Assembly (NCBI RefSeq): GCF_002285795.1
Contig: NZ_CP022961.1
Location: 5,026,001 to 5,090,000 of the forward strand
Direction: 5' to 3'
DNA: 64,000 nt
Source: Plantactinospora sp. KBS50
GTDB taxonomy: Bacteria; Actinomycetota; Actinomycetes; Mycobacteriales; Micromonosporaceae
Shown here: positions 1 through 64,000 of the stretch, piece by piece
How positions within the stretch are numbered: position 1 is the first letter of the stretch
How the letters are laid out: every line of letters starts with the position of its first letter
Notes under the pieces: generated by a model
What the model was told of the DNA's origin: nothing
Databases searched by the model: none
What the model saw: only the letters and a program-made list of their open reading frames with translations
Position numbers and translations under genes: made by a program

Positions 1-2
1 GC

Positions 3-263
3 ACCAAGCTGCCGCTGGCGCTACCGACGATCATGACGGGCGTCAACCAGGTCATCATGCTGGCGCTGTCCATGGTGGTCATCGCGGGCATGGTCGGGGC
101 CGGCGGACTGGGCGATGTGATCATGTTCGCCCTGGCCCAGGTCGAGGTGGGCAGCGGCTTCGAGGGCGGCATCGCCGTGGTGGTGTTGGCCATCGTGCTC
201 GACCGGCTCACCGATTCGATCGGCGGCCGGTTCCCCGCCGCACGGGCCCAACGGGCCGGGTGA
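3..263 (+). CDS. Glycine betaine/proline-type ABC transporter permease, C-terminal part (5' end outside window)
   Basis: Only the last 86 codons are present; the frame is open to the left edge and stops at TGA 261-263. The residues match the cytoplasmic EAA-loop region and final membrane helices of ProW/OpuAB permeases of osmoprotectant importers: a segment like LALPTIMTGVNQVIMLALS, then an AGMVGAGGLG stretch, then a hydrophobic helix ending in LDRLTDS. The next gene downstream encodes the matching substrate-binding lipoprotein, so the two belong to one importer; the ATPase is presumably further upstream, outside the window. A strong hairpin separates this gene from the binding-protein gene. 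Confidence 0.9.
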   Translation, partial: TKLPLALPTIMTGVNQVIMLALSMVVIAGMVGAGGLGDVIMFALAQVEVGSGFEGGIAVVVLAIVLDRLTDSIGGRFPAARAQRAG

Positions 264-269
264 CGGCCC

Positions 270-300
270 GGGGCGACCGGCCGAGCGGGCCGGTCGCCCC
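270..300 (+). terminator. Intercistronic hairpin between permease and binding-protein genes
   Basis: Perfect 13-bp inverted repeat (270-282 with 288-300, loop GAGCG), starting 7 bases after the permease stop codon. There is no T-tract, as is usual in high-GC actinomycetes. It lies inside what should be one operon, so it may be a partial terminator or an mRNA-processing/stability element setting the permease to binding-protein ratio. That role is inference. Confidence 0.7.
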
Positions 301-405
301 CCACATCCAGCAGGGAGCGAGATTCGCGCCGGTGCCCTGCCATGCCAACTGCTCGGCATTTCGGCATGTTTTCGCCGGCTGTTACCCAATAGGAAGGAAA
401 TACGC

Positions 406-1293
406 ATGTTGAAGCCCCTCACCCGCGGCCTGGCCGTGGCGCTCACCGCCGCGCTCGCGCTCGGTGCCGCCGCCTGCGGCGACAACTCCGAGACCGGATC
501 CGAGGGCGAACCGAAGAAGATCACCATCGGCTACATGGCCTGGGACGAGGCGATCGCCGCGTCCAACCTGTGGAAGAAGATTCTGGAGGACGAGGGCTAC
601 CAGGTCGAACTCAAGAACCTGGAGGCCGGCCTCGTCTTCGGTGGCCTCGCCAACGGCGACCTGGACCTGTTCCTGGACGGCTGGCTGCCGCAGACCCACG
701 CCTCCTACATGGACCGGTACGGCGACAAGCTGGACAACCTCGGTTCCTGGTACGACGACGCGAGCCTGAGCATCGCGGTGCCGGAGTACGTCCAGGGTGT
801 CGACTCGCTGGCGGACCTGGCCGGCAAGGCCGACGAGTTCGGCGGCCAGATGGTGGGCATCGAGCCCGGCGCCGGGCTCACCAAGGCCACCCAGGAGAAG
901 GTCCTGCCGGAGTACGGCCTGAAGGACTCGATGCGGCTCAAGACCTCGTCCACCCCGGCCATGCTGGCGGCGCTGGACGGTGCCATCAAGGACCAGAAGC
1001 CGATCGTGGTGACGCTGTGGCACCCGCACTGGGCGTACGCGAAGTACGACCTGAAGGACCTGAAGGACCCGAAGGAGACGCTGGGTACCGCGGAGCACAT
1101 CGACATGCTGACCCGCAAGGGGTTCGACACGGACTTCCCCGAGGTCACCGCGATGCTCAAGAAGTTCAAGATGGACGGTGACCAGCTCGCCTCGCTGGAG
1201 GACCAGGTGTTCAACCAGCACAAGGGCGACGAGGCCACCGCGATCGACGCGTGGCTGGAGGCGAACCCGGACTACGTGGGCACGCTGTCCTGA
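406..1293 (+). CDS. Glycine betaine/choline ABC transporter substrate-binding lipoprotein
   Basis: 295 residues. The N-terminus is a lipoprotein signal: positively charged start, hydrophobic stretch, then lipobox LGAAAC with the acylated Cys near residue 25, so the protein is anchored outside the membrane. The rest is an OpuAC/ProX-type domain (KKITIGYMAWDEAIAAS start, NLEAGLVFGGLANGDLDLFL, WLPQTHASY, and a TLWHPHWAYAKY segment), the family binding quaternary ammonium osmoprotectants through aromatic residues. AGGAAGGA upstream of ATG 406 is the ribosome site. It follows the permease gene at 3-263 and ends in a strong terminator, so it is the last gene of the importer operon. Confidence 0.93.
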   Translation: MLKPLTRGLAVALTAALALGAAACGDNSETGSEGEPKKITIGYMAWDEAIAASNLWKKILEDEGYQVELKNLEAGLVFGGLANGDLDLFLDGWLPQTHASYMDRYGDKLDNLGSWYDDASLSIAVPEYVQGVDSLADLAGKADEFGGQMVGIEPGAGLTKATQEKVLPEYGLKDSMRLKTSSTPAMLAALDGAIKDQKPIVVTLWHPHWAYAKYDLKDLKDPKETLGTAEHIDMLTRKGFDTDFPEVTAMLKKFKMDGDQLASLEDQVFNQHKGDEATAIDAWLEANPDYVGTLS

Positions 1294-1308
1294 CGCGTAC
1301 CACCCGAC

Positions 1309-1344
1309 GACGGGCGGCGACGGCACGAGCCGTCGCCGCCCGTC
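1309..1344 (+). terminator. Strong hairpin terminator after the binding-protein gene
   Basis: Perfect 16-bp inverted repeat (1309-1324 with 1329-1344) around a 4-base ACGA loop, 15 bases past the stop codon. It closes the importer operon. Confidence 0.85.
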
Positions 1345-1442
1345 GCGTCTTCCGGTGGGTCCGGGCGCGGGCGGACCGGACCCGGGCGGGCGGCGCGGGG
1401 CCACTTGTCCGGGCATCGATGGGCATGTACATTGTCGCCCTA

Positions 1443-1463
1443 ACAGTTAACAAAGTTAACTGT
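1443..1463 (+). promoter_or_regulatory. Palindromic operator upstream of the first chitinase gene
   Basis: ACAGTTAAC-AAA-GTTAACTGT, a perfect 9-bp inverted repeat with 3-base centre, ending 17 bases before ATG 1481. A 16-base core (TTAACAAAGTTAACTG, 1447-1462) recurs exactly at 3563-3578 before the second chitinase gene and was not seen elsewhere in the window. The placement suggests a repressor site shared by the two chitinase genes. It does not resemble the DasR site, and the regulator is unknown. Confidence 0.75.
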
Positions 1464-1480
1464 GGCGCCAGGAGGTCCCC

Positions 1481-2875
1481 ATGCAGCCACCAGCCCGCGC
1501 ACCACTCGCCATCGCCGCCACTCTCGCCCTCGGCGCCGCCGCCGCGGGCGTACTGCTCACCGCACCGCCGGCCGGAGCCGCCACGCTCGGCAGCAACTGG
1601 TACGCCTCGGCGCCGTACCTGATGCCGTTCGACAACAGCCCGCCGGACGCGGTCGCCGTGATGAACGCGACCGGGCAGAAGGCGTTCCAGCTCGCGTTCA
1701 TCCTGGCCCCGAACGGCGGCGGCTGCTCACCCACCTGGGACGGCACCCGGCCGGTCGGCTCGGACACCGAGGCCGCGGCGCTGATCAGCCGGATCCGCGC
1801 CGCGGGCGGCGACGTCAGCGTCTCCATCGGCGGCTACGGCGGCACCAAGCTGGGCCAGACCTGCGGTACGCCGGCCGCCACGGCCGCCGCGTACCAACAG
1901 GTCGTCACGAAGTACGCCCTCAAGGCCATCGACTTCGACCTGGAGGAACCCGAGTACGAGAACGCCACCGCCGTCCACAACGAACTCGGCGCGGCGCAGA
2001 TCCTCCAGCGCAACAACCCCGGCCTGTACGTCTCGGTCACCACCGCCGGCACCGCGGCCGGGACCGGATGGTTCGGCCAGCAGATGCTGAACGACGCGAA
2101 GAGCCTCGGGTTCACCCCGAACAACTACTCGATCATGCCCTTCGACGGCGGCTTCTCCGGTGGAAGCAGCCAGGTGGCCGCCCTGGAGGCGTTCCACGGC
2201 CTGCTGATGAACACCTTCGGCTGGGACAGCGCCACGGCCTACGGCCGGGAGGGCGTGTCGATGATGAACGGCCGCAGCGACGTCGGGGAGTACTTCCGGC
2301 AGGCCGACTTCCAGACCGTGCTCGACTATGCCACCGGGCACCACCTGGCCCGCTACACCTACTGGTCGGTCAACCGCGACCGGCAGTGTCCCGACCCGAA
2401 CCAGAGCACCACATCGGGCACGTGCAGCAGCGTGCCGCAGTCGGCGTGGGAGTTCACCAAGTACACCGCCCGGTTCGCCGGCGCGACCCCGCCCACCGGC
2501 ACGCCGCCGACCACCACCCCGCCGACCAGCACCCCGCCGGGCACGTGCAGCGCCCCGGCCTGGTCGGCCGGCACCGCCTACACCGGTGGACAGCTCGTGT
2601 CCTACGCCGGGCACACCTGGAAGGCGCAGTGGTGGACCCAGGGCGAGACCCCCGGCTCGGCGCAGGTCTGGGTGGACCAGGGCGGCTGCTCCGGGTCGAC
2701 CACCCCGCCGCCGTCGGGCAGTTGCACGGCACCGGCCTGGTCGGCCGGCACCGCGTACTCGGGCGGAGCGGTCGTGTCGTACCAGGGACACCGCTGGACC
2801 GCGCGCTGGTGGACCCAGGGTGACGTGCCCGGCAACAACGCCCAGGACGTCTGGGTGGACAACGGCTCCTGCTGA
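1481..2875 (+). CDS. Secreted GH18 chitinase with two C-terminal CBM5/12 chitin-binding modules
   Basis: 464 residues. Residues 1-34 form a Sec signal peptide (hydrophobic core, cleavage near AGA). A GH18 domain spans about 35-330: SVSIGGYGG corresponds to the SxGG strand, and AIDFDLEEPE carries the DxDxE catalytic end with the general-acid Glu. The usual Asp-Gly before that motif is replaced by Lys-Ala, so this is a divergent GH18 of the Streptomyces small-chitinase type. A Thr/Pro linker (about 330-355) leads to two near-identical CBM5/12 modules (APAWSAGTAY...GG...VSYxGHxW...WWTQGxxPG), joined by a short TTPPPSG linker. AGGAGG lies just before ATG 1481. It probably hydrolyses extracellular chitin; endo or exo action cannot be told from sequence alone. 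Confidence 0.9.
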   Translation: MQPPARAPLAIAATLALGAAAAGVLLTAPPAGAATLGSNWYASAPYLMPFDNSPPDAVAVMNATGQKAFQLAFILAPNGGGCSPTWDGTRPVGSDTEAAALISRIRAAGGDVSVSIGGYGGTKLGQTCGTPAATAAAYQQVVTKYALKAIDFDLEEPEYENATAVHNELGAAQILQRNNPGLYVSVTTAGTAAGTGWFGQQMLNDAKSLGFTPNNYSIMPFDGGFSGGSSQVAALEAFHGLLMNTFGWDSATAYGREGVSMMNGRSDVGEYFRQADFQTVLDYATGHHLARYTYWSVNRDRQCPDPNQSTTSGTCSSVPQSAWEFTKYTARFAGATPPTGTPPTTTPPTSTPPGTCSAPAWSAGTAYTGGQLVSYAGHTWKAQWWTQGETPGSAQVWVDQGGCSGSTTPPPSGSCTAPAWSAGTAYSGGAVVSYQGHRWTARWWTQGDVPGNNAQDVWVDNGSC

Positions 2876-2883
2876 CCGGGGCC

Positions 2884-2915
2884 CGGCCGGCCCGGCGTGA
2901 CCGCCGGGCCGGCCG
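2884..2915. terminator. Bidirectional hairpin terminator between convergent genes
   Basis: Perfect 14-bp inverted repeat (2884-2897 with 2902-2915), loop TGAC. It lies between the first chitinase gene and the convergent HPF-like gene, so it can serve both. Confidence 0.8.
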
Positions 2916-2924
2916 GCCCGGCCG

Positions 2925-2956
2925 TTGGTCGGCTCAGTCGTTGGTCGGCTCAGTCG
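2925..2956. repeat. Exact tandem duplication of a 16-base unit at the 3' end of the HPF-like gene
   Basis: TTGGTCGGCTCAGTCG occurs twice back to back (2925-2940, 2941-2956). The second copy contains the stop codon of the minus-strand HPF-like gene (TCA at 2950-2952), so the duplication occurred at the gene end and left a spare in-frame copy downstream. Confidence 0.85.
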
Positions 2957-3396
2957 CCGCGGGTGGCGACCTCCGCCGATCCCGCCGGGTTGTCGTCGGT
3001 GAGCAGGTCGCCCTCGTCGACGCCGGTCGCGTCCGAGCGGCCGGGGTCGCGCAGCCGCCGGTTGTGCCGGGGCTCCTGCCGGGTCTTGGCGTCGTTGAGC
3101 CGCCGGCGCAGGTCGTCCCGGCAGTCGTTCAACGCCGCCCGCAGGTCGTCCTCGGACGAGGTTGTCACGATCTTCGGGCGGCCGGCGATCCAGCACTCCA
3201 GGGTCACCTTCTGCCCCTTGGCCGCGCGGTCCTTGACCGAGACCTCCAGCTCCGTGCCGTCCACCGGGAAGGTGGCCAGCCGGGCGTCCAGGGTGCCGAA
3301 CTGCTCGACGATCCAGTTCCGGTCGCCCTGCGAGAAGCCGGCACCGACCCGCAGGCAGTCCTCGACGGTCGCCGGTCCACCGGCCGGCGCGCTCAT
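2950..3396 (-). CDS. HPF/RaiA-like ribosome-associated (sigma-54 modulation family) protein
   Basis: 148 residues, ATG at 3396 preceded by AGGGGG. Residues about 20-95 have the alternating pattern of the hibernation-promoting factor fold: EQFGTLDARLATFP, then ELEVSVKDRA, KVTLECWIAG, then an amphipathic helix DDLRAALNDCRDDLRRRL. The C-terminal ~45 residues are charged and probably disordered. Proteins of this family bind the small ribosomal subunit and slow or store ribosomes; this short form lacks the C-terminal dimerisation domain of long HPF. It sits on the opposite strand between the two chitinase genes and shares no operon with them. Confidence 0.7.
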   Translation of the reverse strand: MSAPAGGPATVEDCLRVGAGFSQGDRNWIVEQFGTLDARLATFPVDGTELEVSVKDRAAKGQKVTLECWIAGRPKIVTTSSEDDLRAALNDCRDDLRRRLNDAKTRQEPRHNRRLRDPGRSDATGVDEGDLLTDDNPAGSAEVATRGD

Positions 3397-3562
3397 CGCA
3401 GACCCCCTGCCCGGTCGTGGGTGCTTCCGGTGACACGGGTACTGACCATTGTCGATTACCCCTTCGGTTGTCGTGGCGATCCGTTGATCACCTGGTACCC
3501 ACCGACCCGTGGCGCGGAAACGCCGATCGGGACGGGGTCGGACAGCGCGGCCACCCTTACAT

Positions 3563-3578
3563 TTAACAAAGTTAACTG
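3563..3578 (+). promoter_or_regulatory. Second copy of the chitinase-promoter motif
   Basis: TTAACAAAGTTAACTG, identical over 16 bases to 1447-1462, placed 34 bases before ATG 3613. Here the left arm is shorter (ATTTAAC instead of CAGTTAAC), so the dyad is less complete. It is likely bound by the same regulator as the first copy. Confidence 0.7.
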
Positions 3579-3612
3579 ATAGCCTCCCGCCTATTCGATG
3601 AGGAGGTACGCG

Positions 3613-5001
3613 ATGCGACTTCGTCCCGTGCTGACCGCCCTGCTGGCCGCGGCCGCGCTGGCCGCCGTCACCGCGGCCCCGCCGCGGGTCACCGGCGCCG
3701 GCGCACCCCGGCCGGCCGACCTGGCCGCGGCGGGCGTCCCCCTGGTGGCCTGCTCCGCCCCGGCCTGGGCCGAGGGGGTCAACTATCCGGCCGGCGGCCG
3801 GGTGAGCTACGCCGGCCACCTGTACGAGGCACTGATCACGCACACCCCGCCGCCCGGAGCCGGCTGGAACCCGGCGGCCACCCCGGCGCTCTGGAAGGAC
3901 CTGGGCGCCTGCGACGGCACCCCGCCGCCCACCGCCTCCCCGACGCCCACCCCGTCACCGACGCCCTCCCCGACGCCGACCGCCTCTCCGACGCCGACCG
4001 CCACGCCGTCGCCGACGGCCACGTCGAGCCCGCCACCCGGCGGGGACACCTGCGCGGTCCGGTCCCGCCCCGGCGGCAAGGTGCTGCAGGGCTACTGGGA
4101 GAACTGGGACGGCGCCGCCAACGGCGTACACCCCGGGCTGGGCTGGATACCGATCACCGACTCCCGGATCCGGCAGCACGGCTACAACGTGGTCACCGCG
4201 GCGTTCCCGGTGATCCGCTCCGACGGCACGGTCCTCTGGGAGAACGGCATGGACGCCGGGGTCCGGGTCCCGACACCGGCCGAGATGTGCCAGGCCAAGG
4301 CGGCCGGGCTGACCATCCTGCTGTCGATCGGCGGCGCGACCGCGGGCATCGACCTCGGCTCGGCCGCGGTCGCCGACCGGTTCGTGGCCACCGTCGTGCC
4401 GATCCTCAAGCGCTACAACTTCGACGGCATCGACATCGACATCGAGACGGGCCTCACCGGCAGCGGCAACATCAACCAGCTGTCCACCTCACAGGCCAAC
4501 CTGGTGCGGATCATCGACGGGGTGCTCGCCCAGATGCCCTCCACGTTCGGCCTGACGATGGCGCCCGAGACCGCGTACGTCACCGGCGGCAGCGTCACCT
4601 ACGGCTCCATCTGGGGCGCGTACCTGCCGATCATCAAGCGGTACGTCGACAACGGCCGGCTCTGGTGGCTCAACATGCAGTACTACAACGGCAGCATGTA
4701 CGGCTGCTCCGGCGACTCCTACCCGGCCGGCACGGTGCAGGGCTTCACCGTGCAGACCAACTGCCTGAACAGCGGTCTCACGGTGCAGGGCATCACCATC
4801 CGGGTCCCGTACGACCGGCAGGTCCCCGGCCTGCCCGCGCAGTCCGGAGCCGGCGGCGGCTACCTGGCACCGGCGTCGGTGGCCCAGGCGTGGAACACCT
4901 ACCAGGGCGGCCTGAAGGGGCTGATGACCTGGTCGATCAACTGGGACGGGTCGAAGGGCTGGACCTTCGGCGACAACGTCCGCGCGCTACAGGGCCGCTG
5001 A
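3613..5001 (+). CDS. Secreted chitinase: N-terminal CBM5/12 module, Pro/Thr linker, GH18 catalytic domain
   Basis: 462 residues from ATG 3613, chosen because AGGAGG (3601-3606) is at ideal distance; an in-frame ATG at 3598 overlaps that site. A signal peptide (about 1-35) precedes a CBM5/12 module (about 45-105: APAWAEGVNYPAGGRVSYAG, WNPAATPALWKDLGAC). A repetitive PTPSPTPTASP linker covers about 106-145. The GH18 barrel follows, with LLSIGGATAG and the canonical catalytic motif DGIDIDIE; downstream are MQYYNG and a final MTWSINWD strand. The domain order is opposite to the chitinase at 1481, yet both share a promoter motif, which suggests complementary secreted enzymes for chitin breakdown. 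Confidence 0.93.
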   Translation: MRLRPVLTALLAAAALAAVTAAPPRVTGAGAPRPADLAAAGVPLVACSAPAWAEGVNYPAGGRVSYAGHLYEALITHTPPPGAGWNPAATPALWKDLGACDGTPPPTASPTPTPSPTPSPTPTASPTPTATPSPTATSSPPPGGDTCAVRSRPGGKVLQGYWENWDGAANGVHPGLGWIPITDSRIRQHGYNVVTAAFPVIRSDGTVLWENGMDAGVRVPTPAEMCQAKAAGLTILLSIGGATAGIDLGSAAVADRFVATVVPILKRYNFDGIDIDIETGLTGSGNINQLSTSQANLVRIIDGVLAQMPSTFGLTMAPETAYVTGGSVTYGSIWGAYLPIIKRYVDNGRLWWLNMQYYNGSMYGCSGDSYPAGTVQGFTVQTNCLNSGLTVQGITIRVPYDRQVPGLPAQSGAGGGYLAPASVAQAWNTYQGGLKGLMTWSINWDGSKGWTFGDNVRALQGR

Positions 5002-5013
5002 CCCACCCGTACC

Positions 5014-5049
5014 CGCCGGTCCGGCCCGCCACCCGCGGCCGGACCGGCG
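5014..5049 (+). terminator. Hairpin terminator after the second chitinase gene
   Basis: 13-bp perfect inverted repeat (5014-5026 with 5037-5049), 10-base loop, starting 13 bases past the stop. Confidence 0.75.
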
Positions 5050-5167
5050 CGTACGGCCCCCGGCTTTGCGCCGCGCTGTCGGCTTCACGGCTGTGCGCGC
5101 GGCCGTTCGGGTGCACCTTTGCCTGGCAGGAACTTCCACCCGAGCGGGCACTGAAGCTGGTGACACC

Positions 5168-6028
5168 ATGACCGGACAGGAAACTCACGGGAAGGCGCGG
5201 GTGCGGCGCTGTCCGCCCCCGCCCAGAAACTTCGACCCCTTCGACGCCGCCGAGGACGACCTGCGGCGGCACGGCCTGCCGCTGCGGCCCGACCCGCGGA
5301 CCCGGCCGGGGGTGGCCGCACTGTGGGAACGGCAGGCGCGCCGCTACCGCGGCTTCGAGCACCTCGCGGCCGAGTTCGACCCGGGTACGGCGGACCGGGA
5401 CGTCCGCGCGGCAAGCGCCCTCGGCCCGGCGCCCATCGAGTCCTGCGGCTACGAGCTGACCAGCGTGGCGGCGCCGTTCACCGTCCTGTTCGTCACCTGG
5501 ACGGTGCCGAACCTGCGCTTCGTGACCAGCCCGTTCGGCGTCAACCACTTCCACACCTTCGTCGGCCTGGGCTTCCTCGACGTCCACGTGGAGATGACCG
5601 TCGACTCGGCGCAGACCGTCACCAGCCAACTCTGGGCACAGGGGGTCGGGCAGATCAACCTGCCGGTCGGCCCGGGCGAGGTGATCAGCGGATCGCTCTG
5701 CCTGGACACCAACGCGGCCGGTACGGCGCACTACTTCCTGGCCAACGAGACCAGGGGGCAGACGATGAACTTCTCGGTCGACACCGGGTTCCCGCCCGCC
5801 GTCACGGTGAACGCGGGCGTCACCCGGGGGGACCTCAACCTGCCGGTGCATCCGCTGGCCCGGTTCGGCACCGTCTACTTCGACGAGATCAGCGCCTACA
5901 CCACCAGCGGCACCAGGTCGCTCACCTCGGGCCAGGCCATCACCATGGTCGAGTCGAACGGCAGCACCCTGGCCACCCCGGTCCGACTCACCGACTACGC
6001 CTTCAAGACGGTGTTCGCGGGGGCGTGA
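5168..6028 (+). CDS. Protein with a G1-peptidase (eqolisin)-like beta-sandwich, probably non-catalytic
   Basis: 286 residues from ATG 5168. There is no signal peptide; the first ~85 residues are charged and Arg/Pro rich. Residues about 95-285 read like the eqolisin beta-sandwich: VTWTVPNLR, then NLPVGPGEVISGSL, YFLANETRGQ, FGTVYFDEISAYTTSG, and MVESNGSTLATPVRLTD near the end. The loop that in G1 peptidases holds the catalytic Glu (usually in an AEWIVE-like segment) reads here VNAGVTRGDLNLP with no Glu, so peptidase activity is doubtful. The gene has its own short upstream region after the chitinase terminator. Function unknown; the fold assignment is by eye. Confidence 0.6.
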   Translation: MTGQETHGKARVRRCPPPPRNFDPFDAAEDDLRRHGLPLRPDPRTRPGVAALWERQARRYRGFEHLAAEFDPGTADRDVRAASALGPAPIESCGYELTSVAAPFTVLFVTWTVPNLRFVTSPFGVNHFHTFVGLGFLDVHVEMTVDSAQTVTSQLWAQGVGQINLPVGPGEVISGSLCLDTNAAGTAHYFLANETRGQTMNFSVDTGFPPAVTVNAGVTRGDLNLPVHPLARFGTVYFDEISAYTTSGTRSLTSGQAITMVESNGSTLATPVRLTDYAFKTVFAGA

Positions 6029-6108
6029 CCCGCTCCGCGTTGCCGGTCGCCTCTACCGTATCTGCCAGCCCGCCGGGACGTGCCCGGCCGGGCAGCCTAG
6101 GAGTGGTC

Positions 6109-6696
6109 ATGCCCGGTCGTCCCCTCATCCGATCCACGGTCCTCGTCCTGGCCGCCGCGCTCGCCGCGGCCGGCTGCACCTCCACCCCCAGCGACTCCAC
6201 CGAGGTCACCGCGACCACGCGGGTGACCCAGGACCCGACCGCGACCGCCTCGGCCGCCGCCGGCACGGACCCGACCGGCGAGGCCACCCCGGCCGGCAAG
6301 ACCGACGGCGGCACGACCGGCAACGGCTCGACCGGCGGCGGTTCCACCGGCAACAGCGGGGGCCAGTCCGCCTCCGGGCCGACCATCACGTACTTCCGGG
6401 TCGCCAAGTCGCCGTCCTGCCCGGCCGGCACCAACCTCAACCCGATCGCCGGCACGCCGGTCACGCTGGAGTGGAAGACCGGGAACGTCGACTCGGTCGC
6501 GCTCTCCATCGACGGTCCCGGGGTGTACGCCGAGGACTACCCGCCCAGCGGCAGCGACACCATCAACTTCCCCTGCTCGGGCGGGGACGGCGAGGTCCAG
6601 AAGCACACCTACACGCTCACCGTGCGCAACTCCTCCGGTCAGCGCACCAGAACCCTGACGGTGACCGCCAAGACGCGCACGATCGCGGCGGTGTGA
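6109..6696 (+). CDS. Hypothetical secreted lipoprotein with a Gly/Thr-rich linker
   Basis: 195 residues from ATG 6109, preceded by TAGGAG. The N-terminus is a lipoprotein signal with lipobox AAAGC (Cys near 22). Residues about 23-85 are low-complexity Thr/Gly/Ser (TGNGSTGGGSTGNSGG), acting as a spacer from the membrane. The C-terminal ~105 residues look like one immunoglobulin-like beta-domain: PVTLEWKTGNVDSVALSIDG, then YTLTVRNSSGQ and RTLTVTAKT. I do not recognise a more specific family. Such proteins usually display a small binding domain on the cell surface. Confidence 0.8.
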   Translation: MPGRPLIRSTVLVLAAALAAAGCTSTPSDSTEVTATTRVTQDPTATASAAAGTDPTGEATPAGKTDGGTTGNGSTGGGSTGNSGGQSASGPTITYFRVAKSPSCPAGTNLNPIAGTPVTLEWKTGNVDSVALSIDGPGVYAEDYPPSGSDTINFPCSGGDGEVQKHTYTLTVRNSSGQRTRTLTVTAKTRTIAAV

Positions 6697-6754
6697 CCCG
6701 ACACGGGTCGGCCATCCCGCGGTGGCTCTTTCGATAGACAAAAGTCACTCTGGT

Positions 6755-6787
6755 CGGGCTGGATGGGCCGCGAGCCCATCCAGCCCG
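6755..6787 (+). other. Hairpin immediately upstream of the phosphatase ribosome site
   Basis: 14-bp perfect inverted repeat (6755-6768 with 6774-6787), loop CGCGA. It ends 3 bases before the GGAG (6791-6794) of the next gene. It could be the terminator of the lipoprotein gene, or a 5'-leader structure that affects translation of the phosphatase. Confidence 0.65.
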
Positions 6788-6803
6788 AATGGAGTACGAC
6801 CCC

Positions 6804-7664
6804 ATGTCGATCATCCGCAGGGTCACCGCCCTGACCCTCGCGACGGCGGCGCTGGCCGCCGTCGCGACGCCCGCCGCCGCGGCGCCGGCCACGACGACGC
6901 TCACCGTTGCGCCGCCCGCCACCGCGGCGATGACCGCCGCGACCTGGGAACGGTCGCTCGGCCTGGCCAACGCCACGAACTTCCGGGACGTCGGCGGGTA
7001 CGCCACGACCGACGGGCACACGGTACGCACCGGCGTGGTCTTCCGGTCGAACAAGCTCAGCAACCTCACCGCCGACGAGTGGCAGGTGGTGCTGGCACAC
7101 GGCATCAACCGCGACGTGGACCTGCGCAACGTGGCCGAACGCCGCGACGAGCCGGACCGGGTACCGGCCGGCATCACGTACCAGGTCGCGGACGTGGCCT
7201 CGGTGAGCCACGGGATCCGTTTCCACGACGACGCGCTGATGACCCTGGCGCTGGCGATCGCGGCCGGGCTGCTGTCCGGCTCGTCCGACCTGGGCCAGTC
7301 GATCGGCTACCCGTTCATGGTCAACTTCATCGGCGCGGACTACGCCTTCCACGACACCCTGCTCGCGATCGCCCGGAACACCTCCGGCGGGGTCGTGTAC
7401 CACTGCACGGCCGGCAAGGACCGCACCGGCTGGGCAACCGCGGTGCTGCTGACGCTGCTGGGCGTGCCGATGTCCACCGTCGAGGCCGACTTCCTGGCCA
7501 GCAACACGTACCTGGGTCGGCCGGACGCGGTGGAGGTGTCCTGGCTGCGGGCCGCGTTCGCCGAGATGTACCACATCTACGGCAGCTTCGACGCGTACCT
7601 GCACCAGGGTCTGATGCTGACCGACGCGGACATCGCGGCCATCCGGGCGCGACTGCTGGTCTGA
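6804..7664 (+). CDS. Secreted tyrosine-protein phosphatase (PtpB/SHP-like family)
   Basis: 286 residues from ATG 6804 (GGAG at proper distance; an in-frame ATG at 6789 is less well placed). Residues 1-30 form a signal peptide (TLATAALAAVATPAAAA). The catalytic P-loop HCTAGKDRTG is at 200-209, with nucleophile Cys201 and Arg207; NFRDVGGY near the start of the mature domain is typical of the Y_phosphatase3/PtpB family. It dephosphorylates phosphotyrosine, and in some relatives phosphoinositides, outside the membrane. It is convergent with the large ATPase gene ending at 7699. Confidence 0.9.
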   Translation: MSIIRRVTALTLATAALAAVATPAAAAPATTTLTVAPPATAAMTAATWERSLGLANATNFRDVGGYATTDGHTVRTGVVFRSNKLSNLTADEWQVVLAHGINRDVDLRNVAERRDEPDRVPAGITYQVADVASVSHGIRFHDDALMTLALAIAAGLLSGSSDLGQSIGYPFMVNFIGADYAFHDTLLAIARNTSGGVVYHCTAGKDRTGWATAVLLTLLGVPMSTVEADFLASNTYLGRPDAVEVSWLRAAFAEMYHIYGSFDAYLHQGLMLTDADIAAIRARLLV

Positions 7665-7698
7665 GCGCCCGGTCGGGACGCCGGTTGGGGACGCCGGG

Positions 7699-10600
7699 TC
7701 AGGGCGCCGGCGCGACCGCGCGGGTCACGACCTCCTCGGGGGTCATGGCGCTGCGCGGGTGGTGGCTCAGGCACATCGGTGCCTGCATCTTCACGAACCG
7801 CGCGCCCTCGACCGCGGCGTAGAACTGGCCGGAGCGCATCTTGCCGACGTCCGGGACGTCGGTGCCCTTCGCCCTGGCCACGTCGCGCGCCGCCTCGATC
7901 TGCACCGGCACGGTCAGCAGCCCGTAGAACTGGGTGGCCGCGTTGCCCGGGATCTGGTTGTGCAACCCCTTCGGCGCCTGGGTGGCGAAGACCAGCCCGA
8001 GCCCGTACTTGCGCGCCTGCGAGGTCAGCGCAAGGGTGCTCTGCGTACAGGCGGTCATGGTGGCGGACGGGGCCAGGGTCTGCGCCTCGTCCATCACGAA
8101 CAGCCCGCCCAGGGGCCGGTCGTTGGCCGGGTGCCGCTTGATCCAGGTGAACAGGGCCAGCTGCAACTGGTTGACGAAGTTCTGCCGCTGGTGCTCCTCG
8201 GTCAGCCCGACGAAGCTGATCACGGAGATCCGGGCACGCCGGCCCGGCCGCGGGGTGAGCAGCTCACCCGGGTCGACCGGGGTGCCCGCGCCGCCGAACA
8301 ACGGGTCGTCGATGAGGGCGGCCTTGAGCAGTTGCGCCATGCCCGCCGCCAGCTTCGGCGCGCTGTCGAGCTGGCTCGCCCCGTCCGGCAGGTCGTTCAG
8401 CAGCTCGGTGAACTCCCGCAGGTCGTTCGCGCCGGTGCGGGCGTACCGGGTCAGCGCCTCGCGCAGCACGGCCCGGCCCAGCCGCGCCTTGTCCGTGCCG
8501 CCGTTCACCCGGGCGTGCGGGGCCAGCGTGGCGACGGCGGCGTTCACCGCCGCGGCGAACCCGTCCGGGTCGTCGAGGACGTCGGCGAACCGGGGCAGCG
8601 GCTGGAAGGTCAGCGGCCGGCCCGCCTGCCGGCCCGGCGTCCAGATCACCACGTCGGTGCCGGACAGGTACGCCGCGGCCCGGCCGGCATCCTCCGGCGC
8701 CCACCCGTCCGGTGGGGCCGGCCACGCCTCGCCGAGCCGGGCCAGGTCGTTGTTGGGGTCCAGCACGATCGCCGAGACGCCCCGCAGCGCGCACTCCTCG
8801 ACCAGCCGGCGGATCAGGACCGTCTTCCCGGATCCGGAGCCGGCGAAGATGACCGTGTGCCGGCGCAGCGACTCCAGGTCGACGCGGACCGGTTCCGGCC
8901 CGCCGGCGACCGTGCCGAGCACCATGGACCGGGGGTCGACCCCCGGGGCCGGGGCGCCGCCGGGCGCCGGCAGCACCGGCGCCGGCACGGGCTCAGCCGC
9001 GGAGGCCGGCACGGACGCCGGCACGGACCCCGGGGCCGGTTCCGGCGCCGGCGGGACCTGCGCCCGGCCGATCACCCGGGTCGGTTCGGGTACGCCGGGC
9101 GGGTCCAGGTCGGACTCCACCGCCACCGTCACCGTCACCGCCGGCACCGGCGCCGGCGCGACGGCCTCAACCTCGGCCTCGGCCGGTCCCGGCGCGACGG
9201 CCTCGGGCTCGGCCGGCGCGGATCCGCCGCCCAGCGCGTCCCGCAGGCAACCGATCTCCGACGCGGGTCGCCGGTCGGCGAACCAGGGCCGCAGCGTCTC
9301 CCGGCCGTACTGCCGCAGGAGTTGCTCCAGCGCCGCCATCCGGGCGATGTCCTCGGCGGGGAAGGGCAGGGTCCGGCCGCCGGCCCGCTCGAACGCCTCC
9401 AGCACCTCGCGGGTGCGGGCACCGCTCGACCAGTGCGGGGTGCGCAACAGGAACAGCTGCCGCTTCACGACCCCCTCGCTGAGCCCGGCGGTGGTGATGG
9501 CGTTGCGGATCCGGTTGAGCGCGGCGATGTGGTGCGACGCGCAGATCGCCCGGAACGACCAGTGCTCCTCGTCCTCGCTCTCCTCCCCCAGGCTGCGCCG
9601 CAGCCGGGCGTGCAGCGCCGGCTTCCCCCCGGCGGGAACCGGGTCGAGGCTGAACGCCTCAAGCTCCTCGCCCTGCTGCCCGATCCAGGCGGTCAGCCCG
9701 GCCTCCAGCAGGATCGGCACCCGGGTGTCCTCGGACTGCGCCCGGGTGGCGGAGTCGGTGTCGGCCGAGGCGATCAGCTCGGCGTACCGGGAATCGATCT
9801 TGCTGAACTCGTCCGTCCGGTCCGCGACCACCGCCACCGCCGCGGCGGCCGGTGTGGTCGTGCCGTGCGCCGGCCCGGCGCCGTCCACCAGGTGCCGCAG
9901 TTCCCGCACCTCGCCGGCCGCCAGGCAGGCCCGGACGTGCGTGTCGATCCGGCGCAGCAGTTCGCGCGGGGTGAAGCCGACGACCTCGTCGAACGCGACG
10001 GGGTGCACCGGCCAGGTCGGGTACTCCGGCCGGAAGCCGAGTTCGTCGAAGATCGGCGCGAACCGCTTCTCGACCAGTTCCCGGCCGACCTCGACGGCGG
10101 GAATGTCCTTGAGCCGTACGGCCTCCCGGAACCGGTCCTGCACCGTGTCGGTGGCCTGGGTCTTGATGTTCTGCCAGGTCTGCGGCAGGCAGGAGACCAC
10201 CGACAGCGACCGCCGGGTGGTCTCCCGCAGCGCCATCAGGCCGCTGGCGATCTGCTCCAGCAACAGCGAGGTCTGCCAGTCGGTCTCCCCGCGGACCTCC
10301 TGGTTGGTCGCCTTCACCGACTGGGCGACCATCAGGTCGATCTGGTCCACCGCGATCACGGTCGGGCCGACCATGGCCAGCAGCCGGGACGCGTCCCGGA
10401 CGACCTCCTGCGGCGCCCGGCGGCTGCGCCGCAGGCCCCATCCGGCCCGGGTACCCGGCTCCTCCTCGTCGCTGGAGCAGAGGAAGTCGTACCCGACGTC
10501 CTGGGTGGCGGCGGCGTCGGCGGCGTACAGCACCAGCGCCCGCGCGGTGTCCTGGCACTCGGTGCCGACCTGCCGGTCGGCCTTGCGGATCAGGTCGACG

Positions 10601-11073
10601 AAGGCGTCCAGCGCGGAGCGGCTGAGTTCGGTCTCCCCGGTGACGGCCCGGCGGACCGCCCGGGGCGCGCCGACCTGGTCGGCCAGCCGGCGCAGGAAGG
10701 TGCGCAGTTGGGTCGAGCCTTGCGGCATCGGCCGGGCGAAGTCGGTGAGCATCGAAATCGCGGTGCTGTGCCAGAACGCCCGCGCCTCCAGCAGCGCGAC
10801 CAGGAAGAAGAATCCGCCCCGGCGGTGCACCTCGTGGCGCACAGTGCCGAGCAGGTGGGTCTTGCCGGTGCCGCGCTGGCCCAGGATCGCCACCCCCACC
10901 GGGCTGACGTCGGCGGCGTCGTCCGCCTCGGCGTAGCTGTCCAGCACCGTGCGTACGACGTCGCGGTGCAGGCCGTCGACGTGGAACGGGGCGGGTTTCC
11001 ACACGTCGTCCGGTGTCGGTGCCCAGTTGAACCTCAGCGCGGCCAGGGCCCGCCGCTGTTCGTCGCTGATCAT
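7699..11073 (-). CDS. Double NTPase: N-terminal AAA-type ATPase fused to C-terminal HerA-like translocase domain
   Basis: 1124 residues from ATG 11073, which overlaps the stop of the upstream gene by ATGA. Domain 1: Walker A GQRGTGKT at 65-72 and Walker B TVIAVDQIDLMV near 235-246, an AAA/STAND-type module followed by a helical region (about 330-610). An Ala/Pro/Val-rich disordered linker covers about 615-715. Domain 2: Walker A GSGSGKT at 745-751 after HTVIFA, AIVLDPNNDLARLG, Walker B GLFVMDEAQTL near 990, then LTSQARKYGLGLVFATQAP, which are hallmarks of HerA/FtsK-like hexameric DNA translocases. HerA ATPases usually work with nucleases or in antiviral systems; no nuclease is seen here. Possible roles are defence or DNA repair, and the exact role is unknown. 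Confidence 0.8.
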   Translation of the reverse strand: MISDEQRRALAALRFNWAPTPDDVWKPAPFHVDGLHRDVVRTVLDSYAEADDAADVSPVGVAILGQRGTGKTHLLGTVRHEVHRRGGFFFLVALLEARAFWHSTAISMLTDFARPMPQGSTQLRTFLRRLADQVGAPRAVRRAVTGETELSRSALDAFVDLIRKADRQVGTECQDTARALVLYAADAAATQDVGYDFLCSSDEEEPGTRAGWGLRRSRRAPQEVVRDASRLLAMVGPTVIAVDQIDLMVAQSVKATNQEVRGETDWQTSLLLEQIASGLMALRETTRRSLSVVSCLPQTWQNIKTQATDTVQDRFREAVRLKDIPAVEVGRELVEKRFAPIFDELGFRPEYPTWPVHPVAFDEVVGFTPRELLRRIDTHVRACLAAGEVRELRHLVDGAGPAHGTTTPAAAAVAVVADRTDEFSKIDSRYAELIASADTDSATRAQSEDTRVPILLEAGLTAWIGQQGEELEAFSLDPVPAGGKPALHARLRRSLGEESEDEEHWSFRAICASHHIAALNRIRNAITTAGLSEGVVKRQLFLLRTPHWSSGARTREVLEAFERAGGRTLPFPAEDIARMAALEQLLRQYGRETLRPWFADRRPASEIGCLRDALGGGSAPAEPEAVAPGPAEAEVEAVAPAPVPAVTVTVAVESDLDPPGVPEPTRVIGRAQVPPAPEPAPGSVPASVPASAAEPVPAPVLPAPGGAPAPGVDPRSMVLGTVAGGPEPVRVDLESLRRHTVIFAGSGSGKTVLIRRLVEECALRGVSAIVLDPNNDLARLGEAWPAPPDGWAPEDAGRAAAYLSGTDVVIWTPGRQAGRPLTFQPLPRFADVLDDPDGFAAAVNAAVATLAPHARVNGGTDKARLGRAVLREALTRYARTGANDLREFTELLNDLPDGASQLDSAPKLAAGMAQLLKAALIDDPLFGGAGTPVDPGELLTPRPGRRARISVISFVGLTEEHQRQNFVNQLQLALFTWIKRHPANDRPLGGLFVMDEAQTLAPSATMTACTQSTLALTSQARKYGLGLVFATQAPKGLHNQIPGNAATQFYGLLTVPVQIEAARDVARAKGTDVPDVGKMRSGQFYAAVEGARFVKMQAPMCLSHHPRSAMTPEEVVTRAVAPAP

Positions 11074-11786
11074 GCCGAGATGGCGATGAGGTGCTTGTCC
11101 TGGTTGCCGATGCGCACCGCGGCGGCCCGTTCCTCCGGCCGGAGCACCTTCTGGTTGGACTCCGGCACCAGGTGCACGTCCCGGTCCCGGTTGAGCCGGA
11201 CCAGCGCGGCGTCGACCTCGGCGCGGGACAGCCGGTCCAGCGCGGAGCGCAGGTCGGCCAGCATGATGTAGTCGCCGGGCGCGGTCGCCAGGCCGCGGTA
11301 CGCCTGCCGCACCAGGGTCGCCGGGTCGACCTGCCCGCCGGCCGGCGGCTCGGCCGGCGGGCTCGGCTGCGAACCCGCGCCGGGCTGCGCGGCGGCGCCC
11401 GGCTGCGCGTCCGGCGCCGGCGCGAGGCCGGCGCCGCGGATCTGCAACCGGAACAGGTCGTCGACGGAGAGTCCGGTGTGGTCGATCAGCCGGCCGACGA
11501 ACTCCAGCAGGACGTAGAGCGTCCCGCCCGGGGTGCCCGCGCCCTTCGGCGGCTCCGCGCGCAGTTCGGCGGCGGCCCGCTCCCAGCCCGCGTCGGTAAG
11601 CGCCAGGGTGATCCGCGGGTCCTTCGTCACCTCGATCAGTTCGCCGGACTCCAGCCGGCGGCGGTGCTCCGCCTTCAACCCGATACCCGCGACATTGGTG
11701 AAGTAGGTCTGCGGCAACGGTGTCGCCTTGATCATCAGCGTGATGAGAATGCACCGGTCAACCAGCGTCAGTTCCTTTTCCGGCAT
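11070..11786 (-). CDS. Winged-helix-like partner protein of the AAA-HerA ATPase (unknown function)
   Basis: 238 residues from ATG 11786 with AGGAG upstream. The first ~70 residues look like a small helical DNA-binding fold (LVDRCILITLMIKATPLPQ, LKAEHRRRLESGELIEVT, LALTDAGWERAAAELR). A Pro/Ala/Gly-rich linker spans about 125-155. A second small helical domain (LRSALDRLSRAEVDAALVRL) ends in DVHLVPESNQKVL and RIGNQDKHLI, which look like a conserved tail. Translational coupling (ATGA) to the ATPase gene implies a two-protein complex. I do not recognise a named family; one winged-helix domain at each end is an inference from the pattern. Confidence 0.7.
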   Translation of the reverse strand: MPEKELTLVDRCILITLMIKATPLPQTYFTNVAGIGLKAEHRRRLESGELIEVTKDPRITLALTDAGWERAAAELRAEPPKGAGTPGGTLYVLLEFVGRLIDHTGLSVDDLFRLQIRGAGLAPAPDAQPGAAAQPGAGSQPSPPAEPPAGGQVDPATLVRQAYRGLATAPGDYIMLADLRSALDRLSRAEVDAALVRLNRDRDVHLVPESNQKVLRPEERAAAVRIGNQDKHLIAISA

Positions 11787-12166
11787 GCGGATGCTCCTTC
11801 GCGGTGCGCGCTTTCACCACGGCACGGTGATGGTCGAAGACTCGGCGGGGGTGGCCGTGATCCCGTTGCCCGGCAACGGGTCGGCCCGCGCCCCGGCCGA
11901 TTCTGCCCACGGCACCCGATGAGCGCAAGGTCGGTTATCCGGGTGCAGAAAACCGACAGTACGGCTGAGCGGATCTTCAGATGTCCTGCCTGGACGGTGT
12001 GCCTGAAACACCTGTTCGGAGCGGTCACAACTGATCACGAATACGGCCGTTGCCAAATGTCGACGGCAAGGGGCAGCATGGCTGATCGGCGAGAGACCGC
12101 CGGCAATTCCGCCGCGCCGATGGCTCTCACCTGCCCTTTTCGCGGAATCGCCACGGAGGTGACGGC
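11787..12166. promoter_or_regulatory. Divergent promoter region between the two NTPase modules
   Basis: 380 bases without a supportable gene. It must hold promoters for both directions. The main structure is a tight palindrome at 11862-11880 (CCCGTTGC / GCAACGGG around CCG), about 75 bases from the minus-strand start. Local GC falls around 11930-12070 relative to the coding flanks. No clear -35/-10 pair could be assigned. Confidence 0.5.
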
Positions 12167-12496
12167 GTGCGGTCCGAGGTGGTGCGCTACCAGATCGACG
12201 ACCGGACGGTGGCGTTGATCGAGATCGAACCGCCCGAGGGCTTCCAGCCGGCCGGTCTCGGCGACGTGGCCGGCTGGGTGCGGGATTCCGCCGCACCCGC
12301 CGTCGCCGCCGCGCGGGAACTGCTGGAGCAGGTGAAGTCCGCCGCTCCGGACGCCGTCGAGGTCAAGTTCGGCGTCAAGGCCACCGGCACCGCGAGCTGG
12401 GTGGTGGCCAGGACGGCCGCGGAGGCGAACTTCGAGGTCACCCTGCACTGGCAGCCGGACCGATCCCCGGGAAACGGCGCCGGACCGCGGCGTTGA
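12167..12496 (+). CDS. Trypsin-co-occurring domain 1 (Trypco1, CU044_2847-type) protein
   Basis: 109 residues from GTG 12167 (GGAGG eight bases upstream). The pattern is that of the small Trypco1 family: a start strand RYQIDDRTVALIEIEPP, a helix AVAAARELLEQVKS, then VEVKFGVKATGTASWVVART and a closing strand ANFEVTLHW. Such proteins occur almost only next to trypsin-like proteases fused to signalling NTPases in predicted actinobacterial conflict systems. The next gene starts 16 bases downstream and is exactly such a protease-STAND protein. It may be a regulatory or substrate partner of the protease; the biochemical role is unproven. Confidence 0.82.
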   Translation: MRSEVVRYQIDDRTVALIEIEPPEGFQPAGLGDVAGWVRDSAAPAVAAARELLEQVKSAAPDAVEVKFGVKATGTASWVVARTAAEANFEVTLHWQPDRSPGNGAGPRR

Positions 12497-12512
12497 GGCC
12501 GCGGGAGGACCG

Positions 12513-15500
12513 ATGACCGCAGCGTGTGAGGACTATCCGTGGTCGGTCTCCCTGCACCGGGGGGCGGGCCAGCGCACCCCGGTCGGCACCGGCATCGTGG
12601 TCGACACGAACCTCGTGCTCACCTGCCACCATGTGGCCTTCGGCGCCGACGGGATGCTGCACGGCGACCTGGAGGTCGCCTTCCCGCACGGGCGCAGGGT
12701 CCACTTCCTCGACCGGCGCCGGGTCCGCCAGTGCCTGCACGACGGGCGGGCCAGCGCGCAGGTCGACCTGGTGCTGCTCGAACTGGTCGAGCCGGTCCCG
12801 CCCACCGTCACGCCCGCGCGGCTGCGCTGCCTGGAGCCCAGAACGCTGCTCGGGCGGCCGTTCTGGGCGTACGGCTATCCGGAGATGATCCACGGCGGCC
12901 TCTCGGCCACCGGCACCGTCGCCGATACCGGCGGCTGGGGCCAGGTGCAGATCGACAGCGGTTCCGGCGGTCCGCTGGGCCGGGGGTTCAGCGGAGGCCC
13001 GCTCTGGTCCCCGGAGTACCAGGCGGTGGTCGGTGTGGTGGTGACCATCGACGGCCGGGGCAAGGGCCAGGCCGTGACGCTGCACTACGCCGACGAACAG
13101 GTGCCCGAGATGAAGCTGGGCACGCTGTCGGCCTGGCGGGCCGAGGACGCCGACGACGCCGCCCTCTCCGCCTGGGGTTGGACGCTGCGTGCCGACGGCG
13201 AGGCCGGCCGGCACTGGCTGCCCCGGGCCCGCGGGGTGGCGGTGGACACCGAGGGCGGCGCCCGGTTCCGCGGTCGCACCGCCGCGCTGCGGCGCATCGT
13301 CGACTGGATCGACGGCCCGACACCGGTCGGCCGGCCGCTGATCGTCACCGGCTCGCCCGGGGTGGGCAAGTCCGCCGTCCTCGGCCGGATCGTCACCACC
13401 GCCGACCGGCAGATCCGCGCGACGCTGCCCGCCGAGGACGTCGCGGTCCGGGCCACGGTCGCTTCGGTGTCCTGCGCCGTGCACGCCAAGGGCAAGACCG
13501 CCATCGAGGTCGCCGCCGAGATCGCCCGCGCGGTCGCCGTCGACCTGCCCGGCACGCCCGCCGACCTGGTACCGGCGGTCCGCGACCGGCTGGACCGCCG
13601 GCCCGCCCGGTTCGCGCTGGTCGTCGACGCGCTGGACGAGGCGGCCGACCCCGGCCAGGCCCGCGCGGTCATCGACGACATCCTGCTGCCGCTGGCCCGC
13701 GACTGCGGCCGGTACGGGGTCCGGGTGGTGGTCGGCACCCGCCGCGGCGACGACCGGGGCGACCTGATCGCCTGCTTCGGTGAGGACGCCGAGCTGATCG
13801 ACCTGGACACGCCGGACTACTTCGCGGAGTCCGACCTGGTGCACTACGCCCAGGCGACGCTGCAACTGCTCGGCGCGCGGCGCCCGGCCAACCCGTACGG
13901 CGACCCGGCCGCCGCCGCGCCGCTGGCCCGGCGCATCGCCACGCTCGCGCAGGGAAACTTCCTGGTCGCCGGCCTGGTCGCGCGCTCGCACGCGGTACGC
14001 GACACCGAGCCCGTCGATCCGGCGACGGTGTCGTTCACCGCGACCGTGGCGCACGCGTTGGACACCTACCTCGCCGGGCTGCCGGCGGCGGGCTCGACGT
14101 CGGCCCGGCTGGCGCTGACCGCCCTGGCCTACGCCGAGACGCCGGGACTGCCGCTGCCGCTGTGGCAGGCCGCGGTGACGGCGCTCGGAGGCACGGTCAG
14201 CGAGCCGGAACTCGGGGTGTTCGCCCGTACCTCGGCGGCGAACTTCCTGGTCGAGACCGGCGGCGGCGAGCGGCCCGCGTACCGGCTGTTCCACCAGGCG
14301 CTCAACGACGCGTTGCTGGCCGACCGGGACGCCCGGGCGTCGCGCCGCGACGACCAGCGCCGGCTGGTCACCGCCTGGGCCGGCGGCGCCGCCGCCCGGG
14401 GCTGGGCGTCCGCGCCCGGCTACCTGCTGCGGTCGCTGCCCCAGCACGCCGCCCGGGCCGGGCTGCTCGAACGGCTGCTCGCCGACGAGGACTACCTGCT
14501 GCACGCGGAGCTGGACCGGCTGCTCACGGTGGTCGACACCGCGCAGCAGCCGCTGGCCGGGCGGGCGCGGTCCCGGGCGCGGCTGCTGCAACGCACCCCG
14601 CTGGCGGTGGCCGCGGCGCCGGCCGAGCGGGCCGCGCTGTTGTCGGTGGTCGACCGGTTGGACGGCCTGGACAGCGGACTGGCCGGCGCGGCGCCGTACC
14701 GGGCGCGGTGGGCGCACACCCCGCCGCGGCAGGAACGCAGCGTCCTGGACGGGCACTCGCAGGCCGTGTACGACGTCGCCCCGGTCGAGGTCGACAACCG
14801 GCGGCTGCTCGCCTCCGTCGGCGACGACGGCACCGTGCGGCTCTGGGACCCGCTGACCAGCCAGGTGGAGCGGGTGCTGAACTGCCACGACGACACGGTC
14901 CGCAGCGTCTGCGCGGTGCGCACCGGCGCCGGCGAGACGCTGGTGGCCACCGCCAGCCACGACGGGACGGTGGGCCTGTGGGAGCCCCGGACCGGGAACC
15001 GCCGGCACGAGTTGCGGGGACACGACGACTGGGTGCGCAACCTCTGCACCCTCCCGCTGCCCGACGGCGACCTGCTGGTCTCGGCCGGGGACGACCGGAC
15101 GGTACGGGTGTGGGATCCGGTGGCCGGGACGCAGCGGTACGCGCTGACCGGGCACAGCGGCTGGGTCACGGCCGTGACCTACCTGCCGGCCGGCGGCCGG
15201 CACCTGCTGGCCTCCACCGGCTACGACGGCACGATCCGGATCTGGGAACCCACCGCCGGCGCCGGAGCGGAGCTGACGCTCACCGGCCACACCGGCTGGG
15301 TCACCACCCTGTACGCGGTCCGCGCGCCCGGCGGCACGCTGTTGGCCTCGGCCGGGTACGACGGCACGGTCCGGTTGTGGGATCCGCTCGCCGGTCAGGC
15401 GGTGGCCGTCCTGGAGACCGGCGGCCCGATCACCGACCTGTGCACCGTGCAGGTCGAGGGTGGCCGGCTGCTCGCCTCGACCGGCGAGGACGGGCTGATC

Positions 15501-16583
15501 CGGCTCTGGGAGGTGCCGACCTGGGCCGCCCGGCCGAGCCTGCGCGGCCACGCGAGCTGGATCCGGGCGATCTGCGAGCTGCGGACCGCCACCAACCGGT
15601 TGCTGGCCACCGCCGGGGACGACGGGACCGTCCGGCTCTGGGATCCGGCCGGCGGCCAGCCGGACGCGGTCGCCGACCGGCGCCGGGTCGGGCCCGTGAC
15701 CGCGCTCTGCCCGGTGCCCGGCCAGCGGCCCGGGGTGGTGGCCTCGGGCGGCGCCGACGGCCGGGTCCGGTTCTGGGACGTCGGCACCGGTGAGCGGCTG
15801 CTGGAGTTCGCGACGTCCGCGGGGGCGCTCAACGCCGTCTGCGCGGTCGCCGACGACGAGGAGCCGCTGGTGCTGACGGCGCACGACGACAACGCGGTCG
15901 GTTCCTGGAACGCCCTGGACGGCTCGTCGATGCGGGAGATGACCGAACACTACGGGCCGGTGGCCGCGGTCTGCCCGATCGTGATCAACAATGAGACGCT
16001 TGTCGCCTCGGCCGGCGACGACCAGGCCATCCGGCTGTGGCACCCGCACAGCGGGTCCGTCCGCACGGTGCTGCTCGGGCACGTCACCCGGGCCTGGGTG
16101 ACCGCCCTGGCCACGGTCGACCGGCCGGGTTCCCCGGCACTCGCCTCGGCGGCGCTGGCCTCGGCCGACAAGAGCGGCACCGTGATGCTCTGGGCCGGCG
16201 GTGACTCTCCGGTCTGGACCCAGCAGGGACACGGGGACGCGGTGAACGCGCTCTGCGGTCTCACCGTTGCCGGCCAACCGGCGGTGGTGTCGGCGAGCGC
16301 CGACCACACGATCCGGATATGGGACGCCGAGCGGGGCCGGCCGATCCGGTTGTTCACCGGGCACACCGGCCCGGTCACCGGGCTGAGCCTGGTCCGGATC
16401 GGCGGCCGTGAGCTGCTCGCCTCGACCAGCCGGGACCGGACGGTGCGGATCTGGGACCCGCAGACCGGCCGGCCGGTGCTCACGATCCCGGTCTACCACC
16501 CGGCGCTCGCCTGCTGCACGGTCGGCGACACCCTGCTGGTGGGTCTGGATCAGGGCCTGCTGGCACTGCAGATCGCCGGCTGA
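12513..16583 (+). CDS. Trypsin-like protease / STAND (NACHT-type) NTPase / 14-blade WD40 fusion protein
   Basis: 1356 residues, ATG 12513 with GGGAGG upstream. Residues about 8-200 are a trypsin-fold protease: catalytic triad His40 (LTCHHV), Asp85 (VDLVLLEL) and Ser160 (GFSGGPLW). There is no signal peptide, so it acts inside the cell. A STAND NTPase follows: Walker A GSPGVGKS 280-287, Walker B FALVVDALDEA 367-377, and a winged-helix/helical region to about 740. The C-terminus (about 745-1356) has 13 clear WD40 repeats (each ending like DDGTVRLWDP) plus a final degenerate one, fitting two 7-blade propellers. By analogy with other STAND proteins, the propellers would sense an invader or stress ligand, NTP would drive assembly and the protease would be the effector. 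Only the domain layout is seen directly. Confidence 0.88.
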   Translation: MTAACEDYPWSVSLHRGAGQRTPVGTGIVVDTNLVLTCHHVAFGADGMLHGDLEVAFPHGRRVHFLDRRRVRQCLHDGRASAQVDLVLLELVEPVPPTVTPARLRCLEPRTLLGRPFWAYGYPEMIHGGLSATGTVADTGGWGQVQIDSGSGGPLGRGFSGGPLWSPEYQAVVGVVVTIDGRGKGQAVTLHYADEQVPEMKLGTLSAWRAEDADDAALSAWGWTLRADGEAGRHWLPRARGVAVDTEGGARFRGRTAALRRIVDWIDGPTPVGRPLIVTGSPGVGKSAVLGRIVTTADRQIRATLPAEDVAVRATVASVSCAVHAKGKTAIEVAAEIARAVAVDLPGTPADLVPAVRDRLDRRPARFALVVDALDEAADPGQARAVIDDILLPLARDCGRYGVRVVVGTRRGDDRGDLIACFGEDAELIDLDTPDYFAESDLVHYAQATLQLLGARRPANPYGDPAAAAPLARRIATLAQGNFLVAGLVARSHAVRDTEPVDPATVSFTATVAHALDTYLAGLPAAGSTSARLALTALAYAETPGLPLPLWQAAVTALGGTVSEPELGVFARTSAANFLVETGGGERPAYRLFHQALNDALLADRDARASRRDDQRRLVTAWAGGAAARGWASAPGYLLRSLPQHAARAGLLERLLADEDYLLHAELDRLLTVVDTAQQPLAGRARSRARLLQRTPLAVAAAPAERAALLSVVDRLDGLDSGLAGAAPYRARWAHTPPRQERSVLDGHSQAVYDVAPVEVDNRRLLASVGDDGTVRLWDPLTSQVERVLNCHDDTVRSVCAVRTGAGETLVATASHDGTVGLWEPRTGNRRHELRGHDDWVRNLCTLPLPDGDLLVSAGDDRTVRVWDPVAGTQRYALTGHSGWVTAVTYLPAGGRHLLASTGYDGTIRIWEPTAGAGAELTLTGHTGWVTTLYAVRAPGGTLLASAGYDGTVRLWDPLAGQAVAVLETGGPITDLCTVQVEGGRLLASTGEDGLIRLWEVPTWAARPSLRGHASWIRAICELRTATNRLLATAGDDGTVRLWDPAGGQPDAVADRRRVGPVTALCPVPGQRPGVVASGGADGRVRFWDVGTGERLLEFATSAGALNAVCAVADDEEPLVLTAHDDNAVGSWNALDGSSMREMTEHYGPVAAVCPIVINNETLVASAGDDQAIRLWHPHSGSVRTVLLGHVTRAWVTALATVDRPGSPALASAALASADKSGTVMLWAGGDSPVWTQQGHGDAVNALCGLTVAGQPAVVSASADHTIRIWDAERGRPIRLFTGHTGPVTGLSLVRIGGRELLASTSRDRTVRIWDPQTGRPVLTIPVYHPALACCTVGDTLLVGLDQGLLALQIAG

Positions 16584-16598
16584 GCCCGCCCGGCGGGC
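16584..16598 (+). terminator. Short GC hairpin directly after the trypsin-STAND gene
   Basis: GCCCGC-CCG-GCGGGC, immediately after the stop codon. Only 6 bp, so a weak terminator candidate. Confidence 0.35.
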
Positions 16599-16717
16599 CG
16601 GCGGCGTCCACCCGCCGATTCGGGGACGGATTACGGATCCGGCAATTCTCCACAATGACGAAACCCGGTATCCGATTACGCACCGATTGTGGTCGGGTAT
16701 AGCAAGACTGCCCTAAC

Positions 16718-16736
16718 AAAGGTAAGGCTAACTTCA
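16718..16736 (+). promoter_or_regulatory. Probable iron box (DmdR/IdeR-type) upstream of the DUF1540 gene
   Basis: AAAGGTAAGGCTAACTTCA matches 14 of 19 positions of TTAGGTTAGGCTAACCTAA, including the core AGGCTAAC. It lies in the 357-base gene-free stretch 16584-16940, about 205 bases before the DUF1540 start. The rest of that stretch (16740-16930) shows nothing else I can assign. Confidence 0.55.
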
Positions 16737-16940
16737 TTCACCGAATGGGCGATGGTAACGCCCCACAGCCGACCACGGGCGATGTTGCGCTGCTAGAGTG
16801 GGGTCACTGGAAATGCTTAGCGGCAGGTCATCCGGTAGCGGTTTTGTCCCCCGACCGGGTGGCTAATACAGACTGACATGTGAGTACGCCGGGCCACCGT
16901 GTTCCACTTTCCCACCGGCCCGAACAGTGTGGAGGACACC

Positions 16941-17237
16941 ATGAAAACCCTGTTGCAGTCACCTCCGGTACGTGAATGCGCCGCCACCGCGTGCAGTTTC
17001 AACAACAACGGCTGCCACGCCCCGGCGATCACCGTGGCCTCGACCGGCGACGCCGCGTCCTGCGCGACGTTCGTGGAGTCGTCGGTGAGCGGCGGGATCG
17101 CCGAGGTGACCGGCGCGGTGGGCGCGTGCGCGCGCTCCGAGTGCGTCTACAACACCAACCTCGCCTGCACCGCCGAGTCCATCACCGTGGGCCCGGCCGC
17201 CACCGCCAGCGACTGCCTCACGTACCAGCCCCGCTGA
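16941..17237 (+). CDS. DUF1540-domain protein with two Cys-rich repeats
   Basis: 98 residues from ATG 16941 (GGAGG six bases upstream). Two copies of the DUF1540 pattern: CAATACSFNNNGCHAPAITV ending in ASCATF, and CARSECVYNTNLACTAESITV ending in ASDCLTY. Each has four conserved Cys, suggesting a small metal-binding knuckle. No signal peptide or membrane segment. Iron-box-like sequences before this gene and before the next one suggest that both are expressed under low iron; a role in metal handling is inference. Confidence 0.85.
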   Translation: MKTLLQSPPVRECAATACSFNNNGCHAPAITVASTGDAASCATFVESSVSGGIAEVTGAVGACARSECVYNTNLACTAESITVGPAATASDCLTYQPR

Positions 17238-17265
17238 CCGGCGCGGAAAACCGCCCCGCCTTGGC

Positions 17266-17284
17266 GAAGGTTAGCCTTACCTAC
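17266..17284 (+). promoter_or_regulatory. Probable iron box upstream of the DUF2470 gene
   Basis: GAAGGTTAGCCTTACCTAC matches 14 of 19 positions of the iron-box consensus. It lies 29 bases after the DUF1540 stop and 56 bases before the DUF2470 start. Confidence 0.65.
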
Positions 17285-17339
17285 TAGTGTCATGTCCCTG
17301 GGCCGGACTCACCATCACTTCATGGCCGAGGGGACTGAC

Positions 17340-18250
17340 ATGGCGCTGCACCGAGCCGGGCGGCCAGCGGAGCTGGCGGCGCCCGTACCCGTCGACGCCG
17401 ACGCGCAGGCGTCCCCGGCGGGTGCGGGCGCAGCGCTGGCCGACTCGACCGCGGTGCTGGCCCGCTCGGCGCTGTCGGCCACCCCGTCCGTGCTGCTGAG
17501 CCTGGATGACGCCACCGTCGACCTGATCGACTCGCACGCCGTGCTGTCCGACGGCACGCCTGTCCTCGCCGTCGACCCGATGACCCGGCTCGGCGGCCTG
17601 TTGGTGGCCGCACGCGGTCGCCCCGGCGCGGTACGGCTGGACGTCACGCGACTCGCCCCGCTGGCCGTGCGCTCCCGGGTGCGCGCGAGGGTCTGGCTGC
17701 TCGGCACCGTCCGCCGGTTCGACCCGGCCCGCCTCGACTCCTGCGACGACGACACCGTCGAGGCCCTGCTCGGCCTGCCCCCGTCGCGCTCTGGGCGGTC
17801 GAGCCGGTCGAGGTCGGCGTGCTCCGCGACACCGGCGCGGCCGCCGTGCCCGCCGACGACTACCGCGACGCGCGGCCCGATCCGCTCGCCACGGTCGAAA
17901 CCGCCTATCTGTCGCACCTCACCCAGCGACACGCCGCGGTCCTCGACCGGCTGGCGACGCTGCTCGACCCGGCGCTGACCGCCCGATCGACCCGGATCGT
18001 GCCGGTCGCCCTCGACGCCGACGGCCTGGTGCTGCGCGCCGAGACCCCGGACGGGCACGCCGACGCCCGGCTGCCGTTCGGCCGCCGGGCGACCGGTCGC
18101 GCCGGCCTCGGCGACGGACTGCGGACGCTGCTGGCCGAGGCGGACCGCCGCGAACCCGCCCGGTCGCCCGGTGCCCGCACCGCCGCGACGCGGCCCGCGG
18201 CTGACTCCTGCGAACCGCGCGCGGCCGGCTGCGACGTACCCCCGCTCTGA
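17340..18250 (+). pseudogene. DUF2470-type (haem-utilisation-like) protein gene interrupted by a frameshift
   Basis: ATG 17340 has GAGGGG upstream. Codons read normally to about 17777 (DDATVDLIDSHAVLSD, LDSCDDDTVEALLGLP), then the frame gives nonsense. The other frame continues the protein (VALWAVEPVEVGVLRD, then TVETAYLSHLTQRHAAVLDR) to TGA 18248-18250. Adding one C to the C5 run at 17778-17782 joins both halves as LLGLPPVALWAVEPV. The intact product would be about 303 residues with a C-terminal DUF2470 domain, as in haem-degradation partner proteins. The iron box upstream fits that role. It is either a real inactivating deletion or a homopolymer read error. Confidence 0.75.
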
Positions 18251-18353
18251 CCCGCCCTCGGTCCGGCCGGCGGCCGGACCCGCCGGCGCACCGCCGGACG
18301 CCGGACGGACGGACCGCAGTCGCCGGACGGACCGCACAGCCGCCAGGCGAACC

Positions 18354-19184
18354 TCAGCCGCCGGCCGGAGCCCGGCCGTCGGTGAGCCGGAAGACGGGCC
18401 AGCCGATCTCGGTACGCCACGCCTCGGCCTCGCCGGTGTCGCGCGGCCCGACCAGGTACGTCTCGTGGATCGGCCCGTCCACCGCGAGCGCGTGACCGGC
18501 GACCCAGGCGCCGAGCCGGCCGTAGGTGACGTCGATGTCGTCGTGCGGCCCGTGGTGCACCGCGACGGCCAGCTCCACCGCCGGCAGCGAGATGACCGCG
18601 ATCCGCCCGGTCGCCCGCGGAGCGCGGACCGGCAGGTGAACGGTCATGGCGCCGCGCCCCCGGGTGAACAGTTCGTTGGCGTACCGGCCGCCGGCCGGCC
18701 CGGTGCGCTCGGACGCCGCAAACGCCGCGTCCAGCTCGGCCATCGCCCCCGCGTACCAGCTCAGGCTCGCACTCCGGTCGACCTCGTCGGTGATGCCGGC
18801 CACCGTACGGGCGGGAACCGCGCGCAGGTCGATCCGCGGGTCCCGACCGTCCGCGCCCAGCAGCCGGCGCAGGGAGCGCACGGTCGACCGGGTCCGGCTC
18901 AGCGACTCCTCGACGCGGTCGAGGTGCTCGGAGATCAACTCGCCGCGCTCGCCCGGGTCGTCCGTGGCCAGGACCGCCCGGATGTCGGCCAGCGGCACGT
19001 CCAGCTCACGCAGCCGGTGGATGACCTGTGCCGTCGGGATCTGGTCGGCGGCGTAGTACCGATATCCGGTGTGTGGGTCCACCCGGGCCGGCGCCAGCAG
19101 GCCGGCCTCGTCGTGCCGGCGCAGCGTCCGCACGCTCAGGTGGGTCAGGATGGCGAACTCGCCGATGGTCAGCCCGGGCCGCAT
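18354..19184 (-). CDS. MerR-family regulator with GyrI-like effector-binding domain (BmrR/BltR type)
   Basis: 276 residues from ATG 19184. An N-terminal MerR winged-helix domain (LTIGEFAILTHLSVRTLRRH, then HTGYRYYAADQI) is followed by a long dimerisation helix (about 75-115) and a GyrI-like drug-binding domain (about 120-276, ending WRTEIGWPVF). Such regulators twist a promoter with an over-long spacer when a lipophilic ligand binds. It is transcribed divergently from the NTF2-like and SDR genes, and a matching operator lies between them (19226-19256). It likely controls those two genes and possibly itself. Confidence 0.9.
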   Translation of the reverse strand: MRPGLTIGEFAILTHLSVRTLRRHDEAGLLAPARVDPHTGYRYYAADQIPTAQVIHRLRELDVPLADIRAVLATDDPGERGELISEHLDRVEESLSRTRSTVRSLRRLLGADGRDPRIDLRAVPARTVAGITDEVDRSASLSWYAGAMAELDAAFAASERTGPAGGRYANELFTRGRGAMTVHLPVRAPRATGRIAVISLPAVELAVAVHHGPHDDIDVTYGRLGAWVAGHALAVDGPIHETYLVGPRDTGEAEAWRTEIGWPVFRLTDGRAPAGG

Positions 19185-19225
19185 ACCGGCAAGTCTGCCC
19201 GGTCGGGTGAGCGAGGGTCGGACGG

Positions 19226-19256
19226 TGGACCCTCCCCCGGAGGGAGGGCCGATGCT
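19226..19256 (+). promoter_or_regulatory. MerR-type promoter with 19-bp spacer and palindrome
   Basis: -35 candidate TGGACC (19226-19231), 19-base spacer, -10 candidate GATGCT (19251-19256). The spacer is filled by the dyad CCCTCCC-CCGGA-GGGAGGG (19230-19248), very like the known BmrR/BltR-class operator. The ATG of the downstream gene (19263) is seven bases past the -10, so the mRNA may be leaderless. Confidence 0.65.
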
Positions 19257-19262
19257 TCGCTC

Positions 19263-19631
19263 ATGCAGACAACCGACTGGAGTCGGGCCACCGGCATCGC
19301 CGTGACCGACCTCCCCGACGTGATCACCCGATACCTCGTGGCGCACCGGGCCCAGGACGTCGAGGCGGCCGTGGCCAGCCACACGCAGGACGCCGCCGTC
19401 ACCGACGAGGGCCGCACGCACCACGGCCGGGACGCGATCCGGTCCTGGCTGACCCGGGCGGCGGGCGAGTACACGTACACGACCCGGCTGACCGGCGCCG
19501 CCCGGGTCGACGACGAGCACTTCGTGGCGATCCAGCGCCTGGAGGGCAACTTCCCGGGCGGCACGGTCGACCTGAACTTCCGGTTCACCCTGCGCGACGA
19601 CCGGATCGCGGAACTGGTGATCGAACCGTGA
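19263..19631 (+). CDS. NTF2-like (SnoaL-type) small protein
   Basis: 122 residues from ATG 19263. A single cone-shaped alpha+beta domain of the NTF2-like superfamily: helix DLPDVITRYLVAHRAQDVEA, VASHTQDAAVTDEGRTHHG, RDAIRSWLTRA, then four strands ending RFTLRDDRIAELVIEP. The family includes isomerases, cyclases and ligand-binding proteins; the substrate is unknown. Its stop overlaps the GTG start of the SDR gene (GTGA), so the two are coupled. No ribosome site is at good distance, consistent with a leaderless transcript from the MerR-type promoter. Confidence 0.8.
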   Translation: MQTTDWSRATGIAVTDLPDVITRYLVAHRAQDVEAAVASHTQDAAVTDEGRTHHGRDAIRSWLTRAAGEYTYTTRLTGAARVDDEHFVAIQRLEGNFPGGTVDLNFRFTLRDDRIAELVIEP

Positions 19632-20515
19632 CCGGTGACGCCGTACCCGCCGGCGACGCCGAGCGGTCCGGGCCTCGAACGTGGTTCATCACCGGCGGCA
19701 CCCCGGGCGGCTTCGGCATGGCGTACGCGCAGGCCGCGCTCGACACCGGGGACCGGGTGGTGCTGACGGCCCGCAGGACGCAACCGCTGGCCGAGTGGGC
19801 ACGGCGGCACGGGAGCCGGGTCCGGGTGCTGCCGCTGGACGTGACCGACCCGCAACAGGTCAGCACCGCCGTCTCCACCGCCGAGTCCGAGTTCGGCGGG
19901 ATCGACGTACTGGTCAACAACGCCGGTCGCGGCTGGTACGGATCGGTGGAGGGCACCGATGACGCCACGGTACGAAGCACGTTCGAACTCAACTTCTTCT
20001 CCGTCATCACCGTGACCCGTGCCGTGCTACCCGGCATGCGCGACCGGCGCGGCGGTTGGATCATCAACATGTCCTCCGTCGCCGGCATCCGCGGCGTCCC
20101 CGGGTTCGGCTACTACAGCGCCGCCAAACACGCCATCGAGGGCCTCACGGCGGTCCTGCGTGCGGAGGTCGCCGAGTTCGGCATCCGGGTGCTGGCCGTG
20201 GAGCCGGGCGCCTTCCGCACCCACGCCTACGCCGGCTTCGCCACCGAACCGATCCGGGAGACGATCACCGACTACCACCCGCTGCTCACGGCCGTCCGCG
20301 ACGGCATGACGCAGCAGCACGGCCGGCAGCCGGGCGACCCGCAGCGCGGGGCACGGGCCGTCATCGACGCCCTCCGCCTGGACCCACCGCCGCAACGGCT
20401 CGTCCTCGGCAGCGCCGCCTTCGACTCGGTCACCGAGACCCTGCGGGACGCGCTGGCCGACATCCACCGCACCGGGTCGCTCGCCCGGGGCGCCGACTAC
20501 CCCGGGCCGGCCTGA
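19628..20515 (+). CDS. Short-chain dehydrogenase/reductase
   Basis: 295 residues from GTG 19628, overlapping the previous stop. Rossmann fold with nucleotide-binding turn ITGGTPGGFGMAYA (near 22-33), DVLVNNAGRGWYG, catalytic Ser in INMSSVAG and catalytic YYSAAKHA (Tyr and Lys spaced by three). The sequence resembles classical SDRs of the oxidoreductase group using NADP(H), given the Arg pair in LTARRT after the second strand. Substrate unknown. It probably acts with the NTF2-like protein under MerR control. Confidence 0.9.
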   Translation: MTGDAVPAGDAERSGPRTWFITGGTPGGFGMAYAQAALDTGDRVVLTARRTQPLAEWARRHGSRVRVLPLDVTDPQQVSTAVSTAESEFGGIDVLVNNAGRGWYGSVEGTDDATVRSTFELNFFSVITVTRAVLPGMRDRRGGWIINMSSVAGIRGVPGFGYYSAAKHAIEGLTAVLRAEVAEFGIRVLAVEPGAFRTHAYAGFATEPIRETITDYHPLLTAVRDGMTQQHGRQPGDPQRGARAVIDALRLDPPPQRLVLGSAAFDSVTETLRDALADIHRTGSLARGADYPGPA

Positions 20516-20536
20516 CCTGCCCGGCACGGCGGGTCG

Positions 20537-20555
20537 GAGGGGGTTCGACACCCTC
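20537..20555. terminator. Weak hairpin between convergent genes
   Basis: GAGGGGGT-TCG-ACACCCTC, 7 bp with one mismatch, abutting the stop codon of the minus-strand dehydrogenase gene. Candidate shared terminator only. Confidence 0.35.
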
Positions 20556-21470
20556 TCAGGGAACGATCACGATCCCGCCGCGCACTCCGCTTTCGGCCCG
20601 CCGCTGGTGCGCCGCGACCGCGTCGGCGAAGGAGTAGACGCCGGCCACCCGCAGCGGGATGTCGCCGCCCTCGACCAGCTTCACCAGGTCGCCGAGCCGG
20701 CCGCCGTCCGGCAGCACGCTCAGTGCGACCGTCCGGATTCCCCGCACCGGCTCCGGGCGCAACGGGGGTGACGCGGCCACGTAACCGCCGCCGTCGCGGA
20801 CCAGTTCCATCACCGACGGGCCGATCACGGCCAGGTCGACGACCGCGTCGAAGTGGCCCGGCGCCGCCGCGAGCAGATCCTCCGAACGTGGCATGAACGT
20901 CGCACCCTGCGACTCGACGAACTCGCGGTCGCCGGCCGCCGCCACTCCGGTGGCGCGCAGGCCGGCGACCCGGGCCAGCGCCAGGGTGAACCCACCCACC
21001 TGCCCCGCGGCGCCCGTGACGAGCACGGACGACCCCGCCGGGAGTGCGAGCAGGTCAAGGGCCTGGGCGGCGGCGAGGCCGTTCGTCGGCAGGGTCGCGG
21101 CCTCGACGGCGGGAACGCCGACCGGCGCGGCGGTCAGCCAGCCGGCGTCGAGCACCACGAATTCCGCGTGCGCGCCGACGGTGGTGCTCAGCCAGGGCGA
21201 GAAGCCGATGACCTCGTCATTCACCGCGAGATCGGCAACGGACGGACCCACCGCGTCGACCGTACCCACCACGTCCCACCCGGGTACGTACGGCAGCCCG
21301 GTCGGCAGTGGCGCCGGGAACCGACCGGCGCGAATCATGACATCGACCGGGTGCAGGGCGGACGCGGTCACCCGTACCCGCACCTGACCCGGCCCCGGCT
21401 GTGGCACCGGCAGGTCCGTCACCCGCAGTACCTCCGGTCCCCCGAACTGTGCATAGCTGACCGCGCGCAT
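20556..21470 (-). CDS. Quinone oxidoreductase/zinc-type alcohol dehydrogenase superfamily (MDR)
   Basis: 304 residues from ATG 21470, preceded by AGGGCAGG; longer in-frame upstream starts are less well supported. N-terminal GroES-like domain (MRAVSYAQFGGPEVLRVTDL, ALHPVDVMIRAGRFP, VPGWDVVGTVDAVG). NAD(P)-binding domain with SVLVTGAAGQVGGFTLALAR. The catalytic-zinc Cys/His pattern is absent, as in the quinone-reductase branch. It is divergent from an HxlR regulator 112 bases away that likely controls it. Confidence 0.9.
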   Translation of the reverse strand: MRAVSYAQFGGPEVLRVTDLPVPQPGPGQVRVRVTASALHPVDVMIRAGRFPAPLPTGLPYVPGWDVVGTVDAVGPSVADLAVNDEVIGFSPWLSTTVGAHAEFVVLDAGWLTAAPVGVPAVEAATLPTNGLAAAQALDLLALPAGSSVLVTGAAGQVGGFTLALARVAGLRATGVAAAGDREFVESQGATFMPRSEDLLAAAPGHFDAVVDLAVIGPSVMELVRDGGGYVAASPPLRPEPVRGIRTVALSVLPDGGRLGDLVKLVEGGDIPLRVAGVYSFADAVAAHQRRAESGVRGGIVIVP

Positions 21471-21512
21471 CTCCGCCTGCCCTTCGTTGCAGCTCTCGTG
21501 ATCGCCACAACG

Positions 21513-21549
21513 GTAGGTACCCTTGAGCACCAAACGAAAGTAGGCACCT
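21513..21549. promoter_or_regulatory. Direct-repeat operator candidate between dehydrogenase and HxlR genes
   Basis: GTAGGTACCC (21513-21522) and GTAGGCACCT (21540-21549) are spaced 27 bases start to start in the divergent gap. HxlR proteins are dimers that often bind such repeated sites. Confidence 0.45.
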
Positions 21550-21582
21550 GGAAGTGCCCAGGGCACCGACAAGGGGGCGCAC

Positions 21583-21981
21583 ATGGCGACGACGACCGCC
21601 GCACAACGACGGGAGCAGGCCAGACGCGACTACGACGCGTTCCTGGCGGGCTGCCCGACCCGGCAACTCCTGAGCACGCTCACCGACAAGTGGGCGGCGC
21701 TGGTGATCGCGGCACTCGCCGGCGGCCCGCAGCGGCACAGCGAACTCGCCCGCCGCATCGCCGGCGTCAGCCAGAAGATGCTCACCCAGACCCTGCGCAC
21801 GCTGGAGCGCGACGGTCTGCTCAGCCGTACCGTGACCGCCTCGGTGCCGGTCCGCGTCGACTACCAGCTCAGCCCACTCGGTTACGACCTGCTCCCGGTG
21901 ATGGTCGCGATCAAGACCTGGGCGGAGGCAAACATGGACCGCGTCCTTGAGGCGCGCGGCCGGTTCGACGCGCGATCATGA
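21583..21981 (+). CDS. HxlR-family winged-helix transcriptional regulator
   Basis: 132 residues from ATG 21583. Typical HxlR domain: a Cys near the start (FLAGCPTRQLLSTLTDKWA, Cys24) as in redox or electrophile-sensing members, RHSELARRIAGVSQKMLTQT recognition helix, LERDGLLSRTVTASVPVRVD wing and YQLSPLGYDLLPVM. It is divergent from the quinone oxidoreductase gene, a common HxlR arrangement (compare YodB or QorR), so a thiol or quinone stress switch is plausible. Confidence 0.92.
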   Translation: MATTTAAQRREQARRDYDAFLAGCPTRQLLSTLTDKWAALVIAALAGGPQRHSELARRIAGVSQKMLTQTLRTLERDGLLSRTVTASVPVRVDYQLSPLGYDLLPVMVAIKTWAEANMDRVLEARGRFDARS

Positions 21982-22012
21982 AGCCCGCCGGCGACCCGAC
22001 CGCAGCCGGTCC

Positions 22013-22080
22013 GCTTGTACTGGACGATTGACACAAGATGGGGACCGCCCCCATGCTTGTATCGCCTCATTGACACAAGC
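22013..22080 (+). promoter_or_regulatory. Two GntR (YtrA-type) operators
   Basis: GCTTGT-N14-ACAAGA (22013-22038) and GCTTGT-N14-ACAAGC (22055-22080), identical geometry, 42 bp apart, just before the membrane-protein gene at 22092. Both right arms lie in ATTGACACAAG. Probably bound by the GntR regulator encoded at 22976. Confidence 0.75.
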
Positions 22081-22091
22081 AGGGAGCGAAG

Positions 22092-22979
22092 ATGATCGGT
22101 CGCCGCGGTCCCGCCGCATCGCCCGGCCCGCTCGACCCCACGTCGACCTCCCGGGACCACGACGCCGCGCTCGCGATGCGCCGGACCGCCCGCCGGGTGC
22201 TGATCTGTCGGCTCGCCGGACTGGGCAGCGGGCTCGTCGCCGGACTGGCCGTGTTCAACGGCCCCGGCTCCTGGCTGGGCATGGGAGCCGCGCTGGCGGC
22301 TCCGACCTTCGCCGGATGCCTGCTGGCCGGCGTACTGGTCGGGGAGGTCGTGGCGGCACGCCCGTCCGGTACGACCAGAACCGCGGTGCTCGAGGTGCGT
22401 GACGTCCGGTCGTACCTTCCGCCGCCGCTGACCGGGTGGGTGGTCGCGGCGGTCCTGGGGCTTGCCGGGCTGTTGACCGTGACAAGCATCGTCGGCAGCC
22501 CCGACGACCAGGGCCGGCCGGGCCGAAGCCTCGTGCTGGCCTGCGCCGACCAGCGAACCGCGGCGGGTCCGTGGCCCGGCGTCTACTACAGCCTGCCGAT
22601 CGGCCTCAGCGTGCTCGGCGGGCTCCTCGCGGCGCTGGCCGTGATCTGGATGGTGATCCGGCGGCCACGCCCCGGACCGGACCCGGCGGTGCGGGCCGCC
22701 GACGACCACGTCCGCCGGCAGTCGGTCCGCGCCGTGCTGTCCGCCTGCGGCGTCCTGGCCGCCGCCCCGCTGGCCGGTGTGGCGATCATCGCGGCCGGGC
22801 GGCTGGCCTCACTCGCCGCGCAGAGCTGCTCCCCGGCGTGGCTGCCGGCGGCCGGGTGGGCCAGCCTGGCGCTGGGCGTGGCGTCCCTGGCCGCCGTCTG
22901 CGGCTTCGGCCGTGCGCTGCTCCTCCCGGAACGGGCCGCACCGGCCGCGGTCCCTGCCGACCGCCGGACGACGCGATGA
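22092..22979 (+). CDS. Hypothetical integral membrane protein
   Basis: 295 residues, ATG 22092 with AGGGAG upstream. About six hydrophobic segments are visible: two at about 40-90, one at about 118-140, one at about 172-195, and two at about 218-280. The loop at about 141-170 holds Cys and Asp residues (SIVGSPDDQ, LVLACADQ) and may face outside. No ATPase or catalytic motif. The stop overlaps the start of a YtrA-type GntR gene (ATGA), and two operators precede it. Such pairs usually encode a regulated membrane protein or transporter component. Function unknown. Confidence 0.8.
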   Translation: MIGRRGPAASPGPLDPTSTSRDHDAALAMRRTARRVLICRLAGLGSGLVAGLAVFNGPGSWLGMGAALAAPTFAGCLLAGVLVGEVVAARPSGTTRTAVLEVRDVRSYLPPPLTGWVVAAVLGLAGLLTVTSIVGSPDDQGRPGRSLVLACADQRTAAGPWPGVYYSLPIGLSVLGGLLAALAVIWMVIRRPRPGPDPAVRAADDHVRRQSVRAVLSACGVLAAAPLAGVAIIAAGRLASLAAQSCSPAWLPAAGWASLALGVASLAAVCGFGRALLLPERAAPAAVPADRRTTR

Positions 22980-23356
22980 CGGCGCCCGGCCTGACCGTGG
23001 ACACGGCCGGCCCGGTGCCGCCGTACGAGCAGATCCGCGCCCAGCTCGCCGACCTCATCCGGCACGGCGTCCTCACCCCCGGCAGCCGCCTACCGCCGGT
23101 GCGCCAGCTCGCCGCGGATCTCGGCCTCGCCGCCGGCACCGTCGCCCGCGCCTACCGTGAGCTGGAGGCGGCCACACTCGTCGTCTCCCGGCGCGGCGGC
23201 GGCACGCGGGTCGCCGCACCGCGCACGCCCAGCACGCCGGACGAGCGCGACGAACTGCTCTCCGCACACGCCGAGGCGTACATCACCGCGGCCCGCCGGC
23301 TCGGCGCGGACGACGACCGCCTCATCGCCGCGGTCCACGAGCGGCTCGGCCGCTGA
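22976..23356 (+). CDS. GntR-family regulator, YtrA subfamily
   Basis: 126 residues from ATG 22976. Winged helix: PPYEQIRAQLADLIRHGVL, GSRLPPVRQLAADLGLAAGT, VARAYRELEAATLVVSRRGG, typical of YtrA. The C-terminal part is only a short helix (about 85-126), as expected for this subfamily, which lacks a full ligand domain. Being the second gene of the operon whose promoter has twin operators, it likely represses its own operon. Confidence 0.9.
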   Translation: MTAPGLTVDTAGPVPPYEQIRAQLADLIRHGVLTPGSRLPPVRQLAADLGLAAGTVARAYRELEAATLVVSRRGGGTRVAAPRTPSTPDERDELLSAHAEAYITAARRLGADDDRLIAAVHERLGR

Positions 23357-23377
23357 GGGAAAAAAATCCGGCGTACC

Positions 23378-23404
23378 TGTCGATCGGGGCCGGCGCCGTT
23401 CGTA
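23378..23404 (+). promoter_or_regulatory. Probable ECF42 sigma-factor promoter
   Basis: TGTCGA (23378-23383), 17 bases, CGTA (23401-23404). As I recall the published ECF42 consensus, it has TGTCGA at -35 and a CG(T/A)-type -10. The site lies upstream of the DGPF gene and the ECF42 sigma gene, so autoregulation is likely. A run of seven A (23360-23366), rare at this GC, sits just upstream. Confidence 0.6.
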
Positions 23405-23457
23405 GCCCTGGTGAGAGCCCGGCACCGCGCCGGTCCAGACACCCGCTGAGGAGCACG

Positions 23458-23511
23458 ATGACCACCGTGAACACGACCCGCGCCGCCACCTGGTCGCGGC
23501 CACGATCGTGA
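23458..23511 (+). CDS. Short open frame (17 codons) in the ECF42 transcript leader
   Basis: ATG 23458 has GAGGAG at good distance and reads MTTVNTTRAATWSRPRS before TGA. In another frame the following bases read VAATIVIPALA, a hydrophobic stretch, so this may be the start of a decayed membrane-protein gene, or a leader peptide between the sigma-dependent promoter and the DGPF gene. No family recognised. Confidence 0.3.
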   Translation: MTTVNTTRAATWSRPRS

Positions 23512-23582
23512 TTCCGGCTCTCGCGCGCCGGCCGGGCGCCCGAACCATTTCCCGTCCCACCCGAACCACCGGAGGAAACATC

Positions 23583-23936
23583 ATGAAGCAGTACCTGCTT
23601 TCCGTGCATTTCGTCGAGGGCGCGCCGACGCCGTCGGACGAGGAGATTCAGACCATGTTCCGGGAGACCGGTCGGATCAACGACGAGATGAAGGCCGCCG
23701 GCGCCTGGGTCTTCGCCGGCGGCCTGCTGCCGCCGGAGAACGCCACCGTCGTCCGGACGCAGAACGGCACCGCCACCATGAGCGATGGGCCGTTCGCCGA
23801 GACGAAGGAGCACATCGCCGGATTCTGGATCATCAGGTGCGCGGACCTGGACGCGGCGCTGGCCTGGGCCGAGAAGTGCGCGGCGGCCTGCGGCCCGATC
23901 GAGGTACGCCCGTTCGACGAGCTGTCCCAGAGCTGA
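23583..23936 (+). CDS. YciI/DGPF-domain protein, partner of the ECF42 sigma factor
   Basis: 117 residues from ATG 23583 (GGAGGAAAC upstream). One ferredoxin-like YCII domain with the hallmark DGPFAETKEHIAGFWII; YLLSVHFVEG starts it and LDAALAWAEKCAAA is the second helix. DGPF genes lie next to ECF42 sigma genes in many actinobacteria and are regulated by them. The biochemical role is unknown. It is followed after 19 bases by the sigma gene. Confidence 0.92.
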   Translation: MKQYLLSVHFVEGAPTPSDEEIQTMFRETGRINDEMKAAGAWVFAGGLLPPENATVVRTQNGTATMSDGPFAETKEHIAGFWIIRCADLDAALAWAEKCAAACGPIEVRPFDELSQS

Positions 23937-23955
23937 GCCGGACCGCTCCCCCGAC

Positions 23956-25155
23956 ATGGACCTGGCGAGCATCTACCGCGCGGAGTACGGCCGCTGCGTC
24001 GCCACCCTGGCCCGCCTCCTCGGCGACATCAACCTTGCCGAGGAGGCGGTCCAGGACGCCTTCACCACGGCGCTGCAGACGTGGCAGACCCCGCCGCCGA
24101 ACCCGGGCGCCTGGATCGTGACCACCGCGCGCAACCGGGCCATCGACCGGCTGCGCCGGGAGTCGACCCGCCAGGCCCGGCACGCCCAGGCCCTGCTGCT
24201 GCACCAACAGGACGAGCCGTCGGAGGTGGGACCGGTGCGCGACGACCAACTGCGGCTCATCTTCACCTGCTGCCACCCCGCGCTGGCGCCCGACGCGCGG
24301 GCCGCCCTCACGCTCCGCCTGCTCGGCGGACTCGACGTACCGGAGATCGCCCGGGCCTACCTGATCCAGGAGGCGACCGTCGCCCAGCGGATCGTGCGCG
24401 CCAAGAAGAAGATCCGCGACGCCGGCATCCCCTACCGGGTACCCGAGGAGCACGAGTTGCCGGACCGGCTGCCGCCCGTGCTCACCGTGCTCTACCTGAT
24501 GTTCAACGAGGGCTACACGTCCACCGCCGGCCCGCTCATCAGAACGGACCTGTGTGCCGAGGCCATCCGGCTCGCCCGCGAGCTGGCCACGTTGATGCCC
24601 GACGAGCCCGAGGTGCTCGGCCTGCTCGCCCTGCTGCTGCTGACCGAGGCGCGTCGCCCGGCCCGGCTGGACCCGGGCGGCGAGCTGGTGCCGCTGGCCG
24701 AACAGGACCGCTCACTCTGGAACCGGACGCTCATCGCCGAGGGGCACGACCTGGTCCGCCGTTGCCTACGGCGCAACCGGCCGGGGCCGTACCAGATCCA
24801 GGCCGCGATCAGCGCGGTGCACACCGACGGCGCCGCCACCGACTGGTCGCAGGTCCTGGCACTCTACGACCAACTGCTGGCGCTCACCCCGACCCCGGTC
24901 ATCGCGCTCAACCGTGCGGTCGCCGTCGCCGAGGTGCACGGACCGGCCGTGGCTCTCGCCGCGTTGGAGGGCATCGAGCTCCCCGGCTACCACCGGCTGC
25001 CCGCCACCCGGGCCGAACTGCTGGCCCGGCTCGGACGGCACGCCGCCGCCCGCGCCGCCTACGACCAGGCCATAGAGCTGACCGGCAACGAGACCGAGCG
25101 CGCCTACCTGCTGGCCCGTCGTGCCGACCTGGCCCGCCCAGGGGAGGGCGCCTGA
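23956..25155 (+). CDS. ECF42-group RNA polymerase sigma factor with long C-terminal (TPR-like) extension
   Basis: 399 residues from ATG 23956. Region 2: RCVATLARLLGDINLAEEAV, with AWIVTTARNRAIDRLRRE. Region 4: LRLIFTCCHPALAPDARAAL, EIARAYLIQEATVAQRIVR. Residues about 180-399 are the helical extension typical of ECF42 (VLYLMFNEGYTST, WNRTLIAEGHDLV, PYQIQAAISAVH, PTPVIALNRAVAVAEV), needed for activity in studied members. No anti-sigma gene is present, as expected for this group. It acts with the DGPF protein, and a matching promoter lies at 23378. Confidence 0.93.
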   Translation: MDLASIYRAEYGRCVATLARLLGDINLAEEAVQDAFTTALQTWQTPPPNPGAWIVTTARNRAIDRLRRESTRQARHAQALLLHQQDEPSEVGPVRDDQLRLIFTCCHPALAPDARAALTLRLLGGLDVPEIARAYLIQEATVAQRIVRAKKKIRDAGIPYRVPEEHELPDRLPPVLTVLYLMFNEGYTSTAGPLIRTDLCAEAIRLARELATLMPDEPEVLGLLALLLLTEARRPARLDPGGELVPLAEQDRSLWNRTLIAEGHDLVRRCLRRNRPGPYQIQAAISAVHTDGAATDWSQVLALYDQLLALTPTPVIALNRAVAVAEVHGPAVALAALEGIELPGYHRLPATRAELLARLGRHAAARAAYDQAIELTGNETERAYLLARRADLARPGEGA

Positions 25156-25238
25156 CCGCGCTGGTCGCTGGCTGGGACCACTGCGGCTGGTCGACGGAAC
25201 ACGGGCGGGCGCCGTTAGGTTAGGCTTTCGCCCGGCAG

Positions 25239-25312
25239 GGGGCGGTAGCTCAGCCGGTTAGAGCAGTCGACTCATAATCGATCGGTCACGGGTTCGAGTC
25301 CCGTCCGCCCCA
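25239..25312 (+). tRNA. tRNA with CAT anticodon (elongator Met most likely; Ile2 possible)
   Basis: Cloverleaf: acceptor GGGGCGG/CCGCCCC, D arm GCTC...GAGC, anticodon stem GTCGA/TCGAT with loop CTCATAA (anticodon 25273-25275), T arm with GGTTCGAGTCC; CCA is encoded (25313-25315). CAT reads Met, or AUA-Ile if lysidine-modified. TAGGTTAGGCT at 25216-25226 supplies a plausible -10. Confidence 0.92.
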
Positions 25313-25315
25313 CCA

Positions 25316-25762
25316 GCCAAAACAGGCACTTGAAGATCACCATTTCGGGGCGTTGGGTGCACCGCGGGACCGGAAACGGTCCTACCGCTGCCGCTCCCGA
25401 CGCGGCGGGAACGGCACTCGGGCGGTGCCGGCCTGGACGCCGGTCGGAGGCCCCGCTTCTCCGCCGACGGCTCCGCCCGCTTCCTGCCTCCGGAGTATCG
25501 GAGTGAACGTCGATGACGGGGCCGACCGGGGTGAAGCCGACCAGTTGCTGGACGCCAGCCATCGCCGCACCGCCGGCCCCCGGAAGCCACCCAGATGCGC
25601 GATCCTGGCAGCGAGCTGGCGCGAGACCGCGGGCGAACGGTCACGGTAAGTTGTCCGGGTGGCGGGGCCAGGGATGGCGCGGGTGCAGATCTGGACCGAC
25701 GGTCTGGGCTGAGGTAACGGCCCGCCCGCGCCGAGTCGGGCGGACAGGCCAGTACTCAGCGG
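25316..25762. other. Gene-free stretch after the tRNA
   Basis: 447 bases. A small hairpin (GGACCG-GAAA-CGGTCC, 25367-25382) may end the tRNA transcript. No integrase or att-like duplication of the tRNA 3' end was found. Open frames here lack family features. Confidence 0.5.
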
Positions 25763-26779
25763 TCAGCTCGGACTGCGATGGATGCGTCGGAGGCCGAACC
25801 CGATCAGGAGTGCGCTGAGGGCGAGGTAGAGCGCGGTCTCGATCAGCTGGAACGGCCAGTACCGGTGGTGGGGTTGGTAGGTGATGTCGACGTGGAGGTC
25901 GAGGTTGCCCAGGCACACCGCGAGGTCGCCGAAGGTGCCGGTTGCCCCGGTTGGTGGTGCGTCGTAGAAGCAGTCGTCGAAGACCGCCTCGGGCAGCGGC
26001 TGGCCGTCCGCGGTCTGCAGCTCGCTCACGTCGGTGACCCAGGCGTCGGGGACGTTCAGGCCCTTGACGACCGCACCGCCGGTGAGGCTGCCGAGGCCAC
26101 GGGCCTGGTTGATGGCTTCGGTGGTCATGTCGAGCGAGAGCCGTTCCGGCGGCAGGTAGTGCGGCCGGACCAGGTTCGGCATGGCGAACTGGACGACGAT
26201 GACCGCGAGCATGGTCAGGGCGATCGCGGGCACGGTACGGCGTAGCAGGAGCCCGACGATGGTCACGAGCGCGAAGCCGAACACGGTGTAGGCGACCGGT
26301 GCGATGTTACGGGCGCCGAACATGATGGTGCTGAACCGGTGGTCGGCGACCAGGTCGACCGGGCCGGCTGCCCAGGTGAGCAAGGCGCTGGCCACACTGG
26401 CCACGGCCGCGCTTGCCGTACCGACGACCAGGACCTTGACGGCGAGCCAGCGGCGGCGGGTGACGCTCTGGTTCCACACCAGCCGATGGGTGCCGGTCTC
26501 GATCTCGCGGGCCACGAGCGGCGCGCCCCAGAACGCGCCCACGACGGCGGGGATGAGACCGAACCCTGCGGCGATGAACAGCAGGGTGTTCTCGTACTCG
26601 CTGCGGAACTGGCTCATCAGCGCTTCGCAGTCGCCCAGGCTCTGGCAGCGGGCACGGTAGGCGTCGTAGGAGTCGTGGATGTCTATGCCGAGGACGACCA
26701 GGTAGACGGCGAAGCCGGTCAGGGCGGCCAACCCGACCAGCGCCGGTACGCGGAACTGCCGCCAGCTCAACCACATCAT
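25763..26779 (-). CDS. ABC transporter permease (ABC-2-like)
   Basis: 338 residues; the start MM at 26779 overlaps the stop of the ATPase gene (ATGA). Six hydrophobic segments: about 12-32, 70-95, 118-145, 165-190, 195-215 and 310-332. A periplasmic loop (about 215-305) contains the DDCFYDAPP region. EIETGTHRLVWNQSVTRRRW after the second segment is typical of ABC-2 exporter permeases. With the upstream ATPase it forms a complete two-gene exporter; the substrate is unknown. It is divergent from the sensor kinase operon, which may control it. Confidence 0.88.
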   Translation of the reverse strand: MMWLSWRQFRVPALVGLAALTGFAVYLVVLGIDIHDSYDAYRARCQSLGDCEALMSQFRSEYENTLLFIAAGFGLIPAVVGAFWGAPLVAREIETGTHRLVWNQSVTRRRWLAVKVLVVGTASAAVASVASALLTWAAGPVDLVADHRFSTIMFGARNIAPVAYTVFGFALVTIVGLLLRRTVPAIALTMLAVIVVQFAMPNLVRPHYLPPERLSLDMTTEAINQARGLGSLTGGAVVKGLNVPDAWVTDVSELQTADGQPLPEAVFDDCFYDAPPTGATGTFGDLAVCLGNLDLHVDITYQPHHRYWPFQLIETALYLALSALLIGFGLRRIHRSPS

Positions 26780-27687
26780 CGCCGCACCTGCCCGACCGTA
26801 GCGGTGATGCGGGTGGTGGATGCGCTGCGGGTGAGGTAGCTGAGGACGAGTTCCTCCAGCGGGACGGGCTCGACCCTGCCCGGCAGCAGCGGCGGCACCG
26901 GGTCGGCTCGTACCACGGCGCGGCTGTGCCGGTCGGTGTGTTCTAGCTGGATGACCTTCACCTCGCGGGGAAGCTGGTCGAGCGCGCGCCGGGGAGCGGT
27001 GAGCCGGCGGTGGGTGGCGAGCAGGTCCGGTACGTCTCCGGCGAGCTGTACCCGGGCGTCGCACAGTACGACTAGGTGGTCGCAGACCCGTGCGACGTCG
27101 GTGAGCAGGTGTGAGGAGAGGACGGCGCTGGCGCCCAACTCGGCCACGAAGTCCGTCAGGCTCTGGAGGAACCGGTTGCGGGCCAACGGGTCCAGCGCGG
27201 CGGCGGGCTCGTCGAAGATAAGCAGCTCGGGGCGTTTCGCGGCGGCGATCGTCAACGCGAGCTGGGCACGCTGCCCGCCGGAGAGGCGGCCTGCCTTCTG
27301 GGTCGGGTTGAGTCCGACCTCGGCCAGCCGCCGCTCGGCCAGGGCGTGGTCCCACGCTGGGTTCAGCCGGGCACCCAGGCGCAGGTGGTCGGCCACGGTG
27401 AACGAGGCGTACACGGGTGTGTCCTGGGCGACGAAGCCCACCCTCGCCAGGTGGGACGCGTCGGCAGCCGGCCGTGCCCCCAGCACCCGCAGGGTGCCGG
27501 CGGTCGGTTGGATCAGTCCGCAGGCGAGTTGCAGCAGCGTCGACTTGCCGGCGCCGTTCGGGCCGACCAGACCGACCACCCGGCCTCGCGGTATCCGGAG
27601 GTTGAGATCGGTCAGGGCCGGCCGGCGGCGGTACCGCTTGGTCAGGCCCTCGGCGTGCAGCGCGAGTGCAGAGTCCTCATGTGGCAT
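26776..27687 (-). CDS. ABC transporter ATP-binding protein
   Basis: 303 residues from ATG 27687 (GGATGGGG upstream). Walker A GPNGAGKST near 44-52, Q-loop GFVAQDTPVYA, signature RLSGGQRAQLAL, Walker B LLIFDEPAAALDP (the usual Thr is Ala), H-loop SSHLL. The C-terminal ~80 residues form an extra domain seen in antibiotic-type exporters. Coupled to the permease gene. Confidence 0.93.
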   Translation of the reverse strand: MPHEDSALALHAEGLTKRYRRRPALTDLNLRIPRGRVVGLVGPNGAGKSTLLQLACGLIQPTAGTLRVLGARPAADASHLARVGFVAQDTPVYASFTVADHLRLGARLNPAWDHALAERRLAEVGLNPTQKAGRLSGGQRAQLALTIAAAKRPELLIFDEPAAALDPLARNRFLQSLTDFVAELGASAVLSSHLLTDVARVCDHLVVLCDARVQLAGDVPDLLATHRRLTAPRRALDQLPREVKVIQLEHTDRHSRAVVRADPVPPLLPGRVEPVPLEELVLSYLTRSASTTRITATVGQVRR

Positions 27688-27842
27688 GGCCCCATCCTGC
27701 GAACGGAGGCCCGCCCAGACACCGGTCGGAAGCATGGTTCCCGCGCCGATGACCGTACTTTCGACCGGTTCGCCGGCCGGCGGACGTTCCTAGCCTCAGG
27801 GGCATGGGTGCTACAGGCCGGCCGACTGGGCTGGAAGGAACC

Positions 27843-28313
27843 ATGGTCAACATCGGGCTGGGGGTGGTGTTCCTCGCCGGGATCGCCACGACTGCGTACC
27901 TGCTCATCGATAGTTGGGGCGGTGCGTACTGGATCTTCAACGGCGTCATCGGTGCGGTGGTGTGCACGCTCGCGCTGCTGCGCGAACGGCAGCGGGCGTG
28001 GGCCGCGACCGGTGGCCTCGCCATCGCGGCGATCGCCCTGGTGGTCTCCGTCGTTGCCGACCTGCCCCGCGAGCCAGGCCCGGTCACAGCCCTGGCGCTG
28101 TGCGTGCTGATCGGCTCCGCCCTCAGGGGGCTGCCGGTGCCGTGGGCGGTCGCCATCGCCGCCGGCGGGCTGGCGGTCGGGGTCAGCACGCTCGCGTCCG
28201 GTTCGGTGGTCGCGCTGTTCGCCGCGCTCGGGTGGCCGGTGGCCGTGGCGACCGGCGTGGTCATGCGCGCGGTCGACCGCTCGTCCGGCGACCCAATAGC
28301 CTCGGTACGGTGA
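27843..28313 (+). CDS. Membrane protein paralogous to the sensor domain of the adjacent histidine kinase
   Basis: 156 residues from ATG 27843 (GGAAGGA upstream; an in-frame ATG at 27804 is alternative). Five hydrophobic segments and no kinase part. It aligns by eye with the N-terminal membrane domain of the next gene: SWGGAYWIF against SWGARYWLF, VVCTLALLRERQR against VVCLLALVRHRHR, LPREPGP against LPAEPGP, LIGSALRGLP against LVGSAIRALP. Its stop overlaps the kinase GTG start (GTGA). It may form a heteromeric sensor with the kinase, or be a leftover of tandem duplication. Confidence 0.82.
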   Translation: MVNIGLGVVFLAGIATTAYLLIDSWGGAYWIFNGVIGAVVCTLALLRERQRAWAATGGLAIAAIALVVSVVADLPREPGPVTALALCVLIGSALRGLPVPWAVAIAAGGLAVGVSTLASGSVVALFAALGWPVAVATGVVMRAVDRSSGDPIASVR

Positions 28314-29449
28314 ACCTTCCAGGCCGCTGGGTCGGGTTGGCGTCCTCGGCCACGCTCGGGGTGCTGTTCGTCACGGCGATCGTGGTGCAGGCGGTGGCCA
28401 TCGCCCAGAGTTGGGGTGCCCGCTACTGGCTCTTCGGCGGCTGCGCCGCGGCCGTAGTGTGCCTGCTCGCGCTGGTGCGCCACCGGCACCGGACAGGGAC
28501 GGCGGTCGCGGGACTGGCCATTGCCGCGGTGGCGGTCGGCGTTGCGCACATCGCCCACCTGCCGGCCGAGCCGGGACCGGCCCTGGCGCTGGGCCTCGCG
28601 GTGCTGGTCGGCTCCGCGATCAGAGCGCTGCCACCGGCGCCGGCCGCCGTCGTCGCCGGCACCGCCCTCGCGGTCGTCGCCGGCAGCCACCTGGCAGGTC
28701 GCCCGTCCGCCGCCGGGATCTCGGCCGCGACGGTGATCGGCGGGGTGGCCTGGCTCGCCGCCGTGGCGGTCGGGCTTGGGCTGCGGCTGCTGGACCAGCG
28801 GGCCCGCGCCACCGCCGCGCAGGTGCGGCAGGCCGAGCGGCAGGAGCTGGCCCGGGAGCTGCACGACCTGGTTGCCCACCACATTACTGCCATGCTGGTC
28901 CAGGCCCAGGCGGCGCAGATCGTCGCTCGCCGCAGCCCCGAGAAGGCAGCCGAGTCGTTGTCCGGCATCGAAGACGCGGGCGCGGAGGCCCTCACCGCGA
29001 TGCGCCGCATCGTCGGGCTGCTACGCGACACCGACGACGCGGCGCCCGTCGCGCCCGGACCGGAACAGCTCACCGCACTGGTCGCACGCTTCAACCGGCA
29101 CGGGCCAACCGTGCGGCTGTACCCGCCGGACGGGCGCGTGCCCGGGCCGCCGGAGGTGACCAGCACCATCTACCGGATCGTGCAGGAGGCGCTGACCAAC
29201 GTGTCCCGGCATGCGCCGCACGCCCACGGGGTCACCGTCACCCTCGACCAGGACCCGCCGGGCCACCTGACCGTCGAGATCACCGACGACGCGCCGCCGG
29301 CCCGGCTCCGCCACCGCGGCGGGTACGGCCTGATCGGTATGCGCGAACGGGTCGAGGTGCTCGGCGGCACGCTGACCGCCGGTCCTCGACCCGCCGGTGG
29401 CTGGTGCGTGCGGGCCACCCTGCCCTCGCCCGCGGGGGAGCGCCGATGA
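28310..29449 (+). CDS. NarL/DesK-type sensor histidine kinase
   Basis: 379 residues from GTG 28310. Five or six membrane segments (about 10-160), then a HisKA_3 dimerisation domain with phosphoacceptor His185 (ELARELHDLVAHHITAML) and HATPase (IYRIVQEALTNVSRHAPHA, then GGYGLIGMRERVEVLGG). It phosphorylates the response regulator encoded next (ATGA overlap at 29446). The membrane domain is duplicated in the upstream gene. The stimulus is unknown; the divergent ABC exporter is a likely target. Confidence 0.93.
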   Translation: MNLPGRWVGLASSATLGVLFVTAIVVQAVAIAQSWGARYWLFGGCAAAVVCLLALVRHRHRTGTAVAGLAIAAVAVGVAHIAHLPAEPGPALALGLAVLVGSAIRALPPAPAAVVAGTALAVVAGSHLAGRPSAAGISAATVIGGVAWLAAVAVGLGLRLLDQRARATAAQVRQAERQELARELHDLVAHHITAMLVQAQAAQIVARRSPEKAAESLSGIEDAGAEALTAMRRIVGLLRDTDDAAPVAPGPEQLTALVARFNRHGPTVRLYPPDGRVPGPPEVTSTIYRIVQEALTNVSRHAPHAHGVTVTLDQDPPGHLTVEITDDAPPARLRHRGGYGLIGMRERVEVLGGTLTAGPRPAGGWCVRATLPSPAGERR

Positions 29450-30105
29450 CGATCAAGGTGCTACTCGCCGAAGACCAGGCGATGATCCGCAGTGGGCTGC
29501 GGCTCATCCTCGAAGACCAGCCCGACATCCGCGTGATCGCCGAAGCATCCGACGGGGTGGACGCGGTCGCCCGGGCCCGGCAGCTGCGACCGGACGTGTG
29601 CCTGGTCGACATCCGGATGCCGCGGCTGGACGGCATCGAGGTCACCCGCGCGCTGGCCGGGCGAGGCGTCGCCTTCCCGTTGCGGGTCATCGTGGTCACT
29701 ACCTTCGACCTGGACGAGTACGTCTACGGTGCGCTGCGCGGCGGTGCGGTCGGCTTCATCCTCAAGGACGCCGGCCCCACGCTGCTGGTGGAGGCCGTCC
29801 GGGCTGCGTACCAGGGTGACGCCCTGATCTCACCGTCGATCACGTCGCGGCTGCTGCGCCACCTCACCGCGGCCGGACGATCCGGCCCCACCCCCCGGCC
29901 GTCATCGCCCCTGACCGACCGCGAGATCGAGGTCATCCGCGCGGTCGCCCGCGGCCGCACCAACCAGGAGGTCGCCGCGGAGCTGTTCATTTCCCTGAGC
30001 ACGGTCAAGACGCACCTGTCCACGATCATGTCCAAGCTCCAGCTGCGTAACCGGGTCGAGATCGCCGCCTGGGCCTGGGAGAACCGCGTTATAGACAGCG
30101 CCTGA
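29446..30105 (+). CDS. LuxR/NarL-family response regulator
   Basis: 219 residues from ATG 29446. Receiver domain: acidic pair Glu9/Asp10, phosphoacceptor Asp55 (CLVDIRMPRLDGIE), Thr in VVTTFD, Lys in GFILKDAG. A LuxR-type HTH spans about 155-215 (LTDREIEVIRAVARGRTNQE, LFISLSTVKTHLSTIMSKL). It is translationally coupled to the kinase. Confidence 0.95.
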   Translation: MTIKVLLAEDQAMIRSGLRLILEDQPDIRVIAEASDGVDAVARARQLRPDVCLVDIRMPRLDGIEVTRALAGRGVAFPLRVIVVTTFDLDEYVYGALRGGAVGFILKDAGPTLLVEAVRAAYQGDALISPSITSRLLRHLTAAGRSGPTPRPSSPLTDREIEVIRAVARGRTNQEVAAELFISLSTVKTHLSTIMSKLQLRNRVEIAAWAWENRVIDSA

Positions 30106-30288
30106 GCCGCTACTCCGGCCGCCCCAGCACCGGCCTCTGCTCCCGGGCCCCAGCAGTTGCGCATTCACCAGCGCCGCACCGGTCACCCAGCACCTGGCGC
30201 GGGACGGTTGGCACCCAACCAGGCCGCATACGGGTCCTCCGCGACTCCATGGGATTGGCAAGGTCAAATCAGCCGGAGGTCGAGTCCG

Positions 30289-31263
30289 TTATCCGCGTCC
30301 GCGGGACGCCAGAGCCTGGTCCGCGTACGCCCAGAGGCGATCGGCGGCGGCCGGGTCAACCGCGTGCGCGGCGACCCCTCCGGTGGCCTCCGGGCCGCCG
30401 GCCACCACCTCGACCTCCTGGTTGTCGTCGAAGTACCGGCCCGTGACCCCCTCGACCAGCGGCGACGCGGCCAGCAGCACGGTGGTCGCGGCGCCCTGTT
30501 CACGCGTCTTGAAGTAGGGCTGCTCGATGCGATTGCCCGCCTCGTCCATCGCCCCGAACGCGCGCAGCGTCTCGTCGTCCATGTGGCGCTGGAGGTTGGT
30601 GGTGATGAAGCCGGGGTTGAGGGCGTTGGCGGTGATCCCGGCCGTGGCCCAGTGCCGGCTGATGCCGACGGCGAGCAGGACCACCGCGGCCTTTGACCGA
30701 CCGTACGCCGACCACGGGTCGTACGGCTGCCGTTCGAACTGCGGGTCGTCGAAGTCGAATGCCTCCCGCAGGTGTGCTCCGGAGCTGACGAGCACCACCC
30801 GGGCCGAGTCGGCGGCGCGCAGTTCGTCGTGCAGGCCGCGGGCGAGTGCGAAGTGGCCGAAGTAGTTCGTGCCGAGCTGAAGCTCCCAGCCCTGCGGGGT
30901 GAGCTGTCTGGTCGGGATCGCCATGATCCCGGCATTGGCGACCAGCACGTGCAGCGGCCCCGTCCAGGCGGCGACGAAGGCGTCGACCGAGGCCAGGTCG
31001 GCCAGGTCGAGGGCGGCGGCGCGTACGGCGCCGGGTCCGGGTCCGGCGAACTCCGCCACCATGGCGTCGGCGCTCGCCGGGTTGCGGGTGGCGACGGTGA
31101 CCTCCGCCCCGGCGCCGGCCAGGGCGCGGACCGTCTCCGCGCCGATGCCGGAGGCGCCGCCGGTGACGATCATCCGGCGATCGGTGAGATCGACGCCGTC
31201 GAGGATCTCGCTGGCGGTGGTGCGGGCGGTGAACGGGGTGGCGACTCGGGTGTGGGCTGTCAT
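30289..31263 (-). CDS. Short-chain dehydrogenase/reductase (retinol-dehydrogenase-like)
   Basis: 324 residues from ATG 31263. Rossmann motif VTGGASGIGAETVRAL near 34, RNP after the second strand, VLVANAGIM (NAG variant), VLVSSGAH catalytic Ser, and YGRSKAA (Tyr and Lys). The C-terminal part includes GAATTVLLAASPLVEGVTG. The extended form with a PQGWELQLGTNYFGHFALA segment is shared with the SDR at 32294-33223, so the two flanking the HTH regulator are paralogues. Substrate unknown. Confidence 0.9.
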   Translation of the reverse strand: MTAHTRVATPFTARTTASEILDGVDLTDRRMIVTGGASGIGAETVRALAGAGAEVTVATRNPASADAMVAEFAGPGPGAVRAAALDLADLASVDAFVAAWTGPLHVLVANAGIMAIPTRQLTPQGWELQLGTNYFGHFALARGLHDELRAADSARVVLVSSGAHLREAFDFDDPQFERQPYDPWSAYGRSKAAVVLLAVGISRHWATAGITANALNPGFITTNLQRHMDDETLRAFGAMDEAGNRIEQPYFKTREQGAATTVLLAASPLVEGVTGRYFDDNQEVEVVAGGPEATGGVAAHAVDPAAADRLWAYADQALASRGRG

Positions 31264-31395
31264 GACCTCGACGCTACAAGTGAATATTCTGAAATGTCCG
31301 TTGTCTGGGATCCGCGACCTGCCGGTCGTCGCCCGTCGACCGGGCCGAGCACCGGCGACTCGTCGAGACGCTCAACCTGACCTGACCGGCGCCGC

Positions 31396-32232
31396 TCAGA
31401 TGCCCTGGCCGGCGACGACCGACAGGAGTTGGAGCTTCCCGTGGCTCTCGCTGCCCGGGGTGGCGGTGAAGACCTGCAGCGCCTGGGACTGGTCGGGGTC
31501 GACGAGGATCTGGCAGTGCAGTTCGAGGAGCCCCAACTGCGGATGCCGGATGATCTTCGGACCACAGTGCGGCCCCGGCACCGGGTGCTCGCGCCAGAGC
31601 GCCGCGAACTCCGGACTGCGCACCAGCAGCGCGTCGACGATCCGCCCGGCCCACGAGTGCCGCCCGTCCCGGGTGTACGCGTGATGCAGGTCGGCGGCGA
31701 TGAGACGGCTCTGTCCCGGGTGTTCCTCGACCGGGTGGAGGCGCCGGGAATCCGGGTCGGCGAACCACCGGTAGTGCAGGCTGCGCGCGAGGCCGGTGTG
31801 TGCGGTCTCGTCGCCCAGCAGTGCGCTCGCCAGCCGGGTCTGGACCAGCGTTTCGCCGAGGCTGCTCACCACCTGCGCGGCCGCGTCGCCGAGGCCGTCG
31901 AAGATGCGCATCATGCCGGGGTTGATGTGGTCGGTGCGGGGCGAGCGCCGGGGTGTGGGATAGCCGCCGAGTCGGAAGAGGTGGTCCCGCTCCTGCAGGG
32001 AGAGCCGCAGACCACGGGCGATCGCCGCGAGCATCTGCTCGGACGGGCGCGGGCCGCGCTGCTGCTCGATCCGGCTGTAGTAGTCGGTCGACATGTCGCT
32101 GAGCGCGGCGACCTCCTCGCGCCGCAGCCCACCGGTGCGCCGCAGCCGCTGCCCACGGGGCAGCCCGACGTCCTCGGGTTGCAGCGCCTCGCGCCGGGTC
32201 CGGAGGAACTCGGCGAGCCGGGCACGGTCCAT
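31396..32232 (-). CDS. XRE-family regulator with MmyB-like ligand-binding domain
   Basis: 278 residues from ATG 32232 (AAAGGGAG upstream). The N-terminal HTH (about 1-75) reads LAEFLRTRREALQPEDVGLP, GLRREEVAALSDMSTDYYSR, IEQQRGPRPSEQMLAAIARG. The C-terminal MmyB-like domain (about 100-270) is a PAS-like fold described as fatty-acid binding in related actinobacterial regulators. It lies between two same-strand SDR genes, a very common arrangement in which it represses the adjacent SDR. Confidence 0.93.
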   Translation of the reverse strand: MDRARLAEFLRTRREALQPEDVGLPRGQRLRRTGGLRREEVAALSDMSTDYYSRIEQQRGPRPSEQMLAAIARGLRLSLQERDHLFRLGGYPTPRRSPRTDHINPGMMRIFDGLGDAAAQVVSSLGETLVQTRLASALLGDETAHTGLARSLHYRWFADPDSRRLHPVEEHPGQSRLIAADLHHAYTRDGRHSWAGRIVDALLVRSPEFAALWREHPVPGPHCGPKIIRHPQLGLLELHCQILVDPDQSQALQVFTATPGSESHGKLQLLSVVAGQGI

Positions 32233-32293
32233 GCTGACTCCCTTTCGGATCGCGGCGCTCCGGTCAAGGGGCGCCGCACGGCAACCTCGTGCC

Positions 32294-33223
32294 TCACCCG
32301 GCGAACGCGACCTGGGCCAACTGTTCCGAGACGGTCCAGAGCCGGGCCGCGTCGGCGGTGTCGCGGGCCGACCGGTAGATGGCGAGTTCGGTCGGGCCGC
32401 CGGTGAACTGGCCGAACCCGTCCGGCCCGTAGAACCTGCCACCGCGCGCGTCGGGACTGGTCGCCGCGTGCAGGGCGGGCAGCAGGCCGGCGTCGACGGC
32501 CTGCACGAACAGGCCCCACCGCAGCAGCCGCCGCAGCACGGCCTCGTGCGCCGACGGCCGGGAGCGGCCCAGGTTCGGGCCGGCGGCGTACAGGTTGGTC
32601 ATGGTGGTACCCGGGTGGGCGACGTTGCTGATGATGCCCCAGCCGGCCGCCCGGCTGCGCCGGTCCAGTTCCAGACCGAAGTGCAGGGTGGCGAGCTTCG
32701 ACCGGTTGTACGCCCCGACCGGCGAATACCTCCGCTCGCTCTGCAGGTCGTCCCAGTCGAGCTTCCCGTAACGGGCGGCGCTGCTCGACATCGTGGTCAC
32801 CCGCGCCCGCCCGGCCCGCAGCAACGGCAGCAGGCCGGCGGTCAGCGCCACGTGGCCGATGTGGTTCGTCCCGAACTGCAGCTCAAGGCCGTCGGTGGTG
32901 GTGTGCCGGGTCGGCGGGGTCATCACCCCGGCGTTGTTGACCAGGATGTGGATCGGACGTCCCTCGTCGCGCATGGTGTCGGAGAACGCCCGGATCGAGC
33001 CGAGTGAGGCGAGGTCGAGGTTCCGGGTGGAGATGGTCGCCCCCGGCACCGCCGCCCCTACCTTTCCGGCTGCCGCGGCACCCTTGTCCGGATTCCGTAC
33101 CGGCAGCACCACCTCGGCGCCGGCCTGGGCCAGCCGCCGGGCGAGTCCGAGGCCGAGACCGTCGCTGCCGCCGGTCACCACGGCAAGCTTTCCGGTCAGC
33201 TCGGGTACGGTCACGCTCTCCAC
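32294..33223 (-). CDS. Short-chain dehydrogenase/reductase
   Basis: 309 residues from GTG 33223, chosen because AGGGAG lies five bases upstream; GTGs at 33268 and 33214 are alternatives. [15 protein letters not shown] dinucleotide site, [29 protein letters not shown] (Tyr/Lys). It has the same extended architecture as the SDR at 30289. Upstream of it the TetR gene is on the same strand but separated by 189 bases. Confidence 0.9.
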
Positions 33224-33412
33224 AACAACTCCCTGGTAGACGGTGTTTCCGACGGCTGCAACGGTCACACCGCGAGACGGCGGGCAACCAGGGATGGACA
33301 GTCCCTGGCTACCGTCTGCGAACAGCGGATCAGCTCGGCGAGATCACGGATCAGCTCGGCGACCGGCCGTCCTTGAGCAGATCGAGGATCCGAACCAGGG
33401 GAACGTCAACCG

Positions 33413-34108
33413 TCACTCGGGCGCGGATTGCGCCGGCGGCGCGGGTAGCAGCGCGTTCCGCATCATCGCCGCCAGCCACCGGCGGAAAGTGTCCTCGGTC
33501 CATCCCTGCTGCGAGACCAGAGCCGCGTAGTGCGCCGGATCATTGAAGATCCACAGGACGTCGGTCGCGGTGGCCGGGTCGAGTTCCGCGGCGAGCGGGC
33601 CGAGTTCCAGCGCCCGTGCGACGACCATCTCGGCTCCTGCGCGACGGTTGGCCTGCAACACCGTCCACAGCTCGGCGGCTTCGGGCGCGTCGTCGGTCGC
33701 CCGGCGGACGGCCTCGAACAGCGGCGCGGCGCGGCGGGCGATGACGAGACAGACCTCGGCGTACGCGTCCAGGACCGCCGCGGGGGTGGTGGCCTTCCAG
33801 ACGGGTTGGAACCAGGGCCGCTCGGCGACCGGAACGGGAGCATCGTCGCCCGCCAGCGCCTGGTCCAGGACCTGCTTGAGCAGTGCGGCCTTCGAGCCGA
33901 AGACGGCGAAGACGGTAGGGCGGGCCACGCCGGCGCAGGACGCGATGTCGGCCAACGAGGTCGAGGCGTATCCCCGCTCGACGAACATGGCGCCGGCCGC
34001 GTCCACGATCGCCTGCCGGGTACGACGTGCGCCCTCGCTGCGGGTCGCCGACGTGTACCGCCGCCGTGGCTTCTTGTTGTTGTTGACCGTGCCCGTCACG
34101 CAACTCAT
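33413..34108 (-). CDS. TetR-family regulator
   Basis: 231 residues from ATG 34108; a GTG at 34132 would add eight residues, and neither has a clear ribosome site. HTH: RRTRQAIVDAAGAMFVERGY, ADIASCAGVARPTVFAVFGS, KAALLKQVLDQAL. The C-terminal ligand domain includes LEAVRRATDDAPE-like helices and WIFNDPAHYAALV. It is divergent from the cupin gene. A near-perfect -10 for the cupin (TATGAT, 34136-34141) and an ACCGGT-centred half-dyad (34131-34136) lie in the gap, so the regulator may repress the cupin gene. Confidence 0.88.
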   Translation of the reverse strand: MSCVTGTVNNNKKPRRRYTSATRSEGARRTRQAIVDAAGAMFVERGYASTSLADIASCAGVARPTVFAVFGSKAALLKQVLDQALAGDDAPVPVAERPWFQPVWKATTPAAVLDAYAEVCLVIARRAAPLFEAVRRATDDAPEAAELWTVLQANRRAGAEMVVARALELGPLAAELDPATATDVLWIFNDPAHYAALVSQQGWTEDTFRRWLAAMMRNALLPAPPAQSAPE

Positions 34109-34155
34109 ACTAGGGGAGCATTCAATAGACACCGGTATGATGAAATGAGGAAGCG

Positions 34156-34646
34156 ATGACCGAGGACACCCAGATGCGTCCCTACCTGCGGCGGGACGGC
34201 GAGGGGGAATCCTTGTGGTTTCTCGGCAGCCTGGTGACCGTCAAGGCGGCCGGCGAACAGACCGGCGGTCGGCTGACGGTCGTCGAGTTCGTCAATCCGC
34301 CCGGCTTCGCGCCGCCGCTGCACCGGCACCTCGACGAGGACGAGATGTTCTACATCCTGTCGGGAGACGTGCGGTTCATCTGCGCCGGCGAGGACTTCGC
34401 GGCCGGCCCCGGGGACTTCGTCCTGCTGCCGGCGCGATTGCCGCACACCTTCATCGTCGGCGCCGACGAACCGCTGCGCACCCTGCAACTGACCACACCG
34501 TCCGGCTTCGAACACTTCGCCGCCGAGGCAGGCGAGCCCGCCGGGTCACGACGGCTGCCGGACCCGGGGCCCATCGACCCCGTCGCGCTGGGCCACGCCG
34601 CCGCCCGGCACGCCATCGAGCTTCTTGGCCCCCACCACTGCCCTGA
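34156..34646 (+). CDS. Cupin-domain protein (quercetin-dioxygenase-like), frameshifted near its 3' end
   Basis: ATG 34156 with GAGGAAG upstream. Residues about 20-130 form a cupin barrel: GGRLTVVEFVNPPGFAPPLH with metal-ligand motif HRHLDEDEMFYILSGDVRF and the second motif LPARLPHTFIVG. Reading straight on, the frame runs to 34773, through an operator and into the next gene's start. Adding one C to the C5 run at 34629-34633 gives the expected family ending IELLGPPPLP and a stop at 34644-34646 (about 163 residues). So the 3' extension is probably an artefact of a one-base loss. Reaction unknown. Confidence 0.78.
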
Positions 34647-34693
34647 CCGGCCCCGACGCGGCTCTGCGACCCAGCTCACTTTCCTATATACAT

Positions 34694-34707
34694 TAGGCAA
34701 GTGCCTA
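34694..34707 (+). promoter_or_regulatory. Palindromic operator upstream of the second TetR gene
   Basis: TAGGCA-AG-TGCCTA, preceded by AT-rich TATATACAT (34686-34693 region). It lies 48 bases before GTG 34755 and is a likely autoregulatory TetR site. It falls within the uninterrupted cupin reading frame, which supports that frame being a false extension. Confidence 0.6.
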
Positions 34708-34754
34708 GTAAGGTTAGGTGAGCTGACCAACGGTTGCGGAAAGGGAGGGTCGCC

Positions 34755-35336
34755 GTGGCGAGAGCGGGTGTGACGCCGGAACGGCTGATACGGGCCGGCG
34801 CCGAGTTGGCCGACGAGGTGGGCTTCGACGCGGTCACCATCTCGGCGCTCGCCCGGCACTTCAACATCAAGGTCCCGAGCCTGTACTCCCACGTCAGCAA
34901 CACGCGCGACCTCAAGATCCGGATCGCGCTGTCCGCCCTCGACGAACTGGCCGACCGCAGCGCAGCGGCCCTCGCCGGCCGGGCGGGCAGGGACGCGCTC
35001 GTCGCCCTGGGGAACGTGTACCGCGACTACGCCCGGGAACACCCCGGCCGGTACGCCGCGACCCGCCTGCGGCTCGACCCGCAGGTCGCGGCCGCCAGCG
35101 CCGGACCCCGGCATGCGCAGATGCTGCGGGCGATCCTGCGCGGCTACCACCTGACCGAGACCGAACAGACCCATGCCGTACGGCTGATCGGCAGCACCTT
35201 CCACGGCTACATCAGCCTGGAACTGGCCGGCAGCTTCGACCACAGCGAACCGAGTTCACAGGAGTCCTGGACACGGGTCATGGATGGCCTGGACACCCTG
35301 CTGCGCAACTGGCCTGCCGAACAACCCCGGAGGTGA
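34755..35336 (+). CDS. TetR-family regulator
   Basis: 193 residues from GTG 34755 (GGGAGG five bases upstream). HTH: PERLIRAGAELADEVGFDAV, ISALARHFNIKVPSLYSHVS, DLKIRIALSALDELA. The C-terminal domain is of the TetR_C/WHG type (GNVYRDYAREHPGRYAATR, RLIGSTFHGYISLELAGSF). The stop is followed immediately by the SGNH hydrolase gene, whose ribosome site overlaps this gene's last codons, so the pair is an operon, probably self-regulated through 34694-34707. Confidence 0.92.
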   Translation: MARAGVTPERLIRAGAELADEVGFDAVTISALARHFNIKVPSLYSHVSNTRDLKIRIALSALDELADRSAAALAGRAGRDALVALGNVYRDYAREHPGRYAATRLRLDPQVAAASAGPRHAQMLRAILRGYHLTETEQTHAVRLIGSTFHGYISLELAGSFDHSEPSSQESWTRVMDGLDTLLRNWPAEQPRR

Positions 35337-35340
35337 AGTC

Positions 35341-36534
35341 ATCAACACCTGGATCACCACACCGATCACCGCCGCCCTCGTCCGCGGCGCGAACGAGCTG
35401 GAAACCACCGCGCACGGCGTGCGGCCGCACCGGTTGCCGGCCTGGGCGCGCGCCCAGGGTCCCGGCCCGCAACTGGACATGGTCGAGGCCCAGTCCTCCG
35501 GCGTACGGATCAGCTTCCGCACCTGTGCCACCGCTGTCGAGCTCGACGCCCTGGCCACCCGGCGGGGGTACACCGGATTTCCGGCCCGCCCGGACGGCGT
35601 CTACGACCTCCTGGTCGACGGGCGCCTGACCGCCCAGCGCAGCGTGCCCGGGGGAAACCTCATCGCCATCGACATGGCCACCGGCGGCACCGACTTCCGG
35701 GCCGGACCGGCCGGCACCGTGGCCTTCAGCGGACTGCCCGCCACCGACAAGGACGTCGAGATCTGGCTGCCGTGGGACGAGATCACCGAGATCGTGGCCC
35801 TGCGGACCGACGCACCGATCGAGCCCACCACCGGCGGCAACCGACCGGTGTGGCTGCACCACGGCAGTTCGATCAGCCACGGCTCCAACGCCGCGAGCCC
35901 GTCGACCACCTGGTCGGCGATCGCCGCCGCCCGCGGCGGTGTGGAGCTGATCAACCTGGGGCTCGGCGGCAACGCCCTGCTCGACCCGTTCACCGCCCGC
36001 ACGCTGCGGGACACGGCGGCCGACCTGATCAGCGTCAAGATCGGCATCAATCTGGTGAACGCCGACCTGATGCGCGTGCGTGCCTTCGCCCCGGCGGTGC
36101 ACGGCTTCCTCGACACGATCCGCGAGGCACACCCCGACGTTCCTCTCCTGGTCGTCTCGCCGATCTTCTGCCCGATCCACGAGGACACCCCCGGCCCCGG
36201 CGCCTTCGACATCGACGCGCTGCGCGAGGGTCGGATCGCCTTCGTGTCCACCGGCGACCCCGCCGAACGTGCCGCCGGCAAGCTGACGCTGCGGGTGATC
36301 CGCGACGAGTTGGCCCGCATCGTGACGGAACGGGCCGCCACCGACCCGAACCTGCACTACCTGGACGGGCTCGACCTGTACGGCGAGGCCGACTTCGCCG
36401 AGCTGCCGCTGCCTGACCGGTTGCACCCGGACGCCGCCGCCCACCGCCGCATGGGCGAACGTTTCGCGACCCTGGCCTTCGCCGGTGGCGGGCCGTTCGC
36501 CGCCGCCGACAACGGCCGAGGTGACCGCGGGTAG
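35341..36534 (+). CDS. SGNH/GDSL-family hydrolase, apparently with an ATC start
   Basis: 397 residues if started at ATC 35341. GGAGG (35329-35333) lies seven bases upstream and there is no ATG, GTG or TTG near; the only in-frame standard start is ATG 35284 deep inside the TetR gene. The N-terminal ~165 residues form a beta-rich domain (WITTPITAALVRGANELE start). The SGNH domain has block I HHGSSISHGS, block II INLGLGGNALL, block III KIGINLVNAD and block V DRLHPDAAAHRRMGERF (catalytic Asp/His). This family includes esterases and carbohydrate deacetylases; no signal peptide is seen. The start codon is uncertain. Confidence 0.82.
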   Translation: MNTWITTPITAALVRGANELETTAHGVRPHRLPAWARAQGPGPQLDMVEAQSSGVRISFRTCATAVELDALATRRGYTGFPARPDGVYDLLVDGRLTAQRSVPGGNLIAIDMATGGTDFRAGPAGTVAFSGLPATDKDVEIWLPWDEITEIVALRTDAPIEPTTGGNRPVWLHHGSSISHGSNAASPSTTWSAIAAARGGVELINLGLGGNALLDPFTARTLRDTAADLISVKIGINLVNADLMRVRAFAPAVHGFLDTIREAHPDVPLLVVSPIFCPIHEDTPGPGAFDIDALREGRIAFVSTGDPAERAAGKLTLRVIRDELARIVTERAATDPNLHYLDGLDLYGEADFAELPLPDRLHPDAAAHRRMGERFATLAFAGGGPFAAADNGRGDRG

Positions 36535-36654
36535 GGCTGGCTCCGCAGCCGCACCGCTGGAACGTCAGGCGGCGGGTGCGCGGCGGCACGCCGCGCCGCG
36601 CGGCCGAGTCGAAAACCGGTTGCGCCCGTGGTGCCGTTCTTGCAGCGTACAGGC

Positions 36655-37443
36655 GTGATCAATGCGGTTCGACTGCTTGCGGCCTACGACGAACAGCTTC
36701 GGACCGACGCCGAGACGGCCAGCGCGGTCTCGGTCGCCCGGCACGGGCCGCTGCACCTGGCGACCTTCGTGGGTGGCCGCGGTTTTGTCACCTACCGCGA
36801 TCTGGGCGGCGCGGACGCCGCCACGATCCGGCGGCTCGTCCCGGCGGCGCTCGCCCACTACCGGGCAGACCCCGAGATCGACCGGGTCGAGTGGAAGACG
36901 CGTGGCCACGACCATGCGCCGGGGTTGCCCGAGACGTTGCTGGAAAACGGGTTCGTCGCCGACGCACCCGAGTCGATCATGCTCGGCGAGGCCCGGCTGC
37001 TGGCCGTCGACGTTCCGCTGCCCGACGGCGTGACGCTGCGCCGGGTCAGCGACGAGGCGGACGTGCGCGCGATGAGCGCCATGCAGAACGAGGTCTTCGG
37101 CGTTCCCGTCGGCGACGACCTGGCCGACGGCCTCCTGGACCGGATGGCCCGCGACGACGGGATGGAGTTGTGGGTCGCCGAGGCCGCGGGACGGATCGTC
37201 AGCGCCGGCCGGCTGGAGCCGGTGCCGGGGACCGACTTCGCCGGAATCTGGGGCGGTGCGACGCGTACGCGGTGGCGCGGTCGTGGGATCTACCGCGCGC
37301 TGACCGCGGCCCGGGCCCGTTCGGCGCTCGATCTGGGCAAGACCCTCATCAACAGCGACTCCACCGAGTACTCGCGCCCGATCCTCGAACGCTCCGGTCT
37401 GGTCAAGGTCTCCACGACGACGCCCTACCACTGGCGGCGGTGA
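36655..37443 (+). CDS. GNAT-family N-acetyltransferase
   Basis: 262 residues if started at GTG 36655 (VINAVRLLAAYDEQLR); GTG 36628 is an alternative adding nine residues. The C-terminal half is a GNAT domain: LRRVSDEADVRAM, WVAEAAGRIVSAGRLEPVPG, acetyl-CoA loop TRTRWRGRGIYRAL, INSDSTEYSRPILERSGLVK. The N-terminal half looks like a second degenerate GNAT-like fold (RDLGGADAATIRRLV). Substrate unknown. It is convergent with the cellulase gene across a strong terminator. Confidence 0.88.
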   Translation: MINAVRLLAAYDEQLRTDAETASAVSVARHGPLHLATFVGGRGFVTYRDLGGADAATIRRLVPAALAHYRADPEIDRVEWKTRGHDHAPGLPETLLENGFVADAPESIMLGEARLLAVDVPLPDGVTLRRVSDEADVRAMSAMQNEVFGVPVGDDLADGLLDRMARDDGMELWVAEAAGRIVSAGRLEPVPGTDFAGIWGGATRTRWRGRGIYRALTAARARSALDLGKTLINSDSTEYSRPILERSGLVKVSTTTPYHWRR

Positions 37444-37473
37444 GCGTCCCGGCCGCCGCGCCCTTGCGCCTGT

Positions 37474-37508
37474 GACGGGCCGGGGCCGACGCACGGCCCC
37501 GGCCCGTC
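37474..37508. terminator. Bidirectional hairpin terminator
   Basis: Perfect 15-bp inverted repeat (37474-37488 with 37494-37508), loop ACGCA, between the convergent acetyltransferase and cellulase genes. Confidence 0.85.
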
Positions 37509-37534
37509 GCGGTGGGTTGCACCCAGGGCGCGGC

Positions 37535-39163
37535 CTAGTTGCAGGTGGCGCCGTTGAGCTTGAAGCCGGTGGGGGCTCCGTCGTTGCCGGTGTGGTTGGC
37601 CTGGTACCCGATGGTGGTCGAGCCGCCCGCCGGCAGGGCACCGTTGTAGCTGGCGTTGGTCGCGGTCACCGTCCCGCTGGTCGGCGAGTAGGTGGCGCTC
37701 CAGCCGGAGACGATCGTCTGCCCGGAGGGCAGCGTGAAGGTCAGGGCCCAGCCGTTGATGGCGGCGGTGCCGGTGTTGGTGATCGTGATGTTGTTGGTCA
37801 GCCCGGTGTTCCACGCGTTGACCGCGTTGGTGACCCGGCAACTGCCGGTGCCGCCGGGGCTGGTCGTGGGCGAGGCGGTCGGCGACGCGGTCGGCGACGC
37901 CGTGGGCGAGGCGGTGGGCGACGCCGTCGGTGAGGCGGTCGGCGAGGTCGTCGGCGAGGTGCCTCCGGCCGCGCTGATGATGGCGCTGATGATGCCCTGC
38001 TGGGTCACCGTGGCCGAACTGCGGTTGAACAGGCCGAAGCCGTACTGGCCGTTGTAGCCGTTGTCCCAGTACGCGGTGGCGGCGCCGTACTTCTTGGAGG
38101 TGGACACCAGCGCGCGGGCGAAGTTCGCCCGGTACGTGTTGTTCGCCGAGTCGGCGGACGTCTTGTCGATCGCGCCGTACTCACCGACGAACACCGGATA
38201 TCCGCGCACGACGAAGGCGTCGTACATCTTCTTCAGCATGGTGTCCATGTAGTCTTCCTGTCCCCAGGTCGACTTCTTCGACGAGTTGGTCGCCGCCGCT
38301 CCCCACTGGGTGATGTTGCCGTCCTCCTGGCCCGTGAAGTCCCAGGGGTCGTAGTAGTGGACGGAGATCATGATCCGCTGCTCGCCACTGGGGATGGAGC
38401 TGGACCGGTACTGGTCGGTGGGCAGCACGAAGCCGTAGTTGCCCGCGGTGTACTCGATGTTCGTGTTCCAACCCGGGACGAGCAGCCACCGCGAGGCGTT
38501 GGTGCCGCCGGTCTGCCGGACGGTGTCCACGAAGATCTGGTTGTACGCGTTGATGTTCGAGTAGCACGTGGAGGTCGGGTTGCCGTACTGCCCGTCGAAC
38601 TCCTCGTTCATGGACTCGAAGATCAGATGGTCGTTGTAGCTCTGGAACTTCGTCGCGATCTGTTGCCAGACCTTCTGGTACTTGGCCTTGATCGTGGTCT
38701 GGTCGGACGCGTCGCAGATCAACCAGGATCCGGTGATGGTCTTGTAGCCGTCGCCGTGCATGTTGATCAGCACGTAGAGGCCCTGGTTGTAGGCGTAGTC
38801 GACGACCTCTTTGATCCGGTTCAGCCACGCGGAATCGACCGTGTAGTTCGGGCCGGCGCCGATCTTCCCCAGGTAGGAGACCGGGATGCGGATCGTCTTG
38901 AAGCCCGAGGCCTTGACCCGGTCGATGAGGGCCTGCGTGATGACCGGGTTGCCCCACGCCGTCTCGCTGGGGATCCCGTTGGAGTTCGCCTCCAACTGGT
39001 TCCCCAGGTTCCAGCCGGCGCCCATGTCGGCGACCAGTTGCGGGGCGGTCAGTTGGACCGCGGCGTCGGCCGAGGCCGACCTTGTCACGCCGTACACGGC
39101 TCCGGCAAAGGCCAGGGTGGCGGCGACGAATGCGAGCCCGGCCCTCCTTACTGTCGAACTCAT
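37535..39163 (-). CDS. Secreted GH5 cellulase (endoglucanase) with C-terminal CBM2
   Basis: 542 residues from ATG 39163. A signal peptide (about 1-34, ending SASADA) is followed by a GH5 domain (about 37-390): GWNLGNQLEA, TIRIPVSYLGKI, INMHGDGY, general acid in FESMNEE (about residue 186) and nucleophile in FVGEYGAID (about 327). A (PTAS)n linker encoded by 12-base repeats (37861-37960) leads to a CBM2 cellulose-binding module with the terminal Cys pair (SCRVTNAVNAWNTGLTNNI; LNGATCN) and surface Trp residues. It cuts internal beta-1,4-glucan bonds outside the cell. A LacI-type palindrome at 39259 probably makes it inducible. Confidence 0.95.
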   Translation of the reverse strand: MSSTVRRAGLAFVAATLAFAGAVYGVTRSASADAAVQLTAPQLVADMGAGWNLGNQLEANSNGIPSETAWGNPVITQALIDRVKASGFKTIRIPVSYLGKIGAGPNYTVDSAWLNRIKEVVDYAYNQGLYVLINMHGDGYKTITGSWLICDASDQTTIKAKYQKVWQQIATKFQSYNDHLIFESMNEEFDGQYGNPTSTCYSNINAYNQIFVDTVRQTGGTNASRWLLVPGWNTNIEYTAGNYGFVLPTDQYRSSSIPSGEQRIMISVHYYDPWDFTGQEDGNITQWGAAATNSSKKSTWGQEDYMDTMLKKMYDAFVVRGYPVFVGEYGAIDKTSADSANNTYRANFARALVSTSKKYGAATAYWDNGYNGQYGFGLFNRSSATVTQQGIISAIISAAGGTSPTTSPTASPTASPTASPTASPTASPTASPTTSPGGTGSCRVTNAVNAWNTGLTNNITITNTGTAAINGWALTFTLPSGQTIVSGWSATYSPTSGTVTATNASYNGALPAGGSTTIGYQANHTGNDGAPTGFKLNGATCN

Positions 39164-39258
39164 GGATCTTCCTCTCGTACGGTATCGATCGCTGGGACCG
39201 GCGGTGTCTCCGGTCCGCGCCGGGCGAAGGACGTCGCCACGGACGCGCCAACATGGCC

Positions 39259-39274
39259 ATCGAAGCGCTTCGAT
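39259..39274 (-). promoter_or_regulatory. LacI-type operator upstream of the cellulase gene
   Basis: ATCGAAGCGCTTCGAT, a perfect 16-bp palindrome with the central CG flanked as in LacI/GalR-family sites, 96 bases before the cellulase start. It differs from the CebR box (TGGGAGCGCTCCCA) but shares the AGCGCT centre. Confidence 0.75.
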
Positions 39275-39351
39275 TGAGCCTAGTCAAGGGCTGGGCGCGA
39301 TCGACGACGCCCGGCCGGCGCGGTCGGCGGAACGGGTGGCGGCGCGAACGG

Positions 39352-39373
39352 TAAAATCGGAGTCGTGACTCCG
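39352..39373 (+). promoter_or_regulatory. -10 box and palindrome overlapping the start of the TetR gene (leaderless promoter)
   Basis: TAAAAT (39352-39357) lies eight bases before GTG 39365, so transcription should start at or beside the initiation codon. CGGAGTC-GT-GACTCCG (39358-39373) is a 7-bp dyad centred on that codon, a natural autoregulatory site. Confidence 0.6.
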
Positions 39374-39982
39374 CTAAACCGAACGTACGGGCTGACCGCC
39401 CCGGTTGGCCGGGCCGGCCAGCGGCGGTTGCGGGCGGACGCGCAACGCAACCGGGCCCGGCTGCTCGCGGCCGCCGAGGAGGTCATCGCCGAACGCGGCG
39501 CCGGGGCGTCCACCGAGGAGATCGCCCGGGCCGCCGGGGTGGGCGTCGGAACGCTGTTCCGGCACTTTCCCAGCAAGGAGGAGCTGCTGTCGGCGGTGTA
39601 CGCGGCCCGGCTGCACGACCTGGCGGACCGGGCCGGCGAGATGATCGGCGCGGACGACCCGACCGCCGGGCTTCGCACCCTGCTGACCTACGTCGTGCAG
39701 CACTGCGCCGGGAGGAACACCCTGGTCGCGGCGCTCGCCGAGGCCGGGGTCGACCCGGACGACGAGTCGACCCGCGCGGCCAAGCGGGCGTACTCGGAGG
39801 CGCTGGCGGGGCTGCTGGACCGGACCCGCCGCGCCGGCGCCCTCCGCGCCGACGTGGGCCTGCCGGAACTGCACGCGCTGATCGTCGGCGCCGCACGCGC
39901 CGCCGAGATCACCCCCGATCCGCAGGTACGCGCCCGCGCGCTGGCGGTGGTCCTCGACGGTCTCCGCCCGCCGGCCGGGTGA
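39365..39982 (+). CDS. TetR-family regulator
   Basis: 205 residues from GTG 39365. HTH: RADAQRNRARLLAAAEEVIA, TEEIARAAGVGVGTLFRHFP, KEELLSAVYAARLHDLADRA. The C-terminal domain resembles that of regulators of small-molecule exporters (LRTLLTYVVQHCAG, PELHALIVGAARAAE). No ribosome site is seen, in line with the leaderless promoter. It is convergent with the MMPL exporter gene, its most likely target by function. Confidence 0.92.
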   Translation: MTPLNRTYGLTAPVGRAGQRRLRADAQRNRARLLAAAEEVIAERGAGASTEEIARAAGVGVGTLFRHFPSKEELLSAVYAARLHDLADRAGEMIGADDPTAGLRTLLTYVVQHCAGRNTLVAALAEAGVDPDDESTRAAKRAYSEALAGLLDRTRRAGALRADVGLPELHALIVGAARAAEITPDPQVRARALAVVLDGLRPPAG

Positions 39983-39990
39983 CCGCCCAC

Positions 39991-40070
39991 CGCGCCCCCG
40001 ACCCGCCCGGCGGACGCCGCGCCCCGACCCGCCCGGCGGACGCCGCGCCCCCGACCCGCCCGGTGAACGC
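39991..40070. repeat. Three tandem copies of a 26-27-base repeat between tetR and MMPL genes
   Basis: Unit CGCGCCCCCGACCCGCCCGG plus (C/T)GGACGC or (T)GAACGC at 39991-40017, 40018-40043 and 40044-40070. Copy 2 is one C shorter and copy 3 differs at two bases. Non-coding; perhaps a slippage product. Confidence 0.8.
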
Positions 40071-40092
40071 CGGACCGTGACCACCGCCGAGG

Positions 40093-42258
40093 TCAGCGCC
40101 GGTCGACGGCCCGGTCCCGCCGGTTGCCGTCGCTGCCCCGGTCGGCCCGGGACAGCGCGTTCGGCCACCAGATCCGCGGCCCGATGTCGTACGTGAGGGC
40201 GGGCACCAGCAGCGAGCGGACGACGATGGTGTCCAGCAGCACGCCCACGGCCACCGCGACACCGATCTCCACGAGCACGACCAGCGGCAGCACGGCGAGC
40301 GCCGAGAAGGTGGCGGCGAGCACCACCCCGGCCGAGGTGATCACCCCGCCGGTGACGATGAGGCCGTGCAGCGTGCCCGCCCGGGTGCCCCGCTTGCAGG
40401 ACTCCTCGCGGACCCGGGTCATCAGGAAGATGTTGTAGTCGATCCCCAGGGCCACCAGGAAGACGAACGCGAACAGCGGGAAGGCCGCGTCCACGCCGGG
40501 AAAACCGAAGACGTACGTGAACAGCAGCGCGCAGAGCCCGAGGGTGGCCAGGAACGACAGCACCACGGTGCCGATCAGCAGCAGCGGCGCGACGATCGAG
40601 CGCAGCAGCAGGGCGAGGATCACCGCGATGACCCCGAGGACCACCGGAATGATCACGTTCCGGTCCCGGACCGAGGCGTCGGCGTTGTCCAGGTCGATCG
40701 CCGTGAAGCCGCCCACCACGGCCCCCGCGTCGGGCACCGCGTGCACGGCGGTACGGATCTGCCGTACCGTCTCCTCGGCCGCGCTGCTGTCGGCCGGCGC
40801 GGTGAGCGTGGCCTGCAACTGGACCCGGCCGTCGACGACCTTCGGCGCCGCCGCGTCCTGCCCGCCGGCGGTGTCCGGCGCCGCGCCCGCGGACTCGCCC
40901 GCCGCCGACACCGCCTGCACCGAGGCGACCCCGGGGACTGCCCTGGCCACCTCGGCGACCTGGGTGGCGACGCCGGCCGCGGTGAAGATGGTCACCGGAC
41001 TGCCCTGGCCGCCGGGGAAGTGCTGGGCGATGACCCGCTGGCCGACCTTCGACTCGGTGTTCTGGATGAACTGCTCGGTCTGGCCCAGCTTGGTGTTGCC
41101 CAACTGGGTGAGGCCGAAGGCGAGCGCCACCAGCGCGAGCGAGGTGACCAGCCAGATCGGCCGGGACCGGCGGCCGACGAACCTGCCCACCGGGGACCAC
41201 ACCCGGCCGATGCTGTCCTTGTCGTCGTCGTGCGGCACCCGCGGCCAGAACGCCCAGCGGCCGCCCAGCAGCAGCAGCGCCGGCAGCAGGGTGAGCATCA
41301 CGACCAGGGTGGCGGCGATGCCGATGGCGGACACCGGCCCGAGCGACCGGTTGGAGTCGAGGCTGGACAGCAGCAGGCCGAGCAGGCCGGCGATGACCGT
41401 GACCCCGGAGGCGAGGATCGCCGGGGCGGCCCCCCGCCAGGCCGCCCGGATGGCGTCCACCGCCCGCAGGTGGTGGTGCAGTTCCTCCCGGTACCGGGCG
41501 ATCATCAGCAGCGCGTAGTCGGTGCCGGCGCCGAAGACCAGCACCGTGAGGATGCCCTGGGACTGGCCGTCGAGCTTGATCACGTCGGCGCGGGCCAGGA
41601 GGTACACCGCGACGGCCGCCGTCGCGTACGACATGCCGGCCGCCAGCAGCGGGATGACCCAGAGGATCGGACTGCGGTACACGATCAGCAGGATGACCAG
41701 CACCACGCCGAGGGTGACCAGCAGCAACGGCCCGTCGATCGAGGCGAAGACCTCGACCAGGTCGGCGAGGATGCCGGCCGGCCCGGCCACGTGCACGGAA
41801 AGCCCGTCCCCACCCGTACCGGCGATCTCGCGGAGTTCGTCGCTTACCGACCGGATGTCGTCGCCCACCGCGCTGTCGATGGGCACCACGACCTCCAGCG
41901 CCTGGCCGTCCTGGCTGGCTATCGGCGGCGGCAGCGGGCCGACCACCCCGGGCACCTGGGCGAACCGCTGGGCGTCGGCGGTCGCCCGGTCCCGGTCCGC
42001 GGCGGTGATCCCGCTGGTCCGCTCATACACCACCAGGGCGGGGGTGGTCTGCCGCTCGACGAAGCCGTCGGCCAGATTCTGCGCCCGGGTCGCCTCGGCG
42101 CCGGCCGGCAGGAACGCCGCGTTGTCGTTGGTGGTCACCTGAGAGAGCCGGCCCGCGTACGGACCGGCCACGGCGGCGAACACCAGCCAGCCCACCACCA
42201 CGGCCACGGCGATGGACACCGCCGTACGGGTCCGCATCATCCACCTCAACCCAGTCAT
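40093..42258 (-). CDS. MMPL/RND-family transporter
   Basis: 721 residues from ATG 42258 (MTGLRWMMRTRTAV); ATG 42240/42237 has a stronger ribosome site (GAGG) and would give 715 or 714 residues. Twelve hydrophobic segments in two halves, each with a large outer loop (about 40-180 and 375-520). Conserved MMPL motifs: GAGTDYALLMIARYREEL, and in the second half FVFLVALGIDYNIFLMTRVREE, the proton-relay Asp-Tyr pairs. The family exports lipids, antibiotics or other hydrophobic molecules by proton motive force. The ending is charged (RADRGSDGNRRDRAVDRR). Probably controlled by the convergent TetR. Confidence 0.93.
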   Translation of the reverse strand: MTGLRWMMRTRTAVSIAVAVVVGWLVFAAVAGPYAGRLSQVTTNDNAAFLPAGAEATRAQNLADGFVERQTTPALVVYERTSGITAADRDRATADAQRFAQVPGVVGPLPPPIASQDGQALEVVVPIDSAVGDDIRSVSDELREIAGTGGDGLSVHVAGPAGILADLVEVFASIDGPLLLVTLGVVLVILLIVYRSPILWVIPLLAAGMSYATAAVAVYLLARADVIKLDGQSQGILTVLVFGAGTDYALLMIARYREELHHHLRAVDAIRAAWRGAAPAILASGVTVIAGLLGLLLSSLDSNRSLGPVSAIGIAATLVVMLTLLPALLLLGGRWAFWPRVPHDDDKDSIGRVWSPVGRFVGRRSRPIWLVTSLALVALAFGLTQLGNTKLGQTEQFIQNTESKVGQRVIAQHFPGGQGSPVTIFTAAGVATQVAEVARAVPGVASVQAVSAAGESAGAAPDTAGGQDAAAPKVVDGRVQLQATLTAPADSSAAEETVRQIRTAVHAVPDAGAVVGGFTAIDLDNADASVRDRNVIIPVVLGVIAVILALLLRSIVAPLLLIGTVVLSFLATLGLCALLFTYVFGFPGVDAAFPLFAFVFLVALGIDYNIFLMTRVREESCKRGTRAGTLHGLIVTGGVITSAGVVLAATFSALAVLPLVVLVEIGVAVAVGVLLDTIVVRSLLVPALTYDIGPRIWWPNALSRADRGSDGNRRDRAVDRR

Positions 42259-42383
42259 CGACGCAACGACCTGGGCACCCGGGTCGCTCCCGCGACCGGA
42301 CCGGTACGGGAGGCGGACGGCCGAACCCCGGATAAGACGATGCCCGCCGGACGGGGCCGGCGGGCGACGATCGGAAGAAAAAG

Positions 42384-42456
42384 CTCCCCCGTTTGGACTC
42401 GAACCAAAAACCTGCCGGTTAACAGCCGGCTGCTCTGCCAATTGAGCTACGGGGGA
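42384..42456 (-). tRNA. tRNA-Asn (GTT anticodon)
   Basis: Cloverleaf on the minus strand: acceptor TCCCCCG/CGGGGGA with discriminator G, D arm GCTC...GAGC, anticodon loop CTGTTAA (42419-42425), T arm GGTTCGAGTCC. CCA is not encoded. Confidence 0.95.
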
Positions 42457-42703
42457 TCGCGTCTGGCCGGCGCCGGATCTCTCCCGCGCCGCGCGACGGC
42501 ATAAGAGTACAGGACGATCCGCCCCCCGGGTCGACCGGGTTACCACCTGCGAATCCGGGTCCGATGGGTGCGTCCCCTCGCGAACAGGTATGGGCGACGC
42601 GCAGGATGGGTAGGTAACCAAGCACAGACGACGCAGGCGCGACACTAGACAGCCCGGACTAGGATCCGGGAGCAACCGAGCGTCAGGTACGAAAGGAGCC
42701 GCC

Positions 42704-43087
42704 ATGCGCGGAAAGCTTCTGTTCATCGGCGGGCTGGCTACGGGCTTCGTCCTGGGCGCCCGCGCGGGTCGGGAGAAGTACGAGGAGCTGGTCCTCAGGG
42801 GCCGTAAGGTCCTCGACCACCCCACCGTCCAGGAGGCCGCCGGGGTTGCCCAGGCGCAGGCCAACCGCCTGTATGCCGAGGGCAAGGACCGGCTCAGCCA
42901 GACCAAGCTGGGTGAGAAATTCGCCGCAGGAAACGACACCACCACCGAATTGACCTCCGCGGACCGGGCCTTCGCCGGCACCCCGGCCGGGACCTCGACG
43001 ACCGGCTCCACCGGTACGCCGGGCAGCACCGGCTCGCGGGGCAAGACCTCAAGCGGTGGCGCTGGCACCAACGGCAGCACTCTGTAG
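42704..43087 (+). CDS. YtxH-domain-like small protein
   Basis: 127 residues from ATG 42704 (AAGGAG upstream). One N-terminal hydrophobic segment (KLLFIGGLATGFVLGARAGR) is followed by a helical stretch (EKYEELVLRGRKVLDHPTVQ, AAGVAQAQANRLYAEGKDRL), then a Gly/Ser/Thr tail (about 95-127). This is the usual layout of YtxH proteins, membrane-anchored with a cytosolic helix; function unknown, sometimes stress linked. Single-gene unit ended by the hairpin at 43097. Confidence 0.88.
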   Translation: MRGKLLFIGGLATGFVLGARAGREKYEELVLRGRKVLDHPTVQEAAGVAQAQANRLYAEGKDRLSQTKLGEKFAAGNDTTTELTSADRAFAGTPAGTSTTGSTGTPGSTGSRGKTSSGGAGTNGSTL

Positions 43088-43096
43088 CACCGGGGT

Positions 43097-43136
43097 ACGA
43101 GGGGGTCGGCGGCCCACGGGTCGCCGGCCCCCTCGT
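43097..43136. terminator. Hairpin terminator between YtxH and polyprenyl synthase genes
   Basis: 15-bp stem with one G-T pair (43097-43111 with 43122-43136) and a 10-base loop, starting 10 bases after the YtxH stop. Genes are convergent, so it can serve both. Confidence 0.75.
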
Positions 43137-43143
43137 CGTGCCC

Positions 43144-43200
43144 GGCCGGAGCTGGGCCGGCCGGAGCTGGGCCGGCCGGGGCCGGGCCGGCCGGGGCTGG
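43144..43200. repeat. Four tandem copies of a 15-base GC repeat
   Basis: GGCCGGAGCTGGGCC and variants, period 15, from 43144 to the end of the polyprenyl synthase gene. The last two copies carry G instead of A and other single changes. Non-coding. Confidence 0.75.
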
Positions 43201-43209
43201 ATCAGCGGG

Positions 43210-44286
43210 TCAGCGGTGCCGGGTCACGGCCGCGCCGGTGAGGTCGGCCAGCACGGCCCGGACGTCGGCCGGCAGCGGGGCGGCCGACAGCGCCACCCGG
43301 GCGGCGTCGGCGCGCACCTTGATCATTCTTTCCACCTCGTCCCGCGCCCCGGTCGCCGCGATGATCTCCCGCAGTTCGGCCGCCCCCGCGGCGTCCAGCC
43401 CGGGGTTGCCGAACAGCGCCCCCAGCCGGGCCGCCTGGTCCGCATCGGCCATCGACCTGGCCAGCGCGACCAGCACGGTCGGCTTGCCCTCGCGCAGATC
43501 GTCCAGGATCGGCTTGCCGGTCACGGCCGGGTCGCCGAACACCCCGAGCAGGTCGTCACGGAGCTGGAACGCGTCGCCGAGCGGGTCGCCGAACTCGGCC
43601 AACGCCACCAGCAGCCCCCGGCCCGCGCCGGCGAGCGCGGCGCCGATCTGCAGCGGACGGGTCACCGTGTAGCGCGCCGTCTTCAACCGGACCACGGTCA
43701 GCGCCCGGTCGACCGAACCGCCGCGGACCCCGGAGAGCAGATCCAGGTACTGCCCGGAGATGACCTCGGTCCGCATGGTCGCGTAGACCCGGGTTCCGCG
43801 CTGGATCGCCGCGGCGTCCAGGCCGCACCCGGCGAACATCTCCGCCGACCAGGCCGCGCAGAGCGCGCCGCTGAGCAGCGCGGCGTCCCGCCCGTACGCC
43901 GCCGGGTCGCCGCGCCAGGCCGAGCGGCCGTGCAGTTCCGACAGCTGCCGGTGCACCGAGGGGCTGCCCCGGCGCAGGTCGCTGCCGTCCATGATGTCGT
44001 CGTGGATCAGGGCGAACGCGTGGAACAGCTCCAGCGCGGCCGCCGCGGTCACGATGGGCCGCTGGTCTCCCCCGCCGGCGCCACGCCAGCCCCAGTAGCA
44101 GAAGACCGGGCGCACCCGCTTCCCGTCGGCCAGCACGAACCGCCGGATCAGGTCGAACGCCTCGGCCGACAGGCCGAGCCGGTCGCCGTTTCCCTGCCGC
44201 CGGTCCAGGAATTCCCGCAGTTCGGCGTCGACCCGCTGCCGCAGCGGCGGGTCGGCCGGCGATCCGCCGGGGACGGGCCCGCGCAT
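43210..44286 (-). CDS. Polyprenyl (isoprenyl) diphosphate synthase
   Basis: 358 residues from ATG 44286 (GGAGGGAG upstream; a TTG at 44391 is possible but weaker). Trans-prenyltransferase all-helical fold with first Asp-rich motif LIHDDIMDGSD (about residue 95), second Asp-rich motif FQLRDDLLGVFGD (about 238), GKRVRPV near the start and GKPILDDLREGKPT. It condenses isopentenyl diphosphate with an allylic diphosphate. The residues before the first motif (FHAFALIHDD) suggest a C20 or longer product, but chain length cannot be fixed. It may feed quinones, carotenoids or terpenes. Confidence 0.92.
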   Translation of the reverse strand: MRGPVPGGSPADPPLRQRVDAELREFLDRRQGNGDRLGLSAEAFDLIRRFVLADGKRVRPVFCYWGWRGAGGGDQRPIVTAAAALELFHAFALIHDDIMDGSDLRRGSPSVHRQLSELHGRSAWRGDPAAYGRDAALLSGALCAAWSAEMFAGCGLDAAAIQRGTRVYATMRTEVISGQYLDLLSGVRGGSVDRALTVVRLKTARYTVTRPLQIGAALAGAGRGLLVALAEFGDPLGDAFQLRDDLLGVFGDPAVTGKPILDDLREGKPTVLVALARSMADADQAARLGALFGNPGLDAAGAAELREIIAATGARDEVERMIKVRADAARVALSAAPLPADVRAVLADLTGAAVTRHR

Positions 44287-44440
44287 CCTCCGCTCCCTCC
44301 CACCGCCGGCGGCCGGACCGGACCCGGTGAACCGGGTCCGGTCGGCGACAGTGGGCCCCACGCCCGTGCGCCGGTCGGCATTCAGGGACAACGATAGCGG
44401 TGAGTCGAGTTTGGACTCCGCGGGCGTACCTCCGGCCCCC

Positions 44441-45646
44441 TCAGCCCAGATCGGACGGGCGGTCCCGGTCCTGCAGCTTGCGGTCGTCGCGCAGTTGCAC
44501 GTACGGCTCCTTGTCCATCGGGCGCAGCCCGGCCGCGATGGCCCGGCCGCGCTCCAGCTCCGCGTCCAGTTCGGCGCCGAGCAGGACGGCCAGGTTGGTC
44601 AGCCACAGCCAGACCAGGAAGATGATCACACCGGCCAGGGTGCCGTAGGTCTTGTTGTACGAGCCGAAGTTGGCCACGTAGAACGCGAAGGCACCCGAGA
44701 CGATCATCCAGATGACGACGGCGAAGACGCCGCCCGGGGTGATCCAGCGGAACCCGCCGTGCCGGGCGTTGGGCGCGGCCCAGTAGAGGATGGCGAAGGT
44801 CAGGCCGACCAGCATCAGCAGCACCGGCCACTTGGCCACGTCCCAGACGGTGACCACGGTCGAGCCCAGCCCCAGGGCACCACCGGCCCGCTCGGCGAAC
44901 CGGCCGGTGAACACCACGATGAACGCGCTGGCCAGCACCATCAGCCCGACCACGCCGGTGACGCCGACCCGGATCGGCAGCGTCTTCCAGATGGGCCGCC
45001 CCTCCGGCACGTCGTAGATCGCGTTCGCGGCCCGCATGAACGCGCCGATGTAGCCGGAGGCCGACCAGTACGCGCCGAGCAGACCGAGGGCGGCGACCAG
45101 GCCGGCGCCCCGGCTCTCCTGCAACTGCCGCATGGAACTGGTGACGATGTCCTTGACCTGCGGCTGCGGCACCATGCCGGTGAGGGTGTCCTGCAACGAC
45201 GCCTGCGTGTCGTCGGGCAGCAGGCCGAGGATCGAGACCAGCACCAGCAGGGCGGGGAACAGCGACAGCATGCCGTAGTAGGTCAGCGCGGCGGCCCAGT
45301 CGGTGAGGTTGTCCCGCTGGAACTCCTTCACCGTCCGCCGCAGCGCCGCCCAGATGCTGGAGCCGGAAAGTCCGGTCGGGCTGTCCGGACCCTCGTCCGG
45401 ACCGACCGGAGCGGCCGACCCCTCACCGGCGGAGCCGTCGACGTCCGGATCGACCGGCCGGTCGGCGCCGTCGACCGGACCGACCACGGCGTGCTCCGGA
45501 GCGGCCGCGGCGTGGTCCGCGGTAGCGTCACCGGCGTGCTCCGGAGCGGGCCGGGCGTGCTCCGCGCCGCCCCGGGTCTGGCCCGGGCCGCCCCGGGCGT
45601 GCTCCGCGCCACCCCGGGCGGATTCGGCCGGCTGCTCGGTGCCCAT
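44441..45646 (-). CDS. YihY/BrkB-family inner membrane protein
   Basis: 401 residues from ATG 45646 (GAGGGAGG upstream). The first ~95 residues are a low-complexity acidic/Ala/Gly segment with EHAR/EHAG repeats. Then the BrkB domain: DNLTDWAAALTYYGMLSLFP, LGLLGAYWSASGYIGAF, ANAIYDVPEGRP, WITPGGVFAVVIWMIVSGAF, FGSYNKTYGTLAGVIIFLVW, WLTNLAVLLGAELDAELERG. Six membrane helices. Formerly mis-called RNase BN; the function is unsettled (possible transporter). The charged C-terminal tail is cytosolic. Confidence 0.93.
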   Translation of the reverse strand: MGTEQPAESARGGAEHARGGPGQTRGGAEHARPAPEHAGDATADHAAAAPEHAVVGPVDGADRPVDPDVDGSAGEGSAAPVGPDEGPDSPTGLSGSSIWAALRRTVKEFQRDNLTDWAAALTYYGMLSLFPALLVLVSILGLLPDDTQASLQDTLTGMVPQPQVKDIVTSSMRQLQESRGAGLVAALGLLGAYWSASGYIGAFMRAANAIYDVPEGRPIWKTLPIRVGVTGVVGLMVLASAFIVVFTGRFAERAGGALGLGSTVVTVWDVAKWPVLLMLVGLTFAILYWAAPNARHGGFRWITPGGVFAVVIWMIVSGAFAFYVANFGSYNKTYGTLAGVIIFLVWLWLTNLAVLLGAELDAELERGRAIAAGLRPMDKEPYVQLRDDRKLQDRDRPSDLG

Positions 45647-45768
45647 GGCCCCTCCCTCGTAATCGGCTGCGTCCGGACTATGCCCAGGCCGCTGACCGGC
45701 TAACCGTGCGTGGCGGGCGGGTCGCCCCGGTCGCGGGCCGGCTCGCCCGGTCCGTCGGGCCGGTCGGG

Positions 45769-46578
45769 TCAGGTGTACAGCTTCGCCGCCATCCGCCGGG
45801 ACGCCAGCGTGAGCCCCAGCAGGGTGAGCCCGACAAGGTACCCGACATCGACCAGCCAGGACCATCCCGAACCGCCGGTGGTGATCGTGCGGACCAGGTC
45901 GACGGAGCGGTAGAGCGGGGTGACCTCGATCAGCCAGCGCAGCACCGCCGGGTACGCCTCGGCCGGGACGAACGTGCCGGAGAACAGGAAGAGCACGAAC
46001 TGGGCCGAGCCCATCAGGTCGAAATCCTGCCAGCTGCGCATCAGCGTGGACAGGGTCATGCCGAGCGCGCCGAAGGTGAAGCCGATCAACACGGCGGCCG
46101 GCAGCGCCAGCAGCGCCCGACCCGGCGACGTGAGGTCCAGCAACACCATGATCGCCAGGAAGGCCGCCGAGTAGAGCGTGCCACGCACCATCGCCCAGCC
46201 CAGCTCGCCGAGGGCGATCTCGAACGGCTGTACGGGGGTCGCGAGGATCCCGTCGTACAGCTTCATGTACTTCATCTTGCCGAAGAAGTTGAAGGTCGTC
46301 TCCGCCATCGCGCCGGTCATGGCCGAGGAGGCGAGCATGGCCGGCGCCACGAAGGCCGCATAGCCCACCACCCGACCGTCGGGCAGGGTGAGCTGGTGTA
46401 TCAGCGCGCCCACTCCGACCCCGATGGAGAGCAGGTAGAGCAGCGGCTCGAAGAAGCCGGAGATCAACACGATCCAGTACGCGGACTTCAACGCCGTCAC
46501 GTTGCGCTCGGCCACCGAGGCCGCGCGCCGGGGTGCGCCCTCGAAGCTGACCAGCCGGGGCAGGACGAGACTGACCAC
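45769..46578 (-). CDS. ABC-2 type transporter permease (DrrB-like)
   Basis: 269 residues from GTG 46578 (AGGGGA upstream). Six membrane segments of an ABC-2 permease with AYWIVLISGFFEPLLYLLSI, AETTFNFFGKMKYMKLYDGI, FGALGMTLSTLMRSWQDFDL, FSGTFVPAEAYP. It lies 9 bases after the second permease gene and downstream of the ATPase; the three form an exporter of the daunorubicin-resistance type. Substrate unknown. Confidence 0.92.
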   Translation of the reverse strand: MVSLVLPRLVSFEGAPRRAASVAERNVTALKSAYWIVLISGFFEPLLYLLSIGVGVGALIHQLTLPDGRVVGYAAFVAPAMLASSAMTGAMAETTFNFFGKMKYMKLYDGILATPVQPFEIALGELGWAMVRGTLYSAAFLAIMVLLDLTSPGRALLALPAAVLIGFTFGALGMTLSTLMRSWQDFDLMGSAQFVLFLFSGTFVPAEAYPAVLRWLIEVTPLYRSVDLVRTITTGGSGWSWLVDVGYLVGLTLLGLTLASRRMAAKLYT

Positions 46579-46587
46579 AGATATCCC

Positions 46588-47388
46588 CTAGACCACGAGC
46601 CGGCGGCGGAACCGGGTCCGCGCCAGGAACCAGCCGAACACGGACCAACCGGCCAGAACGATCAGGTGCCCGGCCACCGACCAGTCGGGGGCGACGCCGA
46701 GGGCGGCGGCCCGGCACAGGTCGACGCCGTGCCAGAGCGGCAGCGCGTACGCGACCGCGCGCAGCACCACCGGCAGCGATCCGACCGGGAAGAACACCCC
46801 GGAGAACAGCGTCATGGGGATGACCCCGAACCGGAACAGCAGCGCCAGGTAGTTGTCGCTGGACACCGACGAGGTGTAGCCGAACACCGGCGCCGCCACC
46901 GCGAGCCCCACCAGCACCAGCACGGGCGCAACGACAAGCGCCCAGACCGAGTGCACCGCGCCGAACGCGGCGGCCACGGCGAGGAACACCAGGCCGCTGG
47001 CGAGCACCCGGAGGCAGACGAAGCCGAGGTGGCCGACCAGTACGTCGCGCACCCGCAGCGGGGCGGCGGCCTGGGCGAAGTAGGTCTTCATCCACTCGAA
47101 GTTGCTGAACACCGGCCAGGTGGACTCGCCGACGGCGACCTGCGCCGCGGTGGCGGCCATCAGCCCCGGCACCACGTAGTCGAAGTAGGGCACCCCGGCC
47201 ACGCCACCGGTGACGTACGCCCCGACGCCCAGGCCGAAGCCGAGCATGCTGAGCACCGGCAGCAGGAACGAGGACAGCACGCTGGCCCGCCACGTCCGCC
47301 GGTAGCTGACCAGGTAGTACTCCAGGACGGCCAGCCCCGGCCAGCGGGGCGGCGCCGACACCACCCGTTGCTCCCGCGTCACCACCAC
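46588..47388 (-). CDS. ABC-2 type transporter permease
   Basis: 266 residues from GTG 47388 or the next GTG 47385 (GGGGGG just upstream); a TTG at 47409 is less likely. Six membrane segments: VLSSFLLPVLSMLGFGLGVG, FSNFEWMKTYFAQAAAPLRV, VAAPVFGYTSSVSSDNYLAL, FSGVFFPVGSLPVVLRAVAY. It is homologous in layout to the permease at 45769, making a two-subunit channel with it. It begins about 10 bases after the ATPase stop. Confidence 0.92.
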   Translation of the reverse strand: MVVTREQRVVSAPPRWPGLAVLEYYLVSYRRTWRASVLSSFLLPVLSMLGFGLGVGAYVTGGVAGVPYFDYVVPGLMAATAAQVAVGESTWPVFSNFEWMKTYFAQAAAPLRVRDVLVGHLGFVCLRVLASGLVFLAVAAAFGAVHSVWALVVAPVLVLVGLAVAAPVFGYTSSVSSDNYLALLFRFGVIPMTLFSGVFFPVGSLPVVLRAVAYALPLWHGVDLCRAAALGVAPDWSVAGHLIVLAGWSVFGWFLARTRFRRRLVV

Positions 47389-47398
47389 AGACCCCCCG

Positions 47399-48328
47399 TC
47401 AGTCGACAAGCGTCCGGCCGGTCAGGTGCAGGAAGACGTCCTCCAGGCTGCTGCGCCGCACCAGCACGCTGGCCGGGGTGAGCGCCCGGGCCTGCACCGT
47501 GGCCAGCGCCGCGTCCCCGTCCGGCACGTACAGCAGCACCCGGTCCGGCAGCACCTCCACCCGGTCGCCGATCCCGGCCAGCTTGTCGGCGAACGCCTCC
47601 TGGGACTCGGCCGCGAAGCGCAGCTCGACCACCTCCCGGGTGGAATACCGCTCGATCAGGTCCCGGGGCGATCCCTCGGCGGCGATCCGGCCGCCGTCCA
47701 TCACCACCAGCCGGTCGCAGAGCTGCTCGGCCTCGTCCATGTAGTGCGTGGTGAGCACCAGCGTCACGCCCTGCTGTTTGAGCCGGAACAGCCGCTCCCA
47801 GACCAGGTGCCGGGCCTGCGGATCGAGCCCCGTGGTCGGCTCGTCGAGCAGCACGATCTCCGGCTCGTTGACCAGCGCCCGGGCGATGGTCAACCGCCGC
47901 TTCATGCCGCCGGACAGCGGCTCCACCTTGCTGTTGGCCCGCTCGGTGAGCTGCACGAAATCCAGCAGCTCGGCGGCCCGCTGCCGGGCCACCCTGCGCG
48001 GGATGCCGAAGTAGCGGGCGTAGGTGGTGAGGTTCTCCCGCGCGGTCAGCTCCGGGTCGAGGTTGTCCAGCTGGGGACAGACGCCCAGCCGGGCCCGGAT
48101 CTGCGGACCCTGCCGCACCGGGTCTAGGCCCAGGATCCGCAGCTCACCCTCGGTGGGCGGGGAGACGCAGCCGATCATGCGCATGGTGGAGGACTTGCCG
48201 GCGCCGTTGGGCCCGAGGAATCCGAACGCCTCCCCCGGCTGCACATCGACGTCGATGCCGGCCACCGCGGTGAAGTCACCGAAGCGTTTCACCAGGTTTC
48301 GGGCGCGGATGAGCGGTTGCTGAGCCAC
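47399..48328 (-). CDS. ABC transporter ATP-binding protein (NodI/DrrA-like)
   Basis: 309 residues from GTG 48328. Walker A GPNGAGKSS, Q-loop GVCPQLDNLDPELTARENL, signature LSGGMKRRLTIARA, Walker B VLLDEPTTGLDPQ, H-loop LTTHYMDEAE. The C-terminal domain (about 220-309) has the SSLEDVFLHLTGRTL ending seen in DrrA/NodI. It powers the two permeases encoded next. Confidence 0.95.
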   Translation of the reverse strand: MAQQPLIRARNLVKRFGDFTAVAGIDVDVQPGEAFGFLGPNGAGKSSTMRMIGCVSPPTEGELRILGLDPVRQGPQIRARLGVCPQLDNLDPELTARENLTTYARYFGIPRRVARQRAAELLDFVQLTERANSKVEPLSGGMKRRLTIARALVNEPEIVLLDEPTTGLDPQARHLVWERLFRLKQQGVTLVLTTHYMDEAEQLCDRLVVMDGGRIAAEGSPRDLIERYSTREVVELRFAAESQEAFADKLAGIGDRVEVLPDRVLLYVPDGDAALATVQARALTPASVLVRRSSLEDVFLHLTGRTLVD

Positions 48329-48414
48329 GAGGCGACCCTAGCCCGCCGGTCCGACAAAACCCCACCGGATTTGTCCGGCGGCACCGGGCCGCCCGGACGG
48401 CGCTCGACAGCCGC

Positions 48415-49008
48415 TCAGAGGTCGGCCGGCCTGGTCGCCGCGCGGGCGGCCGCGACCAGGTCGTCGGTGGCGGCGACGGTGGCGGGATCGTCGGCCGCGG
48501 CCCCGGTGTCGTACCGGACGGTCCAGGTCAACCCGTCCACGCCGGTGACCCGCCGGGCCACCACCCGGACTCCCCCGACGGCCAGCCGGTGGTGCACCGT
48601 GTAGCCGACCGAACGGGTCAGCCTGGCCCGGACCTGCTCCGGCACGTTTCCCGGAGAGAGCAGCAGGTACGTCCGTACCGGCGCGTCGGCCACCACGGCG
48701 TACCCGTCGCGGTCGGCGACCCGGGTGGCGGGGGTCACCGTCAGCTCGCGGCCCGACCACACCGCCTTGTGCAGCTCGTGCCAGCCCCACCGGTCGGTCC
48801 GGTCCGGCACCCACAGCCCGTGGTTGGTGACCACCACGACCCCGCCGTCCGCCGCGGCCGTACCGCCGTCCGCCGCGGCCGTACCGCCGTCCGCCGCGGC
48901 CGTACCGCCGTCGGCCGGCACGGTGGCCCAGGCCAGCACCCGCTCGCCGGGGGCCAGCGCCGGTCGGTGCTGCGCCGGCAGGCGCGGCCGGCGCCCGAAC
49001 AGTCCCAT
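48415..49008 (-). CDS. Hypothetical protein with PH-like pattern and an in-frame 7-residue tandem repeat
   Basis: 197 residues from ATG 49008, three bases after the dnaG stop, so co-transcribed with dnaG. An N-terminal basic patch (GRRPRLP) is followed by LAPGERVLAWATV, then three exact copies of TAAADGG encoded by a 21-base repeat, then VVVVTNHGLWV and WHELHKAVWSG strands like a PH-type fold, and a helical C-terminus (TVAATDDLVAAARAATR). It reads soluble and cytosolic; function unknown. Confidence 0.8.
   Translation of the reverse strand: MGLFGRRPRLPAQHRPALAPGERVLAWATVPADGGTAAADGGTAAADGGTAAADGGVVVVTNHGLWVPDRTDRWGWHELHKAVWSGRELTVTPATRVADRDGYAVVADAPVRTYLLLSPGNVPEQVRARLTRSVGYTVHHRLAVGGVRVVARRVTGVDGLTWTVRYDTGAAADDPATVAATDDLVAAARAATRPADL
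48842..48904 (-). repeat. 21-base in-frame tandem repeat, three copies
   Basis: CCGCCGTCCGCCGCGGCCGT plus A (plus strand) at 48842-48862, 48863-48883 and 48884-48904, identical, then a partial fourth copy. It encodes the TAAADGG heptad inside the gene at 48415. Copy number likely varies between strains. Confidence 0.9.
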
Positions 49009-49011
49009 CGC

Positions 49012-50892
49012 CTACAGCCCTCCCGCGGCCTGTTCGCGCAGCGCCCGGGCATGCTGTTCCAACGACAGCAGCTCGCCGAAGAGCGCGAAGTACTCGTCCT
49101 TGTTGGCCACCGGGTTCACCCGCTGGATCTTGGACTTGAGGTCCCGGACCCGGACGGTCACCGAGCCCAGCTCCAGCCGGGCCAGGGTCACCGAGACGTA
49201 CCGGGGATCGGGGTCGCCGTCGATCCGCAGCGGCTCCACGGCCAGCTCCCCCACCAGGGCACGGGCCGCCAGATCGGCGCAGGCGTCCCGGACCTGTTCG
49301 ATCCAGACCGCGCCGCCGGTCGCCACCGCGGCGCCGCCGGCCGCGGCGACCGCCGCACGCAACACGCGGTGCACCGGATGCAGGTACGCGGCCTCGTCCA
49401 ACGCGTCGAACATCGGCCCGGCCAGCACCGGCACCTGGAGGGCCAGCTTCAGCGCCTCCCGCTCGACAAGCGACTGCGGGCTGTCGATCGTCGGTTCGGG
49501 GCGCCGGGGTGGGGCCGGCTCGGCGGCCCGGCGACCCTCCGCGCGGCCGGCGGCCGGGGGCTGCGCCGCCGCGGCCTGCACCGCCCGCTGCACCGGCTCG
49601 ATCTCCATGCCCAGGTCGCCGGCGAGCTTGCGGACGTACTCGGGACGCTTCTCCCGGTCCTTGATCCGCGCCACCAGCGGAGCGGCCCGGCGCATCGCCT
49701 CCACCCGGCCGTCGACGGTGTCCAGGTCGTACCGGCTGATCGCCTGGCGCAGCGCGAAGTCGACAAGCGGCTCGCGGCGGGCGACCAGGTCCCGGACCGC
49801 CGTGTCGCCCTTGGCCAGGCGCAGCTCGCACGGGTCCATGCTGTCCGGGCTCACCGCGATGAACGTGCGCCCGACGAACCGCTGGTCCTCCTCGAAGGCG
49901 CGCAGCGCCGCCTTCTGTCCGGCCGCGTCGCCGTCGAAGGTGAAGATGACCTCACCCTCCCGACCGTCGGTGTCCATCAGCAACCGGCGCAGCACGCCGA
50001 TGTGGTCCGCGCCGAAGGCCGTGCCGCAGGTGGCGACCGCCACCGGTACGTCGGCCAGGTGGCAGGCCATCACGTCGGTGTAGCCCTCGACGATCACCGC
50101 CCGGCCCTGCTTGGCGATCTCCCGCTTGGCCTGGTCGATCCCGTACAGCACGTGGGACTTCTTGTAGATGGGCGTCTCGGGCGTGTTCAGGTATTTCGGA
50201 CCATCGTCGTCGTCGAACAGCCTCCGCGCCCCGAAGCCGATCACGTCCCCGGCCAGGTCCCGGATCGGCCACAGCAGCCGGCGACGGAACCGGTCGATGA
50301 GCGAACCGGAGCGGGCCTCCCGGGACAGCCCCGCGGTGACCAGTTCCGGACCGGTGAAACCCTGCTGGCGCAGGTGCCGGGTGAGCGGGTCCCAGCCGTC
50401 CGGGGCGAAGCCACAGCCGTACCGCTGGGCTGCGGCCCGGTCGAAGCCGCGCTGCGCGAGGAACTCGCGGGCCGCCCGCGCCGCGGGCGTGCCGAGCTGC
50501 CCCGCGTAGAACTCGGCGGCGGCGGCGTGCGCCGCGACCAGCCGCTGCTTCTGGCCCTGCTGCGCCCGGACCGGCGCGGGGCCGGCCTCCATGTAGCGCA
50601 GTTGGATGCCGGCCCGGCCGGCCAGCCGTTCGACCGACTCGACGAAGGTCAGGTGCTCGGCGTCCATCAGGAACTTGATGGCGTCGCCGCCCTGGCCGCA
50701 GCCGAAGCAGTACCAGACGTTGCGGGCCGGCGAGACGTTGAACGACGGGGACTTCTCGTCGTGGAACGGGCACAGCCCCTTGAGGTTGCCGCCACCGGCC
50801 GGTCGCAGCGTGACCGACTCGGAGATGACGTCGGCGATCGAGGTGCGCTCCCGGACCAGTGCGACATCCTCGTCCCGGATCCGACCAGCCAT
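49012..50892 (-). CDS. dnaG: DNA primase
   Basis: 626 residues from ATG 50892 (GGAGGGGG upstream). Zinc-finger residues Cys41, His44, Cys62, Cys65 (CPFHDEKSPSF; CFGCGQGG), RNA-polymerase core (FYAGQLG, RFRRRLLWPIRDLAGDVIGF), TOPRIM motifs VIVEGYTDVMA and FTFDGDAAGQKAAL, and a C-terminal DnaB-interacting helical domain (about 430-626). It makes RNA primers at the replication fork. Length is normal for actinobacteria. The next gene downstream is the hypothetical at 48415. Confidence 0.97.
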   Translation of the reverse strand: MAGRIRDEDVALVRERTSIADVISESVTLRPAGGGNLKGLCPFHDEKSPSFNVSPARNVWYCFGCGQGGDAIKFLMDAEHLTFVESVERLAGRAGIQLRYMEAGPAPVRAQQGQKQRLVAAHAAAAEFYAGQLGTPAARAAREFLAQRGFDRAAAQRYGCGFAPDGWDPLTRHLRQQGFTGPELVTAGLSREARSGSLIDRFRRRLLWPIRDLAGDVIGFGARRLFDDDDGPKYLNTPETPIYKKSHVLYGIDQAKREIAKQGRAVIVEGYTDVMACHLADVPVAVATCGTAFGADHIGVLRRLLMDTDGREGEVIFTFDGDAAGQKAALRAFEEDQRFVGRTFIAVSPDSMDPCELRLAKGDTAVRDLVARREPLVDFALRQAISRYDLDTVDGRVEAMRRAAPLVARIKDREKRPEYVRKLAGDLGMEIEPVQRAVQAAAAQPPAAGRAEGRRAAEPAPPRRPEPTIDSPQSLVEREALKLALQVPVLAGPMFDALDEAAYLHPVHRVLRAAVAAAGGAAVATGGAVWIEQVRDACADLAARALVGELAVEPLRIDGDPDPRYVSVTLARLELGSVTVRVRDLKSKIQRVNPVANKDEYFALFGELLSLEQHARALREQAAGGL

Positions 50893-51021
50893 CCGCACCC
50901 CCTCCGGGATACATCCTGCCCTGCCCCGGCGATCTCCCCCCAGCCGGGTCCGCCCGCGCTACGGCCCGGCCGCCCGGCCCGCGGGGCGGGCCGGGTCGGC
51001 GGGCCGGCGGGCCGGCGCGGG

Positions 51022-51276
51022 TCAGGCGGGCCGGCGGTCGGCGGTCGGCTCGGCCTCGCCGAGCCGGGGAAACGGCTCGATCGAGAAGACCACCTCCACC
51101 GGCACCTCGAAGTACGCGGCGATCCGCAGCGCCAGATGCAGGCTCGGCCGGAACTCGCCGCGTTCCAGGTAGCCGACGGTCTGATAGTGCACCGCCAGCG
51201 CCTCGGCAAGCTGGCGGCGGGAGATGCCGCGTTCGGCGCGGAGCATGGCGATCCGGTTGTGGACCGTCTCACTCAT
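51022..51276 (-). CDS. XRE-family HTH regulator, short
   Basis: 84 residues from ATG 51276; a TTG at 51282 is alternative. The HTH covers about 5-60 (RIAMLRAERGISRRQLAEAL, VHYQTVGYLERGEFRPSLHL) with tail FEVPVEVVFSIEPFP, like the YozG/YgzD-type small regulators. It starts 12 bases after the end of the ABC permease gene on the same strand, so it probably belongs to that operon and may bind the operator at 53140. Confidence 0.9.
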   Translation of the reverse strand: MSETVHNRIAMLRAERGISRRQLAEALAVHYQTVGYLERGEFRPSLHLALRIAAYFEVPVEVVFSIEPFPRLGEAEPTADRRPA

Positions 51277-51288
51277 CGTCAACGCCCC

Positions 51289-52139
51289 TCAGCCCGCCCT
51301 CCGGACGGCCCGTTCCCGCCGGGCCGCGACCCGGGAGCCCGACTCGCGGCGAGCCATCCGGCGCAGCAGCACCGGCGCCAGCACCAGGCCGAGCACCGCC
51401 CAGCCGCCCAGCACGGCGGCGGTCTCCAGGTGCCGCCACGAGTGGCCCAGTTCCACCGCGGCCAGGTCCGGGGCAGCAGGGCCGAGCGCATGCCCAACCC
51501 CAGCCAGTAGATCGGCAGCGCCTGGGCGACGCCCTGCACCCAGCCGGGCAGGTTGTTGATCGGATAGAAGATGCCGGAGATGGCGACGGTACCCATGATC
51601 GGCAGCACCACCAGGCCCATGTTGCGCGGGTTGTCGAACAACGCGCCGAGCACCGCGCCGATCGGCAGCGTCGCCACCAGCCCCAACGCGACCACCCAGA
51701 CCAGCGTCAGCCAGTTGCCCGGGCGGTTCAGCGCGAGCCCGTCGAGGAACAGGCTGGCCGGCACCACCTGGATGATGAGTCCGATGATCGCCATCCCGGA
51801 GACCGCCACGATCTTGCCGATGAGATAGCCCAGCGTGCCGTTGGGAATGGCCTTGGCCCGCAGCAGCGTGCCGTCCTCCCGCTCCACGACGAGCTGCTGG
51901 GCCACCCCGACCAGGCCGGTGAAGGCCATCCCCATGCCCAGCGTGCCGGGCAGTGTCCGGGTGCCCAGCGAGAATCCGGTACCGGGCACGGTGGAGCCGC
52001 GCAGGAAGAAGATGACGATCAGCAGGACCGCGGTCGGGAAGAAGTAGCTCCACAGGTCCTGCGTGTTGGTGAACGAGTTGCGCAGCTCGGTCCAGCCCCG
52101 GGAGAGGCCGGCGCGGACGGCGGCGGTGGTCGGGTTCAT
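51289..52139 (-). CDS. ABC-2 type transporter permease, frameshifted near the C-terminus
   Basis: Start ATG 52139 overlaps the ATPase stop (ATGA). Six membrane segments; FFLRGSTVPGTGFSLGTRTL, VEREDGTLLRAKAIPNGTLG, IPGWVQGVAQALP-like loop (PGWVQGVAQALPIYWLGLGM). After MRSALLP the frame turns to a Trp/Arg/Cys-rich run, while another frame continues DLAAVELGHSWRHLETAAVL then GGWAVLGLVLAPVLLRR to a stop at 51289-51291. One extra G in the G4 run at 51470-51473 (C on the coding strand) restores MRSALLPPDLAAVELG. Without it the last helix is lost. Either an assembly slip or a real mutation. Confidence 0.8.
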
Positions 52140-53104
52140 CGGCTCAACTCCGTGCGCGGGCGGGTGCCGTCGCCCCGCACCCCCGACTCGTGCTCGTACA
52201 CCAGGGTCATGTAGGTGTCCTCCAGGCTCGCCCGCCGTACCTCCAGGTCGGCCACGGCGTCGCCGTGCTGCCGGAACAGCTCACGGACAAATCGGGTGGC
52301 GTCCGCCGTCGAGTGCACGAACCGGTCCCCGTCGACCGTCCAGCGCACCTCGGCCTCGGCGGCCACCTGCCGGGAGAGCTGGTCCGCCGAGCCGTCGGCG
52401 ATGACCCGGCCGCCGGCCAGGATCAGGATCCGGTCCGCCAGCTTCTCCGCCTCGTCCAGATCGTGCGTGGTCAGCAGGATCGTGGTCTCGTCCAGATCGG
52501 CGAGCCGATGCACCAGGTCGTGGAACTCCCGCCGGGCGGCCGGGTCGAAGCCGACCGTGGGCTCGTCCAGGAACAGCAGTTCGGGCCGGCCGACGATGCC
52601 GACTGCCACGTCCAGCCGCCGCCGCTGCCCGCCGGAGAGCTGGGACACCCGGCGGTTCGCCTGCTCCCCCAGGCCCACGGCCACGATCAGCTCGTCGACG
52701 TCCCAGGGCCGCCGGATCCGGTCGGTCGAGTACGCCGTGTAGAAGGAACCGAGATGCGCCAGCAGCTCGCGGACCCGCCACTTGCCGTGGTCCCGCCACG
52801 ACTGCAGAACCACGCCGACCCTGGCCCGCCAGCTCTCACCGGCCCGTCCGGGATCGACGCCGAGCACGCTGACCTCGCCGGCCGAGCGCAGCCGGAAGCC
52901 CTCCAGGATCTCGATGGTGGTGGTCTTGCCCGCGCCGTTGGGGCCGAGCAGGGCCAGCACCTCGCCCTGGCGGGCGGTGAAGGTGACCCCGTGCAGGACG
53001 TCGGTGGAGCCGTACCTCATGCGCAGGTCCCGAACGTCGAGCACCAGGTCCTCGACCGGCGGACCGGCCTCCCGCAACGAATCCCGCTCCCGCACCGCTG
53101 TCAC
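52136..53104 (-). CDS. ABC transporter ATP-binding protein
   Basis: 322 residues from GTG 53104 (GGGGGAGAG upstream). Walker A GPNGAGKTTTIEILEGF, signature QLSGGQRRRLDVAVG, Walker B LLFLDEPTVGFDPAARREF, H-loop LTTHDLDEAE, C-terminal domain ending SLEDTYMTLVYEHES. It pairs with the permease gene (ATGA overlap) to form an ABC-2 exporter, with a small XRE regulator third. Substrate unknown. Confidence 0.94.
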   Translation of the reverse strand: MTAVRERDSLREAGPPVEDLVLDVRDLRMRYGSTDVLHGVTFTARQGEVLALLGPNGAGKTTTIEILEGFRLRSAGEVSVLGVDPGRAGESWRARVGVVLQSWRDHGKWRVRELLAHLGSFYTAYSTDRIRRPWDVDELIVAVGLGEQANRRVSQLSGGQRRRLDVAVGIVGRPELLFLDEPTVGFDPAARREFHDLVHRLADLDETTILLTTHDLDEAEKLADRILILAGGRVIADGSADQLSRQVAAEAEVRWTVDGDRFVHSTADATRFVRELFRQHGDAVADLEVRRASLEDTYMTLVYEHESGVRGDGTRPRTELSR

Positions 53105-53139
53105 AGCTCTCCCCCTGATAACCGAACCAGTGCCTCGCA

Positions 53140-53159
53140 ATGTAGCAGGTGTACTACAT
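53140..53159. promoter_or_regulatory. Inverted-repeat operator upstream of the ABC exporter operon
   Basis: ATGTAG-N8-CTACAT, exact 6-bp arms, 36 bases before the ATPase start. It may be bound by the XRE regulator at 51022; it could also affect the siderophore-interacting gene end on the same strand only by read-through. Confidence 0.55.
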
Positions 53160-53212
53160 ACGATCGCGCACCTGCGGCCCGCGCCAGGGCTTCCGCCGGC
53201 TATCGGAGGACG

Positions 53213-54064
53213 CTAGGACGAGGTCGGCGCCGCCCCCAGCGCCGCGGACTCCTCGGCCTCGGCGTCGCGGTTCCAGTCGGCCTTCGCCGCGCGCCAACCC
53301 TCGTCGTCGACGCCGCGGCGCCAGTAGCCGGAGATGGAGAGCCGGTCGGCCGGCACCGCCCGGTCGATCCGCAGCAGCCGGCGCAGCCGGCGGACCGCGT
53401 CCGCCTCGCCGTGCACGAAAGCGTGCACGTCGCCCGGCGGAAAGTCCAGCGCGGTGACGGCGGCGACCAGGGCCGCGCCGACCGGTTCGGCGTTGCGGTG
53501 CAGCCAGACGATCTCGACGTCCGGGCCGGCGGGCAGCTTCTGCTCCTCGGCCGGATCGGCGACCTCGACGAACACCCTCGCCACCGCGTCGGCCGGCAGC
53601 CGTTCCAGGGCCGCCGCGATGGCCGGCAGCGCGCTCTCGTCGCCTGCCAGCAGGTGCCAGTCCGCCGCCGGGTCCGGGGCGTACCCGCCGCCGGGGCCGA
53701 GGAAGCGGATCACGTCCCCCGGGCGGGCGGCGGCCGCCCACGGCCCGGCCAGGCCGTGTTCGCCGTGGTACACGAAGTCGATGATCAACTCCCGGGCCAT
53801 CGGGTCGAAGGCCCGCACCGTGTACGACCGCAGCCGCGGCCACTGCTCGCGGGGCAGGTCCCGGTGCACGGCGGCGAGGTCGAACGGCTCGGGATACCGC
53901 ACCTGCGGGCGCGGGAAGATCAGCTTCACGTAGTGGTCGGTGCAACCGCCCACGGGCAGCCCGGCCAGTTCCTCACCGCCGAGCACCACCCGGATCAGGT
54001 GCGGGGTGAGTCGCTCGGTCCGTACCACCCGGACCGTGGTCACCCGTCTTGTCCGTTCCGCCAT
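53213..54064 (-). CDS. Siderophore-interacting protein (FAD/NAD(P)H-dependent ferric reductase family)
   Basis: 283 residues from ATG 54064. FAD-binding N-terminal domain: LTPHLIRVVLGGEELAGLP, CTDHYVKLIFP, RLRSYTVRAFDPMARELIID (the RxYTxR flavin motif). SIP C-terminal domain: WHLLAGDESALPAIAAALER, VFVEVAD, WLHRN, HAFVHGEADAVRRLRRLL and ISGYWRRGVDDEGWRAAKAD. These enzymes reduce ferric siderophores in the cytosol. A near-consensus iron box (54070-54085) lies six bases before the start, so expression is surely iron-repressed. Confidence 0.95.
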   Translation of the reverse strand: MAERTRRVTTVRVVRTERLTPHLIRVVLGGEELAGLPVGGCTDHYVKLIFPRPQVRYPEPFDLAAVHRDLPREQWPRLRSYTVRAFDPMARELIIDFVYHGEHGLAGPWAAAARPGDVIRFLGPGGGYAPDPAADWHLLAGDESALPAIAAALERLPADAVARVFVEVADPAEEQKLPAGPDVEIVWLHRNAEPVGAALVAAVTALDFPPGDVHAFVHGEADAVRRLRRLLRIDRAVPADRLSISGYWRRGVDDEGWRAAKADWNRDAEAEESAALGAAPTSS

Positions 54065-54069
54065 GCAAC

Positions 54070-54085
54070 TTAGGTTAGCCTAACC
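54070..54085 (-). promoter_or_regulatory. Iron box (DmdR/IdeR) overlapping the end of dgt
   Basis: TTAGGTTAGCCTAACC matches 15 of the first 16 consensus positions. It controls the siderophore-interacting gene (start 54064) and contains the dgt stop codon (TTA at 54075-54077). Confidence 0.88.
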
Positions 54086-55391
54086 CCGGCGGTCCGGCAC
54101 GCCGAGCGTCGCCAGCGACGAACCGGCGGTGCCAGGAGACGGCCGCCGGATCGGTCAGCGAGGCGACCTGGTCGATCACCACCCGCAGCCGGGCCGCGTC
54201 GTGCGGTGCCGCCGACCACAGCGGCGCGAAGACCGGATCGAGCCCGTCCGGAGCCCGCTCGGCCAGCCGCAGCACCAACTCGGTCAGCACCTCGCGCTGG
54301 CGCTCGTACCTGGCCCGGGCGCCGCTGCGGCGCATCACGTACCGCAGGGCCATGCCCTTGAGCAGTTCGCACTGCGCCCGGACCGGCCGCGGCACGGCGA
54401 GGTCGGCGTCGTACCGGCGAACCGGGCTCGGGCCGTACCGGTGGCTGGTCTCCGCGATGGCGGCGGCCACGAACCGCCCGACCAGCACGCTCGTGGTGGC
54501 CTTCACCGCGGCCGACGCGCGGTGTCCACCGTCGTACCCGGACAGCGGGGCCAGCACCGGGTCGGCGAGCAGTTCGGACAGCACGCCCGCGAGGTAGTCG
54601 ATCGGTTCGGCCGAGTACGTCGCCGCCACGTCGACGCAGAGCGCCGCCCGCTCGTCCGGGTCCTCGACCAGCCGGGTCAACGTGAGATAGCCGCCGTGCA
54701 CCCCGTCCTCCACGTCGTGCACCGAGTACGCGACGTCGTCGGCCCAGTCCATCACCTGCGCCTCCAGGCTGCGCACCCCCTCGGGCGCACCGTCGCGCAG
54801 CCAGCGGAACACCGGCTCGTCGTCGGCGTACAGCCCGAACTTGCGCAGCCCGGGCCGGCGCGGCCACGGGTACTTGACGGTGGCGTCCAGCGCGGCCCGG
54901 GTCAGGTTCAGCCCGGCCGAGTGCCCGTCCGGGCCGTACACCTTGGCCTCCAGCCGGGTGAGCACCCGCAGCGTCTGCGCGTTGCCCTCGAAGCCTCCGC
55001 AGTCGCGGGCCACGGCGTCCAGCGCGGTCTCACCGTTGTGCCCGAACGGCGGGTGGCCCAGGTCGTGCGCGAGGCCGGCCACGTCCACCACGTCCGGGTC
55101 GCAGCCCAGCCGCTGCCCCATCTCCCGGGCGATCTGGGCGACCTCCAGCGAATGGGTCAGCCGGGTCCGCAGGAAGTCGTCGGTGCCCGCGGTGTGCACC
55201 TGGGTCTTGGCGGCCAGCCGCCGGAACGCGGCGGAGTGCAGCACCCGGCCGCGGTCGCGCTGGAACGGCCCGCGGCCGTCCTCGGTGTCCTTCACCGGTT
55301 CCGGTACCCACCGCTGCGCGTCCCGCGGATCACCGGCCGCGGCGGGACCGGGATCGTGCCATGCGGTCCCGGACGCCGGGGTGCTGGTCAT
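54075..55391 (-). CDS. dgt: Deoxyguanosinetriphosphate triphosphohydrolase-like protein
   Basis: 438 residues from ATG 55391. HD-domain phosphohydrolase: RDRGRVLHSAAFRRLAAKTQ, metal ligand His80 (RTRLTHSLEVAQIAREMGQR), His109/Asp110 (LAHDLGHPPFGHNGE), later MDWADDVAYSVHDVEDGVHG with the fourth ligand Asp. It splits dNTPs to deoxynucleosides and triphosphate. It sits near dnaG and ppdK as in related actinomycetes. Its last codons overlap the iron box of the next gene. Confidence 0.95.
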   Translation of the reverse strand: MTSTPASGTAWHDPGPAAAGDPRDAQRWVPEPVKDTEDGRGPFQRDRGRVLHSAAFRRLAAKTQVHTAGTDDFLRTRLTHSLEVAQIAREMGQRLGCDPDVVDVAGLAHDLGHPPFGHNGETALDAVARDCGGFEGNAQTLRVLTRLEAKVYGPDGHSAGLNLTRAALDATVKYPWPRRPGLRKFGLYADDEPVFRWLRDGAPEGVRSLEAQVMDWADDVAYSVHDVEDGVHGGYLTLTRLVEDPDERAALCVDVAATYSAEPIDYLAGVLSELLADPVLAPLSGYDGGHRASAAVKATTSVLVGRFVAAAIAETSHRYGPSPVRRYDADLAVPRPVRAQCELLKGMALRYVMRRSGARARYERQREVLTELVLRLAERAPDGLDPVFAPLWSAAPHDAARLRVVIDQVASLTDPAAVSWHRRFVAGDARRAGPPGLG

Positions 55392-55416
55392 CCGCGAAGC
55401 GTAGTCGCCGAACGGG

Positions 55417-55770
55417 TCAGCTCAGCGCGTCCAGCACACAGAACTCGTTTCCCTCCGGGTCGGCCAGCACCGTCCACCGGACCTGGGCCGGCTGTCCCAC
55501 GTCGACGTGCCGGGCGCCCATCCCCACCAGCCGTTCGACCTCGGCCTCCCGGTCGTCCGGGCGCAGGTCCAGGTGCAGCCGGTTCTTCGTGGTCTTGTCG
55601 TCCAGGACCGGTACGAAGATGAGCGCGGGCAGGGTGTCCCGGCTACGCCGGATCTCCACCTCGTCGGCGGACTCGTGGACGATCTGGTAACCGAGCGCCG
55701 CGGCCCACCAGCGGGCCAGCCGGGCCGGATCCTGGGCATCGACCACCATGTTCTCCCAGATACTGCCCAC
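55417..55770 (-). CDS. VOC-superfamily (glyoxalase-like) protein
   Basis: 117 residues from GTG 55770 (AGGAGG eight bases upstream). One VOC domain: VVDAQDPARLARWWAAALGY, LPALIFVPVLDDKTTKNRLH (metal-ligand-type His in HLDL), then AEVERLVGMGARHV and VLADPEGNEFCVLDAL. The family covers metal-dependent isomerases, dioxygenases and resistance proteins; no substrate can be named. It lies 25 bases after dgt start on the same strand but is a separate unit. Confidence 0.92.
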   Translation of the reverse strand: MGSIWENMVVDAQDPARLARWWAAALGYQIVHESADEVEIRRSRDTLPALIFVPVLDDKTTKNRLHLDLRPDDREAEVERLVGMGARHVDVGQPAQVRWTVLADPEGNEFCVLDALS

Positions 55771-56008
55771 CGGCGATGCCTCCTCGCGAAACGGTGCCAA
55801 CCCGTCCCGGTAGGTTACGCCGATGGCGCCGGAACCGCCGATCCGGTGATGGCAACCCCCGATAGGGCAGAGTTGCTGACCGATCGCCGGGCCTCGGGGC
55901 ACCCGCCGCGACCCGACCCGGGTGTAGCGTGCCGGAAGCGGAACGTCACCGGATGCCGAACGGCGCGCCCTGACCCAGCGGCGGCCGACAGCCCGCAAGG
56001 AGACGCCT

Positions 56009-56518
56009 GTGGATGCCGAAGCCGTCCTGCGGCGAGAGCTGCAACAGCTGCGCCAGCGTCGGTCCGATGTGGCCGGCAGCGTGCTGGCCGGCGTCGACGG
56101 CCTGCACATCACCAGCGACCTCTCCCGGATCAACCCGGAACACGTGGCCGCGATGGCGGCCGCCGGCGCCGGCCTGAGTGGCCGGTTCGCCGAAACGGTG
56201 GGGCAGGGACGGCTGCGCGAGTTCGTGGTGCACGGCACCGACGGCTACGTGATCTGCTACCCGGCCGGTTGGCAGGCCCTGCTGGCCGTGGTGACCCGGC
56301 CTGCGGTGAACCTGGCCCGGCTGCACCCGGAGGGGCGGGCCCTGGCACACCGGCTGGGCGGCCTCGTCGACTCGCTCTGGCCGCCGGCCCCGGGCACCGC
56401 CGCCATTCCGGCCCCGCGGCCGGCGACCGAGCTGCGTACCTCGCGGGCCGCCCGGGCGCCGATGCTCACCTCGCGGTCCGGCCTCGGCGCGCGGCGACGC
56501 CCACCCGGTCGGCCCTGA
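56009..56518 (+). CDS. Roadblock/LC7-type regulatory protein
   Basis: 169 residues from GTG 56009 (AAGGAG upstream). Residues about 8-115 form a roadblock/LC7 domain: LRQRRSDVAGSVLAGVDGLH, DLSRINPEHVAAMAAAGAGL, LREFVVHGTDGYVICYPAGW, LLAVVTRPAVNLARLHPEGR. The tail (about 120-169) is Pro/Ala/Arg-rich and disordered. Roadblock proteins regulate small GTPases of the MglA type; no GTPase is adjacent, so its partner is unknown. Confidence 0.82.
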   Translation: MDAEAVLRRELQQLRQRRSDVAGSVLAGVDGLHITSDLSRINPEHVAAMAAAGAGLSGRFAETVGQGRLREFVVHGTDGYVICYPAGWQALLAVVTRPAVNLARLHPEGRALAHRLGGLVDSLWPPAPGTAAIPAPRPATELRTSRAARAPMLTSRSGLGARRRPPGRP

Positions 56519-56519
56519 C

Positions 56520-56579
56520 CACCACCGCCGCCAGCACCACCGCCGCCAGCACCACCGCCGCCAGCACCACCGCCGCCGG
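56520..56579. repeat. Four tandem copies of a 15-base repeat
   Basis: CACCACCGCCGCCAG three times and a last CACCACCGCCGCCGG, followed by degenerate CCGCCGG repeats to about 56625. Non-coding space between the convergent roadblock and ppdK genes; too short for a CRISPR. Confidence 0.85.
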
Positions 56580-56627
56580 TGCCGCCGGCGCCACCAACAC
56601 CGCCAGCGGCACCGCCGGCGCGGCGGA

Positions 56628-59360
<2,733 letters not shown>

Positions 59361-59610
59361 CGGAGCCTCCCGAGCCGTTCGACACTGAACGAAGGTTTGG
59401 TTTGTTCATACCCCGCCACCAGGCGACCACAACAGGGCCGACCAGCACGCCTACGCTGGGCCCCTGAGCAGCCGTTTAGGTGGCCGAAGGCTAAGCGACC
59501 GGCGGGCGCCGGGGCAGCACTCGGTGACAATCCGCACAACAGTCCTGGGTGTACCGTTTCGCCCCGGTACGTGGGAGCGCTCCCCCGCGCACAACCGCGC
59601 AGGGGGTCAG
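59361..59610. other. Gene-free stretch upstream of ppdK
   Basis: Together with the repeat zone to 59707 this is 347 bases without a gene. It should hold the ppdK promoter on the minus strand. GTACC...GGTAC arms at 59551-59570 and the CebR-like palindrome at 59572 are the recognisable elements. Confidence 0.5.
59572..59585 (-). promoter_or_regulatory. CebR-like operator
   Basis: TGGGAGCGCTCCCC differs from the published Streptomyces CebR box TGGGAGCGCTCCCA at one position only. It lies about 210 bases before the ppdK start, so repression of ppdK or a divergent promoter by a cellobiose-type LacI regulator is possible. Confidence 0.6.
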
Positions 59611-59707
59611 CCGAACGGCCAGGAGGCCAGGCGAACGGCCAGGAGGCCAGCCGAACGGCCAGGAGGCCAGCCGAGTGGCCCAGGAGGCCGGGCCAACTGG
59701 CAGGGGG
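59600..59707. repeat. 20-base tandem repeats flanked by a direct repeat
   Basis: CCGAACGGCCAGGAGGCCAG at 59611-59630, with GCGAACGGCCAGGAGGCCAG (59631) and CCGAACGGCCAGGAGGCCAG (59651), then a degenerate fourth copy (59671-59690). The array is bordered by GCAGGGGGTCAG on both sides (59600 and 59700 regions); the second copy holds the stop codon of the ligase gene. Confidence 0.8.
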
Positions 59708-61885
59708 TCAGGCGAACAGCTCGGCGATGGCGGCGGCGGCCGCGGCGGGCTCGGCGGTCGGGAAGTAGTGGCCGCCGGCCACCACGCGGCAGTCCAGCAC
59801 CAGCTCCGCCGGCAGGTCTTCCGGCACCGCCTCCGGCGGGCAGAGCCGGTCGCCGGCGCCCACCAGCACCCGGACCGGCACGGTCACCGGCCCGGTGAGG
59901 CCGTCCGGGGCCAGCGCGATGTCCCGGCGGAACCGCGGCAGCAGCAGCCGGCCGATCTCCTCCGGGCTCAGCGAGGTCTCCGGCAGCAGGCCGAGCCCGG
60001 ACAGCCGGGCGATCAGGGCGCCGTCGTCCGGCTCGGTGAGCAACGCCCGCACCGCACCGCGTTCGCGCAGCGGCGGGGCCGCGAGCAGCAGCCGGGTGCC
60101 GGCCAGCTCCGCGCCGACCAGCTCCGCCACGGCGAGCGCCAGCACCGCGCCCAGGCTGTGACCGAGCAGCACGGTCCGGTCGGACAGGTACGGGCGGACC
60201 GCGTCGGCCCAGGCCCGCGCCACCTGGTCCAGATCGGCGTCGGCGTCGTGCTCCGCCGCACCGGCCAGCACCCGCCAGCCGTCCGGCAGCTGCCGGGCCA
60301 GCCGGCTGAACGCGCCGGGCGATCCGCCGGCGTGCGGGATGCAGAGCAGGGTCGGCCCGTCCCCCGCGCGCAGCGTCCGCAGCGTGACCTCGGCCGCCCG
60401 GACCGGGGCCGCCCGCAGCCGGTACCGGGCCAGCTTGCCGGTGGAGGTGACCGGCAACTCGTCCACCACCTCGACGGTCACCGGCCGCTTGAACGGCGGC
60501 AGGCCGCGCCGGAACGCGGCCCGGGCGACGCGGCGCAGCTCCGCGCGGTCGGCCCCGGCCTCCGGCACCACGTACGCGACCGCCTGTTCCAGGCCGCGGG
60601 CGTCGCGCGAGCCGACCACCGCGCACTGGGCCAGTCCGGGTACGCCGCGGGCCGCCGCCTCGATCTCGAACGGCGACACCTTGAACCCGCCGATGTTGAG
60701 CAGGTCGTCGCGGCGGCAGACGTACCCGATCGTGCCGTCCGGACCGCGCCGCACCACGTCCCCGGTGTACGCGCCGCCGTCGGCGAAGGTCCGGGCCGCG
60801 GCCTCCGGGCGGTCCAGGTAGCCGGCCGCCACCGACCGGCCCGCGACGTGCAGCCGGCCCTCGGTGCCGTCCGCCACCTCCCGGCCGTCGTCGTCCCGCA
60901 CGGTGATCAGGGCGCCGGGCACCGCCGTACCGGTCGAGCCCGGCTCGGTGCCGCGGGTCGCCACCACGATGTGCAGCACCTCGGTGGCGCCCAGCCCGTT
61001 CACCAGCGGCGCCCCGCAGACGCGCGCGAACTCGGCGCAGACCGGCGCCGGCAGGTGCTCGCCGGCCGACACGGCGAGCCGGAGCGGACCCAGGTCGGCC
61101 GACCCGCGCTCGCGGGCGCGGTCCAGCAGCGCCGTGTAGATGCGCGGCACCGCGCACAGCACGGTGGGACGGTGCCGTTCGATCGCCGCGCTCACCGCGT
61201 ACACGTCCGGCGGGCCGGCGTGCAGCACCGTGGACGCGCCGGCCGCGAGCGGGAAGAGCAGCGAGTTGCCGAAGCCGTACCCGAAGGACAGCTTGGCGGT
61301 GGACAGCACCCGGTCCGCCGGGCCGAGGTCCAGCAGCCGGCCGAACCCGTCGAGCACGGCGGCGATGCCGGAGACCGTGTGCAGGACGCCCTTCGGCACC
61401 CCCGTGCTGCCCGAGGTGTACTGGATCAACACCACCTCGTCGGGTCCCGGGACCGCGGGTGGTGGCGGCGCGAGGTCCGTCGGCGCCGCCCAGTCCGGCC
61501 CGCCGCGCGGGACGTCGAGGGCGCCCTCCGCCGGCGTCGCGGTGGCGGCGCGGGCGTCCAGGTGCAGGTACCGGGCGCCGCAGTCGGCCGCCAGAAAGGC
61601 CAGCTCCGCTCCGGTGAGCAACGGGCTCACCGGTACCGCGACCAGGCCGCGCCACCAGAGCGCGAGCACGGCCACCACGGTGGGGACCGCGTCGTCCGCC
61701 ACCACCAGCGCGGGCGAGCCCGGCGGGATCCCGGCGGCGGCCAGCCGGGCCGCGTAGGCGCCGACCGCGCGGTGCAGGTCGGCGTAGCCGATCCGGCCCT
61801 CGGCGTCGACGTACGCGGTCGCCTCGCCCCGGCCCTCGGCCAGGTGCCGGCTCAGCAGCCGGTCGAGCAGGTCCAGTCCGGTCAT
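59708..61885 (-). CDS. Acyl-CoA ligase (adenylation) domain fused to a type II thioesterase domain
   Basis: 725 residues from ATG 61885 (GAGGAG upstream). N-terminal AMP-forming ligase (about 1-500): VLIQYTSGSTGVPKGVLHTV, LVNGLGATEVLHIVVATRG, YTGDVVRRGPDGTIGYVCRR, LPVTSTGKLARYRLR (the catalytic Lys), closest in pattern to benzoate/aryl-CoA ligases. C-terminal alpha/beta thioesterase (about 515-725): LLCIPHAGGSPGAFSRLARQ, nucleophile Ser in LLGHSLGAVLAL (about 575) and His in VVAGGHYFP (about 703). No carrier domain lies between them. It likely activates a starter acid and edits or releases products. One base separates it from the ketosynthase-like gene. Confidence 0.88.
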   Translation of the reverse strand: MTGLDLLDRLLSRHLAEGRGEATAYVDAEGRIGYADLHRAVGAYAARLAAAGIPPGSPALVVADDAVPTVVAVLALWWRGLVAVPVSPLLTGAELAFLAADCGARYLHLDARAATATPAEGALDVPRGGPDWAAPTDLAPPPPAVPGPDEVVLIQYTSGSTGVPKGVLHTVSGIAAVLDGFGRLLDLGPADRVLSTAKLSFGYGFGNSLLFPLAAGASTVLHAGPPDVYAVSAAIERHRPTVLCAVPRIYTALLDRARERGSADLGPLRLAVSAGEHLPAPVCAEFARVCGAPLVNGLGATEVLHIVVATRGTEPGSTGTAVPGALITVRDDDGREVADGTEGRLHVAGRSVAAGYLDRPEAAARTFADGGAYTGDVVRRGPDGTIGYVCRRDDLLNIGGFKVSPFEIEAAARGVPGLAQCAVVGSRDARGLEQAVAYVVPEAGADRAELRRVARAAFRRGLPPFKRPVTVEVVDELPVTSTGKLARYRLRAAPVRAAEVTLRTLRAGDGPTLLCIPHAGGSPGAFSRLARQLPDGWRVLAGAAEHDADADLDQVARAWADAVRPYLSDRTVLLGHSLGAVLALAVAELVGAELAGTRLLLAAPPLRERGAVRALLTEPDDGALIARLSGLGLLPETSLSPEEIGRLLLPRFRRDIALAPDGLTGPVTVPVRVLVGAGDRLCPPEAVPEDLPAELVLDCRVVAGGHYFPTAEPAAAAAAIAELFA

Positions 61886-61886
61886 C

Positions 61887-62915
61887 TCACTCCTCGTGCG
61901 CACGGGCCACCTCCACGACCGCCGCGGTACCCGGCTCGATCGCCACCGCGCGGGCCGTCGCCGGGCCGTCCGCGCCACCGCAGGCCGCCACGGCCGCGGC
62001 CACCGCCAGCAGTCCGCCGGCCGCGCCGAAGTCGCCCAGCCGGCGCTCCAGGTGGTACGCCCGGCCGGCCGGGCCGGGCAACGCGTCGACGATCGCCGGG
62101 TCGGCCGCGGACACCACCGTCACGGCCGGCGCCGCCGCCTGCGGGCCGGCCACCGCCGCCAGCCGGGTGGCCAGGTCGTCCGGGCCGGTGAAGCCGAACC
62201 GCCGGACCGCCCGCAGCAGCGGCGCCCCGGTCGCCCGGCCCCGGCCGGCGGCCCGGTCCCGGCGCTCCAGCGCCAGGCAGGCCGCCCCCTCGGCCGGCGG
62301 CGCTCCGGCCGGGGCCCCGCCGCCGTCCGGCACGCTCCACCGGCTGATCGACGCGGATCCGCCCGCCACCGCCCGGCCGGCCCCCGCCCGCAGGAACCGG
62401 ACCGCCTCCAGCACCGCGGACATCCCGGCGGTGACCCCGCCGATCACCGTCTCCGTCGGCCCGGTGAGGCCGAGCCGGATCGAGACGGTCGAGGCCGGGC
62501 CGTTGAACGCGGACAGCGGCGCGCGGACGGGGCTGGTCAGCCCCGGGTCGAGCAGGGCGGCGTCGGTGCAGATGGCCGCGTACTCGGCCAGGCCGGCGGT
62601 GGAGCTGGCCCACAGCACCGCGCCGGACGCCTCGCCCGGCCACCGCGCCGCGGCGGTGGCCTCGGCCGCCGCCGCGAGTGCCAGCAGCGACTCGTGCGGC
62701 CAGTTGCGCAGCCCGCGCGTCGGCAGCCGGTCGGGCAGCCGCACCTGCACCGGGACGGGTGTCCAGCGCGACACCGGCGCCAGGTCGGTGCCGGGCGCCG
62801 CCAGCGTGCGCACCCCGCCGGGTACCGGTGCGGCGCCGGTGAGCTGCCGGACCAGGTCGGCCGGCCCGGTCACCCCGGGCAGCCGCAGCCCGAGGCCGCA
62901 GACGTCAATGTCCAT
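61887..62915 (-). CDS. Beta-ketoacyl synthase-like protein lacking the active-site Cys (chain-length-factor-like)
   Basis: 342 residues from ATG 62915, overlapping the preceding ketosynthase by 11 bases. It has the thiolase-fold pattern (SGAVLWASSTAGLAEYAAIC, SAFNGPASTVSIRLGLTGPT, VAGGSASISRWSVPDGGG, GDFGAAGGLLAVAAAVAACG). At the position of the catalytic Cys the sequence is VIGGVTAGMSAV (Val instead of Cys), and the two active-site His motifs are not recognisable. This resembles chain-length-factor subunits of type II PKS, which are inactive partners of a ketosynthase, but the usual Gln is also absent. It likely forms a heterodimer with the product of the upstream gene. Confidence 0.8.
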   Translation of the reverse strand: MDIDVCGLGLRLPGVTGPADLVRQLTGAAPVPGGVRTLAAPGTDLAPVSRWTPVPVQVRLPDRLPTRGLRNWPHESLLALAAAAEATAAARWPGEASGAVLWASSTAGLAEYAAICTDAALLDPGLTSPVRAPLSAFNGPASTVSIRLGLTGPTETVIGGVTAGMSAVLEAVRFLRAGAGRAVAGGSASISRWSVPDGGGAPAGAPPAEGAACLALERRDRAAGRGRATGAPLLRAVRRFGFTGPDDLATRLAAVAGPQAAAPAVTVVSAADPAIVDALPGPAGRAYHLERRLGDFGAAGGLLAVAAAVAACGGADGPATARAVAIEPGTAAVVEVARAHEE

Positions 62916-64000
62916 CCCGATCCCCCCTGCCCAGCAGCAGCGTGGTCACCCCGCCACCGAAGCCGTAGCCGGGGCTGGCCACCAGCGACACCGGCTGCCG
63001 GCGGCCCTCGGCCGGCACCAGGTCGAGCCCGTCGGCGGCCGGGTCGGGGCGGCGCAGCGTGACGTTCCCCGGGATCACGCCGTCGGCCAGCGCCCGGACC
63101 GCGAGCACCGCCTCCAGCGCCGCGGCGGCGCCCGCCGCGTGCCCGAGCTGGCCCTTCACCGAGGAGACCGCCGGACGGCGCCGGCCGGCCAGGACCTTCA
63201 GCACGGCCCGCGCCTCCACCCCGTCGTTGGCCGGTGTCCCGGTGCCGTGCGCGCACACCCAGTCCAGGTCGTCCGGCTCCACGCCCGCGTCGTCCAGCAC
63301 CGCCTGCAACGTCGCGACCAGGGCCGTCCCCTCGGGGTGTGGCTGGGTCATGTGGTGCCCGTCGGCGGCGGACGCGCAGGCCAGCACCGCGGCCCGGGGC
63401 CGGACGCCCCGGGCCGCGCACCGGTCCGCCCGTTCGAGGATCACCACCCCGGCCCCCTCGGCCGGCATCGTGCCCCGGCGGTCGGCGTCGAACGGCCGGA
63501 CCACGTCGGGGGCGAGCGCCCGCAGCGCGGTGAACATCGCGAAGATCTCCAGCGACAGCTCCTCCACGCCGGCGCAGACCGCCACGTCCACCTCGCCGGC
63601 CAGCACCGCCCGGTAGCCGGCGGCGATCGCGCCGTTGCCGGCCGAGCAGCCCGAGGCGAGCAGCAGGACGGGACCGGGCCGGCCCAGCACCGCCCGTACC
63701 GGGCCGAGCAGGCCGGCCGGGTCGGCCCAGCACCGGTCCGGTACCGCGAGCCCGGCCGGTCCGATCCCGGCGTCCAGGGTGGGCCGGGTGGCCATCACGC
63801 TGCCGACGTAGAGCCCCAGCGTGGCCTCGGGCGGCGGATCCGCGTCGGCCAGCGCCTCCCGGACGGCGGCAGCGAGGTAGCGGGCCGCCCGCGACCGGTG
63901 CGGCGGCACCATCGCGTCCAGCGCCGGCACCGCGTCGTCCGGCACCTGGCCGGCCCGCCGGGTCGGATAGCGGGACAGGTCGAACCGGGTCACCGGGCCG
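62905..64000 (-). CDS. Beta-ketoacyl synthase (KS-alpha/FabF-like), N-terminus outside window
   Basis: Open to the right edge; GTG 63993 is probably internal, because PVTRFDLSRYPTRRAGQV matches the segment about 25-45 residues into FabF-like synthases. Catalytic Cys in LLASGCSAGNGAIAAG, His in CAHGTGTPANDGVEARAV, second His in SVKGQLGHAAGAAAALE, and a C-terminal GYGFGGGVTTLLLG. With a complete Cys-His-His triad it should be the active elongating enzyme. Together with the inactive partner and the ligase-thioesterase it suggests a type II polyketide or polyene cluster continuing beyond the window. Confidence 0.92.
   Translation of the reverse strand, partial: GPVTRFDLSRYPTRRAGQVPDDAVPALDAMVPPHRSRAARYLAAAVREALADADPPPEATLGLYVGSVMATRPTLDAGIGPAGLAVPDRCWADPAGLLGPVRAVLGRPGPVLLLASGCSAGNGAIAAGYRAVLAGEVDVAVCAGVEELSLEIFAMFTALRALAPDVVRPFDADRRGTMPAEGAGVVILERADRCAARGVRPRAAVLACASAADGHHMTQPHPEGTALVATLQAVLDDAGVEPDDLDWVCAHGTGTPANDGVEARAVLKVLAGRRRPAVSSVKGQLGHAAGAAAALEAVLAVRALADGVIPGNVTLRRPDPAADGLDLVPAEGRRQPVSLVASPGYGFGGGVTTLLLGRGDRDGH

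Follow-up and report, generated by a model that had tools for sequence, protein, structure and literature searches.

The HerA-NurA repair pair joins a HerA-type translocase to the NurA nuclease, and proteins of the HerA and ORC families work in repair and replication. The kind of published system closest to the locus considered here is the predicted HerA/FtsK capture system with an Orc/CDC6 AAA+ ATPase (PMC10853773). As set out in the main text of that study these systems comprise the AAA+ ATPase, a HerA/FtsK translocase, a wHTH and a REase nuclease, with an inactive REase (iREase) between the AAA+ core and the wHTH. The available text on predicted NTP-dependent conflict systems describes a Trypco1 gene adjoining that of a trypsin-like peptidase (PMC7159879, PMC8195603). 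FtsK-type ATPase domains are listed among the rarer effectors of the Trypco1-trypsin systems (Kaur et al. 2020, PMC7159879) and of iSTAND2/TERNS3 (PMC8195603), so there is precedent for trypsin and FtsK-type ATPases in a single kind of system.

The window, a stretch of 64,000 nucleotides from Plantactinospora sp. KBS50 (contig NZ_CP022961.1, positions 5,026,001 to 5,090,000), encodes an AAA+ ATPase and a HerA-type translocase in a single protein (Table 1). The small gene upstream overlaps the fused gene by ATGA. A mechanical list of open reading frames had placed the start of the fused gene at a GTG further upstream, which we replaced with the ATG.

Table 1. Features of the locus, in window coordinates.
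Feature	Coordinates	Strand	Protein or residues	Basis or remark
HerA-type translocase domain	7702..8937	-	about residues 713-1124	PF01935, mad8, motifs
Pro/Ala-rich linker	8938..9228	-	about residues 616-712	composition, model confidence
Middle alpha/beta domain	9307..9732	-	residues 448-589	secondary structure of model only
AAA+ ATPase and lid	9874..11073	-	about residues 1-400	AlphaFold model, motifs
Fused AAA+/HerA gene	7699..11073	-	1124 aa	start ATG at 11073
Small gene	11070..11786	-	238 aa	
Conserved element CGATTCTGC-(N16)-GCGCAAG	11898..11929	+		between divergent genes
Trypco1 (trypsin-co-occurring domain 1)	12167..12496	+	109 aa	PF19493, E 2e-17
Trypsin-like peptidase, STAND/NACHT-type P-loop NTPase and WD40 repeats	12513..16583	+	1356 aa	

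The AAA+ part carries a Walker A motif (GQRGTGKTH at 65), a Walker B motif (AVDQID at 241-246) and DRFR at 313, and matches Pfam AAA_22 at 37.1 bits (cut-off 27). Fold matches of the model (VIA) include ORC/Cdc6 (Z 15.2 and 15.1), TnsC (Z 14.7) and BrxC (Z 13.0). Judged from the model, this is an initiator-type ATPase, with ORC/Cdc6 and TnsC tied as best fold. The Pfam ORC-CDC6-like family lies below its cut-off (E 0.0073) and a sequence search of the PDB with a profile of the N-terminal half gave a best E of 0.075. In the middle domain the predicted order of helices and strands is compatible with a restriction-endonuclease core and the ExK motif is absent; that fold does not appear among the Foldseek and VIA matches listed, which is uninformative either way. 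The linker (residues 617-712, 96 in all) contains 25 prolines and 22 alanines, differs in length between relatives, and has model confidence below 50 at residues 617-625. The HerA part matches Pfam DUF87 (PF01935) with 43.8 bits against a cut-off of 23.2 (E 4.2e-11) and PADLOC mad8 with E 5.9e-18; its Walker A (GSGSGKT at 745), MDEAQ at 994, R1021 and Q1032 are conserved in relatives. Matches of the fused protein to PHROGs are confined to this part and comprise terminase large subunit, Zot-like, head-morphogenesis and two families of unknown function; among phage records nothing matched the protein at E 1e-8.

Residues 1-78 of the small protein are a winged helix (structure match with Z 11.4 across 75 residues), and residues 155-238 probably form a second winged-helix-like part in the model. 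PADLOC has no model matching the small protein, Trypco1 or the one relatives' nuclease tried (L083). The earlier note on this DNA, made from the letters alone, had proposed an AAA ATPase placed N-terminally to a HerA-like translocase, a disordered linker between the two NTPases and a coupled, winged-helix-like partner, and each of these descriptions is borne out. A full-length match to a characterized family, which would have told against the note, was sought in Pfam, PADLOC and NCBIfam, and no family there covers the whole protein.

That note also raised the prospect that a read error had fused two genes. We found 411 relatives and classified the loci of the closest 80, in all of which the AAA and HerA parts share one open frame; the fusion is therefore real and a sequencing artefact is ruled out. 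Genes that looked split were explained by frame changes within the gene (L089, L145) or by a start called late in a single frame (L088); in L145 and L179 the remainder of the HerA part runs on in a different frame. The small gene accompanies the fused gene in 80 of 80, the co-occurrence that the note had wished to see checked. Simple patterns recover the AAA Walker A in 75, DQ[IVL]D in 78 and DRFR in 74 of 80 sequences, and the HerA Walker A in 77, MDEA in 81 and the R/Q motif in 81 of 82, some of the misses being due to frame changes or to starts called late. Because the gene finder used for the relatives took the window's own genes as its seed, agreement with those genes is no independent support, although conservation is.

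A DUF559 nuclease gene accompanies the pair in 56 of the closest 80 loci, usually in the order nuclease, small gene, fused gene, and one also lies alongside the pair on a Methylobacterium plasmid that serves as outgroup. All 53 called nucleases possess the motifs E-[IVL]-D-G..H and D..RD..L, and 40 of the 53 a third, AE..L. Six-frame searches recovered the nuclease in L126, L178 and L123 (a fragment at a contig end), and tblastn recovered it in L075. In one locus (L096) a TIR domain is fused to the nuclease, and type I CRISPR-Cas genes lie directly downstream in three of 41 loci, where the Csb1 and Cas3 families were measured in L077. Two of the 80 loci, L114 (at a contig end) and L138, are without any partner sought.

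The window belongs to a clade with other neighbours. Throughout this clade a gene for a trypsin-STAND-WD40 protein, mostly with Trypco1, is conserved divergently beside the core. In the window the protein has an intact triad (H40, D85, S160) and the NTPase motifs GSPGVGKS at 280 and VVDALDEA at 370. A Pfam scan, covering the best 25 of 51 families with residues 1-740 scanned again as two segments, recognises the WD40 repeats and places PF13365 (43.1 bits, cut-off 27.6, E 9.2e-11) and PF00089 (37.4, cut-off 20.6) on the trypsin part and AAA_16 (34.6, cut-off 32.6) on the NTPase, where nSTAND1 (24.4) and NACHT (23.7) fall slightly below cut-off. The trypsin-type STAND gene occurs in 18 of the closest 80 loci and together with the nuclease in none of the 80. 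Loci of the trypsin type form a single branch (support 100/100), and those bearing the nuclease lie elsewhere in the tree. A nuclease HMM found nothing in any of the 18 named trypsin-type loci, nor did tblastn in 29 loci of the clade, queried with a single nuclease. The small gene, which the earlier note took for the only coupled gene, thus has conserved company. The absence of a nuclease that the note remarked on applies to the window's clade, where none was detected, and fails for the relatives; its question whether neighbours elsewhere include nucleases or other defence genes is answered by the DUF559, TIR and CRISPR-Cas associations, with no nuclease found in the clade itself.

Of 34 clade loci, 26 have the protease triad together with Trypco1. 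Seven loci have no Trypco1 and all seven also lack the triad; triad status was scored by alignment, strict trypsin patterns having missed most relatives. The one exception among the 34 is L188, which looks like a case of Trypco1 with a dead protease but is kept apart, its trypsin frame changing once mid-gene. Because the seven losses coincide, and do so in two independent events, the domain and the triad seem functionally tied, although two events fall below significance in a sign test. The window keeps Trypco1 and an intact triad, and selection apparently still acts on its protease activity. In six loci of one branch and in one Paractinoplanes locus the protease is inactive or missing while the STAND-WD40 gene is still found next to the core, so proteolysis is not indispensable as the output.

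Like the Orc/CDC6 capture systems, the window has an initiator-type AAA+ ATPase, a HerA translocase and a wHTH, and most relatives have a nuclease. It differs in that AAA+ and HerA constitute one polypeptide (80 of the 80 closest relatives), that the relatives' nuclease is DUF559, a domain absent from the main text of PMC10853773, and that the window's clade has the trypsin-STAND-WD40 protein and Trypco1 where others have the nuclease. That main text contains neither trypsin nor protease and peptidase once, and the active REase of those systems has no counterpart detected by the tblastn search of the clade. The layout, which had seemed to match no named system, is indeed without a family for the whole protein but stands near these predicted capture systems.

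Trypco1 adjoins a trypsin-like peptidase in the window as in the conflict systems. In the available text on the latter, trypsin goes with VMAP or iSTAND and with vWA/MoxR components, and FtsK-type domains serve as effectors of which some or all are inactive (PMC7159879, PMC8195603), whereas here the trypsin part belongs to one protein with a STAND-type NTPase and WD40 repeats, beside a HerA/AAA+/winged-helix core. By Pfam no vWA, MoxR or VMAP was seen among the 11 genes of 3628-19184, where for the 1356-aa protein the scan covers the best 25 of 51 families and the rescanned residues 1-740, with the caveat that VMAP may have no Pfam model. In what is available of those two papers HerA appears only in a reference title. 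In the open PMC literature, supplements excluded, HerA is co-mentioned with Trypco1 only in Kaur et al. 2020 (PMC7159879), and no co-mention of DUF559 with DUF87 or with antiphage was found. A search of open PMC combining HerA, DUF559 and defense, judged by title and start of abstract, gave nothing on such a layout.

BREX-related capture (BRC, PMC12839542), as far as the available text describes it, combines a HerA/FtsK translocase and an ATPase of ORC/Cdc6 type with a DNA-binding module and a STAND NTPase. The locus resembles it in these parts, its own AAA part matching ORC/Cdc6 folds about as well as TnsC, and BrxC is among the fold matches noted above; unlike BRC, the two ATPases are fused. 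Neither trypsin nor DUF559 occurs in the available text of PMC12839542. PADLOC detected neither PglZ nor any further BREX component in the same 11 genes, NCBIfam found none in the three proteins scanned, and we set aside membership of BREX or BRC. Membership of MADS through the mad8 match was likewise rejected, there being among these genes no convincing further component of MADS as its composition is generally known, just a weak MerR-type HTH match to mad1 (PADLOC). The HerA-NurA pair resembles the locus in its translocase family and in the nuclease partner of most relatives. It differs from them in that their nuclease is DUF559 and in the extra fused AAA+ and winged-helix partner, and with no NurA match seen in these Pfam scans of the 11 genes we do not place the locus there.

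On balance we think it probable that this is an actinobacterial variant of HerA/FtsK capture, fused in AAA+ and HerA and directed against invaders, in which the DUF559 nuclease has been exchanged for a trypsin-STAND-WD40 and Trypco1 output. A complex of the winged-helix protein and the fusion would form on incoming DNA; its HerA part would translocate that DNA, and its AAA+ part would load the complex or serve as a switch. The ancestral core would hand the DNA to the DUF559 (Vsr-like) nuclease, encoded by the first gene of the operon. In the window's clade that nuclease would have been lost and the output rewired to the divergently encoded trypsin-STAND-WD40 protein and Trypco1, such that engagement of foreign DNA triggers an NLR-like STAND hub. 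Where the triad is intact, as in the window, the hub would trigger proteolysis as well, and the infected cell would probably be killed or arrested. A more specific proposal, which we offer tentatively as possible, is that the capture machine executes by cleaving protein and not DNA. The core would then activate the trypsin-STAND-WD40 protein, and Trypco1 would be a partner needed only with an active protease, most simply an inhibitor (antitoxin-like) or a cleaved substrate. The locus offers a natural before and after pair, one DNA-handling core accompanied by a nuclease in most of the lineages examined and by a protease-STAND protein in a single clade, that bears on whether DNA sensing in HerA capture systems is independent of the effector. 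It may also help with the Trypco1 family, so far unexplained, and with why it has gone where the adjoining protease has no catalytic residues.

Might the core be complete alone in this clade, for example as a DNA-translocating roadblock or segregation blocker, and the Trypco1/trypsin-STAND-WD40 genes be a separate defence system that shares its promoter region in the manner of a defence island? Of 45 places with related trypsin-STAND-WD40 genes, 16 lack the core, which indicates a module independent of it; six of the 13 core-less places retrieved have their own Trypco1, and no fusion joining the two modules was seen. Two of the 16 lie in a fragmented genome (G004) that carries the core on a different short contig. 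The count set all 45 trypsin-STAND places against 59 typed AAA places, namely the first 52 listed, of at least about 150, and seven from trypsin-STAND genomes. However, across 200 genomes of the family 29 of the 30 closest AAA halves (at least 56% identity) retain a trypsin-STAND gene within 3 kb, and the 30th sits on a 6-kb contig. The core's clade also coincides with the presence of the trypsin-STAND module, and it is exactly there that the nuclease is undetected. We regard a self-sufficient core as improbable.

It is rather unlikely, in our view, that the partner that matters is the STAND NTPase and not the protease, a switch or scaffold to which nuclease and protease are optional outputs. 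Survival of the STAND-WD40 gene where the protease is dead or lost fits this, as does a second, different P-loop NTPase gene upstream in eight of the 80 closest loci, four with the nuclease and four in its place. Its matches to nSTAND3 are weak (E 0.01 in L087, 0.053 in L176), with none at 0.001 in L158. Yet in 52 of the 80 loci the nuclease is present and both STAND-type genes sought are missing, and the window keeps triad and Trypco1 as if protease activity were under selection. Very unlikely is an actinomycete module for chromosome maintenance or DNA repair, HerA and an ORC-like ATPase acting at ends or forks in the manner of HerA-NurA. The repair and replication roles of these families would suit it and the core is frequent within the family, in 118 of 200 sampled genomes, but the fused gene is patchy in the class (33 of 296 genomes) and some genomes have several copies. 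It is found on two plasmid records, on one of which it forms a block flanked by ribosomal protein genes (a third record, of 11.85 Mb, looks chromosomal), and its effectors are exchangeable, the TIR-nuclease fusion among them. The exchanged capture system remains our preferred reading.

The gap between the divergent genes contains the conserved element of Table 1. Its exact pattern occurs in 33 of 197 loci, and all 34 occurrences, the window included, fall in the gap between divergent called genes. From its position it is a candidate promoter or operator. A common divergent promoter region could reflect co-regulation without physical partnership.

The large protein of the core passes the Pfam cut-offs for AAA_22 (37.1 bits against 27) and for the HerA central domain DUF87 (43.8 bits against 23.2), and both P-loop domains keep their motifs across the alignments of relatives, with some misses. 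Its top PADLOC match is the MADS model mad8 (residues 727-1041, E 5.9e-18); NCBIfam matches, for example to HerA, TraD and VirB4, all lie under their cut-offs. The small, winged-helix protein has no Pfam match at E 1. No system name was found for the core, as the earlier note had said of the two-gene layout.

Positions of the core and of other features in the window
Feature	Position	Strand	Remark
Large gene	7699-11073	-	1124 aa; gene call
Small gene	11070-11786	-	238 aa; gene call; ATGA overlap with large gene
Gap between divergent genes	11787-12166		380 bp
Element CGATTCTGC-(N16)-GCGCAAG	11898-11929		in the 380-bp divergent gap
Trypco1 gene	12167-12496	+	
Trypsin-STAND-WD40 gene	12513-16583	+	
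Genes downstream of the core	3628-7664		
MerR/GyrI-like regulator	18354-19184		

The AAA half was used to scan one genome per species, giving 411 relatives of which the best 80 were kept with flanking sequence of up to 10 kb and subjected to a six-frame HMM search. In all 80 the AAA and HerA parts lie in a single open frame and the small gene is found, so that the fusion with a coupled partner, claimed previously, is a real and conserved core. Of 200 genomes from the same family, 122 have a match to the small protein (E 0.001) and 118 to the AAA half (E 1e-20); in the class, 33 of 296 genomes match residues 1-305 of the large protein.

What accompanies the core varies. Among these best 80, a DUF559 nuclease is close by in 56, a trypsin-type STAND protein in 18 and another P-loop NTPase gene in eight, whilst two, one on a short contig, have none of the partners sought. 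Nuclease and trypsin-type protein occur together in none of the 80. The same two main types dominate an earlier gene-call set of 40 loci plus the window, in which 42 big genes divide into 18 with nuclease, 15 with trypsin, one with STAND-WD40 lacking trypsin, one with another NTPase and seven with none; a nuclease is present by tblastn in one of these seven, L075. The two sets share genomes and their counts were never summed.

The additional P-loop NTPase gene (570-750 aa) lies upstream of the small gene in L135, L145, L157, L158, L162, L176, L177 and L179, replacing the nuclease in four loci and accompanying it in four. The L179 copy is a fragment at a contig end and that of L176 has weak TPR matches. 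In L098 (7287-8387) and L100 (11497-12582), where tblastn detects no nuclease, the upstream protein is about 360 aa long. The two proteins resemble each other at the N-terminus, match nothing in Pfam and may be another type of effector. In L091 (9843-14186) and L094 (6618-10856) there is a second version of the big gene that looks degenerate. The L094 copy has lost some 110 residues of the HerA part and its conserved Q is replaced; the L091 copy clusters with it and adjoins a normal copy. Type I CRISPR-Cas genes adjoin the core downstream of the big gene in L077 (Csb1-family PF09617, E 4.2e-36, and a Cas3 helicase), with homologous genes in L075 and L076.

The upstream nucleases match DUF559 (PF04480, E 1.7e-11 and 3.6e-11). 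Among 53 called, E-[IVL]-D-G..H and D..RD..L are present in all, D[LV].W in 52 and AE..L in 40. The nuclease of one locus, L096 (11933-13906), carries an N-terminal TIR domain (PF13676, E 5.5e-34). The order nuclease-small-big recurs on a Methylobacterium plasmid (E 9.6e-36 for the nuclease, 3e-32 for the small protein and 2e-115 for the AAA half) and in a Tsukamurella tyrosinosolvens plasmid record (L182, 4541-12012). In the latter the block is flanked by rplN and rpsQ, a position that suggests an insertion site. The three-gene operon therefore crosses phyla and looks mobile. Genes for a PIN/VapB pair and for a DEAD-box helicase accompany the L182 block in the ribosomal protein cluster.

A tree of 46 large proteins, picked from the sequences at hand and rooted on the Methylobacterium protein, places the ten trypsin-type entries in a single branch with 100/100 support. 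Nuclease-bearing entries are scattered over the remainder, where deep forks lack resolution and two long branches, L181 and L100, occur. A quick tree of 93 entries recovers the same branch as 19 trypsin-type entries and one truncated contig. In the 200 family genomes, 29 of 30 AAA halves with at least 56% identity have a trypsin-STAND gene within 3 kb; the other comes from a fragmented genome that has this AAA half on a 6-kb contig and the trypsin-STAND gene on another short one. No nuclease was detected at 29 loci of the clade by tblastn with one nuclease query. Related trypsin-STAND modules occur without the core in 16 of 45 places; 13 of the core-free places were fetched, with the trypsin-STAND gene called in ten and Trypco1 close by in six. 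One effector swap in this clade is well supported, and the most economical history is that a trypsin-STAND-WD40/Trypco1 module, already assembled, took the place of the nuclease once.

The peptidase part of the window protein exceeds the Pfam cut-offs for Trypsin_2 and Trypsin, and its NTPase part that for AAA_16, with nSTAND1 and NACHT slightly below theirs. At 34 clade loci, a count that leaves out second loci of genomes already counted, L114 and two contigs of the fragmented genome G004, Trypco1 accompanies a His/Asp/Ser triad in 26, both are missing in seven and Trypco1 is beside an interrupted trypsin frame in one. The seven comprise one Paractinoplanes locus and a six-locus branch, five with substituted triads and one with the trypsin domain gone; co-loss thus amounts to two independent events, and a sign test needs more. 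The core-free places follow this trend, though not cleanly: five loci have both Trypco1 and triad, neither is present in L202, L203 or L205, the triad of L198 is intact but Trypco1 was not found there, and L206 has Trypco1 with the His position unaligned. We read this as an action of Trypco1 on the active protease, or of the protease on Trypco1. The STAND-WD40 part persists beside the core after protease death, an argument for the STAND hub as the constant link and for the protease as an output that is optional.

The predicted model of large-protein residues 1-625 has a mean pLDDT of 87.7. BrxC heads the Foldseek results, with ORC/Cdc6, TnsC and RdrA chains also among the best, although E-values are weak, only one match reaching 0.001, and some unrelated entries stand in between. 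Structural comparison with VIA gives Z 15.2 for Cdc6 (rmsd 3.6, 247 aligned), 15.1 for Aeropyrum ORC2 (3.8, 259), 14.7 for TnsC (4.7, 255) and 13.0 for BrxC (5.8, 304). Since ORC and TnsC scores are tied, the safe statement is that the model indicates an initiator-type AAA+ fold. The modelled middle domain has helices 448-466, 515-529 and 552-563 and strands 489-496, 501-509, 538-544 and 567-570, in an order that would fit a restriction-endonuclease core. Conserved residues in the alignment include H488, R490, W505, F507 and R508 and lack an ExK motif; if the fold is that of a restriction endonuclease, we therefore infer an inactive one. The small-protein model (mean pLDDT 87.8) shows a winged-helix-like part on either side of a disordered stretch. 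The first resembles MepR/MarR- and TubR-type winged helices (Z 11.4 and 11.3 over 75 and 77 residues), and the second appears winged-helix-like.

The nearest published description, in the portions available of PMC10853773, is of Orc/CDC6-coupled HerA/FtsK capture systems, a predicted class. The window core shares the HerA domain and a wHTH protein. Its AAA+ part, which scores alike with Cdc6/ORC2 and TnsC, may be of the Orc/CDC6 type; the modelled middle domain, of compatible order and lacking ExK, may correspond to the inactive REase; and the active REase, not found in the window's clade, is represented by DUF559 in most relatives. The claim of a work-alike, a HerA-centred capture core, is therefore stronger than that of membership. 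We read the core as a new fused variant within the predicted capture class, and a function in defence is likely, though inferred. Trypco1 and its pairing with trypsins are described by Kaur et al. (PMC7159879), and FtsK-type ATPase domains are occasional effectors in trypsin-bearing conflict systems (PMC7159879, PMC8195603), a partial precedent for the combination seen here. The available portions of these three papers do not describe a HerA/AAA+ fusion with winged-helix partner and nuclease-to-protease swap, nor does any other paper listed by the literature searches.

The element in the divergent gap is a candidate for a promoter or operator that both sides share. Its pattern has no occurrence in 100 shuffles of the window, whereas 33 of 197 loci have one exact copy each. 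Counting the window there are 34 occurrences, every one in a gap between divergent called genes. The exact pattern is missing from several trypsin-type loci, L107-L110, L112, L113, L115-L119 and L067. Genes downstream of the core include a GH18 chitinase, a peptidase A4-family protein and a tyrosine phosphatase; the clustering of 41 loci lists none of them as a recurrent neighbour. The HTH of the MerR/GyrI-like regulator also matches the PADLOC model mad1, probably incidentally.
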